A DNA stretch of 53,845 nt from Bacteroidota bacterium (GTDB taxonomy: Bacteria; Bacteroidota; Bacteroidia; Bacteroidales; UBA7960), in assembly GCA_018335675.1 (NCBI GenBank), contig JAGXRQ010000097.1, positions 1-53,845 of the forward strand, in the 5' to 3' direction. Shown here piece by piece: positions 1 through 53,845 of the stretch. A program made the position numbers and the translations under genes. The first letter of the stretch is position 1. Each line of letters begins with the position of its first letter. The notes beneath the pieces are model-generated. The model saw only the letters and a list, made by a program, of their open reading frames with translations, ran no database searches and was not told the DNA's origin.

Positions 1-221
1 CGCTCGTTCTCTTGCTCCAGTAGTCGAACCTGGGGATCTATCTTTTTATGCTGCGGTTTTAGCCCATCTACGCCGCTGTTTAAGTAGCGTTGCTTCCACT
101 TGGAAAGAAGCGAGGGTGCTATGTTATACTTCCTGCTTACCTCAACGGTGCCTTCGCGTTGCACTTCCTGAATAATCGATAATCGCTCTTCAGGTGTAAA
201 TTTTCTGTGTGATCTTTTCAT
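1..221 (-). CDS. IS3-family transposase OrfA (N-terminal part)
   Basis: This frame starts at ATG 221 and stays open for about 73 codons to the window edge. The protein begins MKRSHRKFTPEERLSII and continues with a helix-turn-helix (VSRKYNIAPSLLSKWKQRY) and then a Glu-rich start of a leucine zipper (VRLLEQENE). This is the layout of OrfA in IS3-family elements, which binds the terminal repeats and is normally joined to the DDE catalytic OrfB by a programmed frameshift. OrfB lies outside the window. The family call is firm; whether the element is intact cannot be judged. Confidence 0.85.
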   Translation of the reverse strand, partial: MKRSHRKFTPEERLSIIQEVQREGTVEVSRKYNIAPSLLSKWKQRYLNSGVDGLKPQHKKIDPQVRLLEQENE

Positions 222-289
222 GATTTCCTAAATTTACTGTTACAAAATTAATTTTAATTTTGTGTCCAGCTATTTAGGGGGTTAAGACA
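1..289 (-). mobile_element. IS3-family element, end fragment
   Basis: Read on the minus strand, the element begins TGTCTTAACCCCC at 289 and runs off the left edge of the window. The TG start (CA on the plus strand at 288-289) is the IS3-family terminal dinucleotide. About 70 bp inside lies the start of a transposase OrfA. The boundary at 289/290 is inferred because the neighbouring kinase frame loses its natural sequence exactly there. The other end, the second transposase frame and any target duplication lie outside the window. Confidence 0.8.
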
Positions 290-2012
290 ATATTACTGGA
301 AGCCTTCTGTTAATTATTATTTTTGCATTCTTCTTACTAATTGTTATAGCTAAAAGATCTAGCACATCTTTTATTATTCTTCCAAGCGGGAAGTTATGAG
401 TTTTGCTAACAATTTGTCCGGCTGTTGAGATTTCCAGTAAATCGTCAAGCATGTTGCTAAGTTTATTAGATGCATTTATTATTCTCTGAAGATCAATTTT
501 TACATTATCATAGTTGTTGTTTTTGATGTCTTCTAGTAAATATTTTGCAAACCCGTTGATTGTAATCAGTGGACTTTTTAAGTCGTGGGAAACTGTGTAA
601 GTATATTTTTCAAGCTCTTCATTTTTTTGTTCAAGTTTTTTTTGTTGATCCTTTTGCTCTGTTACATCTCTTACTATCACAAGTAAATCATTCTTGATGT
701 CTGGAATAACTCTTGCTTCAAACCATTTTTCTACTCCCTTAACAATAAGCGGATAATTAAATATTTGAAGTGTATTGGTTCTTTTCGCATCATGAAGTTT
801 TTCCATTATAATAGCAGTTAAATCAGCCGGTAAAACATCTTGAACTTTTTTGCCAATAAACTGCTCAATTGGGATGTAATATTTTTCAGCATGTAAGGTA
901 GAGCAATCAATAAAAACGGATTCTTTGTTTAACCTGAAAAACATATCAGGCAACGCATTAACTATGGTTTTGTTTCTTTCTTCACTTTCTCGAAGAAGTT
1001 GTTCCGACTTTATTCGCTTAAACGAGTTTGATATTACTTCAGCTAATATTTTTAAGAGAACCACATCTTCATCTGACCAAACTTTCTCTTCAATAACAGC
1101 ATCAAACCCTAGGAAACCTATTAATTTATTAGAAATTACAAGGGGAATTATTAATGCAGATTTAATTTCTTGAGATTCTAAAATTTCTTTTTCATTACTT
1201 GCTGAAATTGGTAATCGTGCAACTGATTCAATATGAATAGGATAATGTTTGTATAGTTTCTTCATCAGACATGGGAATGTATTTATTGGCTCGTTTTGCA
1301 AATTCTGCATTTGAGCACTTATCCCTTTTCTACACCACTCATGTGTGTTAGTAATATGTTGGTCATCGTCAGAAATAATAAATACATAGCTTCTATCAGC
1401 ATCAGCATGAAGTCCAATTTCTTTTAAAGCAATATTAATCTCCTTATCTATATTGGCAATATTAACATTGATGAATCGTGAAGAAATCGCAGACAGAATT
1501 TTTTCTCCTTCAAGCCTTTTGTGAAGCTCGAACTCTGCTTTTTTTAATGCTGTGACGTCAGTAATCGTTCCTATATATCCAACAATTTTTTTATTGCGAT
1601 ATGTTAAAGGAAGAGCTTTACCTATTACCCAAGATACAGAACTGTCGCTATGAAGAAATCTGTACTCAGCCTCAGATATTTTTTTCGACTTCGCATTCTT
1701 TTCCCAATTAATTTTAATTTTTTCTCTGTCGTCAGGATGCACAGCCTTTAGCCATCCATTGCCCATAGCTTCTTCTTCACTTAATCCTGAAATAATACAC
1801 CAATGAGGATTTACATAATTTGTAAAGCCTTCTGCATCTGTTCTGAAAATACCTACAGGTGCAATTTCTGCTAAAAGCTTAAATCTTAATTCACTTTCCT
1901 TTAGTGCTTCTGCTAAATTTTCAAGCTTTGATAATGCTGATTCAAGATTTTTTACATAGCTTTCTAAATCTATGCTTTTCTTTACAATATTATCATTTTT
2001 TATTTTCTGCAT
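282..2012 (-). pseudogene. PAS-GAF-PAS sensor histidine kinase, truncated by an IS insertion
   Basis: Two-component sensor kinase that has lost its catalytic domain. Visible in order: a short coiled coil (about 10-45), a PAS/PAC domain (about 40-155), a GAF domain (about 165-335), a second PAS (about 345-455), a coiled-coil linker, and a HisKA dimerisation domain with the phospho-acceptor His476 in VSHDLKSPL. The frame ends about 100 residues after that histidine at NRRLPVIL. Intact kinases continue there with the HATPase_c domain (N, G1 and G2 boxes). The last two codons and the stop at 282-284 belong to the IS end. No transmembrane segment is seen, so it was probably a cytosolic sensor. It cannot autophosphorylate alone; any residual sensing role is speculation. 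Confidence 0.88.
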
Positions 2013-2323
2013 TCTCTTGCTAATTATGAAGAGCTTGTGGCTAAAATTAATTGTCTTGCTAAGATAGTAATAATTGTTATTAACAAATATTTTGATACTA
2101 AGAAAAACTTGTTATTCAATTCATATATAGTGAATTGCTATATGAAAGAACAAAATATTGTAGCTGTAATGATTATTTAATAGGCATATATAGTTTAATA
2201 CTGCGAAAATATTCTATTTTTGTAATTGCTAGATTGTGTGACTGATGTTGTTTTTATCACATAACTTTTTTCAAATTTTCAATTATAAAAACAAAAATAT
2301 TAATCAACCAAAATTATTCACTT
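2013..2323. other. Intergenic region between kinase remnant and susC
   Basis: A 311-bp AT-rich spacer between two divergent genes. It should carry promoters in both directions. I see one TAnnTTTG match for the susC side at 2215-2222 but no convincing partner box, no terminator and no small gene. Confidence 0.6.
2215..2222 (+). promoter_or_regulatory. Possible -7 box for the susC gene
   Basis: TATTTTTG fits the Bacteroidetes -7 consensus TAnnTTTG about 100 bp upstream of the susC start. The -33 box at the expected distance is poor, so this is tentative. Confidence 0.3.
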
Positions 2324-5260
2324 ATGAGAAGAAGTCTAATCTTTTTATTACTGATTGTTATCTCGGGAAGCATTTTTGCTCAGAAGATAAGAGTTAGTGG
2401 GGTAGTTACATCAATGATGGAAGATAATATCAATCTTCCAGGTGTAACGGTTCTTGTAAAAAATTCTACAGTTGGTACCATTACTGACATAGATGGAAAA
2501 TACACCATCGAGACAAGTGCTAATGATACGTTGGTTTTCTCTTATGTTGGAATGGCAACTGAGGTAATTCCTATTGAAGGAAAAAGTTTAATTAACGTAT
2601 CTATGGTTATGGATATTGCCAGACTTGGTGAGGTAATTGTTGTTGGTTATGGTACGGAATCAAGCAAATTAATTACCGGTTCTTTAGGTGTGGTTGGTGA
2701 AAAACAAATCAAAGACTTGCCATTAAGAACACTTGACGGGGTATTGCAGGGTCGCTCAGCTGGTGTGCAAATAACTGCAAGTTCAGGTACTCCAGGGGCA
2801 GCTAATTCGATTAGGATTAGAGGAAACAGCTCTATCTCTGCCGGAAATGACCCATTAATAGTTGTTGACGGAATCCCAATCACTACGGGTAATTTAGGAC
2901 AGGTTGGGTTTTCAGGACAAACAATAGATGCGTTATCAGACATTAACCCAAATGATATTGAATCTATTACTGTTTTGAAAGATGCTTCTACAGCAGCAAT
3001 TTATGGTGCCAGAGCAACAAATGGAGTTATCCTTATCACAACAAAAAGAGGCTCAGCTCAAAAAACTAATATTAATTTCAATGCAAGCTACGGTATTCAA
3101 AGTATTGAGAAAAAACTAGAAATGCTTAATGCTGAGCAATGGTACGAGCTTAAAGGGACTTCACCTGCTGACCCTGATAATATTATAGATACTGATTGGT
3201 TGAGTGAAGTGCTAAAAACCGCTCCAATGGCTAATTATGAGCTTTCATTTAACGGTGGCGATAACGCAACAAAGTTTTTTATTTCAGGAAATTATTTTTT
3301 ACAAGAAGGTGTTTTAATAGGAACTTCTTATGAAAGACTTAATGGTAGAGTAAATCTTGATCATAAAGTGAATAAAAGATTTAACGTTGGCGCTAGTCTT
3401 GGAGTTAGTTATGCACTGAATAATAGGGTAGAGGGCGACCAATCGCTTAATGCACCTCTTGCAAATGCAATTGCAAATCCGGCTATTTTCCCGGTATATA
3501 ATGAAGATGGATCGTATAATGAAGATGCTCCATTTGCTAATCCCGTGGCAATTGGAAAAGAAGCATTAAATGAAGCACATTCTTATAGAACGATAGGCAA
3601 CCTTTATGGAGATTATAAAATTCTTGAAAAGCTGACATTTCAAACAAAATGGGGATTCGATTATCTAAGTCTGAGGGAGCATAGTTATGACCCTGCAACT
3701 ACTCGTCAGGGTGCCAGATCAAATGGAATTGGAATATCTGCCCAAAACAATGTTACAAATATTGTCTCAAATAATACATTGCGTTATGCGGATGTTTTTG
3801 CTAATGTTCATAACGCAGAAATTCTTGTTGGATATTCTTTTGAAAAATATCAGAGAAGAAATCAATTAATTCGCGGTGTTGACTTCCCCAATGAAAACTT
3901 CCAATATCTTAGTGAAGCCGGCACTATTACAAATGCATATTCAAGAGGTGTTAACCGCGGAATGAATTCATATTTTGGTCAAGTTAAATACAACTACGAT
4001 TACAAATATATTCTTTCAGCATCTGCAAGATACGACGGCTCATCCAGGTTCGGAGAAAACAATCGTTATGGTTTATTCCCTGCTGCTTCTCTCGCCTGGC
4101 GTGTATCGGAAGAAAATTTCTTTAAAAACCTATCAACTCCAATAAATGAATTCAAGCTTAGAGGTGGTTATGGAGTTACAGGTAATGATGGAATTCCGGA
4201 TTTTGCATATTTGTCGCTCTATGGAGGCGGTTCTAATTATCTTGGTGAAGCTGGTATTTATCCTCTTGCGTTATCAAACCCTGATCTTAAATGGGAAACA
4301 ACATATCAGTATAATGTTGGTGCTGATATTGGGCTGTATAACGACAGAGTTGAAATAAATTTCGAGTATTATAAAAATCATACAAAAGACCTTCTTTTTA
4401 GCAGACCGGTTTCTATGACTTCCGGATACTACAGTATTGTCTCAAATATTGGAGAACTTGAAAACAGAGGTATAGAAATTACTCTAAATACCGTAAATGT
4501 TAAAAAAGAAAATTTCACTTGGACATCAAATCTGAATTATTCTAGAAACAGAAATAAAGTGCTGTCGCTTTATAATGATCAACCACTCGACAATATTGGA
4601 AGAGGTAGTAATTCTGTTAGGGTAGGAGAACCACTGGGCGTTTTTTATGGATATAGAAGTCTAGGTGTTGACCCTTCAACAGGTGATATAGTTTTTGATG
4701 ATATAAATGGAGATGGAATAATTAACGCTGATGACAGGACTAAAATAGGAGATCCTAATCCTGATTTTATTGGTGGTTTTACAAATAATTTCTCATATAA
4801 GAATTTTGATCTTAGCATATTCCTTCAAGGTTCATATGGAAATGACATTTTTAATGGAACAAGGATTTATGTAGAATCAATGAAAGGTGCGGATAACCAA
4901 ACAACGGCTGTACTTGATCGCTGGCGTGAACCGGGAGATATTACAAGTGTGCCTAGAGCTACAGAGTTAGACCCTAATAATAACAATAGAATCTCATCAC
5001 GTTTTATTGAAGATGGATCATATCTCAGAGTGAAAAATGTTGTTTTATCATATAATATTGATAAAAAATATCTTACAAGAGCAGGTATTCGTAGTGCTAG
5101 AGTATATGTAACAGGTCAAAATCTCCTGACATTTACAAATTATAGTGGAATGGACCCCGAAGTAAACTATGCCGGTCCGGCTAATGTTGTTATGGGGACT
5201 GATTTCTTTACTCATCCTCAAGTACGTACTATTTCTTTTGGAATTAATCTTGGACTTTAA
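2324..5260 (+). CDS. SusC/RagA-family TonB-linked outer membrane transporter
   Basis: Outer-membrane beta-barrel that imports oligomers, paired with the SusD-like lipoprotein that follows 12 bp downstream. The signal peptide covers residues 1-20 (cleavage after FAQ). A carboxypeptidase-regulatory-like beta-sandwich spans about 23-98. The EVIVVGYG motif is at 103-110 and the plug domain runs to about 235, with the usual IRIRGNSSI and PLIVVDGIPI signatures. The barrel extends to the C-terminus. At 978 residues the length is normal. It opens a same-strand run SusC, SusD, PKD lipoprotein, cyanophycinase, so its substrate is probably a peptide polymer or its fragments rather than a glycan. That is inferred from context only, since SusC sequence does not reveal substrate. 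Confidence 0.95.
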   Translation: MRRSLIFLLLIVISGSIFAQKIRVSGVVTSMMEDNINLPGVTVLVKNSTVGTITDIDGKYTIETSANDTLVFSYVGMATEVIPIEGKSLINVSMVMDIARLGEVIVVGYGTESSKLITGSLGVVGEKQIKDLPLRTLDGVLQGRSAGVQITASSGTPGAANSIRIRGNSSISAGNDPLIVVDGIPITTGNLGQVGFSGQTIDALSDINPNDIESITVLKDASTAAIYGARATNGVILITTKRGSAQKTNINFNASYGIQSIEKKLEMLNAEQWYELKGTSPADPDNIIDTDWLSEVLKTAPMANYELSFNGGDNATKFFISGNYFLQEGVLIGTSYERLNGRVNLDHKVNKRFNVGASLGVSYALNNRVEGDQSLNAPLANAIANPAIFPVYNEDGSYNEDAPFANPVAIGKEALNEAHSYRTIGNLYGDYKILEKLTFQTKWGFDYLSLREHSYDPATTRQGARSNGIGISAQNNVTNIVSNNTLRYADVFANVHNAEILVGYSFEKYQRRNQLIRGVDFPNENFQYLSEAGTITNAYSRGVNRGMNSYFGQVKYNYDYKYILSASARYDGSSRFGENNRYGLFPAASLAWRVSEENFFKNLSTPINEFKLRGGYGVTGNDGIPDFAYLSLYGGGSNYLGEAGIYPLALSNPDLKWETTYQYNVGADIGLYNDRVEINFEYYKNHTKDLLFSRPVSMTSGYYSIVSNIGELENRGIEITLNTVNVKKENFTWTSNLNYSRNRNKVLSLYNDQPLDNIGRGSNSVRVGEPLGVFYGYRSLGVDPSTGDIVFDDINGDGIINADDRTKIGDPNPDFIGGFTNNFSYKNFDLSIFLQGSYGNDIFNGTRIYVESMKGADNQTTAVLDRWREPGDITSVPRATELDPNNNNRISSRFIEDGSYLRVKNVVLSYNIDKKYLTRAGIRSARVYVTGQNLLTFTNYSGMDPEVNYAGPANVVMGTDFFTHPQVRTISFGINLGL

Positions 5261-5272
5261 AAACTAACAGTC

Positions 5273-6628
5273 ATGAAAAATAAATTATATCTTTCAATAA
5301 TCAGTTTATTCTTGTTCTTTTCTTGCGATGTGCTAGATGTAGAACCTTTGCATAGTATTTCTGCTGATGAAGCAATTACCAGTGCAAATGATATTAAGAG
5401 GGCAGTAAATGGCTGCTATGACGCATTTCAATCTGCCGATTATTACGGTAGAAATTATCTTGTTGCAGGAGATCTTACTGCCGATTTGCTTACGTGGACC
5501 GGCACAACAGCAGGATATAACCAGATTAATAACAATAGTATTCTTGCTGATAATATTATTGTTGAAGGAATCTGGAGTAGTTTGTATACTACCTTAAATA
5601 GGATAAATAATACTCTACATAGGATTCCTGAAGTTACAAACCTTACTGAAGATGAAGTAGCTGAAGTAGAAAAGCTAAAAGGGGAATTGTATTTCCTGAG
5701 AGCATTAAGCCACTTTAATTTAGTAAAGTTATTTGGCCCCGTCCCAATCAGAGTTGCACCGGCTACTGCTTCAGATGAAGATCTCAATGTTCCAAGAAGA
5801 TCTGTTAATGATGTATATGAGCAAATATTTACTGACTTGTCAGCTGCGGAAGAACTAATTACAGAAGAAATTATTTTAGGAAGAGCTTCAAAAGCGGCAG
5901 TTTTAGCATTGAAAGCTCGAGCCAGCCTTTATTTCTATTTTCATTCTAACCAAACTTCTAGATTAGTAGATGCTGTAAATGCTGCTACTGCTGTAATTGA
6001 CGATTTTGGACTTGAAATGGAGAATGACTTTGCAACTCTATTTAGCGGAACTCCAAATACAGAATCGATTTTTGAAATTGAGTTTAATGAACAAGATAGA
6101 AATAGGTTAGCTGAATATTTTTTCCCTAGCTCCTTTAGTGGAAGAAGAGAATTTGCTCCAACTCAGCAATTATTTAACTCTTACGATGCCATTGATGTGA
6201 GGCGCGATATTTCTATCGGAAAGGCAGGAGCCGACCTTTATGCCCAAAAATATTCAGATATTGAAAAAGGAACTGATAATGTTTATGTATTTAGGCTTGC
6301 TGAAATGTACCTAATTAGGGCTGAAGCAAATGCTTTACTTCAAATTGAGGCAAGTTTAGTGCAAAGCGACGTAAATAAAATTAGAGAGAGGGCCGAATTG
6401 CTGCCTGTTACATCAACAAATTTTCAGGTGCTTTTGCTTGAAATCGAAACCCAAAGAATGAAAGAATTTGCATTTGAAGGACACAGATGGTTTGATCTGG
6501 TAAGAACGGGCAGAGCTATTACTGTTCTTGAAAATGTCACAAATATTAACCAGACATTATATCCTATTCCATTGAATGAAATTCTGACAAATACGAACGA
6601 AAATATGTATCAAAACGATGGTTATTAA
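5273..6628 (+). CDS. SusD/RagB-family surface lipoprotein
   Basis: Substrate-binding lid of the SusCD import complex. A lipoprotein signal peptide ends at Cys18 (LFLFFSC). The N-terminal SusD-like region has the TPR-type helices that bind the substrate (LKGELYFLRALSHFNLVKLF). The C-terminal RagB/SusD domain carries the family signature MKEFAFEGHRWFDLVRTGRA and ends with the typical YPIPLNEI segment. At 451 residues it is at the short end for the family. It is separated from susC by 12 bp and is certainly co-transcribed with it. The ligand is unknown; the cyanophycinase two genes downstream suggests Asp-Arg polymer or dipeptides. Confidence 0.94.
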   Translation: MKNKLYLSIISLFLFFSCDVLDVEPLHSISADEAITSANDIKRAVNGCYDAFQSADYYGRNYLVAGDLTADLLTWTGTTAGYNQINNNSILADNIIVEGIWSSLYTTLNRINNTLHRIPEVTNLTEDEVAEVEKLKGELYFLRALSHFNLVKLFGPVPIRVAPATASDEDLNVPRRSVNDVYEQIFTDLSAAEELITEEIILGRASKAAVLALKARASLYFYFHSNQTSRLVDAVNAATAVIDDFGLEMENDFATLFSGTPNTESIFEIEFNEQDRNRLAEYFFPSSFSGRREFAPTQQLFNSYDAIDVRRDISIGKAGADLYAQKYSDIEKGTDNVYVFRLAEMYLIRAEANALLQIEASLVQSDVNKIRERAELLPVTSTNFQVLLLEIETQRMKEFAFEGHRWFDLVRTGRAITVLENVTNINQTLYPIPLNEILTNTNENMYQNDGY

Positions 6629-6656
6629 TATTTATAAACCTCAAAAATTTCTAAAG

Positions 6657-7532
6657 ATGAAAAAAAATAGCATTATTTATAAACTGTCAGCCTTAGTTCT
6701 ATCGCTAATAGTTGTTTTAATTGCCTGTGAGGAAGATATATTGGTTCCACCGGCAAGTACGCAAGCTGACTTCACTTTTACTGTGGAAGAAATTATTAAT
6801 GATGAAACAGATGAAGTTTCTTATGAAGTTAGATTCGAAAATAAATCAGTAAATGCAAGCTCTTACAATTGGTCTTTTGGCAATGGAGAAACATCTACTG
6901 AAGAAAATCCGGTCGTTATTTATGATGCCTCGGGTAAATACGTAATTACGCTTACAGTTACAGGCCCAAGCGACCTTTATTACAATAATCTTGAAAAGGT
7001 TGAAGCAATTTTATTGGGTAAAAATTCATTGTATTTTGAAGATTTTACATCCGAAGATGAGGAATTGCCAACTGATATTACAACATGGGATGTAGATGGT
7101 GACGGATTTGATTGGTATTGGGGAATAAGATCAGGAGATGGACAGGCTAGAAGCCAGTCTTACGATTCTGATGGCGATGCTGCATTAAATCCTGATAATT
7201 GGCTAATTATGCCTGCTATTGACTTAACTGAGTTTTCTACCGGGGCATTGGTTATTTTTAGATACACTGCTGGAGTGTCTGCAAATACTCCTCGCTACAG
7301 AAAAGAAAATTATGGAGTTATGATATCTGGTGGTGAAATGATTCAGGAAGATTTTGAATTGATATTCGAAGAAACTTTTACTGAAGAGACACCACAATGG
7401 ACCCCAATTGAAAGAGAAATTGATATATCAAATTACGTTGGTCAAGTTGTTTATCTTGCAATCAGGCATTTTAATGTGTCGGATATGGATAGGATGTTTA
7501 TTTCAGAACTTGAAGTTTATGTAATTGAATAG
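6657..7532 (+). CDS. PKD and choice-of-anchor J domain lipoprotein
   Basis: Probable outer-membrane surface lipoprotein of the SusCD cluster. The start is placed at ATG 6657, which gives a clean lipoprotein signal (Cys24 in VVLIACEED) and a 28-bp gap after susD. An upstream in-frame start would add 13 non-signal residues. A PKD-like beta-sandwich (about 37-104, with NWSFGNG) is followed by a cleaved-adhesin or choice-of-anchor J domain (about 123-291) in canonical order: FEDF, then DVDGDGFDWYWG, NPDNWLIMPAIDL, and finally DISNYVGQVVYLAIRHFN. It takes the position of the surface glycan-binding protein in sugar loci, so a polymer-binding role is plausible but unproven. Confidence 0.82.
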   Translation: MKKNSIIYKLSALVLSLIVVLIACEEDILVPPASTQADFTFTVEEIINDETDEVSYEVRFENKSVNASSYNWSFGNGETSTEENPVVIYDASGKYVITLTVTGPSDLYYNNLEKVEAILLGKNSLYFEDFTSEDEELPTDITTWDVDGDGFDWYWGIRSGDGQARSQSYDSDGDAALNPDNWLIMPAIDLTEFSTGALVIFRYTAGVSANTPRYRKENYGVMISGGEMIQEDFELIFEETFTEETPQWTPIEREIDISNYVGQVVYLAIRHFNVSDMDRMFISELEVYVIE

Positions 7533-7539
7533 GACTGTT

Positions 7540-8397
7540 ATGATTAGGAAATTTTTAGTTTATATACTAATAGCAGCTTTTGCTTTCTCAAGTGAGAGCT
7601 GCTATAATGATATAGATACGTTATCTTCAAGTGGCAAGTTGTTTATTATTGGTGGAGGAAATAGGTCAGATTCATTAATGTTGAAAATGATTAATGAAGC
7701 AGATATTGGAGATCGTGGATACGTTTTTATACTTCCAATGTCGAGCGAAATGTCTGACACTACTTTACTCAAACTAGTGAATGAATTTAAAGAATTAGGT
7801 ATTGAGAAAGTAACAGGTTATAATTTTCTTCCAAATGAAACTCCTCCGCAGATCTGGGTTGATTCTTTGCGAAATGCTTCGCTGATTTATATTTCTGGAG
7901 GAGATCAGAATAGATTTATGCAAATTGTTGATGGGAATGCAATTGAAGAAGCAATTAATTATGCCTTTAATAATGGTGCTATGATTGCTGGTACTAGTGC
8001 CGGCGCAGCAGTTATGAGCGAAAAAATGATTACCGGTAATGAACTTAAGTCGCCGGAATATCGTGCAACATTCAGAACTATTGAGAATGAAAATATTGAA
8101 CTTGCCAAAGGATTAGGTTTTATTACAACAGCAATAATAGATCAGCATTTTGTATGGAGAAGTAGATACAACAGACTAATTAGTGCAATAATTGAACATC
8201 CGGAATTAATCGGAATAGGTATTGATGAGGCTACAGCGATACTTGTGAGTGGTAATAAGGCAAAAGTTATTGGTGAATCTCAGGTTGTTGTATTCAGAAA
8301 TCCAGATAAATCTCTTATTGAAGTTAATGGGAAGCTAGGGGCAAGGAATTTATTAATTGATATTTACCTTCCGGGTGAAGAGTTTGAGGTGAGGTAG
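7540..8397 (+). CDS. Exported cyanophycinase (peptidase S51)
   Basis: Serine exopeptidase of family S51, predicted to cut cyanophycin (poly-Asp with Arg side chains) into beta-Asp-Arg dipeptides. The start is ATG 7540, just after the preceding stop; an in-frame TTG at 7525 overlaps the upstream gene. Nucleophile Ser153 lies in GTSAGAAVM. The block DQHFVWRSRYNRL with His203, followed by GIGIDEATAILV, is the cyanophycinase signature and separates this protein from PepE-type dipeptidases. The 285-residue length fits. The N-terminus is a signal peptide with Cys21, but the residues before it (SSES) are a weak lipobox, so a soluble periplasmic form is possible. It is the last gene of the SusCD run and sits before yfcC. 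Confidence 0.87.
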   Translation: MIRKFLVYILIAAFAFSSESCYNDIDTLSSSGKLFIIGGGNRSDSLMLKMINEADIGDRGYVFILPMSSEMSDTTLLKLVNEFKELGIEKVTGYNFLPNETPPQIWVDSLRNASLIYISGGDQNRFMQIVDGNAIEEAINYAFNNGAMIAGTSAGAAVMSEKMITGNELKSPEYRATFRTIENENIELAKGLGFITTAIIDQHFVWRSRYNRLISAIIEHPELIGIGIDEATAILVSGNKAKVIGESQVVVFRNPDKSLIEVNGKLGARNLLIDIYLPGEEFEVR

Positions 8398-8400
8398 TTA

Positions 8401-8449
8401 TTGGGTATTGGGTATTAGGTATTGGGTATTAGGTATTGGGTATTAGGTT
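8401..8449. repeat. Tandem heptamer array, TTGGGTA/TTAGGTA
   Basis: Seven exact 7-bp units (TTGGGTA alternating with TTAGGTA, last unit TTAGGTT) begin three bases after the cyanophycinase stop and end about 30 bp before yfcC. The period is strict and the only variable position is the G/A in the third base, apart from the last base of the final unit. Confidence 0.95.
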
Positions 8450-8480
8450 ATTAATAACGTTATAAAAAAGGAGTAAAGAA

Positions 8481-10100
8481 ATGTTGAAAAAAGTGCCGCA
8501 TACGTATGTAATTGTTTTTGGGATTATTGTTATTGCTGCTATTTTAACTTGGGTTATCCCTCCTGGTAAGTATGTTAAAGAAACCAGACTTGTTGAAGGC
8601 GTTGAAAGTGAAATGATGGTTTTTTATTACGAACAGAATCTTCCTGAAGAGCATGCTCCGGAAAAACCTTCTCAATTTCAAACATGGCAGGTGTTCTCTG
8701 CACTGTTTAAAGGCTTTGTAAAACAAAGCAACATCATTATTTTCATTCTAATTATTGGAGGTGCTTTCTGGATAATGAACCATAGCAAAGCTATTGATGT
8801 TGCAATTTTAGCATTTCTTCGATTCACTAAAAAACTTGAGGGATTTGGATTGATGCGAAGAATGGGTGTGAATAATATTGTTATTGTGCTGATAATGGTG
8901 ATGTTCAGCCTTTTTGGGGCCATTTTTGGGATGAGTGAGGAAACTATTGCTTTCGCAATCATTCTAATACCTCTTTCAATATCAATGGGTTATGACAGTA
9001 TTGTGGGTGTTTGTCTGGTCTATGTTGCTGCCCACATTGGGTTTGCCGGCGCTATCTTAAATCCATTTACAATTGGAATAGCTCAAGGTCTTGCTGATAT
9101 CCCTCTGTTCTCAGGAATCGAATATAGGCTTGTAACTTTTATAGTGCTTACTACCGTGGGAATTATATTTGTAATCAGGTATGCCAATAAAATCAAGAAA
9201 AACCCAAAAGCTTCTCCCGTTTTTGAAGAAGACTCTTACTGGAGGGAAAAGGGTGTTTCTGAATCAAACCATATTGAGTATTATACTCCAAAGATTTCAT
9301 GGTTTGTATTTGGATTAACTTTAATAGTAATGATAATTTTCTCTATTTTTTATCCTAAAACAACCCTTACAATAGGTAATTCTAGCTTTACTGCTATGAT
9401 TATTCCTGTTTGCACAGCAATTTATTGGGTGCTTGGTGTGTTTGCACTCAGAAAATCAGTTCATTATTTCATTTTGTTGTTATTGGCATATACCATTGTT
9501 TTTCTAATTGTTGGAGTTATGGGATATGGTTGGTATGTGATGGAAATTGCAACATTATTTCTTGGGATGGGTATTGGTGCAGGTTTGGCTATAAATAAAT
9601 CTGCTGATGAAATTGCAAAACTATTTCTTGAGGGAGTTAAAGATATTCTATCTGCTGCTGTAATTGTTGGATTGGCCGGTGGTATTATTGTAGTGTTGAC
9701 TGATGGTGGGATAATTGATTCAATTCTTTATGGTTTGTCCAAAGCAATGGGTAATTTTGGAGATGTTGCTTCAATTGGAGTAATGTATGTTATACAAACT
9801 GTAATTAATGTTGTTATACCTTCAGGTTCTGCAAAAGCTGCAATTACAATGCCTATTATGGCTCCTTTTAGTGATTTGATTGGAATATCAAGGCAAGCTA
9901 CTGTTGTGGCATTCCAGTTTGGAGACGGTTTTACGAATATGATAACCCCAACATCAGGAATTCTTATCGCTGTGCTTGGTATTGCAAGAATCCCATACAA
10001 CAAATGGGTTAAGTGGGTTTGGCCAATGATACTAACCTTAATTATTCTAGGATTCCTGCTGCTTATCCCAACAGTTACAATGAATCTAAATGGGTTTTAA
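8481..10100 (+). CDS. yfcC: YfcC-family amino acid transporter or antiporter
   Basis: Polytopic inner-membrane carrier of the DcuC/YfcC group, a family annotated as basic amino acid or C4-dicarboxylate antiporters. The N-terminus MLKKVPHTYVIVFGIIVI and the WVIPPGKY loop are typical. About 12 hydrophobic segments are visible, and the C-terminal half has the family motif with VIPSGSAKAAITMPIMAP. At 539 residues the length is normal. The start is preceded by a strong Shine-Dalgarno AAGGAG, which is unusual beside its neighbours. It follows the cyanophycinase with an 83-bp gap holding a heptamer array and ends at a strong terminator. Export or exchange of arginine or ornithine released from cyanophycin would fit; substrate is inferred. 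Confidence 0.88.
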   Translation: MLKKVPHTYVIVFGIIVIAAILTWVIPPGKYVKETRLVEGVESEMMVFYYEQNLPEEHAPEKPSQFQTWQVFSALFKGFVKQSNIIIFILIIGGAFWIMNHSKAIDVAILAFLRFTKKLEGFGLMRRMGVNNIVIVLIMVMFSLFGAIFGMSEETIAFAIILIPLSISMGYDSIVGVCLVYVAAHIGFAGAILNPFTIGIAQGLADIPLFSGIEYRLVTFIVLTTVGIIFVIRYANKIKKNPKASPVFEEDSYWREKGVSESNHIEYYTPKISWFVFGLTLIVMIIFSIFYPKTTLTIGNSSFTAMIIPVCTAIYWVLGVFALRKSVHYFILLLLAYTIVFLIVGVMGYGWYVMEIATLFLGMGIGAGLAINKSADEIAKLFLEGVKDILSAAVIVGLAGGIIVVLTDGGIIDSILYGLSKAMGNFGDVASIGVMYVIQTVINVVIPSGSAKAAITMPIMAPFSDLIGISRQATVVAFQFGDGFTNMITPTSGILIAVLGIARIPYNKWVKWVWPMILTLIILGFLLLIPTVTMNLNGF

Positions 10101-10102
10101 TT

Positions 10103-10133
10103 AAAAACCGCCTTGATAAAGGCGGTTTTTTTT
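10103..10133 (+). terminator. Intrinsic terminator after yfcC
   Basis: Perfect stem AAAAACCGCC / GGCGGTTTTT with an 8-nt loop and a run of eight T. It begins two bases after the yfcC stop. The flanking A run lets it act in both directions, so it could also serve the converging gene. Confidence 0.95.
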
Positions 10134-10157
10134 CTAATAATTATATGATTCTCTTTT

Positions 10158-10241
10158 CAATACTCAATACTCATTACTCAATACTCAATACTCAATACTC
10201 AATACTCATTACTCAATACTCATTACTCATTACTCAATACT
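10158..10241. repeat. Tandem heptamer array, CAATACT/CATTACT
   Basis: Twelve exact 7-bp units (CAATACT with four CATTACT variants) fill the space between the yfcC terminator and the stop codon of the converging gene. Read on the minus strand the unit is AGTATTG, which differs by one base from GGTATTG, a rotation of the TTGGGTA unit at 8401-8449. The two arrays therefore flank yfcC in opposite orientation. Confidence 0.95.
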
Positions 10242-10243
10242 AA

Positions 10244-13200
10244 CTACCTCATAATAATTATCTTCTCATCAACTTTTCTCATTAGTTTGCGTGTTTTAGA
10301 ATCAGAAATACTAATGCTGATGAAGTACATTCCGCTTCTAAAACTGCTGTCTGCAGTAAACTCAAGAATATGTTCGCCTTGTCCAAAAAGAGTGCTTTCA
10401 GTTTGTCTTATAATTCCTCCCGATCTGGTTATAAGCATAAATTCCACATAAGCATCTTCAGGTAAAACGAGTCTAACAGAGTATTTTCCGGCAGTAGGGT
10501 TGGGGTAAACATTTACATCAAATTTACTGAGTATTTCTGTAACCGGTGTTGTGTCAAATACTGAACCTGATTTAATAGGAACAAGTGTATGAATTTCACT
10601 CGAAGCTTCCGTGAGTCCCCATTTTATCGTTGCAATTGCAACATCAAATATTTTAAACAGATCAATTTTCCCGGCAGGGATAGCCGTGTTATTCATGCTG
10701 TAAATAACTCCCATACCTGTGTCATTATTGAATGAGATATGATGGTCAGTGTTAAGCATCAAGGTAATATTTGCATTGCAAACCTGAGCACTATTTAATT
10801 GAAATTGCATTGCAATAAGGCTGCCATCGCTTTCAAACGTAACCAAGCCATCTTTATTCAGAAAAATAGAAGCTTCATTTTCGCTGGCTGTGGCTGATGA
10901 ATCTTTTGCACCACCCAGAATTAAGTTAATTAATGCAGTTAAATCGGCAATATTAACATTAGTATCCCCATTAACATCTGCATTTGCTATATTGAATCCA
11001 ACAGGTGTGCTTCCATTCAGATGGCTAACCATCCAAACAACATCAAGTACATTAATAAAACCGTCATTGTTCACGTCACCCGGGTTATTTGTTGGGCCAA
11101 CAAAGGTTCCTGTGATGGCGATATCATCTACGCTCCAGTTTTTTTGGCGACTTGGATTTCCATGGCTATTATAAGCAACTCTCCACCTGAATTTAACGTT
11201 GCTTGCTCCAGTTAGTGCGGGTATTATACCTGATGAATAAGTTGCACCTGCTCCCATTGTTGCTGTCCATGTTGCAATCTGAGTCCATGCTCCATTGTTA
11301 ATGCTATACTCAAGAAATGCAGAGCCTACACCTGCAGCAGCCAAATAAAATCTGTGAAGCATTGATATTGAAATATCTTTGTATGAGGTAAAGTCGAAAC
11401 ATGCAGAAACCATTTGTCCGGCTTGCGCTGCAGTTCCGGAGTAGTCAGCATACGCATATGGTGCTTTGCCTGCTATCAGTGCGTTTGTAGATGTGCCCAC
11501 AGCCCATGTGGGTGTTCCGCTTTGAGTCCATCTTGCAGGCAATGCACTTAAGCCTGTGAAATCTTGAGCATAATTTGGATTAAAGCATGCTTCAGCAAAA
11601 TTTGCCACTAAAGTTACATTCTCTGCAGGCATAGTATAATTATATGTTGCACTTGTGCTAATCGGAACTCCACCTTTGGTCCAATTAACAAATGCATATC
11701 CATTATTAGCAACAGCTGAAATACTTACAACGTCGTTTGCTTCAAAGTATGATCCGCTTGGATTATTACTTACAGTTCCAAATCCTGAAGGATTTGCTTG
11801 AAGTGTAAGCTTATAACCTGATGGAGCAACTCCAAGTTGCAGACCAGGTGTAATTACCCAGTTATTTGGGAAAAGCGCAACTGTCTGAAAAGAAGCACTT
11901 AGCAAATATCCATCCCCTGAAAACGATGCATGATACCAGTTTCTGCCATCTCCATCTGCATCAATCAACGTCCAACCTGCAGGAATTCCTCCTGAAGCAT
12001 CAAAATTTTCATTAAAAATATTCACCTGAGTTGCTCCATCAACCCAGTATAGTCGTACATCGTTTATAGCAATCCTATCCTTATCAGTTGAATTATGGTG
12101 TCTGAAAGCTATATATACATTATCTCCAAGATAACTTGAAATATCAACTGTTCTTAGCCTAAAGTCCCAATTAGTATGTGTTGTTAGCAAGGTTTCATTG
12201 TGCAAGAGAATAAAATCACCGATTGCAGTTCCGGTATTAGAAATATACACACTATATTGCTCAGTTCTATATGATGTTGTATTTGCAGTGGGACAAACCG
12301 TCCATGATAAATAAATAGGTCCGTCTATTGGATCTGTTGGAATAAGAGTATAATTTGCTGTTATTGTTTTATTAGAAGCAGGCATGGTGTATTCAAAATT
12401 GGCTTGAGTGCTGATAACAGTGGCTCCATCAGTCCAGTTTACGAAATTATATCCGAATACCGGATTTGCTTTAAGCATGACCTTTGTCCCATTTGTATAG
12501 CTTCCACCACCTGTTGGATTTCCACCAGCTGTAGGTGTTGCCTGAATTGTAAGGTTGTAATATGTAAAGCCGAAGTCAGGAGGTGTACAACTAGTGTTGT
12601 AGCTCATTGTTCCATTATTGGCAGACCAGCATTCCCAATAACCGCCACTTCCCATTTGCCATGTATTTAAGTCGAAAGTGTTTATTCCGTTGGGTGTGCC
12701 AGGGACTTTATAAACTTTAACAGCCTGACCACCTCTATTCCAAGTAAGTGGAGTTCCGCTTGTGCATGTTTCAGGCCCTGCTGCACCAGGGTGCATTGTT
12801 AAAAAATATGCATAGTCTTCGAATGCGGGATAACTACCGAAAATTCTGGCTATCCCATTGCTTTGCACTGCAACGGCAGTAACTTCATTTGCTCCAATGC
12901 CTCTTGCTTGCATTCCCCAATCTTTATTCATACGGGCAAGAAACACAAAATGTCGTCCTCTTCTGTCAGGGTTATTGTAATGTGTGTCAGTTACAGTATT
13001 TGCAAGAATAGGAATGTTAAGGTAGTCGTTTGCCAGAGTAACAGTATTTCTGTATGGATTGCTTAATGCATCGGCAGAAGTGACAGTCCCGTTTACTGCT
13101 GTATATACAACCCCACCCAATACTGCCATACCTGCGCTGGTTCCTCCAACTGCACCTCCTTTTTCGTTTATTAGATATAGTAAAGCATCATGGAGTTTTG

Positions 13201-13600
13201 TGCCTTTCCAAATTGTATAATAATTTGCTTGGTTTCCTCCTACAATAAATACAGCTTCTGCATTTCTGACAGCTGTTTCTACAGCTGCGCTATTTGCCCT
13301 GGCTGTAGTAGTTATGCTCTCAATTGTTGTAATGGAGTTCATTAACCCAGGGAAAGCTGCGTAATCATCATTGTATGCTGTTCCGGTATCATATCTTAGG
13401 AAAACAACATCACCAACATTTGTTAAACTATAAAACCACTGAAGACCTTCCATATTATCGCCTCCTCCACCCATAAGCAGATATCCTTCTTGATGGTTTG
13501 TGTTTACATCGTTGGGGTTACCAACTCGGGTTAGTGTTTGTGATTTCACAGCCAGTGTAAAAAATATTGCAGCTACTGTTATTGTTATGATACGTTTCAT
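10244..13600 (-). CDS. T9SS-secreted multidomain cyanophycinase-family protein
   Basis: Large exported protein, 1118 residues. In order: signal peptide (1-20); peptidase S51 domain (about 25-275) with Ser155 in GGTSAGM and His207 in TDTHYNNPDRRGR, then ANEVTAVAV; divergent InlB-type repeat (about 348-418); two halves of a choice-of-anchor J domain in swapped order (428-519 and 526-592); second InlB-type repeat (about 596-668); a second beta-sandwich of the anchor J or MAM type (about 672-832); dockerin type I repeats (GDVNNDGFIN at 841, ADVNGDTNVN at 874); a cohesin-like segment (about 905-1010); T9SS type A sorting domain (about 1028-1118, VNVYPNPTAGKYSV). It should be secreted and cell-surface anchored. 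The likely role is extracellular attack on cyanophycin or a similar polymer; catalytic activity is inferred. Confidence 0.88.
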   Translation of the reverse strand: MKRIITITVAAIFFTLAVKSQTLTRVGNPNDVNTNHQEGYLLMGGGGDNMEGLQWFYSLTNVGDVVFLRYDTGTAYNDDYAAFPGLMNSITTIESITTTARANSAAVETAVRNAEAVFIVGGNQANYYTIWKGTKLHDALLYLINEKGGAVGGTSAGMAVLGGVVYTAVNGTVTSADALSNPYRNTVTLANDYLNIPILANTVTDTHYNNPDRRGRHFVFLARMNKDWGMQARGIGANEVTAVAVQSNGIARIFGSYPAFEDYAYFLTMHPGAAGPETCTSGTPLTWNRGGQAVKVYKVPGTPNGINTFDLNTWQMGSGGYWECWSANNGTMSYNTSCTPPDFGFTYYNLTIQATPTAGGNPTGGGSYTNGTKVMLKANPVFGYNFVNWTDGATVISTQANFEYTMPASNKTITANYTLIPTDPIDGPIYLSWTVCPTANTTSYRTEQYSVYISNTGTAIGDFILLHNETLLTTHTNWDFRLRTVDISSYLGDNVYIAFRHHNSTDKDRIAINDVRLYWVDGATQVNIFNENFDASGGIPAGWTLIDADGDGRNWYHASFSGDGYLLSASFQTVALFPNNWVITPGLQLGVAPSGYKLTLQANPSGFGTVSNNPSGSYFEANDVVSISAVANNGYAFVNWTKGGVPISTSATYNYTMPAENVTLVANFAEACFNPNYAQDFTGLSALPARWTQSGTPTWAVGTSTNALIAGKAPYAYADYSGTAAQAGQMVSACFDFTSYKDISISMLHRFYLAAAGVGSAFLEYSINNGAWTQIATWTATMGAGATYSSGIIPALTGASNVKFRWRVAYNSHGNPSRQKNWSVDDIAITGTFVGPTNNPGDVNNDGFINVLDVVWMVSHLNGSTPVGFNIANADVNGDTNVNIADLTALINLILGGAKDSSATASENEASIFLNKDGLVTFESDGSLIAMQFQLNSAQVCNANITLMLNTDHHISFNNDTGMGVIYSMNNTAIPAGKIDLFKIFDVAIATIKWGLTEASSEIHTLVPIKSGSVFDTTPVTEILSKFDVNVYPNPTAGKYSVRLVLPEDAYVEFMLITRSGGIIRQTESTLFGQGEHILEFTADSSFRSGMYFISISISDSKTRKLMRKVDEKIIIMR

Positions 13601-13721
13601 AAGTGAGGAATTTTGGTGAATTAAATTGCAGAATATATTTTATGTAAACTAATATCTTTTGATAGATTTCTTTTTTGGGCAATTCACAATGATATATGCC
13701 AAAAAAAAAATTACCAACATG

Positions 13722-13729
13722 CAAATTTA
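13722..13729 (-). promoter_or_regulatory. Possible -7 box for the T9SS cyanophycinase gene
   Basis: TAAATTTG on the minus strand fits TAnnTTTG. It would give a leader of about 115 nt. No -33 partner is evident. Confidence 0.3.
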
Positions 13730-13791
13730 CCTTATTAAATGAAAGTTTAAATCCGTGTTTTTACGCAATTTTCTATGAAAAACACTGATTA

Positions 13792-16275
13792 TTAAGAGTT
13801 TTGCCTAGTGTTTCTTGTTGCAGATTTCAACTTGCTGTAATCTAAATAGTATAATATTTTTAAAGAAACACTGTTTATCTGAGGTTCTTTAAGCATTATA
13901 CTTAAGTTTTCATGAAAAGTATTTGGAATATTATTGTTATTAGTATAAATAGCATTTTTCCACATTAAACTTAATTGACTGCCAGGAGCAAAATACCATA
14001 TAAGCATCATATCTATTGTAAAAGCATTATAGTTTATATCAGATATTTCAAGATTTTCGGGAATTCTTTCTAGTTTTCCGTTGTTATTAAGCAGAAAATA
14101 TTCTCCTGTATAATTAACAGTTGACCAATAATGTCGTAAGTCGAAACTTAAAGAAAGGTTTTTTGAAAATATATAATTAGCCATTAATGAATTTACTGTA
14201 GTAGGAGAATGCCTTTTTCCAAAATATATTGTTTCTTCATCAATATGTTTTACATAACCAACATTATTGTTTTTTAAGTTGTAATAGAATCTGTAAGATA
14301 GGTTTAATTTGTTGCTTGCTCTAAACGTAGGTTTTAAATCAAGTGTGTAATACTTTTGATTATGTTCGGAGTAAATTTGATAATAATTAATACTCGCATC
14401 TACATAAATTCTTTTTCTATAGTCTGATGAAATAAATGTATGGTAATTGAAAGCTTGACCAATATCATAAAATCTTCCTTTTACTCTGGGTTCAAAAAAA
14501 TCTTTCTGGCTAAAAGGTGCATAGTCTAAATTTAGCATCACAAAAAATCTTGTGTCAAACAGCAGTCTTAATCTATATCCTGCGCTCATTCCGGCAAATG
14601 TATAAGGATCATATAAATATGCAGAATTAACAGAGATGGCATTTGAAACATTCCAAAATCTCCAGAAAGGATCAAAAATATTATAGCTAAGTGAAGCATT
14701 GTTATTTATCGTATTGTTGTGACTTAAAAAGCCCATATCATTTTGCTGATAAGAATTGCTAATTACAGATCTGTAATAATTATATTGCCAGGAGCCGCCA
14801 AATTTCCCAATATTTAATGCGTATTTATACCCGAAATTATCATCTTTGTCATTATAGTACTGCTGACTTATTGCGGTATTCCCGCTAATTCTATAAAGAT
14901 TACTTTTGTCGTGTATCCGAAAATCGGCACCTGTAATATTAGCTGTATATCCATCAATAGAACCTATTACGTTTGTATTTATCAACCCAATGTATGAATT
15001 GTTTTTAAGGCTTTGGTCGAGTACAAAAAGGTTGTAATTTGTAAATGGCTGAGTTGAGATTTCTCTTTCAATATTGGTGATTGTGTCCACTAATAAAGCA
15101 TGCGATGGTGCAGTCATTGCATTAAAAAATCCAACGCCCAAACCTGAGGATGTACGTCCGGATATTTTAGTAGCGTTGATTAGTCTGGTCTCAATAGGGT
15201 TTTCAATAATAACTTCATTATCGGAAACAATGTTATAAATGTTATTATGTCCTTTTGGCATAGCTCCAATTCTTCTGGAGTAAAATAAATCAGCTTTTCT
15301 AAACAGCTCGATACCCTCAGTAAAAAACTGACGTTTTTCATCATATTTTACTTCATAAGGTGACAGATTCAAAACTAATGCATCAGATTGCACTTGGCCG
15401 AAATCAGGTATAAGCGTCATATCCATAGTAAAGCTTTCATTAATTCCCCATTTAAGGTCCATTCCACCATTAAATGTATTTGTCCAGCCTTGTTTGTGCT
15501 GTTTCTTTTCGACATAATTGGAAACATATGGATAAAGTGCTAACCTTACAGGTGGAGTAATATCTTCTATCCCGGTAAGAGTTCCAAGCGAAGCAATACT
15601 GTTTCCAATTTTACGATTAACAAAGTTCCAGCTCGATACTTCTCTAGTGCGCCTAATTTCTCTCCAAAAGTTTATGCCCCATTCATGCACATTTTGCTTT
15701 GGGAATCTTAAGGCAGAGTAGGGGATTTCCATTTCAACCACCCAGCCATGCTCATTAATTTCAACAGCGCTTTTCCAAACAGCATCCCAATTTCTGTCTC
15801 CTCCATTTCCGGTAGAACCTGACATATTAATATCAGTCTGAATGCCAGATGCAGATACCTGAAATCTGAAGCCATTTATTCCATCATTAAATGGATTAAT
15901 ATCAACCCAAAATCTATCAGAGTTCAATTGTTCTCCTGAATCTCTACGCCCTAATTCCTTCAATATGGAATCAGGAGCAGCATCATACATTATGGCAGCA
16001 ATGTAGATATAAGCATCATCAAACATAATTCTAACTTCAGTCTGAAAAGATGCAGGTCGGTCATTATATGGTTCATATTGCACAAAATCACTTGCTTTGA
16101 ATGCACTATTCCAAATATCTTCATCAATAATGCCGTCTATTTTGGGATGAACTTCTGTGCGGACAGCAGTAACTGTTTTTTTTCCATTTTGAGCAATTAT
16201 AACTGAAGAATCAAATAAGAAGACTGTGAAAGTAAGAATTAGTAATATGGCTGAACTAATATATGTATATCTCAT
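13792..16275 (-). CDS. DUF5916 outer-membrane protein with CBM9-like N-terminus
   Basis: Exported protein of 827 residues: signal peptide 1-29 (ending IIAQ), a family 9 carbohydrate-binding-like beta-sandwich (about 36-230, with HPKIDGIIDEDIWNSA and the DDAYIYIAA strand), then the DUF5916 region to the C-terminus. That region is rich in alternating aromatic strands and looks like an outer-membrane beta-barrel; the family motif VKYDEKRQFFTEGIELF is present. Members are widespread in Bacteroidetes and have no firm function. The gene is transcribed alone, 191 bp from the next gene on the same strand. A link to the cyanophycin locus is not supported by anything beyond proximity. Confidence 0.85.
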   Translation of the reverse strand: MRYTYISSAILLILTFTVFLFDSSVIIAQNGKKTVTAVRTEVHPKIDGIIDEDIWNSAFKASDFVQYEPYNDRPASFQTEVRIMFDDAYIYIAAIMYDAAPDSILKELGRRDSGEQLNSDRFWVDINPFNDGINGFRFQVSASGIQTDINMSGSTGNGGDRNWDAVWKSAVEINEHGWVVEMEIPYSALRFPKQNVHEWGINFWREIRRTREVSSWNFVNRKIGNSIASLGTLTGIEDITPPVRLALYPYVSNYVEKKQHKQGWTNTFNGGMDLKWGINESFTMDMTLIPDFGQVQSDALVLNLSPYEVKYDEKRQFFTEGIELFRKADLFYSRRIGAMPKGHNNIYNIVSDNEVIIENPIETRLINATKISGRTSSGLGVGFFNAMTAPSHALLVDTITNIEREISTQPFTNYNLFVLDQSLKNNSYIGLINTNVIGSIDGYTANITGADFRIHDKSNLYRISGNTAISQQYYNDKDDNFGYKYALNIGKFGGSWQYNYYRSVISNSYQQNDMGFLSHNNTINNNASLSYNIFDPFWRFWNVSNAISVNSAYLYDPYTFAGMSAGYRLRLLFDTRFFVMLNLDYAPFSQKDFFEPRVKGRFYDIGQAFNYHTFISSDYRKRIYVDASINYYQIYSEHNQKYYTLDLKPTFRASNKLNLSYRFYYNLKNNNVGYVKHIDEETIYFGKRHSPTTVNSLMANYIFSKNLSLSFDLRHYWSTVNYTGEYFLLNNNGKLERIPENLEISDINYNAFTIDMMLIWYFAPGSQLSLMWKNAIYTNNNNIPNTFHENLSIMLKEPQINSVSLKILYYLDYSKLKSATRNTRQNS

Positions 16276-16310
16276 AAATATTTTGCAAACGCTTTAATAA
16301 AAAGTATATG

Positions 16311-16318
16311 CAAAAATA
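16311..16318 (-). promoter_or_regulatory. Possible -7 box for the DUF5916 gene
   Basis: TATTTTTG on the minus strand, 36 bp upstream of the start, fits TAnnTTTG. The -33 box is not clear. Confidence 0.35.
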
Positions 16319-16375
16319 CTTAAGTGAAATTAAGTACAGATGTAATTATATTTATTTAATAAAAATCGCCAAAAA

Positions 16376-18295
16376 TTAATAATTCCAGCCAAGCAAATTC
16401 CAATAATACAATTGGAGTAGTGCAACAGTAAATACAACAATAGAAAAATAATAGAACAATCTACTTCTCCATTTTACGTCTTTCATTTTCCATAAGATAA
16501 TTGCTTGTAAGATCATAAGCAATATAAAAGGGATTGCAAGAAAAGGCAGGAATAATGCCAATTTTATACTTGTTGGGACGTACATTATGAGCTCTTGACC
16601 ACTGTTTGCGGAAGCAATAATTAAGGTCAGATAAAAAATAAAAAAACAAGCAGCTGCAATCCAGGCAACGAACTTAGCTGGGAATGGAATTAACTGAGGT
16701 GCGGGCAATATTCGCTGATGCTTTCTTCTGATTAGAGTTATATAAGGCCAAATAAACAAAATAAATATTATTGTGACCATTATTATTTGCAAAACCACAT
16801 TATGCAATACCGGATTTTCAATCCATTGTATTTTTTCGAATGCGAAAATTGCCAAATTCCCTAAAAATAGTTTTTCTGCAATAGAGTTATCTTCGCTCAT
16901 TTCAAAAGCTATTAATTCATTGCTTTTACTGTTTCGGAATGTAACACTATCTATAGGAATCCAAAAAGTTGTTTCTTTTCCAGGGAAATCCATTTTTAAT
17001 CTGGAATTATCTATGCTAACATCAAGGGTTTGCATTATAGATAATAGTTTCAGGAAATCAGTATGAGGATGTCTATTAGCTTTGTATTTTCCTGTAAATT
17101 TTTGAAGATAATCATCAGTAAGAGTAATTGTATCAAATAATTCGCGCTGATCGGGTAAATATCTTTCTAGAAATTTTTCAAAAACCATTTCATAAGCACC
17201 ACCTCCTTCAAAACTATTGAAAGTAATGAAAAAACCAATTTTGTGCTCAGGGATAATAGCCAACAATGAATGAAACCAAAATGTATCGCCGCCGTGTCCG
17301 AAAATTTTAATTCCTTTTCTGCTTAAATCCATAAATCCATGCAAAGCCGGATTCAAACCGTATGAATGATAAAGTGCCGGCTCGAGCATTTGCAGGAAAG
17401 TTTCATGCTCAAGAAGACAAATAGTATCAATACAAGTTGAGTGTAAAAGTGACTGCATGAACCTTCCCATGTCGCCTGCTGTTGTGGAAACTGCTCCTGC
17501 GCCTGCAAGAGGGATATACTCAAAGTATTTTTCACTAATGACACTATTTTCATAAGCATAAGCTTTCGACATATTTGCATTTAGCCCGCTTGGAAGAGGT
17601 TGCCTAAAAGTAGTATGTGTAAGACCTAAGGGTTCAAAAATGTTCTTATCTGCGTAATCTTCAATTTTTTGCCCGCTTTTTAATTCAATAAGATATTGCG
17701 CTAAACCGGTGCCATGATTTGAATAAGCAGCGTATTTCATTGGAGGACGAACTCTCTTAGGCATTTGTTTTTGGAAGATTTCCTCAATAGATTTCATCTC
17801 TTCAGGGGATTTCACAAATAGGTATAAAAGTTTGTCTTCAAATCCGGGAGTGTGCGACAATAGACTTCTTATTGTAATTGGCTCTTGAAATGTTTCAGGT
17901 ATTTTAAAATTTTCAAGATAAGTATTTATGTCTGCATCCAATTCCAACTTACCTTTTTCAATCTGCTGCATTATTGAAATCCATGTAAAAAGCTTTGATA
18001 TAGATCCTATTCTGAATAAAGTACTGTCAGGATTAACTCTAATTTGATTATCAATATCTGCAAAACCATAGCCTTTTTTTACCAGCACTTCATTGCCTTG
18101 AATTATAACAACAGAAGCTCCTGCAATCTTTCTTTCTTCAAGAATAGTTTTCATTACTCCATCCATAAATGCTGATAGTTCAATGCTGTCAATTTTTATA
18201 ACAATTTGATCGTCAGTATTGATGTAAGATGCATTTGACAAAGTGGAAGATTGAATTATCAAAAAGGAAATTAGAAGGAAGATGAAATGTTTCAT
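16376..18295 (-). CDS. Beta-lactamase-fold serine hydrolase with C-terminal membrane segments
   Basis: Class C beta-lactamase or esterase-like enzyme (PF00144), 639 residues. Signal peptide 1-22. The active-site Ser98-x-x-Lys101 is in GSISKLF, the second motif Tyr191-Ser-Asn is in AAYSNHGTGL, and the third is HGGDT. After the hydrolase domain (about 35-380) comes a lipocalin-like beta region, and the last 150 residues hold four or so transmembrane helices. Many Bacteroidetes paralogues have this layout; substrates are mostly unknown (peptides, esters or D-amino acid amides). It is transcribed alone. A resistance function should not be assumed from the fold. Confidence 0.88.
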   Translation of the reverse strand: MKHFIFLLISFLIIQSSTLSNASYINTDDQIVIKIDSIELSAFMDGVMKTILEERKIAGASVVIIQGNEVLVKKGYGFADIDNQIRVNPDSTLFRIGSISKLFTWISIMQQIEKGKLELDADINTYLENFKIPETFQEPITIRSLLSHTPGFEDKLLYLFVKSPEEMKSIEEIFQKQMPKRVRPPMKYAAYSNHGTGLAQYLIELKSGQKIEDYADKNIFEPLGLTHTTFRQPLPSGLNANMSKAYAYENSVISEKYFEYIPLAGAGAVSTTAGDMGRFMQSLLHSTCIDTICLLEHETFLQMLEPALYHSYGLNPALHGFMDLSRKGIKIFGHGGDTFWFHSLLAIIPEHKIGFFITFNSFEGGGAYEMVFEKFLERYLPDQRELFDTITLTDDYLQKFTGKYKANRHPHTDFLKLLSIMQTLDVSIDNSRLKMDFPGKETTFWIPIDSVTFRNSKSNELIAFEMSEDNSIAEKLFLGNLAIFAFEKIQWIENPVLHNVVLQIIMVTIIFILFIWPYITLIRRKHQRILPAPQLIPFPAKFVAWIAAACFFIFYLTLIIASANSGQELIMYVPTSIKLALFLPFLAIPFILLMILQAIILWKMKDVKWRSRLFYYFSIVVFTVALLQLYYWNLLGWNY

Positions 18296-18620
18296 AATGC
18301 AATGCTTTTTAATTAAGCCATAAATTTATTAAAAAAAATACTATAATATTATCCATTTAGATATAAATATTTTCCAAATTCTTTTGTTTTGTTGAAAAAA
18401 AATACGTATTTTCCCTAGATATCTCATCAAAAATTTGAAAAATCAGAATTTCTTCAAGAGGTTGAAGTTAATTTAGAATATCAAAGTGGGAAAATAATAT
18501 TTATTAGTCTCTTATCCGCTTACAGTAAAGATATACAAAGGATTTTAATAAAATAAAAAACTGTCATAAAATGATAATACTACATATCTTTTATGACAGT
18601 TTTTAGTACTGGATAGAATT
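18296..18620. other. Intergenic region with an orphan open frame
   Basis: A 325-bp spacer. The part nearest 18620 holds the terminator of the TonB receptor gene. From 18425 to 18556 on the plus strand a frame of 43 codons is open to a TAA, but it has no ATG, GTG or TTG start and a TAG lies just upstream. Its beginning (KSEFLQEVEVNLE) faintly recalls the N-terminus of NADP-glutamate dehydrogenase; I would not call a gene. The remainder, next to the hydrolase start, should hold that gene's promoter, but no clear box was found. Confidence 0.4.
18555..18604 (-). terminator. Terminator of the TonB receptor gene
   Basis: Inverted repeat AAAAACTGTCATAAAA / TTTTATGACAGTTTTT with a loop of about 17 nt. 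It lies 17 bp past the receptor stop on the minus strand and is followed by a T-rich stretch. It is symmetrical enough to work on both strands. Confidence 0.8.
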
Positions 18621-21600
18621 TTAGAAGATATATCTAATACCTATCTGAGCTCTCCATGTTTGATCAATATGAATAGTTTGCTTGTATGTTTCAGTTGGCA
18701 TGCCTGTAGTTCCACTGATAGTATTTAACCTGTATTGAGGTTCATTAGTATCAACGTTTCTACCCGCATAATTCAACAATGAAGCTTGCCATACATTATC
18801 ACTAACGCCCCATTCACTATTAATCATATTGCCAAAATTCAGAATATCAAAAGTTATTTGAATTTTATGACGGTTTGGCAATTTTGTCAGCATAATATCT
18901 TGAGCAATACGCAAGTCAAAACGATGCAACCAAGGTAATAATGCACCATTACGTTCAGCAATTTGTCCGCGATTCTGACTTAAATATGGGTCTTGCTCGA
19001 TATAAGCATTAAGTATTTCCCACTGTTCTTCAGGAGTGTAAGCCACTTCACCGCCAATAACAATTGGTAGCAAGTTGATTTCGCCTTCATTATTTGGGAT
19101 GTACATTAATCTTTGCGCTCTGTCGCCAAAGTTTCCTGAATATGTATAACTAAATCTTCCCGCTTCTCCACCAATATAGAATATTGAGAAAGTGGTTGAG
19201 TTATTTGGACTAAAAGCTTGAGTATTGAATGTTAGATATGAAACAATACGATTTGGTTGATCAAATCTGCTAAATCCTAATTCAGGATCGTTACGATTTT
19301 CTGCAACTACATTCGGCCATAAAGAACCAGCCTGTGAACCACCAATTAATCCAAAATCTTTACTTACACCACGAGAGTATGCAAAGCTTGCAAAAATACC
19401 ATGATCAAAATCTTTTTGCAACTGAGCAGTTACTGACCAATAATAACCTTTATCTGTATTTCTGAGCATAATTACTTCATTAAAGTTACTATTTTCAGTA
19501 TATGATGAATAATAAGGTCTTTGGTCAACTCCTGAGAATGTTCCTGTTGGCTCAGCAAGGTTAATGTTTTGAGCTAGTGGACTGTTGTAGTCTTTTGTAT
19601 AAATACCTTCTAATGTAGCAATTACATCAAATGGCAAACGATAATCAATTGCCAAATTAGTACGCCATACTTGAGGAAATCTAAATTCAGGGTCAGTAAT
19701 ATTTATATCTCTTGATATCTGAGCCTGAAGATTAGCTCCATCGGGCTTATAGAATGATGGGTCTTCTTGGAAACCTTGATATTCTGGTCTTCCACTGGTT
19801 CCCCAGGCATTTTCTTGCCAATAATCACCATCATTATGTTCAACATATCTCCATTTATCCCAGCCTGTTAAACCTCTTGTAACTCCATTAGCAGAAACCT
19901 GATTAGAAATCCATACAAAAGGAATACGTCCGGAAAATAAACCGCTACCACCTCTAACTCTCATTGAGTTATCTCCTAAAACGTCATAATTGAAAGATAA
20001 TCTTGGAGAGTAAAGTGGCTTATATCCTGGCAATTCGCTAACATCAGGAGAAATAGTTTTGCTAGGATCGTTAGGATCTGTAAACCTTTGTTCAGGATGA
20101 TTTGCAAAAACTGAATCCAGCCTTGCATTTTTCGGTAAATCAATTGGGAAGAAAGGAACATCAATACGCAAACCTGCTGTTACAACAAAATCGCGTGTGA
20201 TTTCAATCTTATCCTGAAGATAAATTCCAAATTGACCGAATGCAGTTTCATCTAATGGTAAATCGTCTGGTCCGGCATAAGAATAACTCATTGCAAATCC
20301 ATCAGGAGTAACAGTAGGATCTCTGTCTATTACTGCTGCAACAAATGAATCATATGAGTTGAATCTGTAGAATGTATTTGCATTTGGGTTGAAAGCATTA
20401 GCAAAAGTCATATACTCAAAATTCAAACCTGCCGTAACTGTATGCATTCCTGCAAAAACAGAAAAGTTGTTAGTTATATTGAAGATTTTATTTTGAAGCA
20501 AATTACCTACTGAATAAAGCTCATTACCTAAAGTGAAATAATACAACGGAGTTCCAAGTGGCATTGGATCACCAAATTCATCAACATCACCTGGTTTTGC
20601 ACCATCCCATTCTAAAACTTCAATAAATGGGAATACCTGATTGTTAGGAACACTACGCTTTGGATCTTCAACAAAGGTGTAACCAATATTTAAGTTGTTT
20701 GCGTATTTTGTTCCGAACACAGAGCTTACCTCACCAACTAAAGAGTTTACATTATTGTCAACAGAGTAATTGGCATTTCTAAAAGTAAGTGCCTCAATAC
20801 CGGTTCTATTAGTATTGCCATGCCTGGTTACATTTCTTGTACTGTTAGGTGATAACTGCCAATCTTTGAATGCTTCAAAGCGGTTATATCTTAGAGAAGC
20901 TCTATTGTTGCGATTAATATTATAATCTAATCTAAAATTCAATCTTAAGGCTTCATTTGCAAATGGATAATTTTCATAATCGCCGGTTTCATAACCATAG
21001 ATACTCATCATTTGCTCTCTAACAAAATCCATCCTATCAGCTGGAACTCTGGAAACAGTTTGTCCATCAGGAGGTAAGCCTGGTCTTGAAGCCAATCGGC
21101 TATCACCTGTTATAGAAGACTCTTCCTGTTCAATGCTAAAGAAAAAGAATAGCTTATCCCTTAGGATTGGTCCACTAATACTTGCACCTCTAATTGAAGT
21201 TAGAGCATCATCAACAGTGAATCTAGTATCCCCAATTTTTTGTCCCATTAATTGTTCATTCCTATAATAATAGTAAATAGAACCTAGCAGCTGATTTGAA
21301 CCACTTTTTGTAATAGCATTAACATTTGCTCCTGTAAAACCACCCTGACGAACATCAAATGGAGCAATGTTTATTTGAATCTCTTCAATTGCTTCCATAC
21401 TAATCGGGTTTGAACCGGCAAACTGTCCACCAAGTCCGAAGTTGCTATTATAAATGTTGCCGTCAACAGTATAGTTATTAAATCTGTTGTCTCGACCTGC
21501 AAAGCTAGACTGATTGCTTAATGGACTTAACCTTGTGTAGTCTTCAATAGTTCTTGAAATTGTTGGCATCTGCTTGATTGTCTCACTATTAACATTCGTT

Positions 21601-22031
21601 GCAGCACCTGTGCGACTGGAGTTCATTACAGGGTCTTGTCTTCCAGTAATTACAACTTCTTGAAGTACTTCTCCTTCATTTATTAAAATAAACAAAAGAT
21701 TTCGGGTTTCACCTAGGGATAACCTGAGATTTGTAACTTCATCAGGCTCTAGACCTACGTGAGTTACCGTAACAGTGTATGGCCCCCCTGTTCTAACATT
21801 CGGAATGTTAAAACGGCCATCGTTGGTTGTAACGGTACCATATCTGGTGCCGGATGGCTCGTGCACTGCCACTACGTTGGCATTTGGAACCGGATCGTTC
21901 AACATCGTAAGCACCATACCTTCAATTGCTGAAGTTGTAACACCTTGCGACATTGTCTTTACCGGAATCCCCGTAAGCATTATAATGCATCCGAGAATTA
22001 ATGTCAATTGTAAAATTCTTTTCATACTCAT
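18621..22031 (-). CDS. TonB-dependent receptor, Oar-like, with carboxypeptidase-regulatory domain
   Basis: Large outer-membrane receptor of 1136 residues, exported by a signal peptide (about 1-29). A carboxypeptidase-regulatory-like domain (about 33-115) precedes a plug domain (QEVVITGRQDPVM, then the NNYTVDGNIYN region) and a long barrel ending in an aromatic residue (RYIF), the usual signal for outer-membrane insertion. The length and the absence of a SusD partner place it with Oar-type receptors rather than SusC proteins. A second in-frame Met at residue 3 could be the start. It is transcribed alone and ends at a strong terminator. The substrate cannot be told from sequence. Confidence 0.9.
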   Translation of the reverse strand: MSMKRILQLTLILGCIIMLTGIPVKTMSQGVTTSAIEGMVLTMLNDPVPNANVVAVHEPSGTRYGTVTTNDGRFNIPNVRTGGPYTVTVTHVGLEPDEVTNLRLSLGETRNLLFILINEGEVLQEVVITGRQDPVMNSSRTGAATNVNSETIKQMPTISRTIEDYTRLSPLSNQSSFAGRDNRFNNYTVDGNIYNSNFGLGGQFAGSNPISMEAIEEIQINIAPFDVRQGGFTGANVNAITKSGSNQLLGSIYYYYRNEQLMGQKIGDTRFTVDDALTSIRGASISGPILRDKLFFFFSIEQEESSITGDSRLASRPGLPPDGQTVSRVPADRMDFVREQMMSIYGYETGDYENYPFANEALRLNFRLDYNINRNNRASLRYNRFEAFKDWQLSPNSTRNVTRHGNTNRTGIEALTFRNANYSVDNNVNSLVGEVSSVFGTKYANNLNIGYTFVEDPKRSVPNNQVFPFIEVLEWDGAKPGDVDEFGDPMPLGTPLYYFTLGNELYSVGNLLQNKIFNITNNFSVFAGMHTVTAGLNFEYMTFANAFNPNANTFYRFNSYDSFVAAVIDRDPTVTPDGFAMSYSYAGPDDLPLDETAFGQFGIYLQDKIEITRDFVVTAGLRIDVPFFPIDLPKNARLDSVFANHPEQRFTDPNDPSKTISPDVSELPGYKPLYSPRLSFNYDVLGDNSMRVRGGSGLFSGRIPFVWISNQVSANGVTRGLTGWDKWRYVEHNDGDYWQENAWGTSGRPEYQGFQEDPSFYKPDGANLQAQISRDINITDPEFRFPQVWRTNLAIDYRLPFDVIATLEGIYTKDYNSPLAQNINLAEPTGTFSGVDQRPYYSSYTENSNFNEVIMLRNTDKGYYWSVTAQLQKDFDHGIFASFAYSRGVSKDFGLIGGSQAGSLWPNVVAENRNDPELGFSRFDQPNRIVSYLTFNTQAFSPNNSTTFSIFYIGGEAGRFSYTYSGNFGDRAQRLMYIPNNEGEINLLPIVIGGEVAYTPEEQWEILNAYIEQDPYLSQNRGQIAERNGALLPWLHRFDLRIAQDIMLTKLPNRHKIQITFDILNFGNMINSEWGVSDNVWQASLLNYAGRNVDTNEPQYRLNTISGTTGMPTETYKQTIHIDQTWRAQIGIRYIF

Positions 22032-22341
22032 TGTTTTAGTTAGACATTTATTTAATTAACAAACTATGATTAAATCAATATCATAATTCTGTTTTTTTAT
22101 CATTTCGTAGTCAAAAAAATATATTTCAACTATTGTTTTATTTTACAAACTGAAACTCGCTAATATGCCAATTTACTAATATAAAGCATCATAAATATAA
22201 GAGATAAAATAATGTTATTTACAAGGGTAGTCTTTTTTTATTAACAAATTAAAAAAAAATGTTAATACCATATGGTATTAACATTTCGATACTATTGATA
22301 TTATTGATTTATGTCAGCATTACAAAAAGAATAAGAAATCA
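22032..22341. other. Intergenic region upstream of the TonB receptor
   Basis: A 310-bp AT-rich spacer between two minus-strand genes. It contains the palindromic terminator at 22257-22286. The side near the receptor should hold its promoter, but no TAnnTTTG match with a good partner was found. Confidence 0.5.
22257..22286 (-). terminator. 30-bp perfect palindrome, terminator of the hcp gene set
   Basis: The 30 bases are a perfect palindrome (half-site AAATGTTAATACCAT). On the minus strand the hairpin is followed at once by a run of T, as expected of an intrinsic terminator for the DUF1858/DUF2249 gene ending at 22342. The stem is AT-rich. An operator role for the palindrome is the alternative. 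Confidence 0.7.
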
Positions 22342-22860
22342 TTAAATTTTGTAGAAGTAAATTATATAACTATTCTCAGATTCTTTTAATACCCAATGTT
22401 TGTATAGGAGGCTTGACGCTTTATCAATTAATGGAGCAGGAAGAAATGGTGCTTCAAGCATGTATATGCTGTTATCAGGAAGAGCCTTAATTTCAGCAAT
22501 TACCATGTTTACAGGATGTTCACCTCTGTCAAGCAATTCTTTAGCATTTAACTTCCCCTTAATTAGTTTTTCGTCAAACCAATCTGGCTTTTCAGTAATG
22601 TAATTATGCTCAGCGCTTTGGGCGAATAAGTCCTGACCAACTTCCTTGCGCAAATGATTTACAAGTTCTTCTACTTTAACATTTGCTATAGCTGCCGCCT
22701 GCTGCAGCGTAGCAACTTTAGCTACTGTTTTGCGAAGTATCGGATTGTTTAAATTTTTAAAAACCGGTACATAATTTATTAGTACTTCCTCAAGCTGAGG
22801 ATAGTCTTCAATTACTTGTAATACCTTGCTTTTGGGCGTTATAATTGATTTTTGTTCCAT
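22342..22860 (-). CDS. DUF1858 and DUF2249 domain protein
   Basis: Cytosolic protein of 172 residues, last gene of the hcp set. An N-terminal DUF1858 domain (about 8-70: KVLQVIEDYPQLEEVLINY, ending before VEELVNHL) is followed by a C-terminal DUF2249 domain (about 105-172), which has a SirA-like alpha/beta fold. Proteins with these domains recur beside hcp, hemerythrin and denitrification genes and are thought to belong to nitrogen-oxide stress regulons; no biochemical role is established. It starts 11 bp after the DUF438 gene and is surely co-transcribed with it. Confidence 0.85.
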   Translation of the reverse strand: MEQKSIITPKSKVLQVIEDYPQLEEVLINYVPVFKNLNNPILRKTVAKVATLQQAAAIANVKVEELVNHLRKEVGQDLFAQSAEHNYITEKPDWFDEKLIKGKLNAKELLDRGEHPVNMVIAEIKALPDNSIYMLEAPFLPAPLIDKASSLLYKHWVLKESENSYIIYFYKI

Positions 22861-22871
22861 TTTTTCGTTTT

Positions 22872-24101
22872 TTAAGTGTAAGATAATATCCTTTGCTCTC
22901 CTTCAAGATCCCGATATTTTTTCACATCATGAGACACTTCTAAAACTCCAAGATATTCTCCATTTTGATCTCGAAGTGCAAAATATTCTATATGCACAAA
23001 TTTATCACCCATCTTAATCCAGAATGGTGCTCTGCTTTGTCTGCCGCTTTTAAAATCATCAATTATTTTATCTACAATGTGAGCGCTAGCCGGAGGGTGG
23101 CAATGTCTTACATCTCTGTTCAAAATTGCGCGGTTTCTCTGGAAAACCCTCTCAGCACTCTGGGAAAAATATTTAACCTTGTCGTTTTTATCAACAAATG
23201 TCATGTCAATAGGCAAGCTATTAAGAATTGCCAATAATTCTTCTATTTTAAAACTACCGGTAGGAAGTTGGATGTTTCCTGAAATAGTCTGCATTTGCTC
23301 CAGCTCTGATTTTTCACTACCCTCAGGCGACCATATTACAGGCGGGTCATACAAGCAAAATCCGAATTCTAGTGATTGCTGACTAATTTGTGTCCATTCA
23401 CGTTCATTCAGTTTTTCAAGAGACATAGGCAATAATATTTCTTCTTCTTTTATAACCATTTCATCTACAGCTATTAATGCCGGTTTTATAATCATATCTG
23501 CCGCAGCAAGAAATTCATCTTTTTTAATATCTTTAGTTTGAACGATTTCGATACTGCCTTTTAATTGCTCACGTATTTCATCATGTTTCCCCCACATAAC
23601 TTTCGGAGGACCAGTGATTTCATGTTTTTCTAAAAAAGGAAATAAAAGATATTCCTTTCTTAAATAGTGCTTGTCAACATCATATAAGCTGTTTAATATA
23701 GAATGTAGTTGTAAAACTAGTGAAGGTAGTTTTGAGTCATCTGAAGCTGCAATTTGTTTTATAATACCAAAGGCCATTGCTGTTGTTTTTTTAAGCTCCA
23801 AATTTTCCATACGCATAATGTCAACCGGATGTCCGGGAGGCACGGCTACAACATTTGATAAATCAACATTTCCCTTTAAAACTGCTGAGTGTGCATCGCA
23901 AAGTCTTAAAACTTCTTCCTCAGGCAAGCCCTCTCTTATTAGCTCCTGTTCAACCTCAACAACTTCTCCGTAAGGTATGCTGCTAAGGGTTTCCAGTAGA
24001 TCTTTGCGCACTGATTCTTCTGATTCACCTTTGTGTAATCTTAGAATAAGCTCCTTTAACCTGGCTTTTCTTTCAGCTGAATTATTAATTAGTTCGCTCA
24101 T
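22872..24101 (-). CDS. DUF438, hemerythrin and PAS domain protein
   Basis: Cytosolic protein of 409 residues. DUF438 domain (about 12-80), a hemerythrin HHE-type four-helix domain (about 95-235, with His and Glu residues in LHSILNSLYDVDKHY, FPFLEKHEI and MWGKHDEIREQL), and a PAS domain (about 280-400) that includes a histidine-rich loop (RDVRHCHPPASAH). The hemerythrin part could bind a di-iron centre sensing O2 or NO, and the PAS may bind a ligand or haem. It sits 11 bp upstream of the DUF1858/DUF2249 gene and downstream of hcp, so I infer a role in handling or sensing nitrogen oxides. No output domain is visible. Confidence 0.88.
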   Translation of the reverse strand: MSELINNSAERKARLKELILRLHKGESEESVRKDLLETLSSIPYGEVVEVEQELIREGLPEEEVLRLCDAHSAVLKGNVDLSNVVAVPPGHPVDIMRMENLELKKTTAMAFGIIKQIAASDDSKLPSLVLQLHSILNSLYDVDKHYLRKEYLLFPFLEKHEITGPPKVMWGKHDEIREQLKGSIEIVQTKDIKKDEFLAAADMIIKPALIAVDEMVIKEEEILLPMSLEKLNEREWTQISQQSLEFGFCLYDPPVIWSPEGSEKSELEQMQTISGNIQLPTGSFKIEELLAILNSLPIDMTFVDKNDKVKYFSQSAERVFQRNRAILNRDVRHCHPPASAHIVDKIIDDFKSGRQSRAPFWIKMGDKFVHIEYFALRDQNGEYLGVLEVSHDVKKYRDLEGEQRILSYT

Positions 24102-24201
24102 AATTTTGATTTTTAGGGTTAATATAATTGATTTATAGAGTCAAGATTTTTACCATATAAGGCATATAAGGTCATATTAGGAATTAGCATGGCACAACTT
24201 C

Positions 24202-24243
24202 TACAGTTTATAGTTCACAGTTTGCAGTTCACAGTCTTCAGTC
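24202..24243. repeat. Tandem heptamer array, NNCAGTT
   Basis: Six 7-bp units: TACAGTT, TATAGTT, CACAGTT, TGCAGTT, CACAGTC, TTCAGTC. The core is CAGT with two variable leading bases. The array lies in the 170-bp gap between the cupin and DUF438 genes. Confidence 0.8.
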
Positions 24244-24250
24244 AATCACC

Positions 24251-24271
24251 CCAAAACCCAAAACCCAAAAC
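24251..24271. repeat. Tandem heptamer array, CCAAAAC
   Basis: Three perfect 7-bp units that end exactly at the cupin stop codon (24272-24274), seven bases after the CAGTT array. Together the two arrays fill most of the gap. Confidence 0.85.
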
Positions 24272-24598
24272 CTACTGCCCCTTAACCATTGTCAACAACA
24301 TTTTAAACCTCTCAACAGCATTTACTGCATGCGGTATATTAGCCGGCATTATAATAGTTTCACCCTCGGTGAGTATATAAGGTTTCTTATCAATTAATAT
24401 TTCAACCTGTCCTTCCATTACTTGAACCATCGCATCGAAAGGAGCTGAATGTTCGCTTAATTTCTGACCTTTATCAAATGCAAAAAGGCTTATATTTCCT
24501 GTAGATTTTTCCAATACTCTCTTGCTTACTACGCTATTGGATGCGTATTCAATATCATTTTTAAAATTGATAATTGAACTGTGATTAAAATTACTCAT
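24272..24598 (-). CDS. Small cupin-domain protein
   Basis: Single-domain cupin of 108 residues with the conserved beta-barrel motifs: the metal-site region around SEHSAPFDAMVQVMEGQVE (motif 1) and MPANIPHAVNA (motif 2), where His residues would bind a metal. Small cupins of this type often sit beside hcp in anaerobes, as here, where it lies 40 bp after the BFD ferredoxin gene. The function is unknown. The gap to the next gene downstream is filled with heptamer repeats, so it may be the end of one transcript or simply an interrupted operon. Confidence 0.85.
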   Translation of the reverse strand: MSNFNHSSIINFKNDIEYASNSVVSKRVLEKSTGNISLFAFDKGQKLSEHSAPFDAMVQVMEGQVEILIDKKPYILTEGETIIMPANIPHAVNAVERFKMLLTMVKGQ

Positions 24599-24638
24599 TT
24601 TTGTAAAAATATTTAGTTAAAATTGAATTGTTTTTGTT

Positions 24639-24830
24639 TTATAGTTTAACACTGCCATTTATCTTTTCCAGAATTTTATAAATATCATCAACACAACCTC
24701 CGCAAACAGTTCCGGCCTCTGTTTCGTTCTGAACCTCTTCGATAGTTTGCAGATTCTTTTCTTTTATTGCGCTTTCAATTGTACTCTGTTTAATCTCTAA
24801 ACAAGTACAGATTATTGGATCTTTTTCCAT
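24639..24830 (-). CDS. BFD-like [2Fe-2S] ferredoxin
   Basis: Small iron-sulfur protein of 63 residues with the bacterioferritin-associated ferredoxin fold. Cluster ligands Cys8, Cys10 (ICTC) and Cys43, Cys46 (CGGC) are all present. ATG 24830 is chosen as the start because the residues upstream of it in the open frame would be encoded by a palindromic repeat. It probably passes electrons to the hybrid cluster protein encoded just upstream or works as a redox accessory. That role is inferred from position. Confidence 0.85.
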   Translation of the reverse strand: MEKDPIICTCLEIKQSTIESAIKEKNLQTIEEVQNETEAGTVCGGCVDDIYKILEKINGSVKL

Positions 24831-24860
24831 GGGGTTTATTTTTTTATTTATTTTAATTAG

Positions 24861-24887
24861 TTGGTACAAGGCAATGCCTTGTACCAA
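24861..24887. repeat. 27-bp palindromic REP-like unit
   Basis: Two perfect 13-bp arms (TTGGTACAAGGCA and its complement) around one central base, between hcp and the BFD gene. A partial related copy (TTGTCCCAAC) follows at 24891-24900. On the hcp strand the hairpin is followed by A/T-rich sequence without a real T run, so it looks more like a REP-type repeat or RNA-processing hairpin than a terminator. Confidence 0.85.
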
Positions 24888-24910
24888 CCCTTGTCCCAAC
24901 TGTATAAAAA

Positions 24911-26569
24911 TTAATTCAAAAATATTTTCATATCCTCATCTACCGTTGTAATTCCTGCTATTCCGAAATTATTTACCAAAACGTTAGCTACGTTTGGTGA
25001 TAAGAATGCAGGTAGGGTAGGTCCTAAATGAATATTTTTCACACCTAAGTAAAGAAGAGCTAGTAATACAATCACAGCTTTCTGCTCATACCAGGCAATG
25101 TTGTATGCAATTGGCAATTCATTAATATCATTTAGTTCGAAAACTTCTTTAAGCTTAAGAGCAATTACTGCTAAAGAATAGCTATCGTTACATTGGCCAG
25201 CATCAAGTACCCTTGGAATGCCGTTAATATCTCCAAGTGGAAGTTTGTTATATCTATATTTTGCACAACCGGCAGTAAGGATAACAGTATCTTTTGGAAG
25301 CTTTTCAGCAAATTCAGTATAATAATCGCGATCTTTCATTCTTCCGTCGCATCCAGCCATTACAAAGAATTTTCTGATTGCACCGGTTTTTACTGCTTCA
25401 ACAATCTTGTCGGCAAGTTGTATAACTTGATTGTGAGCAAACCCACCAATAATTTCGCCTTTTTCAATTTCAGTTGGAGAAGCACATTTTTTTGCATGTT
25501 CTATAATTTCAGAAAAATCTTTTTTGCCTCCTTCTGTTCTATTTGGAATATGAATAGCACCTTCAAGTCCTGATGATCCGGTTGTGTATATTCTGTCTTT
25601 ATAACTTGCGTTTTTCATTGGTGGCACAATACAATTCGTAGTAAATAGAATTGGACCGTTAAACGATTCAAATTCTTCTTTTTGCTTCCACCATGCATTT
25701 CCATAGTTACCTACGAAATGATTGTATTTTTTGAAAGCAGGGTAGTAGTTTGCCGGAAGCATCTCACTGTGTGTATAAACATCAACACCTGTGTCTTTTG
25801 TTTGTTCGAGCAAATCTTCCATATCACGCAAATCATGACCACTTATCAATATAGCAGGGTTATTTCTTACTCCTATATTTACTTTTGTAATTTCCGGGTT
25901 ACCATAAGCCGATGTGTTAGCTTTGTCGAGAAGTGCCATTACTTCAACACCGTATTTTCCACATTCTAAAACTAATCCGGTAAGCTCATCAACCGATAAA
26001 TTATCGTTAGTTGTAGCTTCCAATCCTTTTTGCATAAATGCAAAAATTTCATTTTTCTTCTCCCCAAGGTTTAGTGCATGCTCAGCATAAGCTGCAATAC
26101 CTTTAATGCCGTATGTCAACAATTCGCGAAGTGATCTGATGTCTTCATTTTTGTTTAGTTGGAGAATTCCAACTTCCATAGCTTTTTTCTCATATTCAGA
26201 TTGTGAACTCGCATTCCATGTTGCAGATTCATGTAAGGTTTTTTTGTCAAACTTAATTCCTTTATTATCAAGAATTTGCAAAAGTTTAGTGCGAATAATA
26301 AATCCTTCATCAAGTTTTTCAACAAATCTTTGTTTGTCGAAATTCGCATTAGTTATGGTCATAAACAAACCATCCATAATTAATTTATTGGTAGAGTCAT
26401 CTTCTAAACCATTTTCTCTGGCTATGTTAGCATAAATTGATAACCCTTTCATAAAATACATTAAAGAATCCTGGATTCCGGCAACTTCCGGGGTTTTTCC
26501 ACATACTCCTTTAATTGTACATCCTGTGCCTTTAGCGGCTTCCTGACATTGAAAACAAAACATGCTCAT
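24911..26569 (-). CDS. hcp: Hybrid cluster protein (hydroxylamine reductase)
   Basis: Hcp, 552 residues, full length. Cytosolic enzyme with a proximal [4Fe-4S] cluster and a hybrid Fe-S-O cluster; it reduces hydroxylamine in vitro and acts on nitric oxide in cells. The N-terminal ligands are Cys5, Cys8, Cys17 and Cys23 (FCFQC, then GC, then GVC). Hybrid-cluster regions are seen in [32 protein letters not shown] and [13 protein letters not shown]. It follows the ferredoxin gene with a repeat-filled gap of 270 bp and precedes the BFD ferredoxin. The Rrf2 regulator at the head of the set is the likely controller. Confidence 0.97.
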
Positions 26570-26649
26570 TTTTTTAAAATTTTAATGTTAGTAATTATTA
26601 TTTATTTACACCCAAACTAATCCATCCAATTCACTAATTTTTTTTAGTT

Positions 26650-26839
26650 ACACAGTGTTGCTCAGTGTTTTCACAGTGTTTCACAGTGTATTTTTCTCTG
26701 TGAACCTCTGTGCTCTCCGTGTCTCCGTGTGAATAAAACGATTATCAATCCTTATAATCTATTCAATCTGTAAAATCTTCTAAACCACGGGATATCTCGC
26801 TAACGCTCGATATTACGTGATTTTCAATCTGTAAACTCC
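26650..26839. repeat. Repeat-dense spacer upstream of hcp
   Basis: Three kinds of repeat fill this spacer. First, four degenerate copies of CACAGTGTT with 10-11 bp spacing (about 26650-26690) and two CTCTGTG plus two CTCCGTGT units (26696-26730). Second, a hairpin-like unit at 26786-26819 with outer arms CACG/CGTG and inner ATATC/GATAT. Third, direct copies of CAATCTGTAAA at 26764-26774 and 26825-26835 flanking that hairpin. The last copy ends four bases before the ferredoxin stop codon at 26840. Confidence 0.7.
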
Positions 26840-27721
26840 TTACACCCATTCTTCACTTCTAATATTTCCATCTAATCCTACAATTATGGCTTTAACAGGA
26901 ATTTTTCTTTTTGCATTTTCTATTGCCATTTTTGCCATTTGCAGAATTCCTGAGCAACATGGTACTTCCATCATCATTACTGTAAATGTATTTGCATTGG
27001 CCAAATCTATCATAGCAGTTAGCTTATCAACATAAACATCTTTTCCGGTATCAAGTTTTGGGCAAGCAATAGCTAGTCCTTTTCCCTTTAAATACTTATT
27101 GTGAAAGTTCCCCATAGAGAAAGCAACACAATCTGCTGCTAACAAAATGTCAGCATTCTGGAAATACGGTGCCTGAGGGTTTACCAAATGCAGCTGTACA
27201 GGCCATTGACGAAGCTCAGAAGGTGAATCAGATGAAGCATGTGAAGAAGTATTAACTTCAGGATTTTGATTAAAAATCATTTTTGATCCGGGGCATCCAC
27301 CGCCTCCATGATTATGACTATGGGAGTGTTTTTCCATTTTTTCTTCCTTTTTATTGTTTTTTAGTTTTGATAAGTCAACTTTTAAATTGTTTTCTTTTAT
27401 ATAATTAATGCCTTGTTTCACAAATTCCATTTGATCATGGTCTATTAAATGGTTAAGATGTGCCAGAATTGTCTGTTCTCCTTTTGGTGAAATTCTTTCC
27501 ATTACTTTAATTTCATCATAAGGTTCTGCTTCTCTTTCTTCCAAAGTGATTGCACCTACCGGACATTCACCTATGCAAGCGCCCAGTCCGTCGCAAAATA
27601 AATCACTTATCATTCTGGCTTTTCCATCAATCAATTGGAGTGCACCTTCATGGCAGCCTTCTATACAAAGACCGCAACCGTTGCACAAATCTTCATCTAT
27701 TTTAATTATTGTTCTTTTCAT
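26840..27721 (-). CDS. 4Fe-4S ferredoxin-domain protein of the hcp set
   Basis: Cytosolic iron-sulfur protein, 293 residues. The first cluster motif is complete (Cys13, Cys16, Cys19, Cys23). The second is the variant CDGLGACIGECP (Cys43, Cys49, Cys53), which lacks one standard Cys. A middle segment is His- and Gly-rich (HSHSHNHGGGGCPGSK), perhaps a metal-binding loop. The C-terminal part (about 170-293) carries further cysteines (AADCVAF, ACPKLD, EVPCCSG) and resembles domains found with this ferredoxin type in anaerobes. It starts 29 bp after the Rrf2 gene, so the two are co-transcribed, and it may deliver electrons to Hcp. Confidence 0.88.
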   Translation of the reverse strand: MKRTIIKIDEDLCNGCGLCIEGCHEGALQLIDGKARMISDLFCDGLGACIGECPVGAITLEEREAEPYDEIKVMERISPKGEQTILAHLNHLIDHDQMEFVKQGINYIKENNLKVDLSKLKNNKKEEKMEKHSHSHNHGGGGCPGSKMIFNQNPEVNTSSHASSDSPSELRQWPVQLHLVNPQAPYFQNADILLAADCVAFSMGNFHNKYLKGKGLAIACPKLDTGKDVYVDKLTAMIDLANANTFTVMMMEVPCCSGILQMAKMAIENAKRKIPVKAIIVGLDGNIRSEEWV

Positions 27722-27750
27722 TGTTTGTAGGGTTTATATGTTCAATTCTT

Positions 27751-28149
27751 TTATACCATCGACAGATTCATAGTTTCTAAATATTTTTTAAACTCATTAT
27801 TAAACTTTAATCTAAAACCTCCCATAATGCAGGCCTTAAACGGACAGTCATCGCATCTGATTCTACATCCTGTTTCAGAATCCAAATCTCCCTCAATGTA
27901 TTTGTAAATCTCAAAGAAGTTTATTTCCTTAGCTTCTCGCTTAAGTACAAAGCCTCCTTTAGGGCCTCTTGTGGAAGAGAGGAGTCCATTTTTAACTAAC
28001 TGTTGAAGCACTTTTGAAATATGATTTTTTGAAAATCCCGTCATTTCAGATATCTGAATTGCATTCAATCCTGTTTCATTTTTAGCAATTAACGCCATTG
28101 AATGTATTGCGATTGTTGCTGCTTCTGATATGTTAAATATTGTACTCAA
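27751..28149 (-). CDS. Rrf2-family iron-sulfur transcriptional regulator
   Basis: Winged-helix regulator of the IscR/NsrR group, 132 residues from the TTG start at 28149. The HTH spans about 28-65 (ISEMTGFSKNHISKVLQQL, then GPKGGFVL). Four cysteines (Cys95, Cys99, Cys102, Cys107 in GCRIRCDDCPFKAC) could hold an Fe-S cluster that senses NO or oxygen. An in-frame TTG at 28176 would add nine residues, but it coincides with the predicted transcription start, so I prefer 28149, which gives the usual MSTIFNISEAATIA beginning. As the first gene of the hcp set it probably controls that set and itself. Confidence 0.88.
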   Translation of the reverse strand: MSTIFNISEAATIAIHSMALIAKNETGLNAIQISEMTGFSKNHISKVLQQLVKNGLLSSTRGPKGGFVLKREAKEINFFEIYKYIEGDLDSETGCRIRCDDCPFKACIMGGFRLKFNNEFKKYLETMNLSMV

Positions 28150-28180
28150 TTGTATAAATGTAATTAGGTATTTCAATACG

Positions 28181-28211
28181 CAAAAGTAATAATAAGTTTT
28201 TAATTAGCAAA
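28181..28211 (-). promoter_or_regulatory. Promoter of the rrf2-hcp gene set
   Basis: TTTG (28208-28211), a 19-bp spacer and TACTTTTG (28181-28188) on the minus strand: a perfect match to the Bacteroidetes primary sigma consensus. The start would be near 28175, about 26 nt before the chosen TTG start codon. Confidence 0.8.
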
Positions 28212-28280
28212 TATTTTTAATAATTATTTTTAATATTTAATTTAGAATATGAAAATCAACGACTTATGTTATGCGAAATT

Positions 28281-28313
28281 GAAGATTTATAAGATTTAAG
28301 ATTTGTAAGATTG
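28281..28313. repeat. Degenerate AAGATTT repeat
   Basis: Four copies of AAGATTT/AAGATTG separated by 7 or 9 bp in the divergent spacer before the thiamine-binding gene. It carries the same core as the AAATCTT array at 36988 on the other strand. Confidence 0.55.
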
Positions 28314-28331
28314 AAGAATGAGATATATTTG
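28302..28331 (+). promoter_or_regulatory. Promoter of the thiamine-binding protein gene
   Basis: TTTG (28302-28305), 18-bp spacer, TATATTTG (28324-28331). The -33 box lies inside the degenerate AAGATTT repeat. The start would be near 28338. Confidence 0.65.
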
Positions 28332-28380
28332 TGGGGAAATAATGAATAACTTTAAACAATTAAACGAATAAACGAAAATT

Positions 28381-28692
28381 ATGTCTGTATTGATGGAATT
28401 TGCAATGTTTCCGACTGATGTTGGAGAGAGCAAGAGTAAATATGTTAGTCGAATTGTTAAAATGATTGATGAATCAGGGTTTAGCTATCAGCTAACACCT
28501 ATGGGAACTATTGTTGAAACTGAGAGTATATCAGAAGTATTGCAATTAGTTGAAAAGTCGTATAGTTTATTAGAGCAAGATTCTTCAAGAGTTTATTGTA
28601 CAATTAAATTAGACATTAGAAAAGGCACTAATAACAGGATGGATAGAAAAATCGAATCAGTTGAGAAATTGATAGGCAGTGTAAAAAAATAG
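28381..28692 (+). CDS. Thiamine-binding protein, MTH1187/YkoF family
   Basis: Small cytosolic protein of 103 residues, the whole length of the MTH1187 (formerly UPF0045) family. It has a ferredoxin-like fold: MEFAMFPTDVGES, a long first helix with SKYVSRIVKMIDESG, the strand YQLTPMGTIVE, and the C-terminal DIRKG strand typical of the family. Relatives bind thiamine or similar ligands in tetramers. It stands alone between divergent promoters and two unknown lipoproteins. No riboswitch was seen upstream. Confidence 0.87.
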   Translation: MSVLMEFAMFPTDVGESKSKYVSRIVKMIDESGFSYQLTPMGTIVETESISEVLQLVEKSYSLLEQDSSRVYCTIKLDIRKGTNNRMDRKIESVEKLIGSVKK

Positions 28693-28834
28693 GAATAATT
28701 CATTATCAGTAAGTTAATTGTTGTATCTTTATTCTTTAACTGAATAAATCAGCTCTGACTTTTATCAGATTGATGGGAAACCTTTAAATATTATAATTAT
28801 GAAACAAAAATGTTTTAACGAAACTCAAGCTATT

Positions 28835-29650
28835 ATGAGGAAATTGATTAGAAAAGCTGTAGTCATATTTATTTCAGCTTTGTTCGTATTTGCAATTGGG
28901 TGTAAAAAGGATAAGCAAGAAAATCCACCTGAATTGCCCCCTGAATCTTCATTTTTAATGGATTTTTCTGATTTTCAGGAAAATGAAGACAAAAGTTTTG
29001 ATATTTTAAATGACTATTCTAATTATCAAAGAGCAGTTGCACATGTTGTTGTGTGGAATTTGGTAATTTCTATTCATCTGGCAATTCCAGTGGCTACTTT
29101 TACTAATTCTTTTAATTACACTCCGGTATATCAACCTGATACTGAATCATGGAAGTGGACTTATGACGTTACTGTAAACAACGGTACTTATACTGCAAAT
29201 TTATACGGGAAAATATTCGATACATATGTAAGATGGGATATGTATGTTAGTAAGACAGGAATAGGTGCATTTACTGATTTTCATTGGTATTTTGGAGAAT
29301 CTAATTTAAACAATACTGGTGGTGAATGGACTTTGCACAAGAATCCAAATGAACCAATTACTTTTGTCGGAATTGTTTGGAATAGAAATATTGAAGAACA
29401 AGTTTTTGATATTACATATACTAATATAGTTCCTGGAGGGGCTGAAAATGGAGGATATATTTCTTATGGCCATACTAATGATACTGATTATAATGCTTTT
29501 TACAATATATACAATAAGGGTCAAGATAATTTAGTAGAGATAAAATGGGATCGGACATCCAAAGACGGCAGAATTAAAGACCCTGCATTTTTTGGGGATG
29601 ATAATTTTAGATGCTGGGATTCAACATTTTTAAATACTGATTGTGAATGA
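28835..29650 (+). CDS. Lipoprotein of unknown function
   Basis: I do not recognise this protein. ATG 28835 is preferred over 28799 because it puts a clean lipoprotein signal at the N-terminus (MRKLIRKAVV to Cys23 in FAIGCKKD). The mature protein (about 249 residues) is rich in Trp, Tyr and beta strands and has a short Pro/Glu linker after the Cys. It has an aspartate- and asparagine-rich C-terminal part. It probably sits in the outer or inner membrane. It precedes another unknown lipoprotein by 33 bp, so the two are likely co-transcribed. Confidence 0.75.
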   Translation: MRKLIRKAVVIFISALFVFAIGCKKDKQENPPELPPESSFLMDFSDFQENEDKSFDILNDYSNYQRAVAHVVVWNLVISIHLAIPVATFTNSFNYTPVYQPDTESWKWTYDVTVNNGTYTANLYGKIFDTYVRWDMYVSKTGIGAFTDFHWYFGESNLNNTGGEWTLHKNPNEPITFVGIVWNRNIEEQVFDITYTNIVPGGAENGGYISYGHTNDTDYNAFYNIYNKGQDNLVEIKWDRTSKDGRIKDPAFFGDDNFRCWDSTFLNTDCE

Positions 29651-29683
29651 TAATTTAATTATTAACCATAATAATTCAAAACT

Positions 29684-30277
29684 ATGAATATTTCAAAAAT
29701 TGTAATTTTAGTTTGTATAGTAATCTTGGCTTCTTGCAGTGGAACCCAAAATAAATCTGAGTCTTTTATTGATCAAGAAATATCTATAAATGACTCTGAA
29801 AAAGCATTTCTAAGCAGCCTTGCCGGTTTATGCGGACAATCATTTTTAGGTAAACAAATTTATTCTAAAGATGGGAGAGATAGCTGGGCTGGTAAGAAGT
29901 TAGTGATGCACGTTACTGTTTGTGAAGAAGATAAAGTTTTTATCCCTTTTCATGTTGATGAAAATAAATCTCGAACTTGGATGTTTCTCGTTGAAGACGG
30001 CAAGTTGCGTTTTCGCCACGACCATCGTCATGAAGATGGTACGCCTGAAGATCTTACTTTATATGGTGGCTTTTCAGATGGAAAAGGATCAGATCTTGTG
30101 CAATGCTTCCCTTGGGATGAATATACTGAAAGTATATTAACAGATGGTAATAAGAGGCAATGGAATGTTTCACTGAATGAAGATTTATCAACTTTTACCT
30201 ATGAGCTCTATGTTAATGAAGAGCTTGTTTTTGCTGCTGAATTTGATTTGACAAAGCCAATAACAGCAGAATTATAG
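29684..30277 (+). CDS. Small lipoprotein of unknown function
   Basis: Lipoprotein of 197 residues with a clear lipobox (Cys19 in VILASCSG). The mature part has conserved-looking stretches (LCGQSFLGKQIYSKDGRDSW, HVTVCEEDKVFIPFHVDE, RHDHRHEDGTPEDLTLYGG, WDEYTESILTDGNKRQWNV) that read as a beta-rich secreted domain; two His-rich turns could bind metal. I know no function for it. Its stop is only 8 bp from the stop of the converging SDR gene, and its terminator appears to lie inside that gene (30328-30357). Confidence 0.78.
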   Translation: MNISKIVILVCIVILASCSGTQNKSESFIDQEISINDSEKAFLSSLAGLCGQSFLGKQIYSKDGRDSWAGKKLVMHVTVCEEDKVFIPFHVDENKSRTWMFLVEDGKLRFRHDHRHEDGTPEDLTLYGGFSDGKGSDLVQCFPWDEYTESILTDGNKRQWNVSLNEDLSTFTYELYVNEELVFAAEFDLTKPITAEL

Positions 30278-30285
30278 GATAAATC

Positions 30286-31047
30286 CTAAAGAGTTATTAG
30301 GTCTAGATAACTGCCACTTTCAAATTTATCTCCGAGCAATACCTCGGAGATTTTTTTGCCTGAAACTTCAGTAGATTCAAGTTTGCCTGTTTCTTTAAAT
30401 TCAACAAATTTTTTCTTGAGCGGAAACTGCTCTTCAGTAGTGGATCTGATTGTTTTTTGCATGTCTGTTTCTATAATACCTGGAGCAAGTGCCATTATTT
30501 TTACAGGGTATTTCTCTCTTTGTTGCTCCATTGCAACACACTTTGTCATCATGTTTAAGCCAGCTTTTCCGCTGCAGTAACTACTCCAGCCAAAATATGG
30601 GTTTACTGCTGCCCCCGAAGAAAGATTAAGTATTCTTTTTTCACATTTGAACGATTTCGACTTTAAAATAAATTCTTTAGTCAGAAGCATTGGAGCTATA
30701 AGGTTTATAGAAATATGTCTTTGGATTTCGTCAGAATCACAAGTTTCAATAGGACCTATTGGATTTAGCACACCCGCATTATTTACAAGTATCAACTTAT
30801 CCAAATTCTTGTCTTTGATCTTCTCGAAAACAACAGTCATAAGTTTGTCAATATCAGGCGTGTATGACAAATCATACTGTATGTAGTCAAGTTGAACTTT
30901 CTTTTTAATTGCTTTTTCTTTAAGTTCTTTATTCTCTGTTCGTGAAATGCAGATTAAATGGTTGCCGGTATTAATTAGGGCATTTGTAATTCCTTCACCA
31001 ATGCCTTTGCTTGCGCCGGTTATTATAATACAGTTAAACTTTGTCAT
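30286..31047 (-). CDS. Short-chain dehydrogenase/reductase, sepiapterin/benzil reductase type
   Basis: Classical SDR of 253 residues with a Rossmann fold. NAD(P) motif TGASKGIG (about 10-17), structural NNAG, catalytic Ser in LNLSSGAA and Tyr-x-x-x-Lys in YCSGKAG, then a PGIIETDMQ loop. The pattern is closest to benzil or sepiapterin reductase-like SDRs (YueD group) and favours NADPH, but the substrate is unknown. It is the last gene of the cphA, DUF4831, SDR run, with 4 bp between it and the DUF4831 gene. Confidence 0.88.
   Translation of the reverse strand: MTKFNCIIITGASKGIGEGITNALINTGNHLICISRTENKELKEKAIKKKVQLDYIQYDLSYTPDIDKLMTVVFEKIKDKNLDKLILVNNAGVLNPIGPIETCDSDEIQRHISINLIAPMLLTKEFILKSKSFKCEKRILNLSSGAAVNPYFGWSSYCSGKAGLNMMTKCVAMEQQREKYPVKIMALAPGIIETDMQKTIRSTTEEQFPLKKKFVEFKETGKLESTEVSGKKISEVLLGDKFESGSYLDLITL
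30328..30357 (+). terminator. Intrinsic terminator inside the opposing SDR gene
   Basis: Perfect 9-bp stem ATCTCCGAG / CTCGGAGAT, 6-nt loop and a T run to 30357. It points in the sense of the upstream plus-strand lipoprotein gene, 51 bp past that gene's stop, and lies entirely in the 3' part of the SDR coding sequence. Confidence 0.85.
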
Positions 31048-31051
31048 TTGA

Positions 31052-32200
31052 TTATTGTATTTGATTAATTGAACGAATAGCGCCGGTTTCAGGGTAGAAA
31101 ATAATTTCGAAATTACCTGATGGTAATCTTTTTGTATAGCCGAATTGACTTATTAAGAACTTATTTTCAGTAATTACTTGATTACCATGCAATAATCTAA
31201 TTTCACATTCTTCAGGAGTTCTATATACAATACCGTTCTGAGTATTACTATTATTAATATGATGCTCAATTTTATTGTTTCTCAATATTTCAATACTGAT
31301 TGGCTTGCCATTCTTTGAGCTTTTACCAATAACTCCCGCATTTTCAGAGAATTTGCATAGTTCAAAAGGTAGACTTTCTTTCTCTGAGGGGATATATTCA
31401 AATTTGTATTTGATTATGCTTATTGTTGTAATGCCGGTAAATAATTCCAGAAATCTCTGTTCAATAATATTCAACTCGTCGTTCATAAACTTTATTGTTT
31501 CTTTAGAATATGGAATTTCAGAAAATCCACTTATAAGTGCATATCTCTTATCTCTTATATTAAAAATCTTTTCTGCAACCTCTTTTGCTCTTGCTTCAGA
31601 CGACTTTTCAACAAATGATTTTGATAATCTTCTTCTTTGAATTACCAAAGAATCAATTAATACTTCTTCATATATTGTGTCAATTTTTTCAACCATTTTA
31701 TTATCAAGAAAATAAAAGAAACTGCCCTTTTTTAGTTTTTCATCAATTTTTATTGATTCGGTTCTTGAATTGTTGTCTTCAGATATTCGGGAAATAAAGT
31801 TTACACTTTTTAGTAATCCCTCTTCTGTATAATCTAATGACAAATTTGAATACTTCTTTTTAGGGTTGTAGTTTATAAAATAGATATGATCTTTATCCGG
31901 TTTGGCACTTGTGCTGGTCTTTATTTTTCCAATGCTGTAATGAGAGAAAGGGTCAGTTTCAACTTCTTCAAGGCTTAAATATTTATCAGCGTATTTAGCA
32001 AATGGGCCTGGTTCAAAATCAGTCTTAATTACTGTGATTTCTACATTTACAATAGTTTGTGGCAGGGCATAGTAAAACCCCTGAGCTGTTTTTTGGCTTT
32101 CTATATCATTAATATGTGAAACTGTTATAAATGTGTTTTTGGAACACGATATTATCATAACTGATAATACTGCCATAAGAAGTTTAAAAAATTTTGTCAT
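31052..32200 (-). CDS. DUF4831-family lipoprotein
   Basis: Exported lipoprotein of about 382 residues. ATG 32200 is chosen because it opens a proper signal (MTKFFKLLMAVLSVMIISC, Cys19); an in-frame start at 32257 would overlap cphA and add a non-signal leader. The sequence matches the DUF4831 family of Bacteroidetes in length and layout: the N-terminal GFYYALPQTIVNVEITV, the middle FFYFLDNK section and a beta-rich C-terminus. The function is unknown. It lies 53 bp downstream of cphA and 4 bp upstream of the SDR gene, probably one operon, although no link to cyanophycin is known. Confidence 0.82.
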   Translation of the reverse strand: MTKFFKLLMAVLSVMIISCSKNTFITVSHINDIESQKTAQGFYYALPQTIVNVEITVIKTDFEPGPFAKYADKYLSLEEVETDPFSHYSIGKIKTSTSAKPDKDHIYFINYNPKKKYSNLSLDYTEEGLLKSVNFISRISEDNNSRTESIKIDEKLKKGSFFYFLDNKMVEKIDTIYEEVLIDSLVIQRRRLSKSFVEKSSEARAKEVAEKIFNIRDKRYALISGFSEIPYSKETIKFMNDELNIIEQRFLELFTGITTISIIKYKFEYIPSEKESLPFELCKFSENAGVIGKSSKNGKPISIEILRNNKIEHHINNSNTQNGIVYRTPEECEIRLLHGNQVITENKFLISQFGYTKRLPSGNFEIIFYPETGAIRSINQIQ

Positions 32201-32253
32201 AATGAGAAGGTATTGTTTACAAAGTCTTAAACGAATTTTAATAATTTTTGTTA

Positions 32254-34938
32254 TCATTCATGGATTGAATTAAGAACAACGGGAAAATGAGTTTGATAGT
32301 TTTGTCTGGCTAATTCCCAAACAGATTCTTTATTAATGATGGATACAATATTTTCTGCTACAATGTGGGTTTTAATCTCATTCACAAGCATACTGCTGTT
32401 GAAAACTTTTAAACTCTCACTATTCTGAGTAGTTAAAATATCGGTAAGACCTATTATATGATTTTCTTCGGAATTTATTGAGTTATATGTTTTAGATATT
32501 GTTTTATTTTGATTTTCTACAACATAAATTAAATCAGCAAACTCGGCGATATTAGCTGCATATAACTTAAATTCTTCCTCCGTTTTAAATTCAGAAACAA
32601 AAATAAAAGCGGCAACTCCTTTCCCTTTGATTGAACAAAGTTTTTTAATCTCATCAAAAGCCTTTTTGTTTTTTGGATTGTCATAAAGTACTTCAAGCTC
32701 CTGATGTTTTAAAAAATTCATCCTACCAGGCAAATTGTGGGGCAGGGGAGAGAATGATTTCAGATAATGTCCAATTTTCTCAGGTGCTACTCCCAACGCT
32801 GTTAAAGCGCAACATGCAGCTAGAATTGAGTCTAAAAAGAGATCAGTAGTATTGTTGAATGTGAGAGGAACTTCTTTTAAATCAGCAATCATTGCTCGGG
32901 AGCTTCTGTTATGAATGAAAATCTTTTCTTCTTTTACGAAAGCACCCATACCTCCCTTGGTCATATGATTAGTAAGCTCTTTGTTTGCAGGGTTTTTGCT
33001 GAATAGAGCCGGCTTACTATAAAGTCTGTTCATAGCTTCCAATATAAATGGATTATCAGCATTCAAGACAGAAAAACCGGATTCATATACCTCTTCTGTT
33101 ACAACAGATTTTGCGTATGCCAGATCCTCCAACAGCCAAATATCATCCTGATGAAGGTGATTATCAAATAGATTAAGAAATATTCCAACATCAGCAAACT
33201 GGTATCCCAAGCCATCTTTTAAAATTCCTTCAACCGATGTTTCCAGAATAGCGCAATCAATAGAAGTATCACCAAGTAATGCCGGCACATCTTCGGGATA
33301 AGTCATGTTCCCAGAGATAACTTTTCGTCCTGCTGCAAAAAGCCCGTCAGAGCATGCAAGCCCGGTTTGAAATCCTTCTTTTTCCAGAGCAAAATTGATT
33401 AGATATGCACATACACTTTTACCAGCAGAGCCTGTAATTGAAATTAATGGCACATGCGACCTTGACTCTTTAGGAAACAACATATCCAGCATTGGGATTG
33501 CAGGATTTATCGGATTTCCAGCTGCAGGATTTACGTGCATCCTGAAATCTGGTCCTGCATTAACTTCAAGTATTACTCCTCCGGTTTTTGTAATAGGAAT
33601 TTCAATGCTTTCAGCAACTATAGTTACTCCGGCAACATTCAAACCACTAACGTTGGCAGCTCTTTCGGCAAGAAAACGATTTTCCGGATGAACTTTTTCT
33701 GTTACATCCTCAGTAAAAGCACCAAAAGCCGGATTACAAGTAGACTCAAGTCTTATTTCTAAACCTTGCTCAATTATAGAATCCAGTTTCAAGCCTTTTA
33801 AAGAAAGATTCTTTTCAGTCTGTTCATCGGTAATAACATAAGAAAGTTTACCCTTATCACCCGGTTCTCTTCCCTGCATTGAATTTATATTGTTAACCAG
33901 TTCTAACACGGTTTTATTTCCATTGCCAATTATTACAGGAGGAGTAAGTTTTGTTGCGGCAATCATTTTGCCATTAATTATAAGTAATCTGTATGTGTTG
34001 CCAGGAATATGTCTTTGAATAAGGACAGGCTTTTCCTCCTTAATGCAATGTGAAAATGCTTGTAAAAATGAAGATTCATCATTAATGTCTAGAAATACAT
34101 TTTCACCTCTGCTGCCTTGGGCCGGCTTTATTACTGCTTTATCGTTCAGATTTACAAAGAACTCTTTTGCTTCTTCATAATTTATGGTTTTCAATGTTTC
34201 CGGTATAGGCAGACCTGCATCTCTTAGAGTAAGAGTAGTAAGGTATTTGTTGGTTGCATTTTCAACTCCAATGAAATTAGTATCAGATGTAATTGTTGCT
34301 CTTATTCTTTTTTGATATTTTCCGGTACCTAACTGAATGAGATTATGCTGATCTAACCTAATTATGGGGATGTTTCTTTTTAGAGCTTCATCCACAATAG
34401 TCTGTGTACTTGGACCCAGCAGTCTTTCTTCACGAATATTTATCAACTCATTTACAATAGGGTTAACATCAAATTCCTGTTTCATGAGCAAAGCATTTAT
34501 GAGGTTTACGGCAGCTTTTGCAGCATATATACCAGCTTTGTCATCAATAAAACGAAATATTATATTATAAACACCTTGAGTGAGTGTACTTCTAGTTTTT
34601 CCATACCCCGCTTGCATTCCGGCTAAAGATTGTAATTCTATGGCAACATGCTCAATAACATGACCCATAAGAGTTCCTTGTCTTACTCTGAAAAAGAAAC
34701 CTCCGGGCTTTCCTTCAGAGCAATGATGTTCGTACAAAGTTGGAAGAGTTGATTCAAGCCTATCATAGAATCCATCAATTTCATTGGAAAAAACTTCGTC
34801 GTACTCCCCAAGACTAAGTCTGGTTAGAATTACAGGTCCTGCACTGAAATAATTTGCGCCCCTAAGAACTTTTATAAGTTCTACTTTTAATGGACCTTCG
34901 TTTATCTTATAGTCTTTAGCAAGATCAGTTTTTTCCAT
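32254..34938 (-). CDS. cphA: Cyanophycin synthetase
   Basis: CphA polymerises Asp and Arg into cyanophycin in two ATP-dependent steps. From ATG 34938 the protein has 894 residues, the size of full-length CphA1. An N-terminal region (1-165) is followed by an ATP-grasp domain (about 200-490) with LGPSTQTIV, GTGKYQKRIRAT and the loop KPAQGSRGEN, then a Mur-ligase-like domain (about 495-894) with the P-loop GSAGKS (503-508). The Mur part is unusual: the family TGTNGKT is replaced by GSAGKS, and DYAHNP, normally well conserved, reads YDNPKN (752-757). The first ligase looks intact; the second may be altered. PepE is encoded just upstream on the same strand. A start at 34965 is less likely. Confidence 0.92.
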   Translation of the reverse strand: MEKTDLAKDYKINEGPLKVELIKVLRGANYFSAGPVILTRLSLGEYDEVFSNEIDGFYDRLESTLPTLYEHHCSEGKPGGFFFRVRQGTLMGHVIEHVAIELQSLAGMQAGYGKTRSTLTQGVYNIIFRFIDDKAGIYAAKAAVNLINALLMKQEFDVNPIVNELINIREERLLGPSTQTIVDEALKRNIPIIRLDQHNLIQLGTGKYQKRIRATITSDTNFIGVENATNKYLTTLTLRDAGLPIPETLKTINYEEAKEFFVNLNDKAVIKPAQGSRGENVFLDINDESSFLQAFSHCIKEEKPVLIQRHIPGNTYRLLIINGKMIAATKLTPPVIIGNGNKTVLELVNNINSMQGREPGDKGKLSYVITDEQTEKNLSLKGLKLDSIIEQGLEIRLESTCNPAFGAFTEDVTEKVHPENRFLAERAANVSGLNVAGVTIVAESIEIPITKTGGVILEVNAGPDFRMHVNPAAGNPINPAIPMLDMLFPKESRSHVPLISITGSAGKSVCAYLINFALEKEGFQTGLACSDGLFAAGRKVISGNMTYPEDVPALLGDTSIDCAILETSVEGILKDGLGYQFADVGIFLNLFDNHLHQDDIWLLEDLAYAKSVVTEEVYESGFSVLNADNPFILEAMNRLYSKPALFSKNPANKELTNHMTKGGMGAFVKEEKIFIHNRSSRAMIADLKEVPLTFNNTTDLFLDSILAACCALTALGVAPEKIGHYLKSFSPLPHNLPGRMNFLKHQELEVLYDNPKNKKAFDEIKKLCSIKGKGVAAFIFVSEFKTEEEFKLYAANIAEFADLIYVVENQNKTISKTYNSINSEENHIIGLTDILTTQNSESLKVFNSSMLVNEIKTHIVAENIVSIINKESVWELARQNYQTHFPVVLNSIHE

Positions 34939-34962
34939 AATGTAAATCTTCAACTGTGTATG

Positions 34963-34970
34963 CAAATATA
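34963..34970 (-). promoter_or_regulatory. Possible -7 box for cphA
   Basis: TATATTTG on the minus strand, 25 bp before the cphA start, fits TAnnTTTG and would give a short leader. No -33 box is seen at 18-19 bp. Confidence 0.4.
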
Positions 34971-35005
34971 CTCAGTATGCAGATATGTGTTATGATAAAT
35001 TGAAA

Positions 35006-35054
35006 GAAAGTCGGCAGTCGAAAGTCGAAAGTCGAAAGTCGGAAGTCGGAAGTC
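35006..35054. repeat. Tandem heptamer array, GAAAGTC
   Basis: Seven exact 7-bp units: GAAAGTC, GGCAGTC, three more GAAAGTC, then two GGAAGTC. It lies in the 225-bp spacer between pepE and cphA. Confidence 0.95.
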
Positions 35055-35163
35055 ACTAGTGTCAATCTGCACAATCCTTACATGCGAATTATAGGTGCGT
35101 TAGTAGCGAAATATCAATAGAAATGAAAGCCCGGATAAACCAAGAGGTGCAGAGCACCGAAAC

Positions 35164-35877
35164 TTACTTCAGTAAAAAGTCCAAATTCGCTGTTTCGTCG
35201 TATTCAACAGATGGAACATCTTTCTTAATAACCTTGATTTTCTTTGGGCCTTGCAGTCTTACACTTTTGCCTTCTATTCTTAACATTGTGCCTTCAGGAA
35301 GACCTACCACCGTAATGTCAGGATTCACCACAAGGAACTCTCTTAGTCTTTGCTCTCTGGTTTCACCTGCATGGTTGGGAAGTGTTGCTTCAGTATAATG
35401 AGGATTTATCTGGAAAGGAATTACACCCAAAACATTGAAGCTTTTTGGCTGTATAACGGGCATATCGTTGGTGGTTTTTAAAGATGGGCACGCCACATTA
35501 CTTCCTGCACTCCAGCCGATAAAAGGCGTGCCTTCGTTAATCTTTTTTCTCAAAGGCTCAATTAGATTGTTTTCGTGTAACATATGCACCAAATGAAAAG
35601 TATTACCACCGCCAACAACAATGCATTTTGCCTGTTCAACTGCCTTAGTAGGATTTTCAGCTTTATGAATAGATTTAACTGTGTATCCTAATTCAGTGAA
35701 AACATCACTTACTTTCTGAGTGTATTCATCGTAAGTGACTGTAACACCTGCATATGGGATAAATAATACATCCATTGGATTACCTCCAAGAAAATCCTTA
35801 ATATATGGTTTGGTATATGTCAGATAGGGTTCCCCAAAGTTTGTCGAATTGCTAATTAATAATAGTCTCTTTTCCAT
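35164..35877 (-). CDS. pepE: Dipeptidase E (peptidase S51)
   Basis: Cytosolic Asp-specific dipeptidase of 237 residues, hydrolysing alpha-Asp-X dipeptides. Ser123 in GWSAGSN, Asp138 in TTNDMPV and His160 in INPHYTEA match the Salmonella PepE triad (Ser120, Asp135, His157) with a constant offset of three. There is no signal peptide. It stands 225 bp upstream of cphA on the same strand, separated by a heptamer array. It lacks the DQHF signature of true cyanophycinases. If cyanophycin fragments reach the cytosol their beta-Asp-Arg bond would need an isoaspartyl dipeptidase, so PepE is at best part of the pathway. Confidence 0.93.
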   Translation of the reverse strand: MEKRLLLISNSTNFGEPYLTYTKPYIKDFLGGNPMDVLFIPYAGVTVTYDEYTQKVSDVFTELGYTVKSIHKAENPTKAVEQAKCIVVGGGNTFHLVHMLHENNLIEPLRKKINEGTPFIGWSAGSNVACPSLKTTNDMPVIQPKSFNVLGVIPFQINPHYTEATLPNHAGETREQRLREFLVVNPDITVVGLPEGTMLRIEGKSVRLQGPKKIKVIKKDVPSVEYDETANLDFLLK

Positions 35878-35946
35878 AATTATTTTGTTTTTATGTTTGT
35901 AATTAATATTTCGAGGTTATAAAAACGAAAATACAACTTTATAAAC

Positions 35947-35954
35947 CAAAGCTA
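35947..35954 (-). promoter_or_regulatory. Possible -7 box for pepE
   Basis: TAGCTTTG on the minus strand, 70 bp upstream of pepE, fits TAnnTTTG. A -33 partner is not clear. Confidence 0.3.
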
Positions 35955-35977
35955 AGGTTAATTTACAAATTTTAACG

Positions 35978-36008
35978 TTTGTTGAATTTAATAATTAGTA
36001 TAATTTTG
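35978..36008 (+). promoter_or_regulatory. Promoter of the GroES-like gene
   Basis: TTTG (35978-35981), exact 19-bp spacer, TAATTTTG (36001-36008). Predicted start near 36015, giving a leader of only about 15 nt. Confidence 0.8.
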
Positions 36009-36029
36009 CCTGAATAAAACATAAAAGTG

Positions 36030-36419
36030 ATGCTATTTAAAATAGAAGGAGAAGAGTTAAGCCGTTTCATTATGGTGGGAGATAGGGTGCTTATAAAGCC
36101 CAAGGCTGCAGAGAGTAAAACAAGGAGTGGTTTGTATCTGCCTCCCGGAGTTGAAGAAAAGAGAAAAATTCAATCAGGATATGTTATAAAAATCGGTCCG
36201 GGGTATCCGATACCCTCACCAATTGACAATACAGAGCCGTGGAAAGAACAGTCGGATAATCTAAAATATTTCTCCCTTCAGGCAAAAGAGGGCGACCTTG
36301 CGGTTTTTTTACAAGATAGTACTTATGAAATGGAATTTAACGGAGAGAAATATTGTATTGTGCCTCATTCTGCTATTTTGATGCTAATCAGAGACCCGGA
36401 ACTAAGTTCTAATGTGTAA
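36030..36419 (+). CDS. GroES-like co-chaperonin family protein
   Basis: Cytosolic protein of 129 residues with the GroES beta-barrel signature (VGDRVLIKPKAAESKTRSG, then GYVIKIGPG and the C-terminal strands EFNGEKYCIVPHSAILMLI). It is about 30 residues longer than normal GroES, with an insert in the middle (about 60-85), and is not next to a groEL gene. It is therefore a GroES paralogue rather than the main co-chaperonin. The mobile-loop region (KTRSGLYLPPG) is partly kept, so GroEL binding is conceivable. ATG 36030 follows directly on a GTG. Confidence 0.82.
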   Translation: MLFKIEGEELSRFIMVGDRVLIKPKAAESKTRSGLYLPPGVEEKRKIQSGYVIKIGPGYPIPSPIDNTEPWKEQSDNLKYFSLQAKEGDLAVFLQDSTYEMEFNGEKYCIVPHSAILMLIRDPELSSNV

Positions 36420-36435
36420 TAGCTTACAAATAGTT

Positions 36436-36975
36436 TTATTCTAAGTCGCTAAGATCTTGATCTATTTCATTCCGATATAATGTGAAATGTATTGTTTTCA
36501 AAGCATTCACAACTCTTATTCCCCAATGCTGATGAAATAATCTTCTAACTTCACTAACTGCATTTTCTTTGGAATATTCAAAAGGCTTCTGATAAAGCAT
36601 TACAAAATCTTTCAGATCCTGATATATATCAGCCATATTATCTGAAAGGCTTGATTCTTCAGAATCATTAGTTATATTCAAGGTATGATAAACGTCTATT
36701 GGACCAAATTTCGTTCTAAGCGCTTTGAAAATTTCTTCCCATTGTTCTTCTGTAACAAATCTCTCATTAAAGGATTCGTCAGTTACATCAACAAATGGCA
36801 AAATTGAGGCTTTCAGATATAACAAAGGAGCAATTTTTTGAAAATATTGAAGAATGTCATCAGCAGAATATTTATCAACTTTTTCAAAGAAAAGACAATA
36901 TTCATTTGCTACGGTAATAAAATCAATAATAGCTTTAGAATATATTGGTTTTGAATAGTCAAGTTCGTCGGTCAT
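36436..36975 (-). CDS. DUF5063 domain protein
   Basis: Cytosolic acidic helical protein of 179 residues, matching the DUF5063 family in length and pattern (YSKAIIDFITVANEYCLFFE, the DVTDESFNERFVTEEQWEEIF block, then HWGIRVVNALKTIH near the C-terminus). The function is unknown. It converges on the GroES-like gene with 16 bp between stops. The upstream lipoprotein gene ends 41 bp before it, the gap being an AAATCTT heptamer array. Confidence 0.82.
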   Translation of the reverse strand: MTDELDYSKPIYSKAIIDFITVANEYCLFFEKVDKYSADDILQYFQKIAPLLYLKASILPFVDVTDESFNERFVTEEQWEEIFKALRTKFGPIDVYHTLNITNDSEESSLSDNMADIYQDLKDFVMLYQKPFEYSKENAVSEVRRLFHQHWGIRVVNALKTIHFTLYRNEIDQDLSDLE

Positions 36976-36987
36976 AATTAAAACTTT

Positions 36988-37031
36988 AAATCTTAAATCT
37001 TAAAAATCTTGAATCTTTAATCTTCAATCTC
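36988..37031. repeat. Heptamer array, AAATCTT
   Basis: Units AAATCTT, AAATCTT, AAAAATCTT (9 bp), GAATCTT, TAATCTT, CAATCTC. The array overlaps the stop codon and last four codons of the beta-helix lipoprotein gene, so part of the repeat is translated as the acidic tail EIED. Confidence 0.8.
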
Positions 37032-38471
37032 ATGGTATTGCATTGCTCCTAAATCTCCCGGAGGTGTTCTCGGGTTTCCAAGAATATCAAATGGGATTTG
37101 AGCAGCAATATTTGGATTTCCTTTGTTAATAGCAGGCGAACCAGACATTAATCTATAATCATTATCCTGAACGTTATTGAACAATGGATTTTGATTTTTT
37201 AAAACACTAATGTAATTCGATGCCGTAGTTTCCATAGTAGTTTTAAGTAGGCAGTGATCAAATTTAAAATTTGCCAAACCAAGTCCGGGAAAAAAATCTA
37301 ATAATATCTCATCGTTTAGGCTGCCATAAATTATTGAGTTTCCAAAATCAGCTTTTATAAGGTCTCGTATCTGTACATTATTATTTTTGTCGAAATAGTA
37401 ATTATTGATATAAACCATAGGGGTTTGTCTTATCCCAATGCTATAGTAATTAGCGAAAGTACAATGATTAAACTCGTATTTCCCTCCAATATTAATGTAA
37501 GCCGAGTGCTCTCCACAATTTGCTACTATTGTATTTTCTGCATATACATAACTACCTTGCAATAGCAAGCCGGTAGAGCTCATATTTTTAATTATAGAAT
37601 TTTTTATTGTTAATGTTGGATTAGAAAAGCTGCCAATTGAATCGACGTGCAATCCAACAGTACCATTTTTAATAACTGCATAGTTAAATTCATGGTCTTT
37701 GCTAGTAGCTGTAAGCCAAATTCGTCCCCATTGTCCGGGCAATTCGCGATAAAAGGGTTCAAGTCTGTCGCCTTGAAAAGTCACGGGTGCATCCAGAGTT
37801 CCATTTACTTTTATTGATGAGCCTCCAAGAAATATCATACTCGAATTATTGTGAAGATGTATTCTTGTCCCTTCATTAATAGTAAGAATTTTATCTCTGT
37901 CAACCACAAAAAACCCATACAAGACATATGGTAGCTCATTATTCCAAGTTTGGTTATCTGTCATTAGATAATATGAAATCCCGCTATCAGGGTCTGTATA
38001 ATTAGGCTTAATAAATATTGCATCTTGCCCCCAGGCAGCTAAGCTTATGCTTTGTTGATTTCCATTTATCTCAAAATTAATTTTATCTGTAATTATGAGA
38101 GGGAGATTCTGATTAACAGGGTCAACTGTAATTTCAACATACACAATAATACTGTCATTTTGGTCTATCTCAATATTATCAACATAACTTCCGGGTCTGC
38201 CATCTGCATTGAACCTGAAGAATGAGTTGCTACCTTCTTCAAGCCAAATTCTGGAAATATTTATTCTATTATGATGATTGTTATAAACTTTGAAGCTTTT
38301 TGTTGAAGATCCCACGGTAGTAAATACAGTATCAAATAAAAGAGTATCTTGCGAGAAATTTAGCTTTATTGAAGGATCTGTGTCGAACCCTGTATCCCTG
38401 CATGAGCCTGACAATAAATATATAAACAAAATAACAATTGCAGGTGCCCAGAATCTTTGAAGTCTTATCAT
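37017..38471 (-). CDS. Lipoprotein with right-handed beta-helix
   Basis: Exported lipoprotein of 484 residues. ATG 38471 gives a clean signal peptide with Cys24 (LSGSCRDT); a start at 38582 would add 37 residues and is unlikely. An N-terminal beta-sandwich (about 35-170) precedes parallel beta-helix repeats (about 220-420) with the typical N-rich turns (GTVGLHVDSI, NSIIKNMSSTGLLL, HCTFANYYSIGI) and a C-terminal SPAINKGNPN / DILGNPRTPPGDLGAMQ motif seen in polysaccharide-binding or lyase-like helix proteins. No catalytic residues can be assigned. It is divergent from the TPR-ribH-fmt genes. Confidence 0.83.
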   Translation of the reverse strand: MIRLQRFWAPAIVILFIYLLSGSCRDTGFDTDPSIKLNFSQDTLLFDTVFTTVGSSTKSFKVYNNHHNRINISRIWLEEGSNSFFRFNADGRPGSYVDNIEIDQNDSIIVYVEITVDPVNQNLPLIITDKINFEINGNQQSISLAAWGQDAIFIKPNYTDPDSGISYYLMTDNQTWNNELPYVLYGFFVVDRDKILTINEGTRIHLHNNSSMIFLGGSSIKVNGTLDAPVTFQGDRLEPFYRELPGQWGRIWLTATSKDHEFNYAVIKNGTVGLHVDSIGSFSNPTLTIKNSIIKNMSSTGLLLQGSYVYAENTIVANCGEHSAYINIGGKYEFNHCTFANYYSIGIRQTPMVYINNYYFDKNNNVQIRDLIKADFGNSIIYGSLNDEILLDFFPGLGLANFKFDHCLLKTTMETTASNYISVLKNQNPLFNNVQDNDYRLMSGSPAINKGNPNIAAQIPFDILGNPRTPPGDLGAMQYHEIED

Positions 38472-38531
38472 TTTTTTATTTTGATAACGCTTTGAAGCAT
38501 TGAAAATTATATTATTTATAAATTGCTGGTG

Positions 38532-38539
38532 CAAAATTA
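38532..38539 (-). promoter_or_regulatory. Possible -7 box for the beta-helix lipoprotein gene
   Basis: TAATTTTG on the minus strand, 61 bp upstream of the start. The nearest TTTG is 26 bp away, too far for a standard promoter. Confidence 0.35.
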
Positions 38540-38572
38540 GTAAATCATTCACTAAAAAAAAGACCCAAAATC

Positions 38573-38602
38573 TTTGTATCACATAAAAATAAATTATTTT
38601 TG
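38573..38602 (+). promoter_or_regulatory. Promoter of the TPR-ribH-fmt genes
   Basis: TTTG (38573-38576), 18-bp spacer, TATTTTTG (38595-38602), 25 bp before the first ATG. Confidence 0.7.
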
Positions 38603-38627
38603 CAGCCGAAATAACATTTAAACTACT

Positions 38628-39320
38628 ATGGCAAAAATTAAAAAAGACAAAGCAAGCGAAAAGAACATAATGGCTGTTGAAGAAGCATTAGGGAAATCAG
38701 AACAATTTATCGAGAAGAATCAGAATAAAATTGTTTGGGTTGTTCTTGCAATCGTATTAATTATTGGTGGATATATCGGATATAACCGTTTTATAATTGA
38801 GCCACGTGAAAAAGAAGCATCTGCTGAAATTTTTATGGCGCAGAAATATTTCGAGAAAGATAATTATAAAATGGCACTTGAAGGAGATGGTTTTTATATG
38901 GGCTTTCTTGATATTATTGATAATTATGGAATGACAAAGTCAGCTAATCTTTCAAAATATTATGCTGGTATTTGCTATTTAAATCTTGGTGAATTTGAAA
39001 ATGCAATTGACCAATTAGGAAGTTTTAAAAAGCGTGATATGATTCTTGGAGCAATGGCATACGGTGCTATGGGAGATGCTTATCTGGAATTAGACAATAA
39101 AGAAGAAGCTTTGAAAAACTATAGAAAAGCTGCTTCTCATAAGCCAAACAAGCTTACATCACCTATTTACCTATTAAGAGCTGCTCAACTTGAAGAGCAT
39201 ATGGGTAATTATAAATCAGCTTTGGATTTATATAAGAAAATCAAAACAGATTTCCACGGCTCAGCAGAAGCAACTGATATTGACTATTACATTGGAAGAG
39301 TTAGCGGTTTGATTAAATAA
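38628..39320 (+). CDS. Membrane-anchored TPR protein
   Basis: Protein of 230 residues with one N-terminal transmembrane helix (about 35-52, IVWVVLAIVLIIGGYIGY) after a basic cytosolic segment, then tetratricopeptide repeats (about 65-225; e.g. YYAGICYLNLGEFENAIDQL and GDAYLELDNKEEALKNYRKA) on the far side. The layout resembles YfgM-type periplasmic chaperone partners. It precedes ribH by 8 bp, an arrangement common in Bacteroidetes. The function there is unknown. Confidence 0.87.
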   Translation: MAKIKKDKASEKNIMAVEEALGKSEQFIEKNQNKIVWVVLAIVLIIGGYIGYNRFIIEPREKEASAEIFMAQKYFEKDNYKMALEGDGFYMGFLDIIDNYGMTKSANLSKYYAGICYLNLGEFENAIDQLGSFKKRDMILGAMAYGAMGDAYLELDNKEEALKNYRKAASHKPNKLTSPIYLLRAAQLEEHMGNYKSALDLYKKIKTDFHGSAEATDIDYYIGRVSGLIK

Positions 39321-39328
39321 TTCCGACA

Positions 39329-39823
39329 ATGTCAAAAAAAAAGAACTTATCGGATTATGATGATGCCGGCCTACCTGCTGCCGATAAGATGAAGATTGCG
39401 ATAGTTTATGCCGATTGGAATGAAGAAGTTACTTCTGCTCTTGTTGGTGGTGCAAAAAACACTTTATTAAAGCACGGATTAAAAGAAAAAAATCTTATAA
39501 TTCATAGTGTTCCCGGTAGTTATGAACTTCCAATGGGAGCACAGTATCTACTTATCAATAATTTTGATCTAGATGCCGTCATTTGTATTGGATGCGTAAT
39601 TCAAGGCGAAACAAGGCATTTTGATTTTATCTCTGATGCTGTTGCCAATGGGGTAATGAATGTTGCGTTAAAGTACGAAAAGCCGGTTGTATTCGGAGTG
39701 CTTACCACAAACGATTATGCTCAGGCAAAAGAACGCTCCGGAGGAAAGCACGGAAATAAAGGCGATGAAGCTGCTTTCACAGCTATTAAGATGGCAGCTC
39801 TTAGAAAGAAATTATGGAAATAA
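39329..39823 (+). CDS. ribH: 6,7-dimethyl-8-ribityllumazine synthase
   Basis: Penultimate enzyme of riboflavin synthesis: condenses 5-amino-6-ribitylamino-uracil with dihydroxybutanone phosphate. At 164 residues it has the family length. Family motifs are present: YADWNEEVTSAL (substrate loop), VPGSYELPMGAQ, GCVIQGETRHFDFI with the catalytic His, and FGVLTTNDYAQAKERSGG near the C-terminus. It sits between the TPR gene (8 bp) and fmt (6 bp) as a tight operon; the other riboflavin genes are not in the window. Confidence 0.97.
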   Translation: MSKKKNLSDYDDAGLPAADKMKIAIVYADWNEEVTSALVGGAKNTLLKHGLKEKNLIIHSVPGSYELPMGAQYLLINNFDLDAVICIGCVIQGETRHFDFISDAVANGVMNVALKYEKPVVFGVLTTNDYAQAKERSGGKHGNKGDEAAFTAIKMAALRKKLWK

Positions 39824-39829
39824 GCTATT

Positions 39830-40789
39830 ATGCCTAATCCTGATGATAGATTGAAAGTTGTTTTCATGGGTACACCTGAAATTGCAGTTGAATCCCTAAA
39901 AGCTATCGTAAATCAAGGATTTAATGTAGTAGGTGTTGTTACAGCTCCAGATAAACCCGCCGGCAGAGGTCAAAAACTAAAATATTCCGCAGTAAAAGAA
40001 TATGCACTGCAAAATGATTTACTGCTACTTCAACCATCAAACCTTAAGGATGCAAATTTTATTGAACAACTAAAGGAGCTAAATCCTGATGTGCAAGTTG
40101 TTGTTGCTTTCCGAATGTTACCCAAGTTAGTTTGGGAAATTCCCTCAAAAGGAACTTTTAATATGCATGCTTCACTATTACCTGATTTAAGAGGTGCAGC
40201 ACCAATAAATTGGGCTGTAATATATGGGTATAAAAAAACAGGAGTTACAACTTTCTTCATTAACGAAGAAATAGACAAAGGAAAAATTATTCTATCTCGG
40301 GAAATTGATATTGAAGAAGGAGAGACAGCCGGTTCACTGCACGACAAACTTATGATTATTGGAGCAAACATAGTTGTCGATACTTTGAGCCTTATTCAAG
40401 ACAATTCAGTTGAAACATTTTGTCAAGCAGATTTGGAGAAAAATATTTCTGTATTAAAACCAGCACCAAAAATATATAAAGAAGATTGCAAGATTGACTG
40501 GAATAAACAGGGTAGGGAAATTGTAAATTTTGTAAATGGACTTAATCCATATCCAGGTGCTTATGCTCTACTAAATATTAACCCAAATATTGGTGAAGCA
40601 AATTATAAAATAATCGCAGTTGCTTATTTGCTAGAGAACCACGATTTAAGCATAGGAGATGTAATTACTGATCGAAAAAATCACATCAAAGTGGCAATCA
40701 AAGATGGTTTTATAGAAATTTTGAGTATTCAGGAGCCGGGAAAACGTCTATTAAGCACCAAAGAATACCTCAGAGGAGTGAAATTTTAA
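39830..40789 (+). CDS. fmt: Methionyl-tRNA formyltransferase
   Basis: Transfers the formyl group from 10-formyl-THF to Met-tRNAi. At 319 residues it is full length. The N-terminal formyltransferase domain holds VFMGTPEIA, TAPDKPAGRG and NMHASLLPDLRGAAPINW; the C-terminal OB-fold domain starts about residue 205 (LKPAPKIYKEDCKIDW, NGLNPYPGAYA). It follows ribH by 6 bp. The spacer to the HU promoter has no clear terminator. Confidence 0.96.
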   Translation: MPNPDDRLKVVFMGTPEIAVESLKAIVNQGFNVVGVVTAPDKPAGRGQKLKYSAVKEYALQNDLLLLQPSNLKDANFIEQLKELNPDVQVVVAFRMLPKLVWEIPSKGTFNMHASLLPDLRGAAPINWAVIYGYKKTGVTTFFINEEIDKGKIILSREIDIEEGETAGSLHDKLMIIGANIVVDTLSLIQDNSVETFCQADLEKNISVLKPAPKIYKEDCKIDWNKQGREIVNFVNGLNPYPGAYALLNINPNIGEANYKIIAVAYLLENHDLSIGDVITDRKNHIKVAIKDGFIEILSIQEPGKRLLSTKEYLRGVKF

Positions 40790-40915
40790 TTTTTTTCTAG
40801 CATTTTCACAATGAGTTAAATCGACTTAATGCGCTCTTTATCAGATTGTTAGCAAATATAGTTATTAACAAAATTTCAATTTTTTCAACAAAATCAACAC
40901 TTTTAGCAAATTTCT

Positions 40916-40946
40916 CTTGGAAGTTTAGATAAATGCTATATATTTG
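40916..40946 (+). promoter_or_regulatory. Promoter of the HU gene
   Basis: CTTG (40916-40919, one mismatch to TTTG), 19-bp spacer, TATATTTG (40939-40946). The start near 40953 shows that the in-frame ATG at 40949 is not used. Confidence 0.7.
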
Positions 40947-40993
40947 CAATGGAAATAAATATTTCTTTTTATTTAACCAAAACAAAGAAAAAA

Positions 40994-41266
40994 ATGAACA
41001 AAGCAGAACTAATTGATGCTATTGCATCAGGAGCAGGCTTAACAAAAGCTGACTCAAAAAAAGCACTTGACTCTTTCATTAAAGCTACAACAGCCTCACT
41101 TAAAAAAGGCAACAGAGTAGCATTAGTAGGATTCGGTTCATTCTCAGTTGCAAAAAGAGAAGCACGCAAAGGCCGTAACCCACAAACTGGTAAGGAAATT
41201 AAAATCCCTGCTAAAAAAGTTGTTAAATTCAAAGCTGGTGCTGAACTTGCTGGCGTTGTTAAGTAA
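40994..41266 (+). CDS. hup: HU-family DNA-binding protein
   Basis: Histone-like protein of 90 residues. It starts MNKAELIDAIASGAGLTKAD and has the full DNA-binding arm (VGFGSFSVAKREARKGRNPQTGKE, shown in part) and the C-terminal KVVKFKAG. ATG 40994 is chosen: an in-frame ATG at 40949 lies before the predicted transcription start and would add 15 non-family residues. It is monocistronic, followed at once by a strong terminator. Expected role: nucleoid compaction as a dimer. Confidence 0.97.
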   Translation: MNKAELIDAIASGAGLTKADSKKALDSFIKATTASLKKGNRVALVGFGSFSVAKREARKGRNPQTGKEIKIPAKKVVKFKAGAELAGVVK

Positions 41267-41286
41267 GCTATTTTACTTGAAAAAGA

Positions 41287-41318
41287 AAAGCTTCGGAATA
41301 TTCCGGAGCTTTTTTTTT
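41287..41318 (+). terminator. Intrinsic terminator after HU
   Basis: Stem AAAAGCTTCGGAA / TTCCGGAGCTTTT with one mismatch, followed by a long T run, 20 bp past the stop. Confidence 0.92.
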
Positions 41319-41358
41319 ACCTTTACATTCAGTTTTTTGTTTAAATAACAAAATAATA

Positions 41359-42393
41359 ATGAGCAGCGATAAGAACTTTCAAGGCTACGACCCAAATGCA
41401 CCGGGCATAATTGGTAATAATATATTCGGACTTCCTTTCAATACTGAGAATGCAAAAGTCGTAATTATTCCTGTTCCATGGGATGTAACAGTCTCCAATC
41501 AAAGTGGAACTTCACTCGGACCTCAGAATATCAAAACGCTGTCGTATCAGATAGACTTATTTGATATTAAAGATCCTGATGCCTGGAAACAAGGCATTGC
41601 TATGGAGCCAATTTCTGACATTACACTTAAAAAAAATAACGAAATCAGAGAAAAGTCCTCTAAATATATTTCTGAATTGGAAAGAGGTTTAAATCCAAGT
41701 AGTAATGATGAAATGAGATTAATATTGCAGCTAGTTAATAATGAATGCAATGCATTGATTAATGAAGTTGAAATTAAAGCTCTTAAATACCTTGATCAGA
41801 AAAAGCAGGTTGCTTTAATAGGAGGTGACCACAGTATATCTTTGGGATTGATAAAGGCTTTGGCTAAAAGGCATAATTCTTTTGGAGTTTTGCAGTTTGA
41901 TGCCCACGCTGACCTGAGAAATGCGTATGAAGGATTTGAACACTCTCATGCTTCTGTAATGCATAATGCACTAAAATTGGAGCAAATCTCAAAGCTTGTT
42001 CAGGTTGGTATTAGAGATTATTGCGAAGAAGAGAATAGTGTTATAGAAAATAATTCTGATAGAATAAAGACATTTAATTCAAGAAGCCTTTATTCAAGAT
42101 TGTTTGAAGGTGAAAGCTGGAAGAATATATGTGATGGAATAATATGCGAATTACCTGAAAATGTTTATATAACTTTTGATGTTGATTTTCTAAATCCATC
42201 TGAATGTCCTACAACCGGAACTCCTGTACCGGGAGGATTTTCTTTTGAGCATGCATTATACCTTGTTGAAAGGTTAGTTGCATCAAATAAAAAAATAGTT
42301 GGGTTAGATGTTGTTGAGACCGGACCAGGCAATCTAGACGGAATTGTATCATGCCGAATTCTGTACAGAATGATTTTGAATATGTTGAATTAG
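41359..42393 (+). CDS. Ureohydrolase (agmatinase/arginase family)
   Basis: Manganese enzyme of the arginase-agmatinase-formiminoglutamase family, 344 residues. Metal ligands are visible at His158 (GGDHS), Asp181, His183 and Asp185 (DAHADLR), and Asp274 and Asp276 (FDVDFLNP). The family motif is usually DxDxxDP; here the last Asp is Asn279, which is not a metal ligand. The TPTTGTPVPGG-type loop (here CPTTGTPVPGG) favours agmatinase-like enzymes. It could split agmatine or arginine-derived guanidines to urea. Its neighbours (HU, trmH) give no pathway clue; a link to arginine from cyanophycin is possible only by inference. Confidence 0.88.
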   Translation: MSSDKNFQGYDPNAPGIIGNNIFGLPFNTENAKVVIIPVPWDVTVSNQSGTSLGPQNIKTLSYQIDLFDIKDPDAWKQGIAMEPISDITLKKNNEIREKSSKYISELERGLNPSSNDEMRLILQLVNNECNALINEVEIKALKYLDQKKQVALIGGDHSISLGLIKALAKRHNSFGVLQFDAHADLRNAYEGFEHSHASVMHNALKLEQISKLVQVGIRDYCEEENSVIENNSDRIKTFNSRSLYSRLFEGESWKNICDGIICELPENVYITFDVDFLNPSECPTTGTPVPGGFSFEHALYLVERLVASNKKIVGLDVVETGPGNLDGIVSCRILYRMILNMLN

Positions 42394-42413
42394 TATTATT
42401 AGATTCGTGATAA

Positions 42414-43100
42414 ATGAAAAATATCGATATTGAAGGATTGGTAGATTATTTAAAGAATTTTGTTACTGATGAGAGATGGGATAGGTTTCAGTCTGTAATC
42501 GAACATCGGACAAGGTATCTTACTGTGGTTTTGGAAGACATTTACCAGTCGCACAATATTAGCGCAGCTCTCAGAAGTTGCGAGTGCTTTGGAGTACAAG
42601 ATGTTCATATTATTGAACAAAAATATGAATTTGAAGTAAACTCGCAAATTGAAATGGGTTCTTCAAAATGGTTGACAATTCATAAACACAAATCAAAGCA
42701 TAACAGCAGTGCAAAATGCATACAATCGCTTAGAAAAAAAGGATACAAAATAATAGCCACATCACCTAATGTTAATGATAGCGACCTATATGATTTAAAT
42801 ATTGATCAAAAAACAGCACTTATATATGGAACTGAGTTGGAGGGTTTGTCAAATGAAGTCTGCGAAATGGCCGACGGGTTTATGAAGATTCCAATGTTTG
42901 GATTTACCGAAAGCTTTAATATTTCCGTGACAGTTGCACTAAGTCTTCAATATTTAACTAACAAACTGCGTGAATCAAATATAAAATGGCAGCTTTCAAA
43001 AAGAGAGAAAAACGAAGTATTATTCAACTGGCTAAAGACATCAATAAAGAACTCTGAAAAAATAATCAAGTTTTATAATCAGAAAGACACAATCAAGTAA
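42414..43100 (+). CDS. trmH: TrmH-family tRNA 2'-O-methyltransferase
   Basis: SPOUT-class methyltransferase of 228 residues, probably making Gm18 in tRNA. Motif 1 SAALRSCECFGVQDVHIIE, motif 2 IYGTELEGLSNEV and motif 3 IPMFGFTESFNISVTVAL form the knotted SAM site. The C-terminal helix is basic. The start lies 20 bp after the ureohydrolase stop, so they may be co-transcribed. The conserved motif 2 GTE is kept. Which tRNA position is modified cannot be fixed from the sequence. Confidence 0.9.
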   Translation: MKNIDIEGLVDYLKNFVTDERWDRFQSVIEHRTRYLTVVLEDIYQSHNISAALRSCECFGVQDVHIIEQKYEFEVNSQIEMGSSKWLTIHKHKSKHNSSAKCIQSLRKKGYKIIATSPNVNDSDLYDLNIDQKTALIYGTELEGLSNEVCEMADGFMKIPMFGFTESFNISVTVALSLQYLTNKLRESNIKWQLSKREKNEVLFNWLKTSIKNSEKIIKFYNQKDTIK

Positions 43101-43165
43101 TGATTTTCTAATTGATTTTATTAATTTTGCCACAAAACAAAATCTAACATTTAATTTTATATAAT

Positions 43166-43285
43166 ATGGGAAAAGGAGATAAGAAAACATTCAGAGGTAA
43201 GCTAATAATGGGCTCATACGGTAAAACTCGTCCTCGTAAAGGCACAAAAACAGAAGTAGTTAAAGCTGAAAAGACAAAGAAATAA
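43166..43285 (+). CDS. 30S ribosomal protein bTHX
   Basis: A 39-residue, very basic protein: MGKGDKKTFRGKLIMGSYG followed by KTRPRKG. This is the bTHX (Thx) small-subunit protein found in Thermus and Bacteroidetes, where it fills a cavity in the 30S head. It is shorter than the usual gene-calling limit but has a correct start and a tight terminator 22 bp after the stop. A -7-like TAATTTTG lies at 43122-43129 without a good -33 box. Confidence 0.92.
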   Translation: MGKGDKKTFRGKLIMGSYGKTRPRKGTKTEVVKAEKTKK

Positions 43286-43307
43286 GCAATAAATTACGGG
43301 ATAAAAG

Positions 43308-43340
43308 AGCTGTTTGATTTTTAATCAGGCAGCTTTTTTA
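43308..43340 (+). terminator. Intrinsic terminator after bTHX
   Basis: Eleven-bp stem AGCTGTTTGAT / ATCAGGCAGCT (two G-T pairs) and a T run. It ends beside the stop of the converging murD gene and could act in both directions. Confidence 0.88.
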
Positions 43341-44702
43341 TTTATTTAGTAGCAATCGGAAATAATCACCTCTTTCCATAAAGTTTTTAAAAGAATCGTA
43401 GCTTGCAGCAGCCGGCGATAACAAGCATACTTCTCCTGAATTGGTTAATTTTTTAGCAGTATTTACTGCATCTTCAAAACTTGCCAAAAGCATAGAATTT
43501 TTGGTATTAAGCGGATACTTTGAAATCAAAATATTATACATCCTTTTTCCCGCATCGCCAATAAATATTAGATTTTTCACATTATTACCACAGAGATATT
43601 CTATCAAATTATCATAAAAAACACCTCTGTCGAAGCCGCCAAGTATTATGGTAGATGTGTTTGGGAATGTTTCTAAAGCAGCAATAGCAGCTTCAGGAAT
43701 AGTTGAAATAGAATCATTAATAAAAACAGCACCCTTAATATTTGCAACCATTTCCAGTCGGTGCGACAATCCTTTAAAATTTGCAACGCCATCAATTATA
43801 TGTTTTACTTCAATACCTGCTAATAATGCAGCAGCAGAGGCCGCTTGAATATTTATTAGATTATGCTCGCCCTGGAGTTGTCTGTTCTTGCATACATTTT
43901 CTAATATGATTTTTTGGCCGTTAAGCTTAATTATAAGATCATTATAATTGCAAATAACCCCGTTATTATCATTCAAATACAATTTTGACCCATCTCCAAA
44001 AAGCTCTTCCGACGTGTTTTTAATTGCTTCATTATTTCTGTTTACAATGAAATAATCGCCTTTACTTTGCCACCTAACAATATTAAATTTTGCTTCCTGG
44101 TATTCTTTATATCCATTGTAATGATCAAGATGCTCCTGAAATATATTTAAAAGTATGGAAATATGTGGAGATACTTTAATGTTCTCAAGCTGATGACTGC
44201 TCATTTCAAAAGCAATTATTGAATCTTCCTTTATATCGCTGATATAATCAAATGGGGGCAGACCCATATTTCCGGCAAGAATAGAATTTTTTCCTGCTGT
44301 TTTTAAAATATGATAAAGAAGTGAAGTAGTTGTACTTTTCCCTTTTGTTCCTGTAATTCCAATAATCTTTTGTTTGAAAAGATTTATAAAAATTTCTGTT
44401 TGTGATGTAATTTGCGTGCTTTTTTCAACATTAATGTTTTTGAATGAAATTCCCGGGCTCTTAATAACAATATCATAATTGTTTAATCCATCTAAATAAT
44501 CATTTCCTGAATAACACTTTACCAATTCGTCATTTTTAATAGCAAGCTTAACTTTATCAGAAAGGTCGTCTCTTTTGTCAGCAATAGATAATGTGATATT
44601 GGGTAGAAATTTCCTAATAGTTTTATATGTGGATGTTCCCTCAAGACCAAAACCAAGAATTAGAATTTTCTTCCCTTCAAAATAACTTAAAAAATCTTTC
44701 AT
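43338..44702 (-). CDS. murD: MurD-type Mur ligase (MurD2, UDP-MurNAc-L-Ala:glutamate ligase)
   Basis: ATP-dependent ligase of 454 residues that adds glutamate to UDP-MurNAc-L-Ala. N-terminal Rossmann domain (LILGFGLEGTST), central ATPase domain with TGTKGKST (117-124), FEMSSHQLE and the His-rich NIFQEHLDHYN, and C-terminal domain with NDSISTIPEA and LSPAAASYDSFKNFMERG. It lies 3 bp after murL and far from any other cell-wall gene. In Xanthomonas the partner of MurL is MurD2, which uses L-Glu rather than D-Glu; I infer the same here. The amino acid used cannot be read from the sequence. Whether a second, ordinary murD exists elsewhere is unknown. Confidence 0.88.
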   Translation of the reverse strand: MKDFLSYFEGKKILILGFGLEGTSTYKTIRKFLPNITLSIADKRDDLSDKVKLAIKNDELVKCYSGNDYLDGLNNYDIVIKSPGISFKNINVEKSTQITSQTEIFINLFKQKIIGITGTKGKSTTTSLLYHILKTAGKNSILAGNMGLPPFDYISDIKEDSIIAFEMSSHQLENIKVSPHISILLNIFQEHLDHYNGYKEYQEAKFNIVRWQSKGDYFIVNRNNEAIKNTSEELFGDGSKLYLNDNNGVICNYNDLIIKLNGQKIILENVCKNRQLQGEHNLINIQAASAAALLAGIEVKHIIDGVANFKGLSHRLEMVANIKGAVFINDSISTIPEAAIAALETFPNTSTIILGGFDRGVFYDNLIEYLCGNNVKNLIFIGDAGKRMYNILISKYPLNTKNSMLLASFEDAVNTAKKLTNSGEVCLLSPAAASYDSFKNFMERGDYFRLLLNK

Positions 44703-44705
44703 TTG

Positions 44706-46106
44706 CTATATCAGTCTAGAATGTAAATTTTCAATTATGGATTTTAAAGCATTTTCAATATTATTATCCAAAAAGTGCTCATTGTCAAATTCAGTTAAAA
44801 CGCTTTCAATATTGACCCTTGAATCAATATTTGGAAGAATTTGGTTTTTATAATAATCAAGTAAAAAAGGTAGTTTTCCGTTATTCTTTTTCACAAGGTA
44901 TAATAAGGCAGCGTTTACTTCATTGATAGTGCCAACACATTCAAAGGGTTTTTCTTTTGAAAAACCTGTTAGTTGTTCAAAATATCCCTTTAGGTTTTCG
45001 TTATCAAATAGATTACTTCCAAATATTTTCAATAAATCTTCAGAGGATAAAAATGGCGACAGAATGATAAATGTAAACAAGCACTTTGAACAATTGCAAC
45101 ACCAAATGTCGGATTTACTGCCGGCATTACAACTCCTGAAAACCTTGTGATACTTAGTATATCCGGAAAACAATGCTCCAATTTGGAGTTCATTCAAGGG
45201 GCGAAGAAGACTGAAATAATTTACAGAAGGACTTACAAATTCGCAGAAATATTGCCTGAAATCGTTCTCAAACTCAAATGATTTGGAATACTGATGATTA
45301 ATTTTTGTACCGGGGATAGTAGATTCGTTGGCACTCGATTCATTAGATAGTGCAATGTTTTTTATTCCATATAATATTGCATTAAGTGAACAAACAAATG
45401 CAAGCAGAGCGGAAAAAGGTGTATGACCGTTTAAAAATCCTTGATTGTTGAGCTCCAGCAATAATGGATATATTGTTCTCTGCACTTCAATTTTGTTTTC
45501 ATCAGTAAGCTCAGCAGTTTTAAGTACATTTTGAGTTGCGCCCCTGTGATTCACTACAAGAGTTTTATTGGACTTTCCGTAATTCTTAAGGATTTCTAAA
45601 CCAACTATTGAATCTTTGCCACCACCAACAGGAATTAAAAACGAATCACTAAGGTTTATTTTTCTTGTTTTTGGAGTAGGATGGGCATTTTTGCCGTATG
45701 AAAACTTGAATAAGGCATCAGCATTGCAGCGTATTTTATTTGTATAAAAAAATTCGCCCAAACCATTTTTGTAAAGTTTCTTCCAAAAATCCTCCTGTTT
45801 CTTTGTCAGTTTAAACGGCTTAATATGGATTTCGGGCGAGCATGCAGCTTTCCAATAACTAACAAGTTCTATCATTCCGATATTAAATATTGCATTTTGC
45901 AAAAGCTCATCGCATAGTTCGTAATGGAAATGGCTTTTCTTTATGTGAAAGGTGAGCTGTGGATAAAAATTGTATTTATTGTTTAAATTAAAGTGAAATA
46001 TGATAGTAAGCTTGTCGTTAATAAAATTATAATCGAATTTCTCAAAAGTGAATACCGGATATTCTTGTCGTAGCTTTTCGAAGTTGTTAATTGATTTGTG
46101 CGACAT
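44706..46106 (-). CDS. murL: UDP-MurNAc-L-Ala-L-Glu epimerase
   Basis: MurL epimerises the terminal L-Glu of UDP-MurNAc-L-Ala-L-Glu to D-Glu, replacing glutamate racemase. At 466 residues it has the family length. An ATP-pyrophosphatase loop IPVGGGKDS (158-166) is present, with LSNESSANESTIPGT, NHQYSKSFEFENDF, FSLLRPLNEL, the cysteine set C326, C336, C337, C339, C342 (SCN, WCCNCSKC) and KPFECVG, all landmarks of Xanthomonas MurL as I know it. ATG 46106 is chosen; an upstream in-frame TTG at 46115 is less likely. MurD follows 3 bp downstream, the expected partner. No signal peptide. Confidence 0.93.
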   Translation of the reverse strand: MSHKSINNFEKLRQEYPVFTFEKFDYNFINDKLTIIFHFNLNNKYNFYPQLTFHIKKSHFHYELCDELLQNAIFNIGMIELVSYWKAACSPEIHIKPFKLTKKQEDFWKKLYKNGLGEFFYTNKIRCNADALFKFSYGKNAHPTPKTRKINLSDSFLIPVGGGKDSIVGLEILKNYGKSNKTLVVNHRGATQNVLKTAELTDENKIEVQRTIYPLLLELNNQGFLNGHTPFSALLAFVCSLNAILYGIKNIALSNESSANESTIPGTKINHQYSKSFEFENDFRQYFCEFVSPSVNYFSLLRPLNELQIGALFSGYTKYHKVFRSCNAGSKSDIWCCNCSKCLFTFIILSPFLSSEDLLKIFGSNLFDNENLKGYFEQLTGFSKEKPFECVGTINEVNAALLYLVKKNNGKLPFLLDYYKNQILPNIDSRVNIESVLTEFDNEHFLDNNIENALKSIIENLHSRLI

Positions 46107-46176
46107 AATGAACAATGATAACTTTTTTTTTGTTAATGGATTTAGAAAGTTTTCGTAAAAGTAAGAAATATTGATT

Positions 46177-46184
46177 TATATTTG
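46177..46184 (+). promoter_or_regulatory. Possible -7 box for yqgE
   Basis: TATATTTG, 33 bp before the yqgE start. The -33 region has only a TTTC at 22 bp. Confidence 0.4.
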
Positions 46185-46216
46185 GTACGAATGCTTTTGC
46201 AACAAATTATAAAAAA

Positions 46217-46789
46217 ATGAAAATGCCTAAAAGATTTGTAGAACCTTCACAAGGAAGATTGTTGTTAAGTGAACCCGCACTGAGTGATAATTACTTTTCA
46301 CGCAGTGTGGTATTACTTGTGGAGCACTCTGAAACAGAAGGTAGTGTGGGCTTAATATTAAATAAGCCTATTAATATGAAGCTTAATGAGGTTGCCAAAG
46401 ATTTCCCATCTATTGATTTCCCTATTTACCTTGGAGGTCCTGTTCATCCGGATAGATTGTTTTATCTGCATACAAAAGGAGAATTAGTGTCGGGAAGTAT
46501 TAAAGTATTTAATGATTTATTTTGGGGAGGTGATATTACAAAAGTTGTTGAATTAATTGAAAATAAGCAACTTAATAAGTCTCAGGTTAGATTTTTCATA
46601 GGTTATTCCGGTTGGAGTGTTGGACAGCTGGATAATGAATTAGCTGAAAAATCATGGATTGTATCAATGACGAATAAAAAAAGCATAATGGGTCCAAATC
46701 CTGAAAAACTTTGGAGTGAACTAATTAAGCAAATGGGAAGCGATTATGCTATTTGGGCTAACTTTCCTGCAGACCCAATTCTAAACTAA
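46217..46789 (+). CDS. yqgE: YqgE/AlgH-family protein
   Basis: Cytosolic protein of 190 residues, full length for the YqgE/AlgH family: GRLLLSEPALSDNYFSRSVV at the start, GSVGLILNKP, FPIYLGGPVHPDRLFYLH and the IGYSGWSVGQLDNEL motif. The family function is unsettled, though a role in regulation has been proposed. It is divergent from murL with about 110 bp between, and converges on the next gene with 10 bp between stops. Confidence 0.93.
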   Translation: MKMPKRFVEPSQGRLLLSEPALSDNYFSRSVVLLVEHSETEGSVGLILNKPINMKLNEVAKDFPSIDFPIYLGGPVHPDRLFYLHTKGELVSGSIKVFNDLFWGGDITKVVELIENKQLNKSQVRFFIGYSGWSVGQLDNELAEKSWIVSMTNKKSIMGPNPEKLWSELIKQMGSDYAIWANFPADPILN

Positions 46790-46799
46790 CTCAACTTTC

Positions 46800-47636
46800 T
46801 TATCTGGAAATATTCTTGAAATCTGATGATAAAAATGCATCAGGTTTTTGCTTGTCAACTTCGTGCGAATGAGTGTACAAAATATGAGCATCTTTAACGG
46901 TTACGATAAATTTCCATGTTTTGCCTTTTCCATATTGAAGAGTATCTTCCGGACCAATTTTGTGTAGAATTGCCACATCCTCTCTCTGTTCTGTAATTGC
47001 TTGCTGAATTTCATCTCTTGTTACAATTTTTACTGTATAAGGATAATATTGAGCAATTTTTTCAACAGTATTAACATCAGGTGCAAGTTCGTCTTCTAAG
47101 AGCCAAAGTTCCATGTTTTTCACTTGTCCGTCTTTTACTTCCAATAACTTTGTAAGGCTGAAATTTCTGATTAAAGATCTTTCTAATGCCTGTCGTTGCA
47201 TATATTGAACGAAGATGCCCATTTTATAAAGGTAATTGTCTTCGTCTATATCTCTGTACGAAAGTGGAACTGACCCAAGATCAGGCATTTTGTCAAAATC
47301 TTTTGTTGGATGACCCATTACGAAATTCAAAAACTGATATACATGGGGAAGGTTTTCTTGTTTAATATCTGCTAAGATTATAAACGAGTACTTATTATCA
47401 TTCCTCTTCTTTTCAAATTCTTGAAAAGTAATAACATCAAATGGAGTTATTGTCCAGAATCTTTGCATTTCCTCAAAAAGCCTTTGATTATAATCAGCAA
47501 AAGGATTTTGATCTTTTACTAACAGAGTAGTACTTTTCTTAAAATTGTCGTAATCCTTTTTTTTTGCTGTTCTTATTTGGGCGGTTGCGGTAACGCAGAA
47601 TAGCATTGCTGTGGCTATTATTAATAATCGTTTCAT
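46800..47636 (-). CDS. Exported protein of unknown function
   Basis: Protein of 278 residues with a signal peptide (about 1-19, cleavage after ATAQ) and no lipobox. The mature part is mixed alpha/beta, with a thioredoxin- or Rossmann-like rhythm (YSFIILADIKQENLPHVYQF, MELWLLEDELAPDVNTVEK). Charged stretches and no cysteines argue against a redox thioredoxin. I do not recognise a family. It is probably periplasmic. It lies 68 bp downstream of aroK on the same strand. Confidence 0.75.
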   Translation of the reverse strand: MKRLLIIATAMLFCVTATAQIRTAKKKDYDNFKKSTTLLVKDQNPFADYNQRLFEEMQRFWTITPFDVITFQEFEKKRNDNKYSFIILADIKQENLPHVYQFLNFVMGHPTKDFDKMPDLGSVPLSYRDIDEDNYLYKMGIFVQYMQRQALERSLIRNFSLTKLLEVKDGQVKNMELWLLEDELAPDVNTVEKIAQYYPYTVKIVTRDEIQQAITEQREDVAILHKIGPEDTLQYGKGKTWKFIVTVKDAHILYTHSHEVDKQKPDAFLSSDFKNISR

Positions 47637-47704
47637 AATTATTGATTGTTTGTTGTGTAAACTATGTCGAAGTTATAAATTTTTCTGTTAATAAAAATGT
47701 TTTT

Positions 47705-48220
47705 TTAAAATGATAAATCTTGACCAAAAATCAATGAGATTATATGTTCAGGTTTTGCATTTTCTCCTTTTATAATGCAATTGGCTCTTAAATAATGATG
47801 CTCTCTTTGGTTTAGTAATTCTGTTACTTTTTCATGTAGTTCTTTCCCTGTTTTGTTTTTAATTAGAGGTCGAATATGATTAGAATCCTGTAGTCTTTTC
47901 GCCAAACTTGCAGGACTCATTTTCAGATAAACTGATGTTCCCATTTTTAGAATGCTATCCATATTATCAAAGAAACAAGGAGTGCCGCCTCCGGTTGCTA
48001 TGATAATATTATCATAATCTGACATAGATAGCAATGCATCTCTTTCAATTTGCCTGAAAACATCTTCACCATTATTTTCGATAATATTCGGAATTTTTTT
48101 ACTTGTTTTTTCCTCAATGAAATTATCCAAATCCAGAAAATCAAAACCTACTCTTCTCGCAAGGCGCTTACCAAGAGACGACTTTCCACTCCCCATAAAT
48201 CCTATCAGAAATATGCGCAT
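47705..48220 (-). CDS. aroK: Shikimate kinase
   Basis: Phosphorylates shikimate in the aromatic amino acid pathway. At 171 residues it has the family length. P-loop GFMGSGKSS (7-15), shikimate-binding DLDNFIEEK, the FRQIERDAL segment, ATGGGTPCF and the lid region HIRPLIKN are all present, in the order expected. It is transcribed away from the polysaccharide genes, with TATATTTG at 48257-48264 as a possible -7 box. Confidence 0.96.
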   Translation of the reverse strand: MRIFLIGFMGSGKSSLGKRLARRVGFDFLDLDNFIEEKTSKKIPNIIENNGEDVFRQIERDALLSMSDYDNIIIATGGGTPCFFDNMDSILKMGTSVYLKMSPASLAKRLQDSNHIRPLIKNKTGKELHEKVTELLNQREHHYLRANCIIKGENAKPEHIISLIFGQDLSF

Positions 48221-48256
48221 ATGATTTAATAAACAAGTTATTATTGATAAACATCA

Positions 48257-48264
48257 CAAATATA
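48257..48264 (-). promoter_or_regulatory. Possible -7 box for aroK
   Basis: TATATTTG on the minus strand, about 37 bp upstream of the aroK start. No good -33 box. Confidence 0.35.
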
Positions 48265-48342
48265 CTTCAAATCTTAACCTGATATAATAAAATTACTATT
48301 GTTTAAAATACGTAATTTCGCGGTTTGAATTATTTTTTCAAA

Positions 48343-48350
48343 TACATTTG
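48343..48350 (+). promoter_or_regulatory. Possible -7 box for the polysaccharide genes
   Basis: TACATTTG fits TAnnTTTG and lies 27 bp before the flippase start. A TTTG at 48324-48327 leaves a 15-bp spacer, shorter than usual. Confidence 0.45.
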
Positions 48351-48376
48351 GTAATTAATTTCAATAAAACCGTCTG

Positions 48377-49651
48377 ATGATTAGAAAGTATTTTCAGGGT
48401 TCAGACCTATTTTCAAATATAATTACTCTTGTTTTCGGGACTTTCCTGGCGCAGATGATTCCTATATTGCTTCAATCTGTTTTAAGAAGAATATATTCTC
48501 CGGAAGACTTTGGAGCAATCGCGGTTTTCATTAGCATAACAGCAATATTTGTAATTTTCTCCACATTACGATATGAAATGGCAATCAACCTGCCAAAGAA
48601 GAAGGCCGATGCTGTTAACCTTGTATTTCTTTCTCTTTTCATTAGTTTTATTTTTAATGCGATTTTGTTTATTGCAGTAATTATATTAAAAGAACAGATT
48701 GCTTCAATATTGAATCTTTCTTCAGAATACTCTTATATATTGTACTTTTCGCCTGTAAGTATATTTTTATTCAGTTCTTATCAGACAATTAATTATTATC
48801 TGGTTAGAGAAAAGGCATTTAAGGCTATTTCGGCAAATAAAGTTTCAAGAAGAATCGCAGAAGGCGTTGCTCAAACCGGACTGGGGGTTACAGGCAAGTC
48901 TTACGGATTGCTTGCCGGTGATATATTCGGTCACCTTATTAATAATGTTACAGGCTGGTATCAGGTAATCCGAAAAGGATTTACCATCAGGGTTTTTTCT
49001 TTTAAAAGACAAAAAGAACTGGCTGTTACTTATAAAGAGTTTCCTTTAATCAATCTGATACCCTCATTCTTTAATGCTATTTGTCTTAATATGGTGGTTA
49101 TTTTAATTGCTATGTTTTACTCTGAGGAAGTTGTCGGTTTTTTTGACCTTACTAGACTTGTTTTAGCAGTTCCAGCTGCAATGCTAACACTTAGCATCTC
49201 ACAAGTGCTGTTGCAGAATATTTCTCAAAAAAATCAGAAGAAGGAGAGTATTATAGCAGACATTAAGAAACTCATTATATTGCTGACAGTAATAGGTGTT
49301 ACCATGATTTTCGTAATTCTGGTATTGGCACCTTGGGCTTTTAGCATTTATGCGGGCGAAGCCTATTATACTTCAGGTATATATGCGCAAATACTTGTTC
49401 CTGCAGCAGCAATTAAGATAATTGTTTCGCCAATAAGCATTATTTTCGTTGCTCTTAAAAGAATCAAAATAATTAGCATCTGGCAAATTGCTAATTTTAT
49501 TTTGCTCTGCTGCCTTTATTTTTTCAGGCATCTTGATGTAGTTGATTTTTTGAAAGTATATGTTTTGATGGATGTGGTATCTTATGTAGTATTCTTTATA
49601 TTGATAATGAGGCTTGTAAGAAAATATGAAAGTTGTATAAAAGTGGAGTAG
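48377..49651 (+). CDS. Polysaccharide flippase (MATE/Wzx-like)
   Basis: Polytopic membrane protein of 424 residues with about 12 predicted helices, matching the oligosaccharide flippase and O-antigen transporter group (Polysacc_synt family). The first helix contains a GTFLAQMIPILLQ-type start and RRIYSPEDFGAIAVF loop. It would flip lipid-linked repeat units across the inner membrane. It is the first of four plus-strand genes that look like a surface-polysaccharide module. The spacing to the next gene is 30 bp. Confidence 0.88.
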   Translation: MIRKYFQGSDLFSNIITLVFGTFLAQMIPILLQSVLRRIYSPEDFGAIAVFISITAIFVIFSTLRYEMAINLPKKKADAVNLVFLSLFISFIFNAILFIAVIILKEQIASILNLSSEYSYILYFSPVSIFLFSSYQTINYYLVREKAFKAISANKVSRRIAEGVAQTGLGVTGKSYGLLAGDIFGHLINNVTGWYQVIRKGFTIRVFSFKRQKELAVTYKEFPLINLIPSFFNAICLNMVVILIAMFYSEEVVGFFDLTRLVLAVPAAMLTLSISQVLLQNISQKNQKKESIIADIKKLIILLTVIGVTMIFVILVLAPWAFSIYAGEAYYTSGIYAQILVPAAAIKIIVSPISIIFVALKRIKIISIWQIANFILLCCLYFFRHLDVVDFLKVYVLMDVVSYVVFFILIMRLVRKYESCIKVE

Positions 49652-49681
49652 AAGCTGATTTCTTCTTAAGTAAAATAAAAT

Positions 49682-51277
49682 ATGGTCGAAGCAGAAATAA
49701 ATACCGCAAATAAAAGACAACAGATCCACTTCTGGATTTATTTTGTTGGACTTTGTCTGTTTGTAGTTTCGATTCCCACTTCTCCATATATGATTACGGT
49801 TAGCCAAATTATAATAGGGCTAAACTGGATTGCTGAAGGACGCTTTAATTCAAAAATGCAGAAGTTTCTGGATAATAAACCTGCTGTAGTTTTTTCTCTT
49901 ATTTACTTTTTGTTTGTGGTAGGGCTGCTATGGACCAACAATTATAAAAATGCCTTCCAAAACGATTTATTACACAAACTCCCCACATTTACCTTAACTC
50001 TCTTTATAGTTTCGTCAAAAAGCCTGAAAATAAATCAAATTAGATTTCTGATATTAATGTTTATCGCTTCAGTATTGACTGTTTCTTTTATTGGAACATA
50101 TAATTTACTGTTTGCAGACTTGGCTACTTACAGGTACATTTTACCATATGGCTCACACATATATTATAGTTTGATGCTTATTATGTCGGCATTTATGCTG
50201 CCGTGGATAATTAAGCAAATTACTGACAAGAAAAAGTTTTTAATACTATCGCTGGTTTTGTCAATATGGATGATAATATTCTTGTTCTTATTAAGATCTC
50301 TATCCGGAATTGCTTCACTTTCAGGAGTGTTTGTGTTTATGGTTATTTGGTTTGTTTTTAAGATTAAGAATTTGGCTGTGAGAATTACTATAACTGTTGT
50401 TTTTCTTTTAGTAATTGTTTCTTCAACATTTGTGTTTAATTACATATATGAAAAAGCTGCCAATGTTGTTCATTATGAATTTGAGAAGCTTGAAACACAT
50501 ACTGCTGAAGGAAATGAATATGTTAATGACACAACAAAAACTTTGAGAGAAAATGGCCATCTTGTTTTTATTTATATTTCTGAAGTTGAATTAAGAGAAG
50601 AATGGAATGCAATAAGCGAGATTGATTTTAATGGAAAAACTTCCAATCAGCAAATTCTGAAGTATAATTTATACAGGTATATGGCTTCAAAAGGTTTTAA
50701 GAAAGACCGTGAGCATTTTAAATTGCTTGAAGAATCCGATATCAGAGCAATTGAAGATGGTGTGCCTAATTATTTATATGTAAATTGGCCGGGTATTTTT
50801 CAGCGGATACATCAAACTATTGCAGGCACTTTTATTTTTAAGGAGACACAAAACCCCGAATGGAGTACTTTTGCTCAAAGAATAGACTTGTGGCAAGCGT
50901 CAATCACTGCTATTAAAAAATATCCGGTAATTGGATGGGGCACTGGCGACCTTTTTGAAGCAGTTCAATTCGGATTAGTAGAGAATGGATCATATTATTA
51001 TGTTGGCCAAGATGTAAAACCTCATAATCAGTTTTTACTTATTTTGATATCTTTGGGATTTGTTGGATTATTATTGTTTATCGGTTTTTATACATTTACT
51101 GTTGTAAAATCCAAAGGTTATAAAGTGTTGTATTTCAATATATTTTTAGTAGCATACGGGATTAATATGTTTGGAAATAATCCTATTGATGCGCAATTAG
51201 GACAATCGTTATTCGTATTCTTTACTGTATTGTTCTGTTTTTTATATCCCCGAAAAAATGACGAAAAAGTCTTTTAA
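49682..51277 (+). CDS. O-antigen ligase-family membrane protein
   Basis: Membrane protein of 531 residues with about 11 helices and one large periplasmic loop (about 260-410). The loop ends in the O-antigen ligase motif region (VIGWGTGDLFEA and DVKPHNQFLLILISLGFVG), the WaaL/Wzy_C signature, with the conserved His of PHNQF. It either joins the polymer to its lipid anchor or polymerises it. It lies between the flippase and another polytopic protein, so one of the two is probably the polymerase. Confidence 0.85.
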   Translation: MVEAEINTANKRQQIHFWIYFVGLCLFVVSIPTSPYMITVSQIIIGLNWIAEGRFNSKMQKFLDNKPAVVFSLIYFLFVVGLLWTNNYKNAFQNDLLHKLPTFTLTLFIVSSKSLKINQIRFLILMFIASVLTVSFIGTYNLLFADLATYRYILPYGSHIYYSLMLIMSAFMLPWIIKQITDKKKFLILSLVLSIWMIIFLFLLRSLSGIASLSGVFVFMVIWFVFKIKNLAVRITITVVFLLVIVSSTFVFNYIYEKAANVVHYEFEKLETHTAEGNEYVNDTTKTLRENGHLVFIYISEVELREEWNAISEIDFNGKTSNQQILKYNLYRYMASKGFKKDREHFKLLEESDIRAIEDGVPNYLYVNWPGIFQRIHQTIAGTFIFKETQNPEWSTFAQRIDLWQASITAIKKYPVIGWGTGDLFEAVQFGLVENGSYYYVGQDVKPHNQFLLILISLGFVGLLLFIGFYTFTVVKSKGYKVLYFNIFLVAYGINMFGNNPIDAQLGQSLFVFFTVLFCFLYPRKNDEKVF

Positions 51278-51310
51278 TAGGATAATTTTAATTGTTGAAT
51301 TTCATTTTGT

Positions 51311-52603
51311 ATGAGCGTATTAAGATTTCCGGTATATAGATTACATCTGGCTTTTGTTCAGATAGCCATCTTCATTGCTCTATTCATTACATACAAATTA
51401 ATTATAAATCCGGTTTACGAATATAGCGGCTTCAGTGCCGATTTTTCTGCTGAAACTTTAGTAATTTCCTGCGTTTTGATGTCGTTTCTGCTTTTTATCG
51501 GACTATATATAAGAAATGAGTTTTTATATGCTTGCTGGCAAATTTTGTTTTTGTTTATGTTCCCGGGTACTGCAGTATTTCAAGTATACAACAGTGTTTC
51601 CATAAACCCATTATTTGCAGTTAGTCTTTTTCTTTTCATATTAGCTTTTAGCGATGTGCTTAGTTTTAGAATTAAAGGATTTTCATTAAATATTAATGAA
51701 AATGACAGAAATCTTTATGCTTTCTTATTGATAGTATTATTGATGATATTGCCGTTTGTACTCTATTTGCCATACATAAATTTGAAAAACCTATTTTTTA
51801 TTGATATATATAAAACCCGACTAATTTTCAGAGAAGTACAATCTTCAATATCCGGTTATTTGTATTCACCATTGTCAAGAGTTGCTTTGCCGGCTCTAAT
51901 TGTTATCTCAATTGCAAGGAAAAAGTGGCTATTGTTAGTGTTTTCTGCGTTTTTATTAATTTATCTTTTTTTATGCGGAGCTCAGAAGGGTGTTTTTATA
52001 GGATTGATTGCAGCTCTGTTGTTTATTGTGGGAACATATAAGTTTAAACCTTTGTTTTTTAGTTATTTAGTGCTTGGGTTGACTGTTCTGGGGATAATGG
52101 TATTTATAATAGGAAATTATTTGCAGCTTGATGCTTCAATCAGTAATTCAATCACCGGTGTTTTTATAAGAAGGGTGTTTTTTGTGCCCCCAATGCTTGA
52201 TGCAGTATATTACGAACATTTTGCCGATACATATTTGTATTATTCTCACAGCTTTCCGATGAATTTATTTGTTGATTATCCTCTAGAAAAAGACTTGTCT
52301 ATGTACATCGGACAGGATGTTTTGAATTATATTGATATGAGAGCTAATGTAGGCGTTGTTACTGAATCATTTGTAAGTCTTGGATATTTTGGGGTTGTGA
52401 TAATCTCTTTTATTTTTATGATAATTTTCAGTTTTTTGAAGAATCTTAATATTGAACCAATGTACTTCGGAATTATATTCGTTTATCTGTTTCAGATGAA
52501 TTCATCGTATTTTCCTGTATTATTAGCAACTCACGGATTGTTATTTATGGTTCTTTTCTTTTGGTTGTTTTTGAATAACAAAAAATCGATTAATTTAGAA
52601 TGA
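51311..52603 (+). CDS. Polytopic membrane protein, putative Wzy polymerase
   Basis: Membrane protein of 430 residues with about 12 hydrophobic helices and no clear family motif. The large loop between late helices (YYEHFADTYLYYSHSFPMNL, DYPLEKDLSMYIGQDV) and the position between a ligase-like protein and a glycosyltransferase are typical of O-antigen or exopolysaccharide polymerases, which share little sequence. I infer that role from topology and context only. Confidence 0.7.
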   Translation: MSVLRFPVYRLHLAFVQIAIFIALFITYKLIINPVYEYSGFSADFSAETLVISCVLMSFLLFIGLYIRNEFLYACWQILFLFMFPGTAVFQVYNSVSINPLFAVSLFLFILAFSDVLSFRIKGFSLNINENDRNLYAFLLIVLLMILPFVLYLPYINLKNLFFIDIYKTRLIFREVQSSISGYLYSPLSRVALPALIVISIARKKWLLLVFSAFLLIYLFLCGAQKGVFIGLIAALLFIVGTYKFKPLFFSYLVLGLTVLGIMVFIIGNYLQLDASISNSITGVFIRRVFFVPPMLDAVYYEHFADTYLYYSHSFPMNLFVDYPLEKDLSMYIGQDVLNYIDMRANVGVVTESFVSLGYFGVVIISFIFMIIFSFLKNLNIEPMYFGIIFVYLFQMNSSYFPVLLATHGLLFMVLFFWLFLNNKKSINLE

Positions 52604-52648
52604 GAATTATATTATTAGTTATTGTAAAATTGAAAAACTAAAGTCATT

Positions 52649-53656
52649 TTGAACAACACTGTTTCCATAATTATCCCAAACTTCAATGAGGAGTTTTATT
52701 TGAAAGACTGCATTATGTCGTTGCTTTCGAATGGTTTTTCTGCAGATAATCTTGAAATCCTTGTTATTGATGGAGGAAGTAAAGATAATTCACGTAAGAT
52801 AGTTTCAGATATTCAACAAAATTATAAGCAGGTAAAGTGGTTAGAAAATCCCAAGAAATTCACACCCTATGCATTGAATATAGGTATCAAGGAAGCTTCG
52901 GGAGAGTATATTCTTATAGCAAGCGCCCATTCTCAATTTTCGCCAAACTATATTTCGGAGCTGATGCGAAATATGCAAGAATTAGATGCTGATGTTGTTG
53001 GTGGTGTTATGGAAACAAAAATCAAAAACACTAATTCAACGTCTGTTGCAATTAAAACAGTGTTGTCAAATAAATTTGGAGTTGGTAATTCAATGTTCAG
53101 GATAGGCACTGATAAACCTACACAAGTTGATACTGTTCCATTTGGTTTATATAAAACAAATCTCTTGCGCTCAATTAATGGCTACAGGGAAGACCTAATA
53201 AGGAATCATGATATTGAAATGTCGAAAAGGCTATTAGCAAGAGGAGCAAAGATCTATTTGATTCCTGATGCGAAATGCACTTATTTCGCTAGAGAAACTT
53301 TTGGAAAACTTGCAAAAAACAATTACAACAACGGAAAATGGATTTTACTAACGGTTTATCTTACTAAAAACATATCATCATTAAGCATAAGGCACTTTGT
53401 TCCGCTAATGTTTATTTTCTCATTGTTTTTGCCACTTATTGCATCAGTATTTTTCTGGCCGCTAGCAGGTATTTCGGTTATTAGTATATTGGCCTATTTG
53501 CTTATGATTTCATTGATAGTTATAAAAATTATAAAGACAACACCTACAACATACTTGAAATTGGTAAAAGCTTTTTTCGTTTTACACTTTTCTTATGGAA
53601 TTGGTTCGATAGTGGGATTGTTTAAGTTTTATAAATTCCTAAATTCAAGTAATTAA
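52649..53656 (+). CDS. Family 2 glycosyltransferase, ExoA-like
   Basis: Glycosyltransferase of 335 residues. GT-A domain at the N-terminus with IIIPNFNEEFYLKDCI, VIDGGSKDNSRK, and the ExoA-type core (GGVMETKIKN, FGVGNSMFRIG, VDTVPFGLYKTNLL, NHDIEMSKRLL); two or three C-terminal transmembrane helices (about 245-325). The start is TTG 52649; there is no nearby ATG. The metal-site position usually DAH in ExoA relatives reads SAH (92-94), a possible loss of one Asp. It closes the polysaccharide gene set, just before an insertion sequence. Confidence 0.88.
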   Translation: MNNTVSIIIPNFNEEFYLKDCIMSLLSNGFSADNLEILVIDGGSKDNSRKIVSDIQQNYKQVKWLENPKKFTPYALNIGIKEASGEYILIASAHSQFSPNYISELMRNMQELDADVVGGVMETKIKNTNSTSVAIKTVLSNKFGVGNSMFRIGTDKPTQVDTVPFGLYKTNLLRSINGYREDLIRNHDIEMSKRLLARGAKIYLIPDAKCTYFARETFGKLAKNNYNNGKWILLTVYLTKNISSLSIRHFVPLMFIFSLFLPLIASVFFWPLAGISVISILAYLLMISLIVIKIIKTTPTTYLKLVKAFFVLHFSYGIGSIVGLFKFYKFLNSSN

Positions 53657-53657
53657 T

Positions 53658-53779
53658 GCAACTTTTTACGAGGATATAAAGTAAATAATATTTTTCAAGA
53701 CAAAGGAGAAAGAAATTATCTTTCCCCTTGTCCTGATGGATAAAGTTTAAATTGGCTTTCCTCGTCAAAAAAAAGTTGC
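53658..53779 (+). mobile_element. Probable left end of an IS30-family element
   Basis: An imperfect inverted repeat brackets the spacer before the transposase: left arm GCAACTTTTTACGAGGA (53658-53674) and right arm TCCTCGT, then AAAAAGTTGC with four extra bases (53759-53779). Between them lies a strong hairpin (53699-53732, GACAAAGG arm with CTTTCCCC arm). The left arm starts two bases after the glycosyltransferase stop. Which repeat is the true terminal one cannot be told without the other end. Confidence 0.5.
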
Positions 53780-53782
53780 AAA

Positions 53783-53845
53783 ATGAAACATTTAACCAGA
53801 GAACAAAGGTACACAATTTCTGAAATGAGAAGTAGTGGATACAAA
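53783..53845 (+). CDS. IS30-family transposase (N-terminus only)
   Basis: The first 21 codons at the window edge read MKHLTREQRYTISEMRSSGY and K, the opening of the helix-turn-helix of IS30-family transposases, which typically start MKHLTxEQRYxI. The DDE domain lies outside the window. The fragment supports the family but not the integrity of the element. Confidence 0.85.
   Translation, partial: MKHLTREQRYTISEMRSSGYK

What the first reader, a model, noticed from the sequence alone, without database searches (positions are those of the whole stretch)
2324..13600. Candidate cyanophycin-utilisation locus built like a SusCD locus
A SusC/SusD pair, a PKD/anchor-J lipoprotein, an exported cyanophycinase with the full S51 signature (GTSAGA, DQHF, GIGIDEATA) and a YfcC-type carrier run together. 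They face a 1118-residue T9SS-tailed protein that also carries a cyanophycinase domain. This looks like a polysaccharide-locus architecture turned to a polypeptide polymer: surface cutting, SusCD capture, periplasmic cutting, amino acid exchange. Substrate is inferred, not shown.
Basis: partly seen in the sequence, partly recalled or inferred. Interest (0 to 1): 0.85.

Follow-up and report, generated by a model that had tools for sequence, protein, structure and literature searches.

The report
Gene cluster for eating cyanophycin
This gene cluster very probably lets a bacterium of the Bacteroides group catch and digest cyanophycin, the nitrogen store of cyanobacteria, using an uptake machine normally used for sugars; loci of this kind were described before, so it is a good new example rather than a new discovery.

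Summary
A five-gene operon (SusC, SusD, PKD/anchor-J lipoprotein, exported S51 lipoprotein, DcuC/YfcC-family carrier; 2324-10100) ends in a terminator and faces a convergent 1118-residue exported S51 protein. The lipoprotein passes the curated cyanophycinase model and keeps the CphB active-site positions; the large protein fails that model and reads DTH for DQH. SusC and SusD lie beside 46 of 56 orthologous S51 loci and 0 of 24 paralogous control loci. IadA or IaaA, dipeptidases that finish cyanophycin breakdown, share the cluster in 31 of 84 related loci; this host has iadA on another contig. Cyanophycin is thus the best-supported substrate, though inferred. The idea is not new: a Bacteroidetes 'cyanophycin utilization locus' is credited to Ben Hania et al. 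2017 by a citing paper (the 2017 paper was not held). New as far as I saw: spread over several orders, a fixed residue difference between the two S51 types, and an exported M20 peptidase in 14 of 84 loci where no IadA or IaaA is in view, a candidate dipeptidase.

The parts
2324..5260 (+). SusC/RagA TonB-dependent outer-membrane transporter, 978 aa, with CarboxypepD_reg_2 N-terminal domain
   Evidence: TIGR04056 890 bits (cut-off 368), PF13715, PF07715, PF00593
5273..6628 (+). SusD-like surface lipoprotein, 451 aa, 12 bases after SusC
   Evidence: PF14322 and PF07980 over cut-off; gap
6657..7532 (+). PKD + choice-of-anchor J lipoprotein (ORF opens at 6618), Cys followed by EED: probable surface binding protein
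   Evidence: NF038128 53.7 bits (cut-off 30), PF18911 39.7 (cut-off 27); acidic tail
7540..8397 (+). Exported S51 cyanophycinase, 285 aa, lipobox Cys21, Ser153, Gln202-His203, Arg207/209/212, Glu230
   Evidence: TIGR02069 162.7 bits (cut-off 126.6); invariant columns of A1; model pLDDT 86 closest to cyanophycinase structures
8481..10100 (+). DcuC/YfcC-family inner-membrane carrier, 539 aa
   Evidence: PF03606 349.5 bits; NF008611 375 bits, below cut-off 500
10103..10130 (+). Terminator-like site between the operon and the convergent gene (12-pair stem, T run)
   Evidence: consensus scan
10244..13600 (-). 1118-aa exported protein: N-terminal S51 domain, InlB-like repeats, Cleaved_Adhesin/anchor-J, dockerin-like pair, borderline T9SS tail; convergent with the operon
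   Evidence: Pfam and NCBIfam
12545..13600 (-). S51 domain of the 1118-aa protein (GTSAGM, DTHY, GANEVTA): diverged cyanophycinase fold
   Evidence: best PDB hits of the A3 profile are cyanophycinases; model pLDDT 90.8, nearest 7uqv, 7uqw, 3en0

Best explanation
A scavenging locus for cyanophycin (poly-Asp with Arg on each side chain). Proposed working: the PKD/anchor-J and SusD lipoproteins hold polymer on the cell surface; the large exported S51 protein trims it there; SusC takes pieces through the outer membrane; the S51 lipoprotein, facing the periplasm, releases beta-Asp-Arg dipeptides; the DcuC/YfcC carrier, the only inner-membrane transporter of the operon, brings dipeptide (or freed amino acids) inward; the IadA encoded elsewhere in the genome (G000:C131) splits the dipeptide to Asp and Arg. 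Shown from sequence: gene content, order, conservation, active-site residues, export signals. Inferred: substrate, binding, direction of transport, each cleavage.
For: S51 lipoprotein over the curated cyanophycinase cut-off; 86 of 86 distinct orthologues carry DQHF..R.R..R; predicted structure closest to cyanophycinases, including 7uqw, titled as bound to a cyanophycin dimer. SusC+SusD beside 46 of 56 orthologues, 0 of 24 paralogues. Known beta-aspartyl dipeptidases in 31 of 84 loci (IadA 20, IaaA 11) and an M20 candidate in 14 more, never two kinds in one locus. In the order, 42 genomes have both IadA and an S51 match, of 61 with S51 and 48 with IadA among 295. The host has one full-length IadA, 486.8 bits, cut-off 331, 71% identical to a locus-borne one. 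Lipoprotein tails: 3 or more acidic residues of 5 in 17 of 21 anchor-J proteins and in 0 of 49 S51 lipoproteins, in keeping with surface against periplasm. The large-type S51 gene follows the carrier on the same strand in L039, L081, L088, L089.
Against: No activity, binding or induction data. iadA is not in the window's locus. The nearest solved chain is titled 'pseudo-CphB', whose activity I could not read up. S51 members cut other Asp peptides too (PepE). 10 of 56 orthologous loci lack the SusCD pair within view, and 39 of 84 show no dipeptidase in view. Close homologues of the carrier are common in the order (152 of 295). The counted loci are related, not independent, and 80 of them were the best 80 of 300 matches.
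Confidence: 0.82

Rival explanations
1. The locus takes up another aspartate-rich or isoaspartyl substrate (beta-linked poly-Asp, aged isoaspartyl peptides, or a cyanophycin-like polymer with other side chains), not cyanophycin itself.
For: IadA and IaaA are reported to be promiscuous for beta-Asp dipeptides (PMC10206079 abstract). The nearest solved relative is titled 'pseudo-CphB'. The large S51 protein has DTH for DQH.
Against: The positions of the lipoprotein that align with CphB Gln101, Asp172, Gln173, Arg178, Arg180, Arg183 and Glu201 (numbering and roles recalled) are all kept; score over the curated cyanophycinase cut-off.
Confidence: 0.13
2. The locus mainly recovers the host's own or its kin's cyanophycin: the same window holds a full-length CphA-like synthetase, so the organism may be both maker and eater. 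This does not exclude the best explanation.
For: CphA-like 32254-34965, 779 bits to TIGR02068 (cut-off 850), with the Cx19HxxEH motif; an S51 without visible signal peptide at G000:C21 scoring 203.8 bits to TIGR02069.
Against: Of 17 genomes searched only the host has a CphA-like match at E 1e-50 or better, yet by my count 9 of the other 16 have the orthologous S51 with SusC or SusD beside it; surface capture proteins suit outside polymer.
Confidence: 0.1
3. Chance neighbourhood: a common SusCD pair happens to lie beside S51 genes.
For: SusCD pairs are numerous in Bacteroidota (Dyadobacter passage in PMC11573002: 96 and 81 copies).
Against: 46 of 56 against 0 of 24 in controls, Fisher 8e-13 without correction for kinship; tight spacing of 12, 28, 7 and 83 bases.
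Confidence: 0.01

Closest known systems
Cyanophycin utilization locus of Salinivirga cyanobacteriivorans L21-Spi-D4 (Ben Hania et al. 2017, Environ Microbiol 19:1134; not held, seen only through passages of PMC10206079 and PMC6243061)
   Same: Cyanophycinase genes, one with a Por secretion domain, and a transporter. A same-order one-contig genome (G214, 4812386 bases; I think Salinivirga, not proven) has S51 (50% identical), SusC (53%), SusD (45%), a PKD lipoprotein, IadA and a T9SS-tailed S51 together; a MAG named Salinivirgaceae, L108, has S51-SusC-SusD
   Different: Here the order is SusC-SusD-PKD-S51-carrier, the carrier is in the operon (in G214 it lies elsewhere), iadA is on another contig, the exported S51 protein is longer and convergent
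Cyanophycinase CphB (Synechocystis, 3en0, 7uqw) and pseudo-CphB (7uqv)
   Same: Fold and active-site positions of the lipoprotein
   Different: Exported lipoprotein; 25-30% identity in the structural alignments; the large protein has DTH for DQH
SusCD polysaccharide utilization loci
   Same: SusC, SusD, surface lipoprotein, lipoprotein enzyme, inner-membrane carrier
   Different: Peptidase in place of glycoside hydrolases; no glycoside hydrolase or polysaccharide lyase model among the six genes
TonB receptor beside a cyanophycinase gene, Citromicrobium sp. JLT1363 (PMC3400609, passages)
   Same: Same proposal of cyanophycin as a TonB-transporter substrate, 2012
   Different: Not a Bacteroidetes; no SusD is mentioned in the passages seen

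Membership tests
Cyanophycin utilization locus (as cited in PMC10206079) | Cyanophycinase gene(s) | tested here: met
   7540-8397 over TIGR02069 cut-off
Cyanophycin utilization locus (as cited in PMC10206079) | A transporter in the same locus | tested here: met
   SusCD and DcuC-family carrier in one gene row
Cyanophycin utilization locus (as cited in PMC10206079) | iadA in the same locus | tested here: not met
   The genome's only match is at G000:C131:18596-19747. In relatives IadA is in view in 20 of 84 loci
Cyanophycin utilization locus (as cited in PMC10206079) | Growth on or breakdown of cyanophycin | not testable with these tools
   No experiment possible
Cyanophycinase (TIGR02069), 7540-8397 | Curated score and CphB active-site positions | tested here: met
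   162.7 bits, cut-off 126.6; positions
Cyanophycinase (TIGR02069), 10244-13600 | Curated score | tested here: not met
   60.2 bits against 126.6; 37 of 37 distinct proteins of this type have D[ST]H
T9SS cargo, 10244-13600 | C-terminal sorting domain over cut-off | tested here: inconclusive
   TIGR04183 22.9 against 23.0; PF18962 22.6 against 27; host has a PorW/SprE gene
SusCD pair | TIGR04056 and SusD Pfam models over cut-off, adjacent | tested here: met
YfcC basic amino acid antiporter (NF008611) | Curated score | tested here: not met
   375 bits against 500; DcuC family PF03606 is met

The most novel reading that the evidence does not exclude
In Bacteroidota this locus is a modular machine with exchangeable last steps. 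In Winogradskyella, Polaribacter, Gelidibacter and relatives (14 of 84 loci) an exported M20 metallopeptidase stands where others have IadA or IaaA; it would be a beta-Asp-Arg dipeptidase, a function that PMC10206079 calls undiscovered in Bacteroidota (said there of cphA1-bearing genomes). Where the dipeptidase is cytoplasmic the locus tends to add the DcuC/YfcC carrier, which would make that carrier a beta-Asp-Arg importer. The T9SS-type S51 enzymes, with a fixed Gln-to-Ser/Thr change beside the catalytic His (37 of 37), would be a second cyanophycinase class working on the cell surface with a different cut.
Probability: 0.35. Interest if true: 0.6.

Novelty: new member of a known kind. Interest (0 to 1): 0.42.

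Why it matters
If right, use of cyanobacterial nitrogen reserves through SusCD systems occurs in several orders of Bacteroidota and is recognisable by a compact gene signature, which bears on who recycles nitrogen in mats, blooms and soda lakes. It also offers a named candidate for an open enzyme question: the beta-Asp-Arg dipeptidase of Bacteroidota without IadA.

Tried and rejected
Considered and rejected: that the recurring ~378-aa gene before S51 in flavobacterial loci is the dipeptidase; the one scanned is a PKD lipoprotein. That the carrier marks the pathway genome-wide; close homologues (E 1e-120 or better) are in 152 of 295 genomes. That carrier presence follows the cellular place of the dipeptidase: 24 of 30 cytoplasmic-looking against 0 of 15 exported-looking (counted by me, Fisher p 1.6e-7), but on the S51 tree only 1 or 2 independent contrasts exist and the sign test gives p = 1; kept only as a hypothesis. 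Another M20 subfamily member (L050) lies with a carrier; its cellular place was not examined and it is in none of these counts. That M20 is the sole possible dipeptidase: 13 of 13 M20-locus genomes that could be searched also have an Asparaginase_2 gene somewhere, which weakens the need for it; 0 of those 13 has IadA over the cut-off, 1 has a partial match, and 0 of 13 has a close carrier homologue, 3 a weak one. In 14 of 14 M20 proteins His111, Asp113, Asp140, Glu174, Glu175 and His407 are invariant (that these are the zinc site is recalled), but the best solved relative is carboxypeptidase G2, and poly(aspartic acid) hydrolase 7ljh is a weak match at E 3.6e-4.

No RNA family at gathering score and no tRNA in the window. 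Sigma-70 promoter-like sites were fewer than in shuffles (37 against 48); Bacteroidetes-type promoters are not covered by that scan. Searches failed on my own wrong coordinates. Two papers were not held, among them Ben Hania 2017, so its gene order was not seen.
Full report
WHAT IS THERE. Six genes stand as described. SusC, SusD, a PKD/anchor-J lipoprotein, an S51 lipoprotein and a DcuC-family carrier follow each other on the + strand with gaps of 12, 28, 7 and 83 bases (the third gene counted from its likely start at 6657), and a 12-pair terminator-like stem begins 3 bases past the last stop codon. The 1118-residue gene runs towards them on the - strand. Curated models support SusC, SusD, the anchor-J lipoprotein and the cyanophycinase; the carrier belongs to Pfam DcuC but not to the YfcC equivalog; the large protein's S51 domain is far under the cyanophycinase cut-off and its T9SS tail sits just under threshold.

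THE TWO S51 PROTEINS. The lipoprotein matches solved cyanophycinases best (7uqv E 2.2e-28, 3en0 1.5e-22), far better than dipeptidases E (5e-4 to 0.2). In the alignment of 13 relatives Cys21, Gln123, Ser153, Asp201-Gln202-His203-Phe204, Arg207, Arg209, Arg212 and Glu230 are invariant. Counting along the 3en0 alignment from a recalled Ser132, these fall on Gln101, Ser132, Asp172 to Phe175, Arg178, Arg180, Arg183 and Glu201 of Synechocystis CphB; the roles of those residues are recalled, not from a call. 86 of 86 distinct orthologues keep DQHF..R.R..R, while 37 of 37 distinct proteins of the large type read Asp-Ser/Thr-His there. The AlphaFold model of the lipoprotein (pLDDT 86.0, 13 sequences) is closest to cyanophycinases (TM 0.71-0.79 by query length), with dipeptidases E lower (0.48-0.61); the large protein's S51 domain (pLDDT 90.8, 28 sequences) also ranks cyanophycinases first, TM 0.57-0.59 by query and 0.73-0.77 by target length. 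A profile of that domain finds cyanophycinases first as well (7uqv 7.5e-28). The nearest chain, 7uqv, is titled 'pseudo-CphB'; a library search for cyanophycin with its organism found no paper.

CONSERVATION. In 295 genomes of the order, 61 have an S51 match at E 1e-10 or better; 13 of them, host included, have one at 46% identity or more (list typed). A scan of named genomes gave 80 loci, the best of 300, from Bacteroidales, Flavobacteriia (Winogradskyella, Polaribacter, Gelidibacter, Christiangramia, Flavobacterium), Fulvivirga, Chryseolinea and Cyclobacteriaceae, Saprospiraceae and Sphingobacterium (names from the titles, some ranks recalled). In the remaining 56, SusC is present in 47, SusD in 46, both in 46, the large-type S51 in 28, the carrier in 24, IadA in 14, M20 in 13, IaaA in 8. 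Of 24 control loci around paralogous S51 genes, which I picked from the list, 0 have SusC plus SusD, 1 has SusC, 4 have IadA. Fisher 8e-13 ignores kinship; many loci are near-copies, the controls are all from the order while the orthologues are wider, and some control stretches are short (from 7.7 kb).

THE DIPEPTIDASE. Cyanophycin breakdown needs a beta-aspartyl dipeptidase after cyanophycinase (PMC10206079, abstract and passages). In 84 loci with a usable S51 row, IadA is in view in 20, IaaA/Asparaginase_2 in 11, an M20 peptidase in 14, none in 39, and never two kinds in one locus. On the S51 tree (quick method) the three kinds need 5 changes where 2 is the least. The window's host has one IadA at C131, 486.8 bits, 71% identical to a locus-borne one, and an Asparaginase_2 gene at C19 whose N-terminus looks exported by eye. 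In the order 42 genomes have both IadA and an S51 match, 19 S51 only, 6 IadA only, 228 neither. 7 of 7 genomes searched with a window-like locus lacking iadA in view (L077, L078, L079, L080, L083, L086, L109) have IadA elsewhere.

TOPOLOGY. Among distinct proteins with a lipobox-like Cys, acidic residues in the next five positions number 3 or more in 17 of 21 anchor-J lipoproteins, 33 of 43 of the related PKD lipoproteins, 7 of 58 SusD and 0 of 49 S51 lipoproteins. An acidic stretch there is the surface-export signal of Bacteroidetes lipoproteins (recalled). This favours surface binding and periplasmic cutting. 36 of 85 S51 orthologues show no lipobox by this simple test, so anchoring is not universal; SusD, known to be at the surface, seldom reaches 3, so the test is rough.

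CARRIER. Loci whose dipeptidase looks cytoplasmic hold a carrier in 24 of 30 cases, those with an exported one in 0 of 15 (my count; Fisher). This suggests dipeptide import, but only 1 or 2 independent contrasts support it, and the carrier is common in genomes without the locus. I therefore do not assert its substrate.

PRIOR WORK. PMC10206079 (outline and passages) says that Ben Hania et al. [quoted passage not shown] PMC6243061 (passages) says the close S51 homologues of Salinivirga cyanobacteriivorans are of two kinds, one with a Por secretion system domain. I recall from the 2017 abstract that the transport complex was called homologous to polysaccharide utilization loci; the paper is not held. 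PMC3400609 (passages) proposed cyanophycin as a TonB-transporter substrate in 2012. PMC9262961 (passages) gives the Cx19HxxEH motif used on the CphA. PMC11573002, PMC12590107, PMC10100682 and PMC10687191 (passages) held no SusCD-cyanophycinase locus in the passages seen. Library searches with cyanophycin plus SusD, polysaccharide utilization loc, Salinivirga, dipeptid (from 2023) and M20 listed nothing whose title or abstract start reports the many-order cluster or the M20 link; the library holds open-licence papers alone.

VERDICT. A real, well-conserved and probably functional cyanophycin scavenging locus, of a kind already in print.

Noticed in passing
window 32254-34965 (-) and 35164-35877 (-): A full-length CphA-like synthetase (779 bits, cut-off 850) with the Cx19HxxEH primer-making motif lies next to a PepE dipeptidase gene (321 bits, cut-off 156), about 19 kb from the large S51 gene. 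Of 17 genomes searched only the host had a CphA-like match.
   Followed up: partly
L068:12503-14410 (G000:C131) and L069:9539-11548 (G000:C95): Two short CphA-like proteins (635 and 669 aa; ATP-grasp in the one scanned) without the N-domain motif; the first lies 2.8 kb from the host's iadA.
   Followed up: partly
window 1-2012 (-): A PAS/GAF sensor kinase divergent from SusC seems to end after its dimerisation region, without an ATPase domain, just before a transposase-like fragment at the contig edge (domains named by eye, no family search).
   Followed up: partly
L053:9823-10686 and L054:9131-10432 (host contigs C21, C72): Two more host S51 genes: one without visible signal peptide scoring 203.8 bits as cyanophycinase, about 4 kb from a T9SS porW/sprE gene, and a 433-aa T9SS-tailed one 47% identical over 327 aa to the window's large S51 protein.
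   Followed up: partly
L087 (PWGU01000081.1): A contig labelled Halorubrum, an archaeon, carries this SusCD-S51 locus with an S51 that is identical, in the tree's columns, to that of the Bacteroidales locus L088: probably a mis-binned contig.
   Followed up: no
L141:12474-14800: Galbibacter mesophilus has two large-type S51 genes in tandem behind the carrier.
   Followed up: no
L038:589-1776 and L041:7595-8185: A FecR-like gene (37.8 bits, under its cut-off of 385) and an ECF sigma factor gene lie in two related loci; none of the window's six genes is such a regulator.
   Followed up: no
flavobacterial loci, e.g. L093:7471-9981: Two PKD lipoproteins in a row; 19 of 44 proteins of this type, duplicates included, have SPRG or DPRG in the last 25 residues; meaning unknown.
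   Followed up: no
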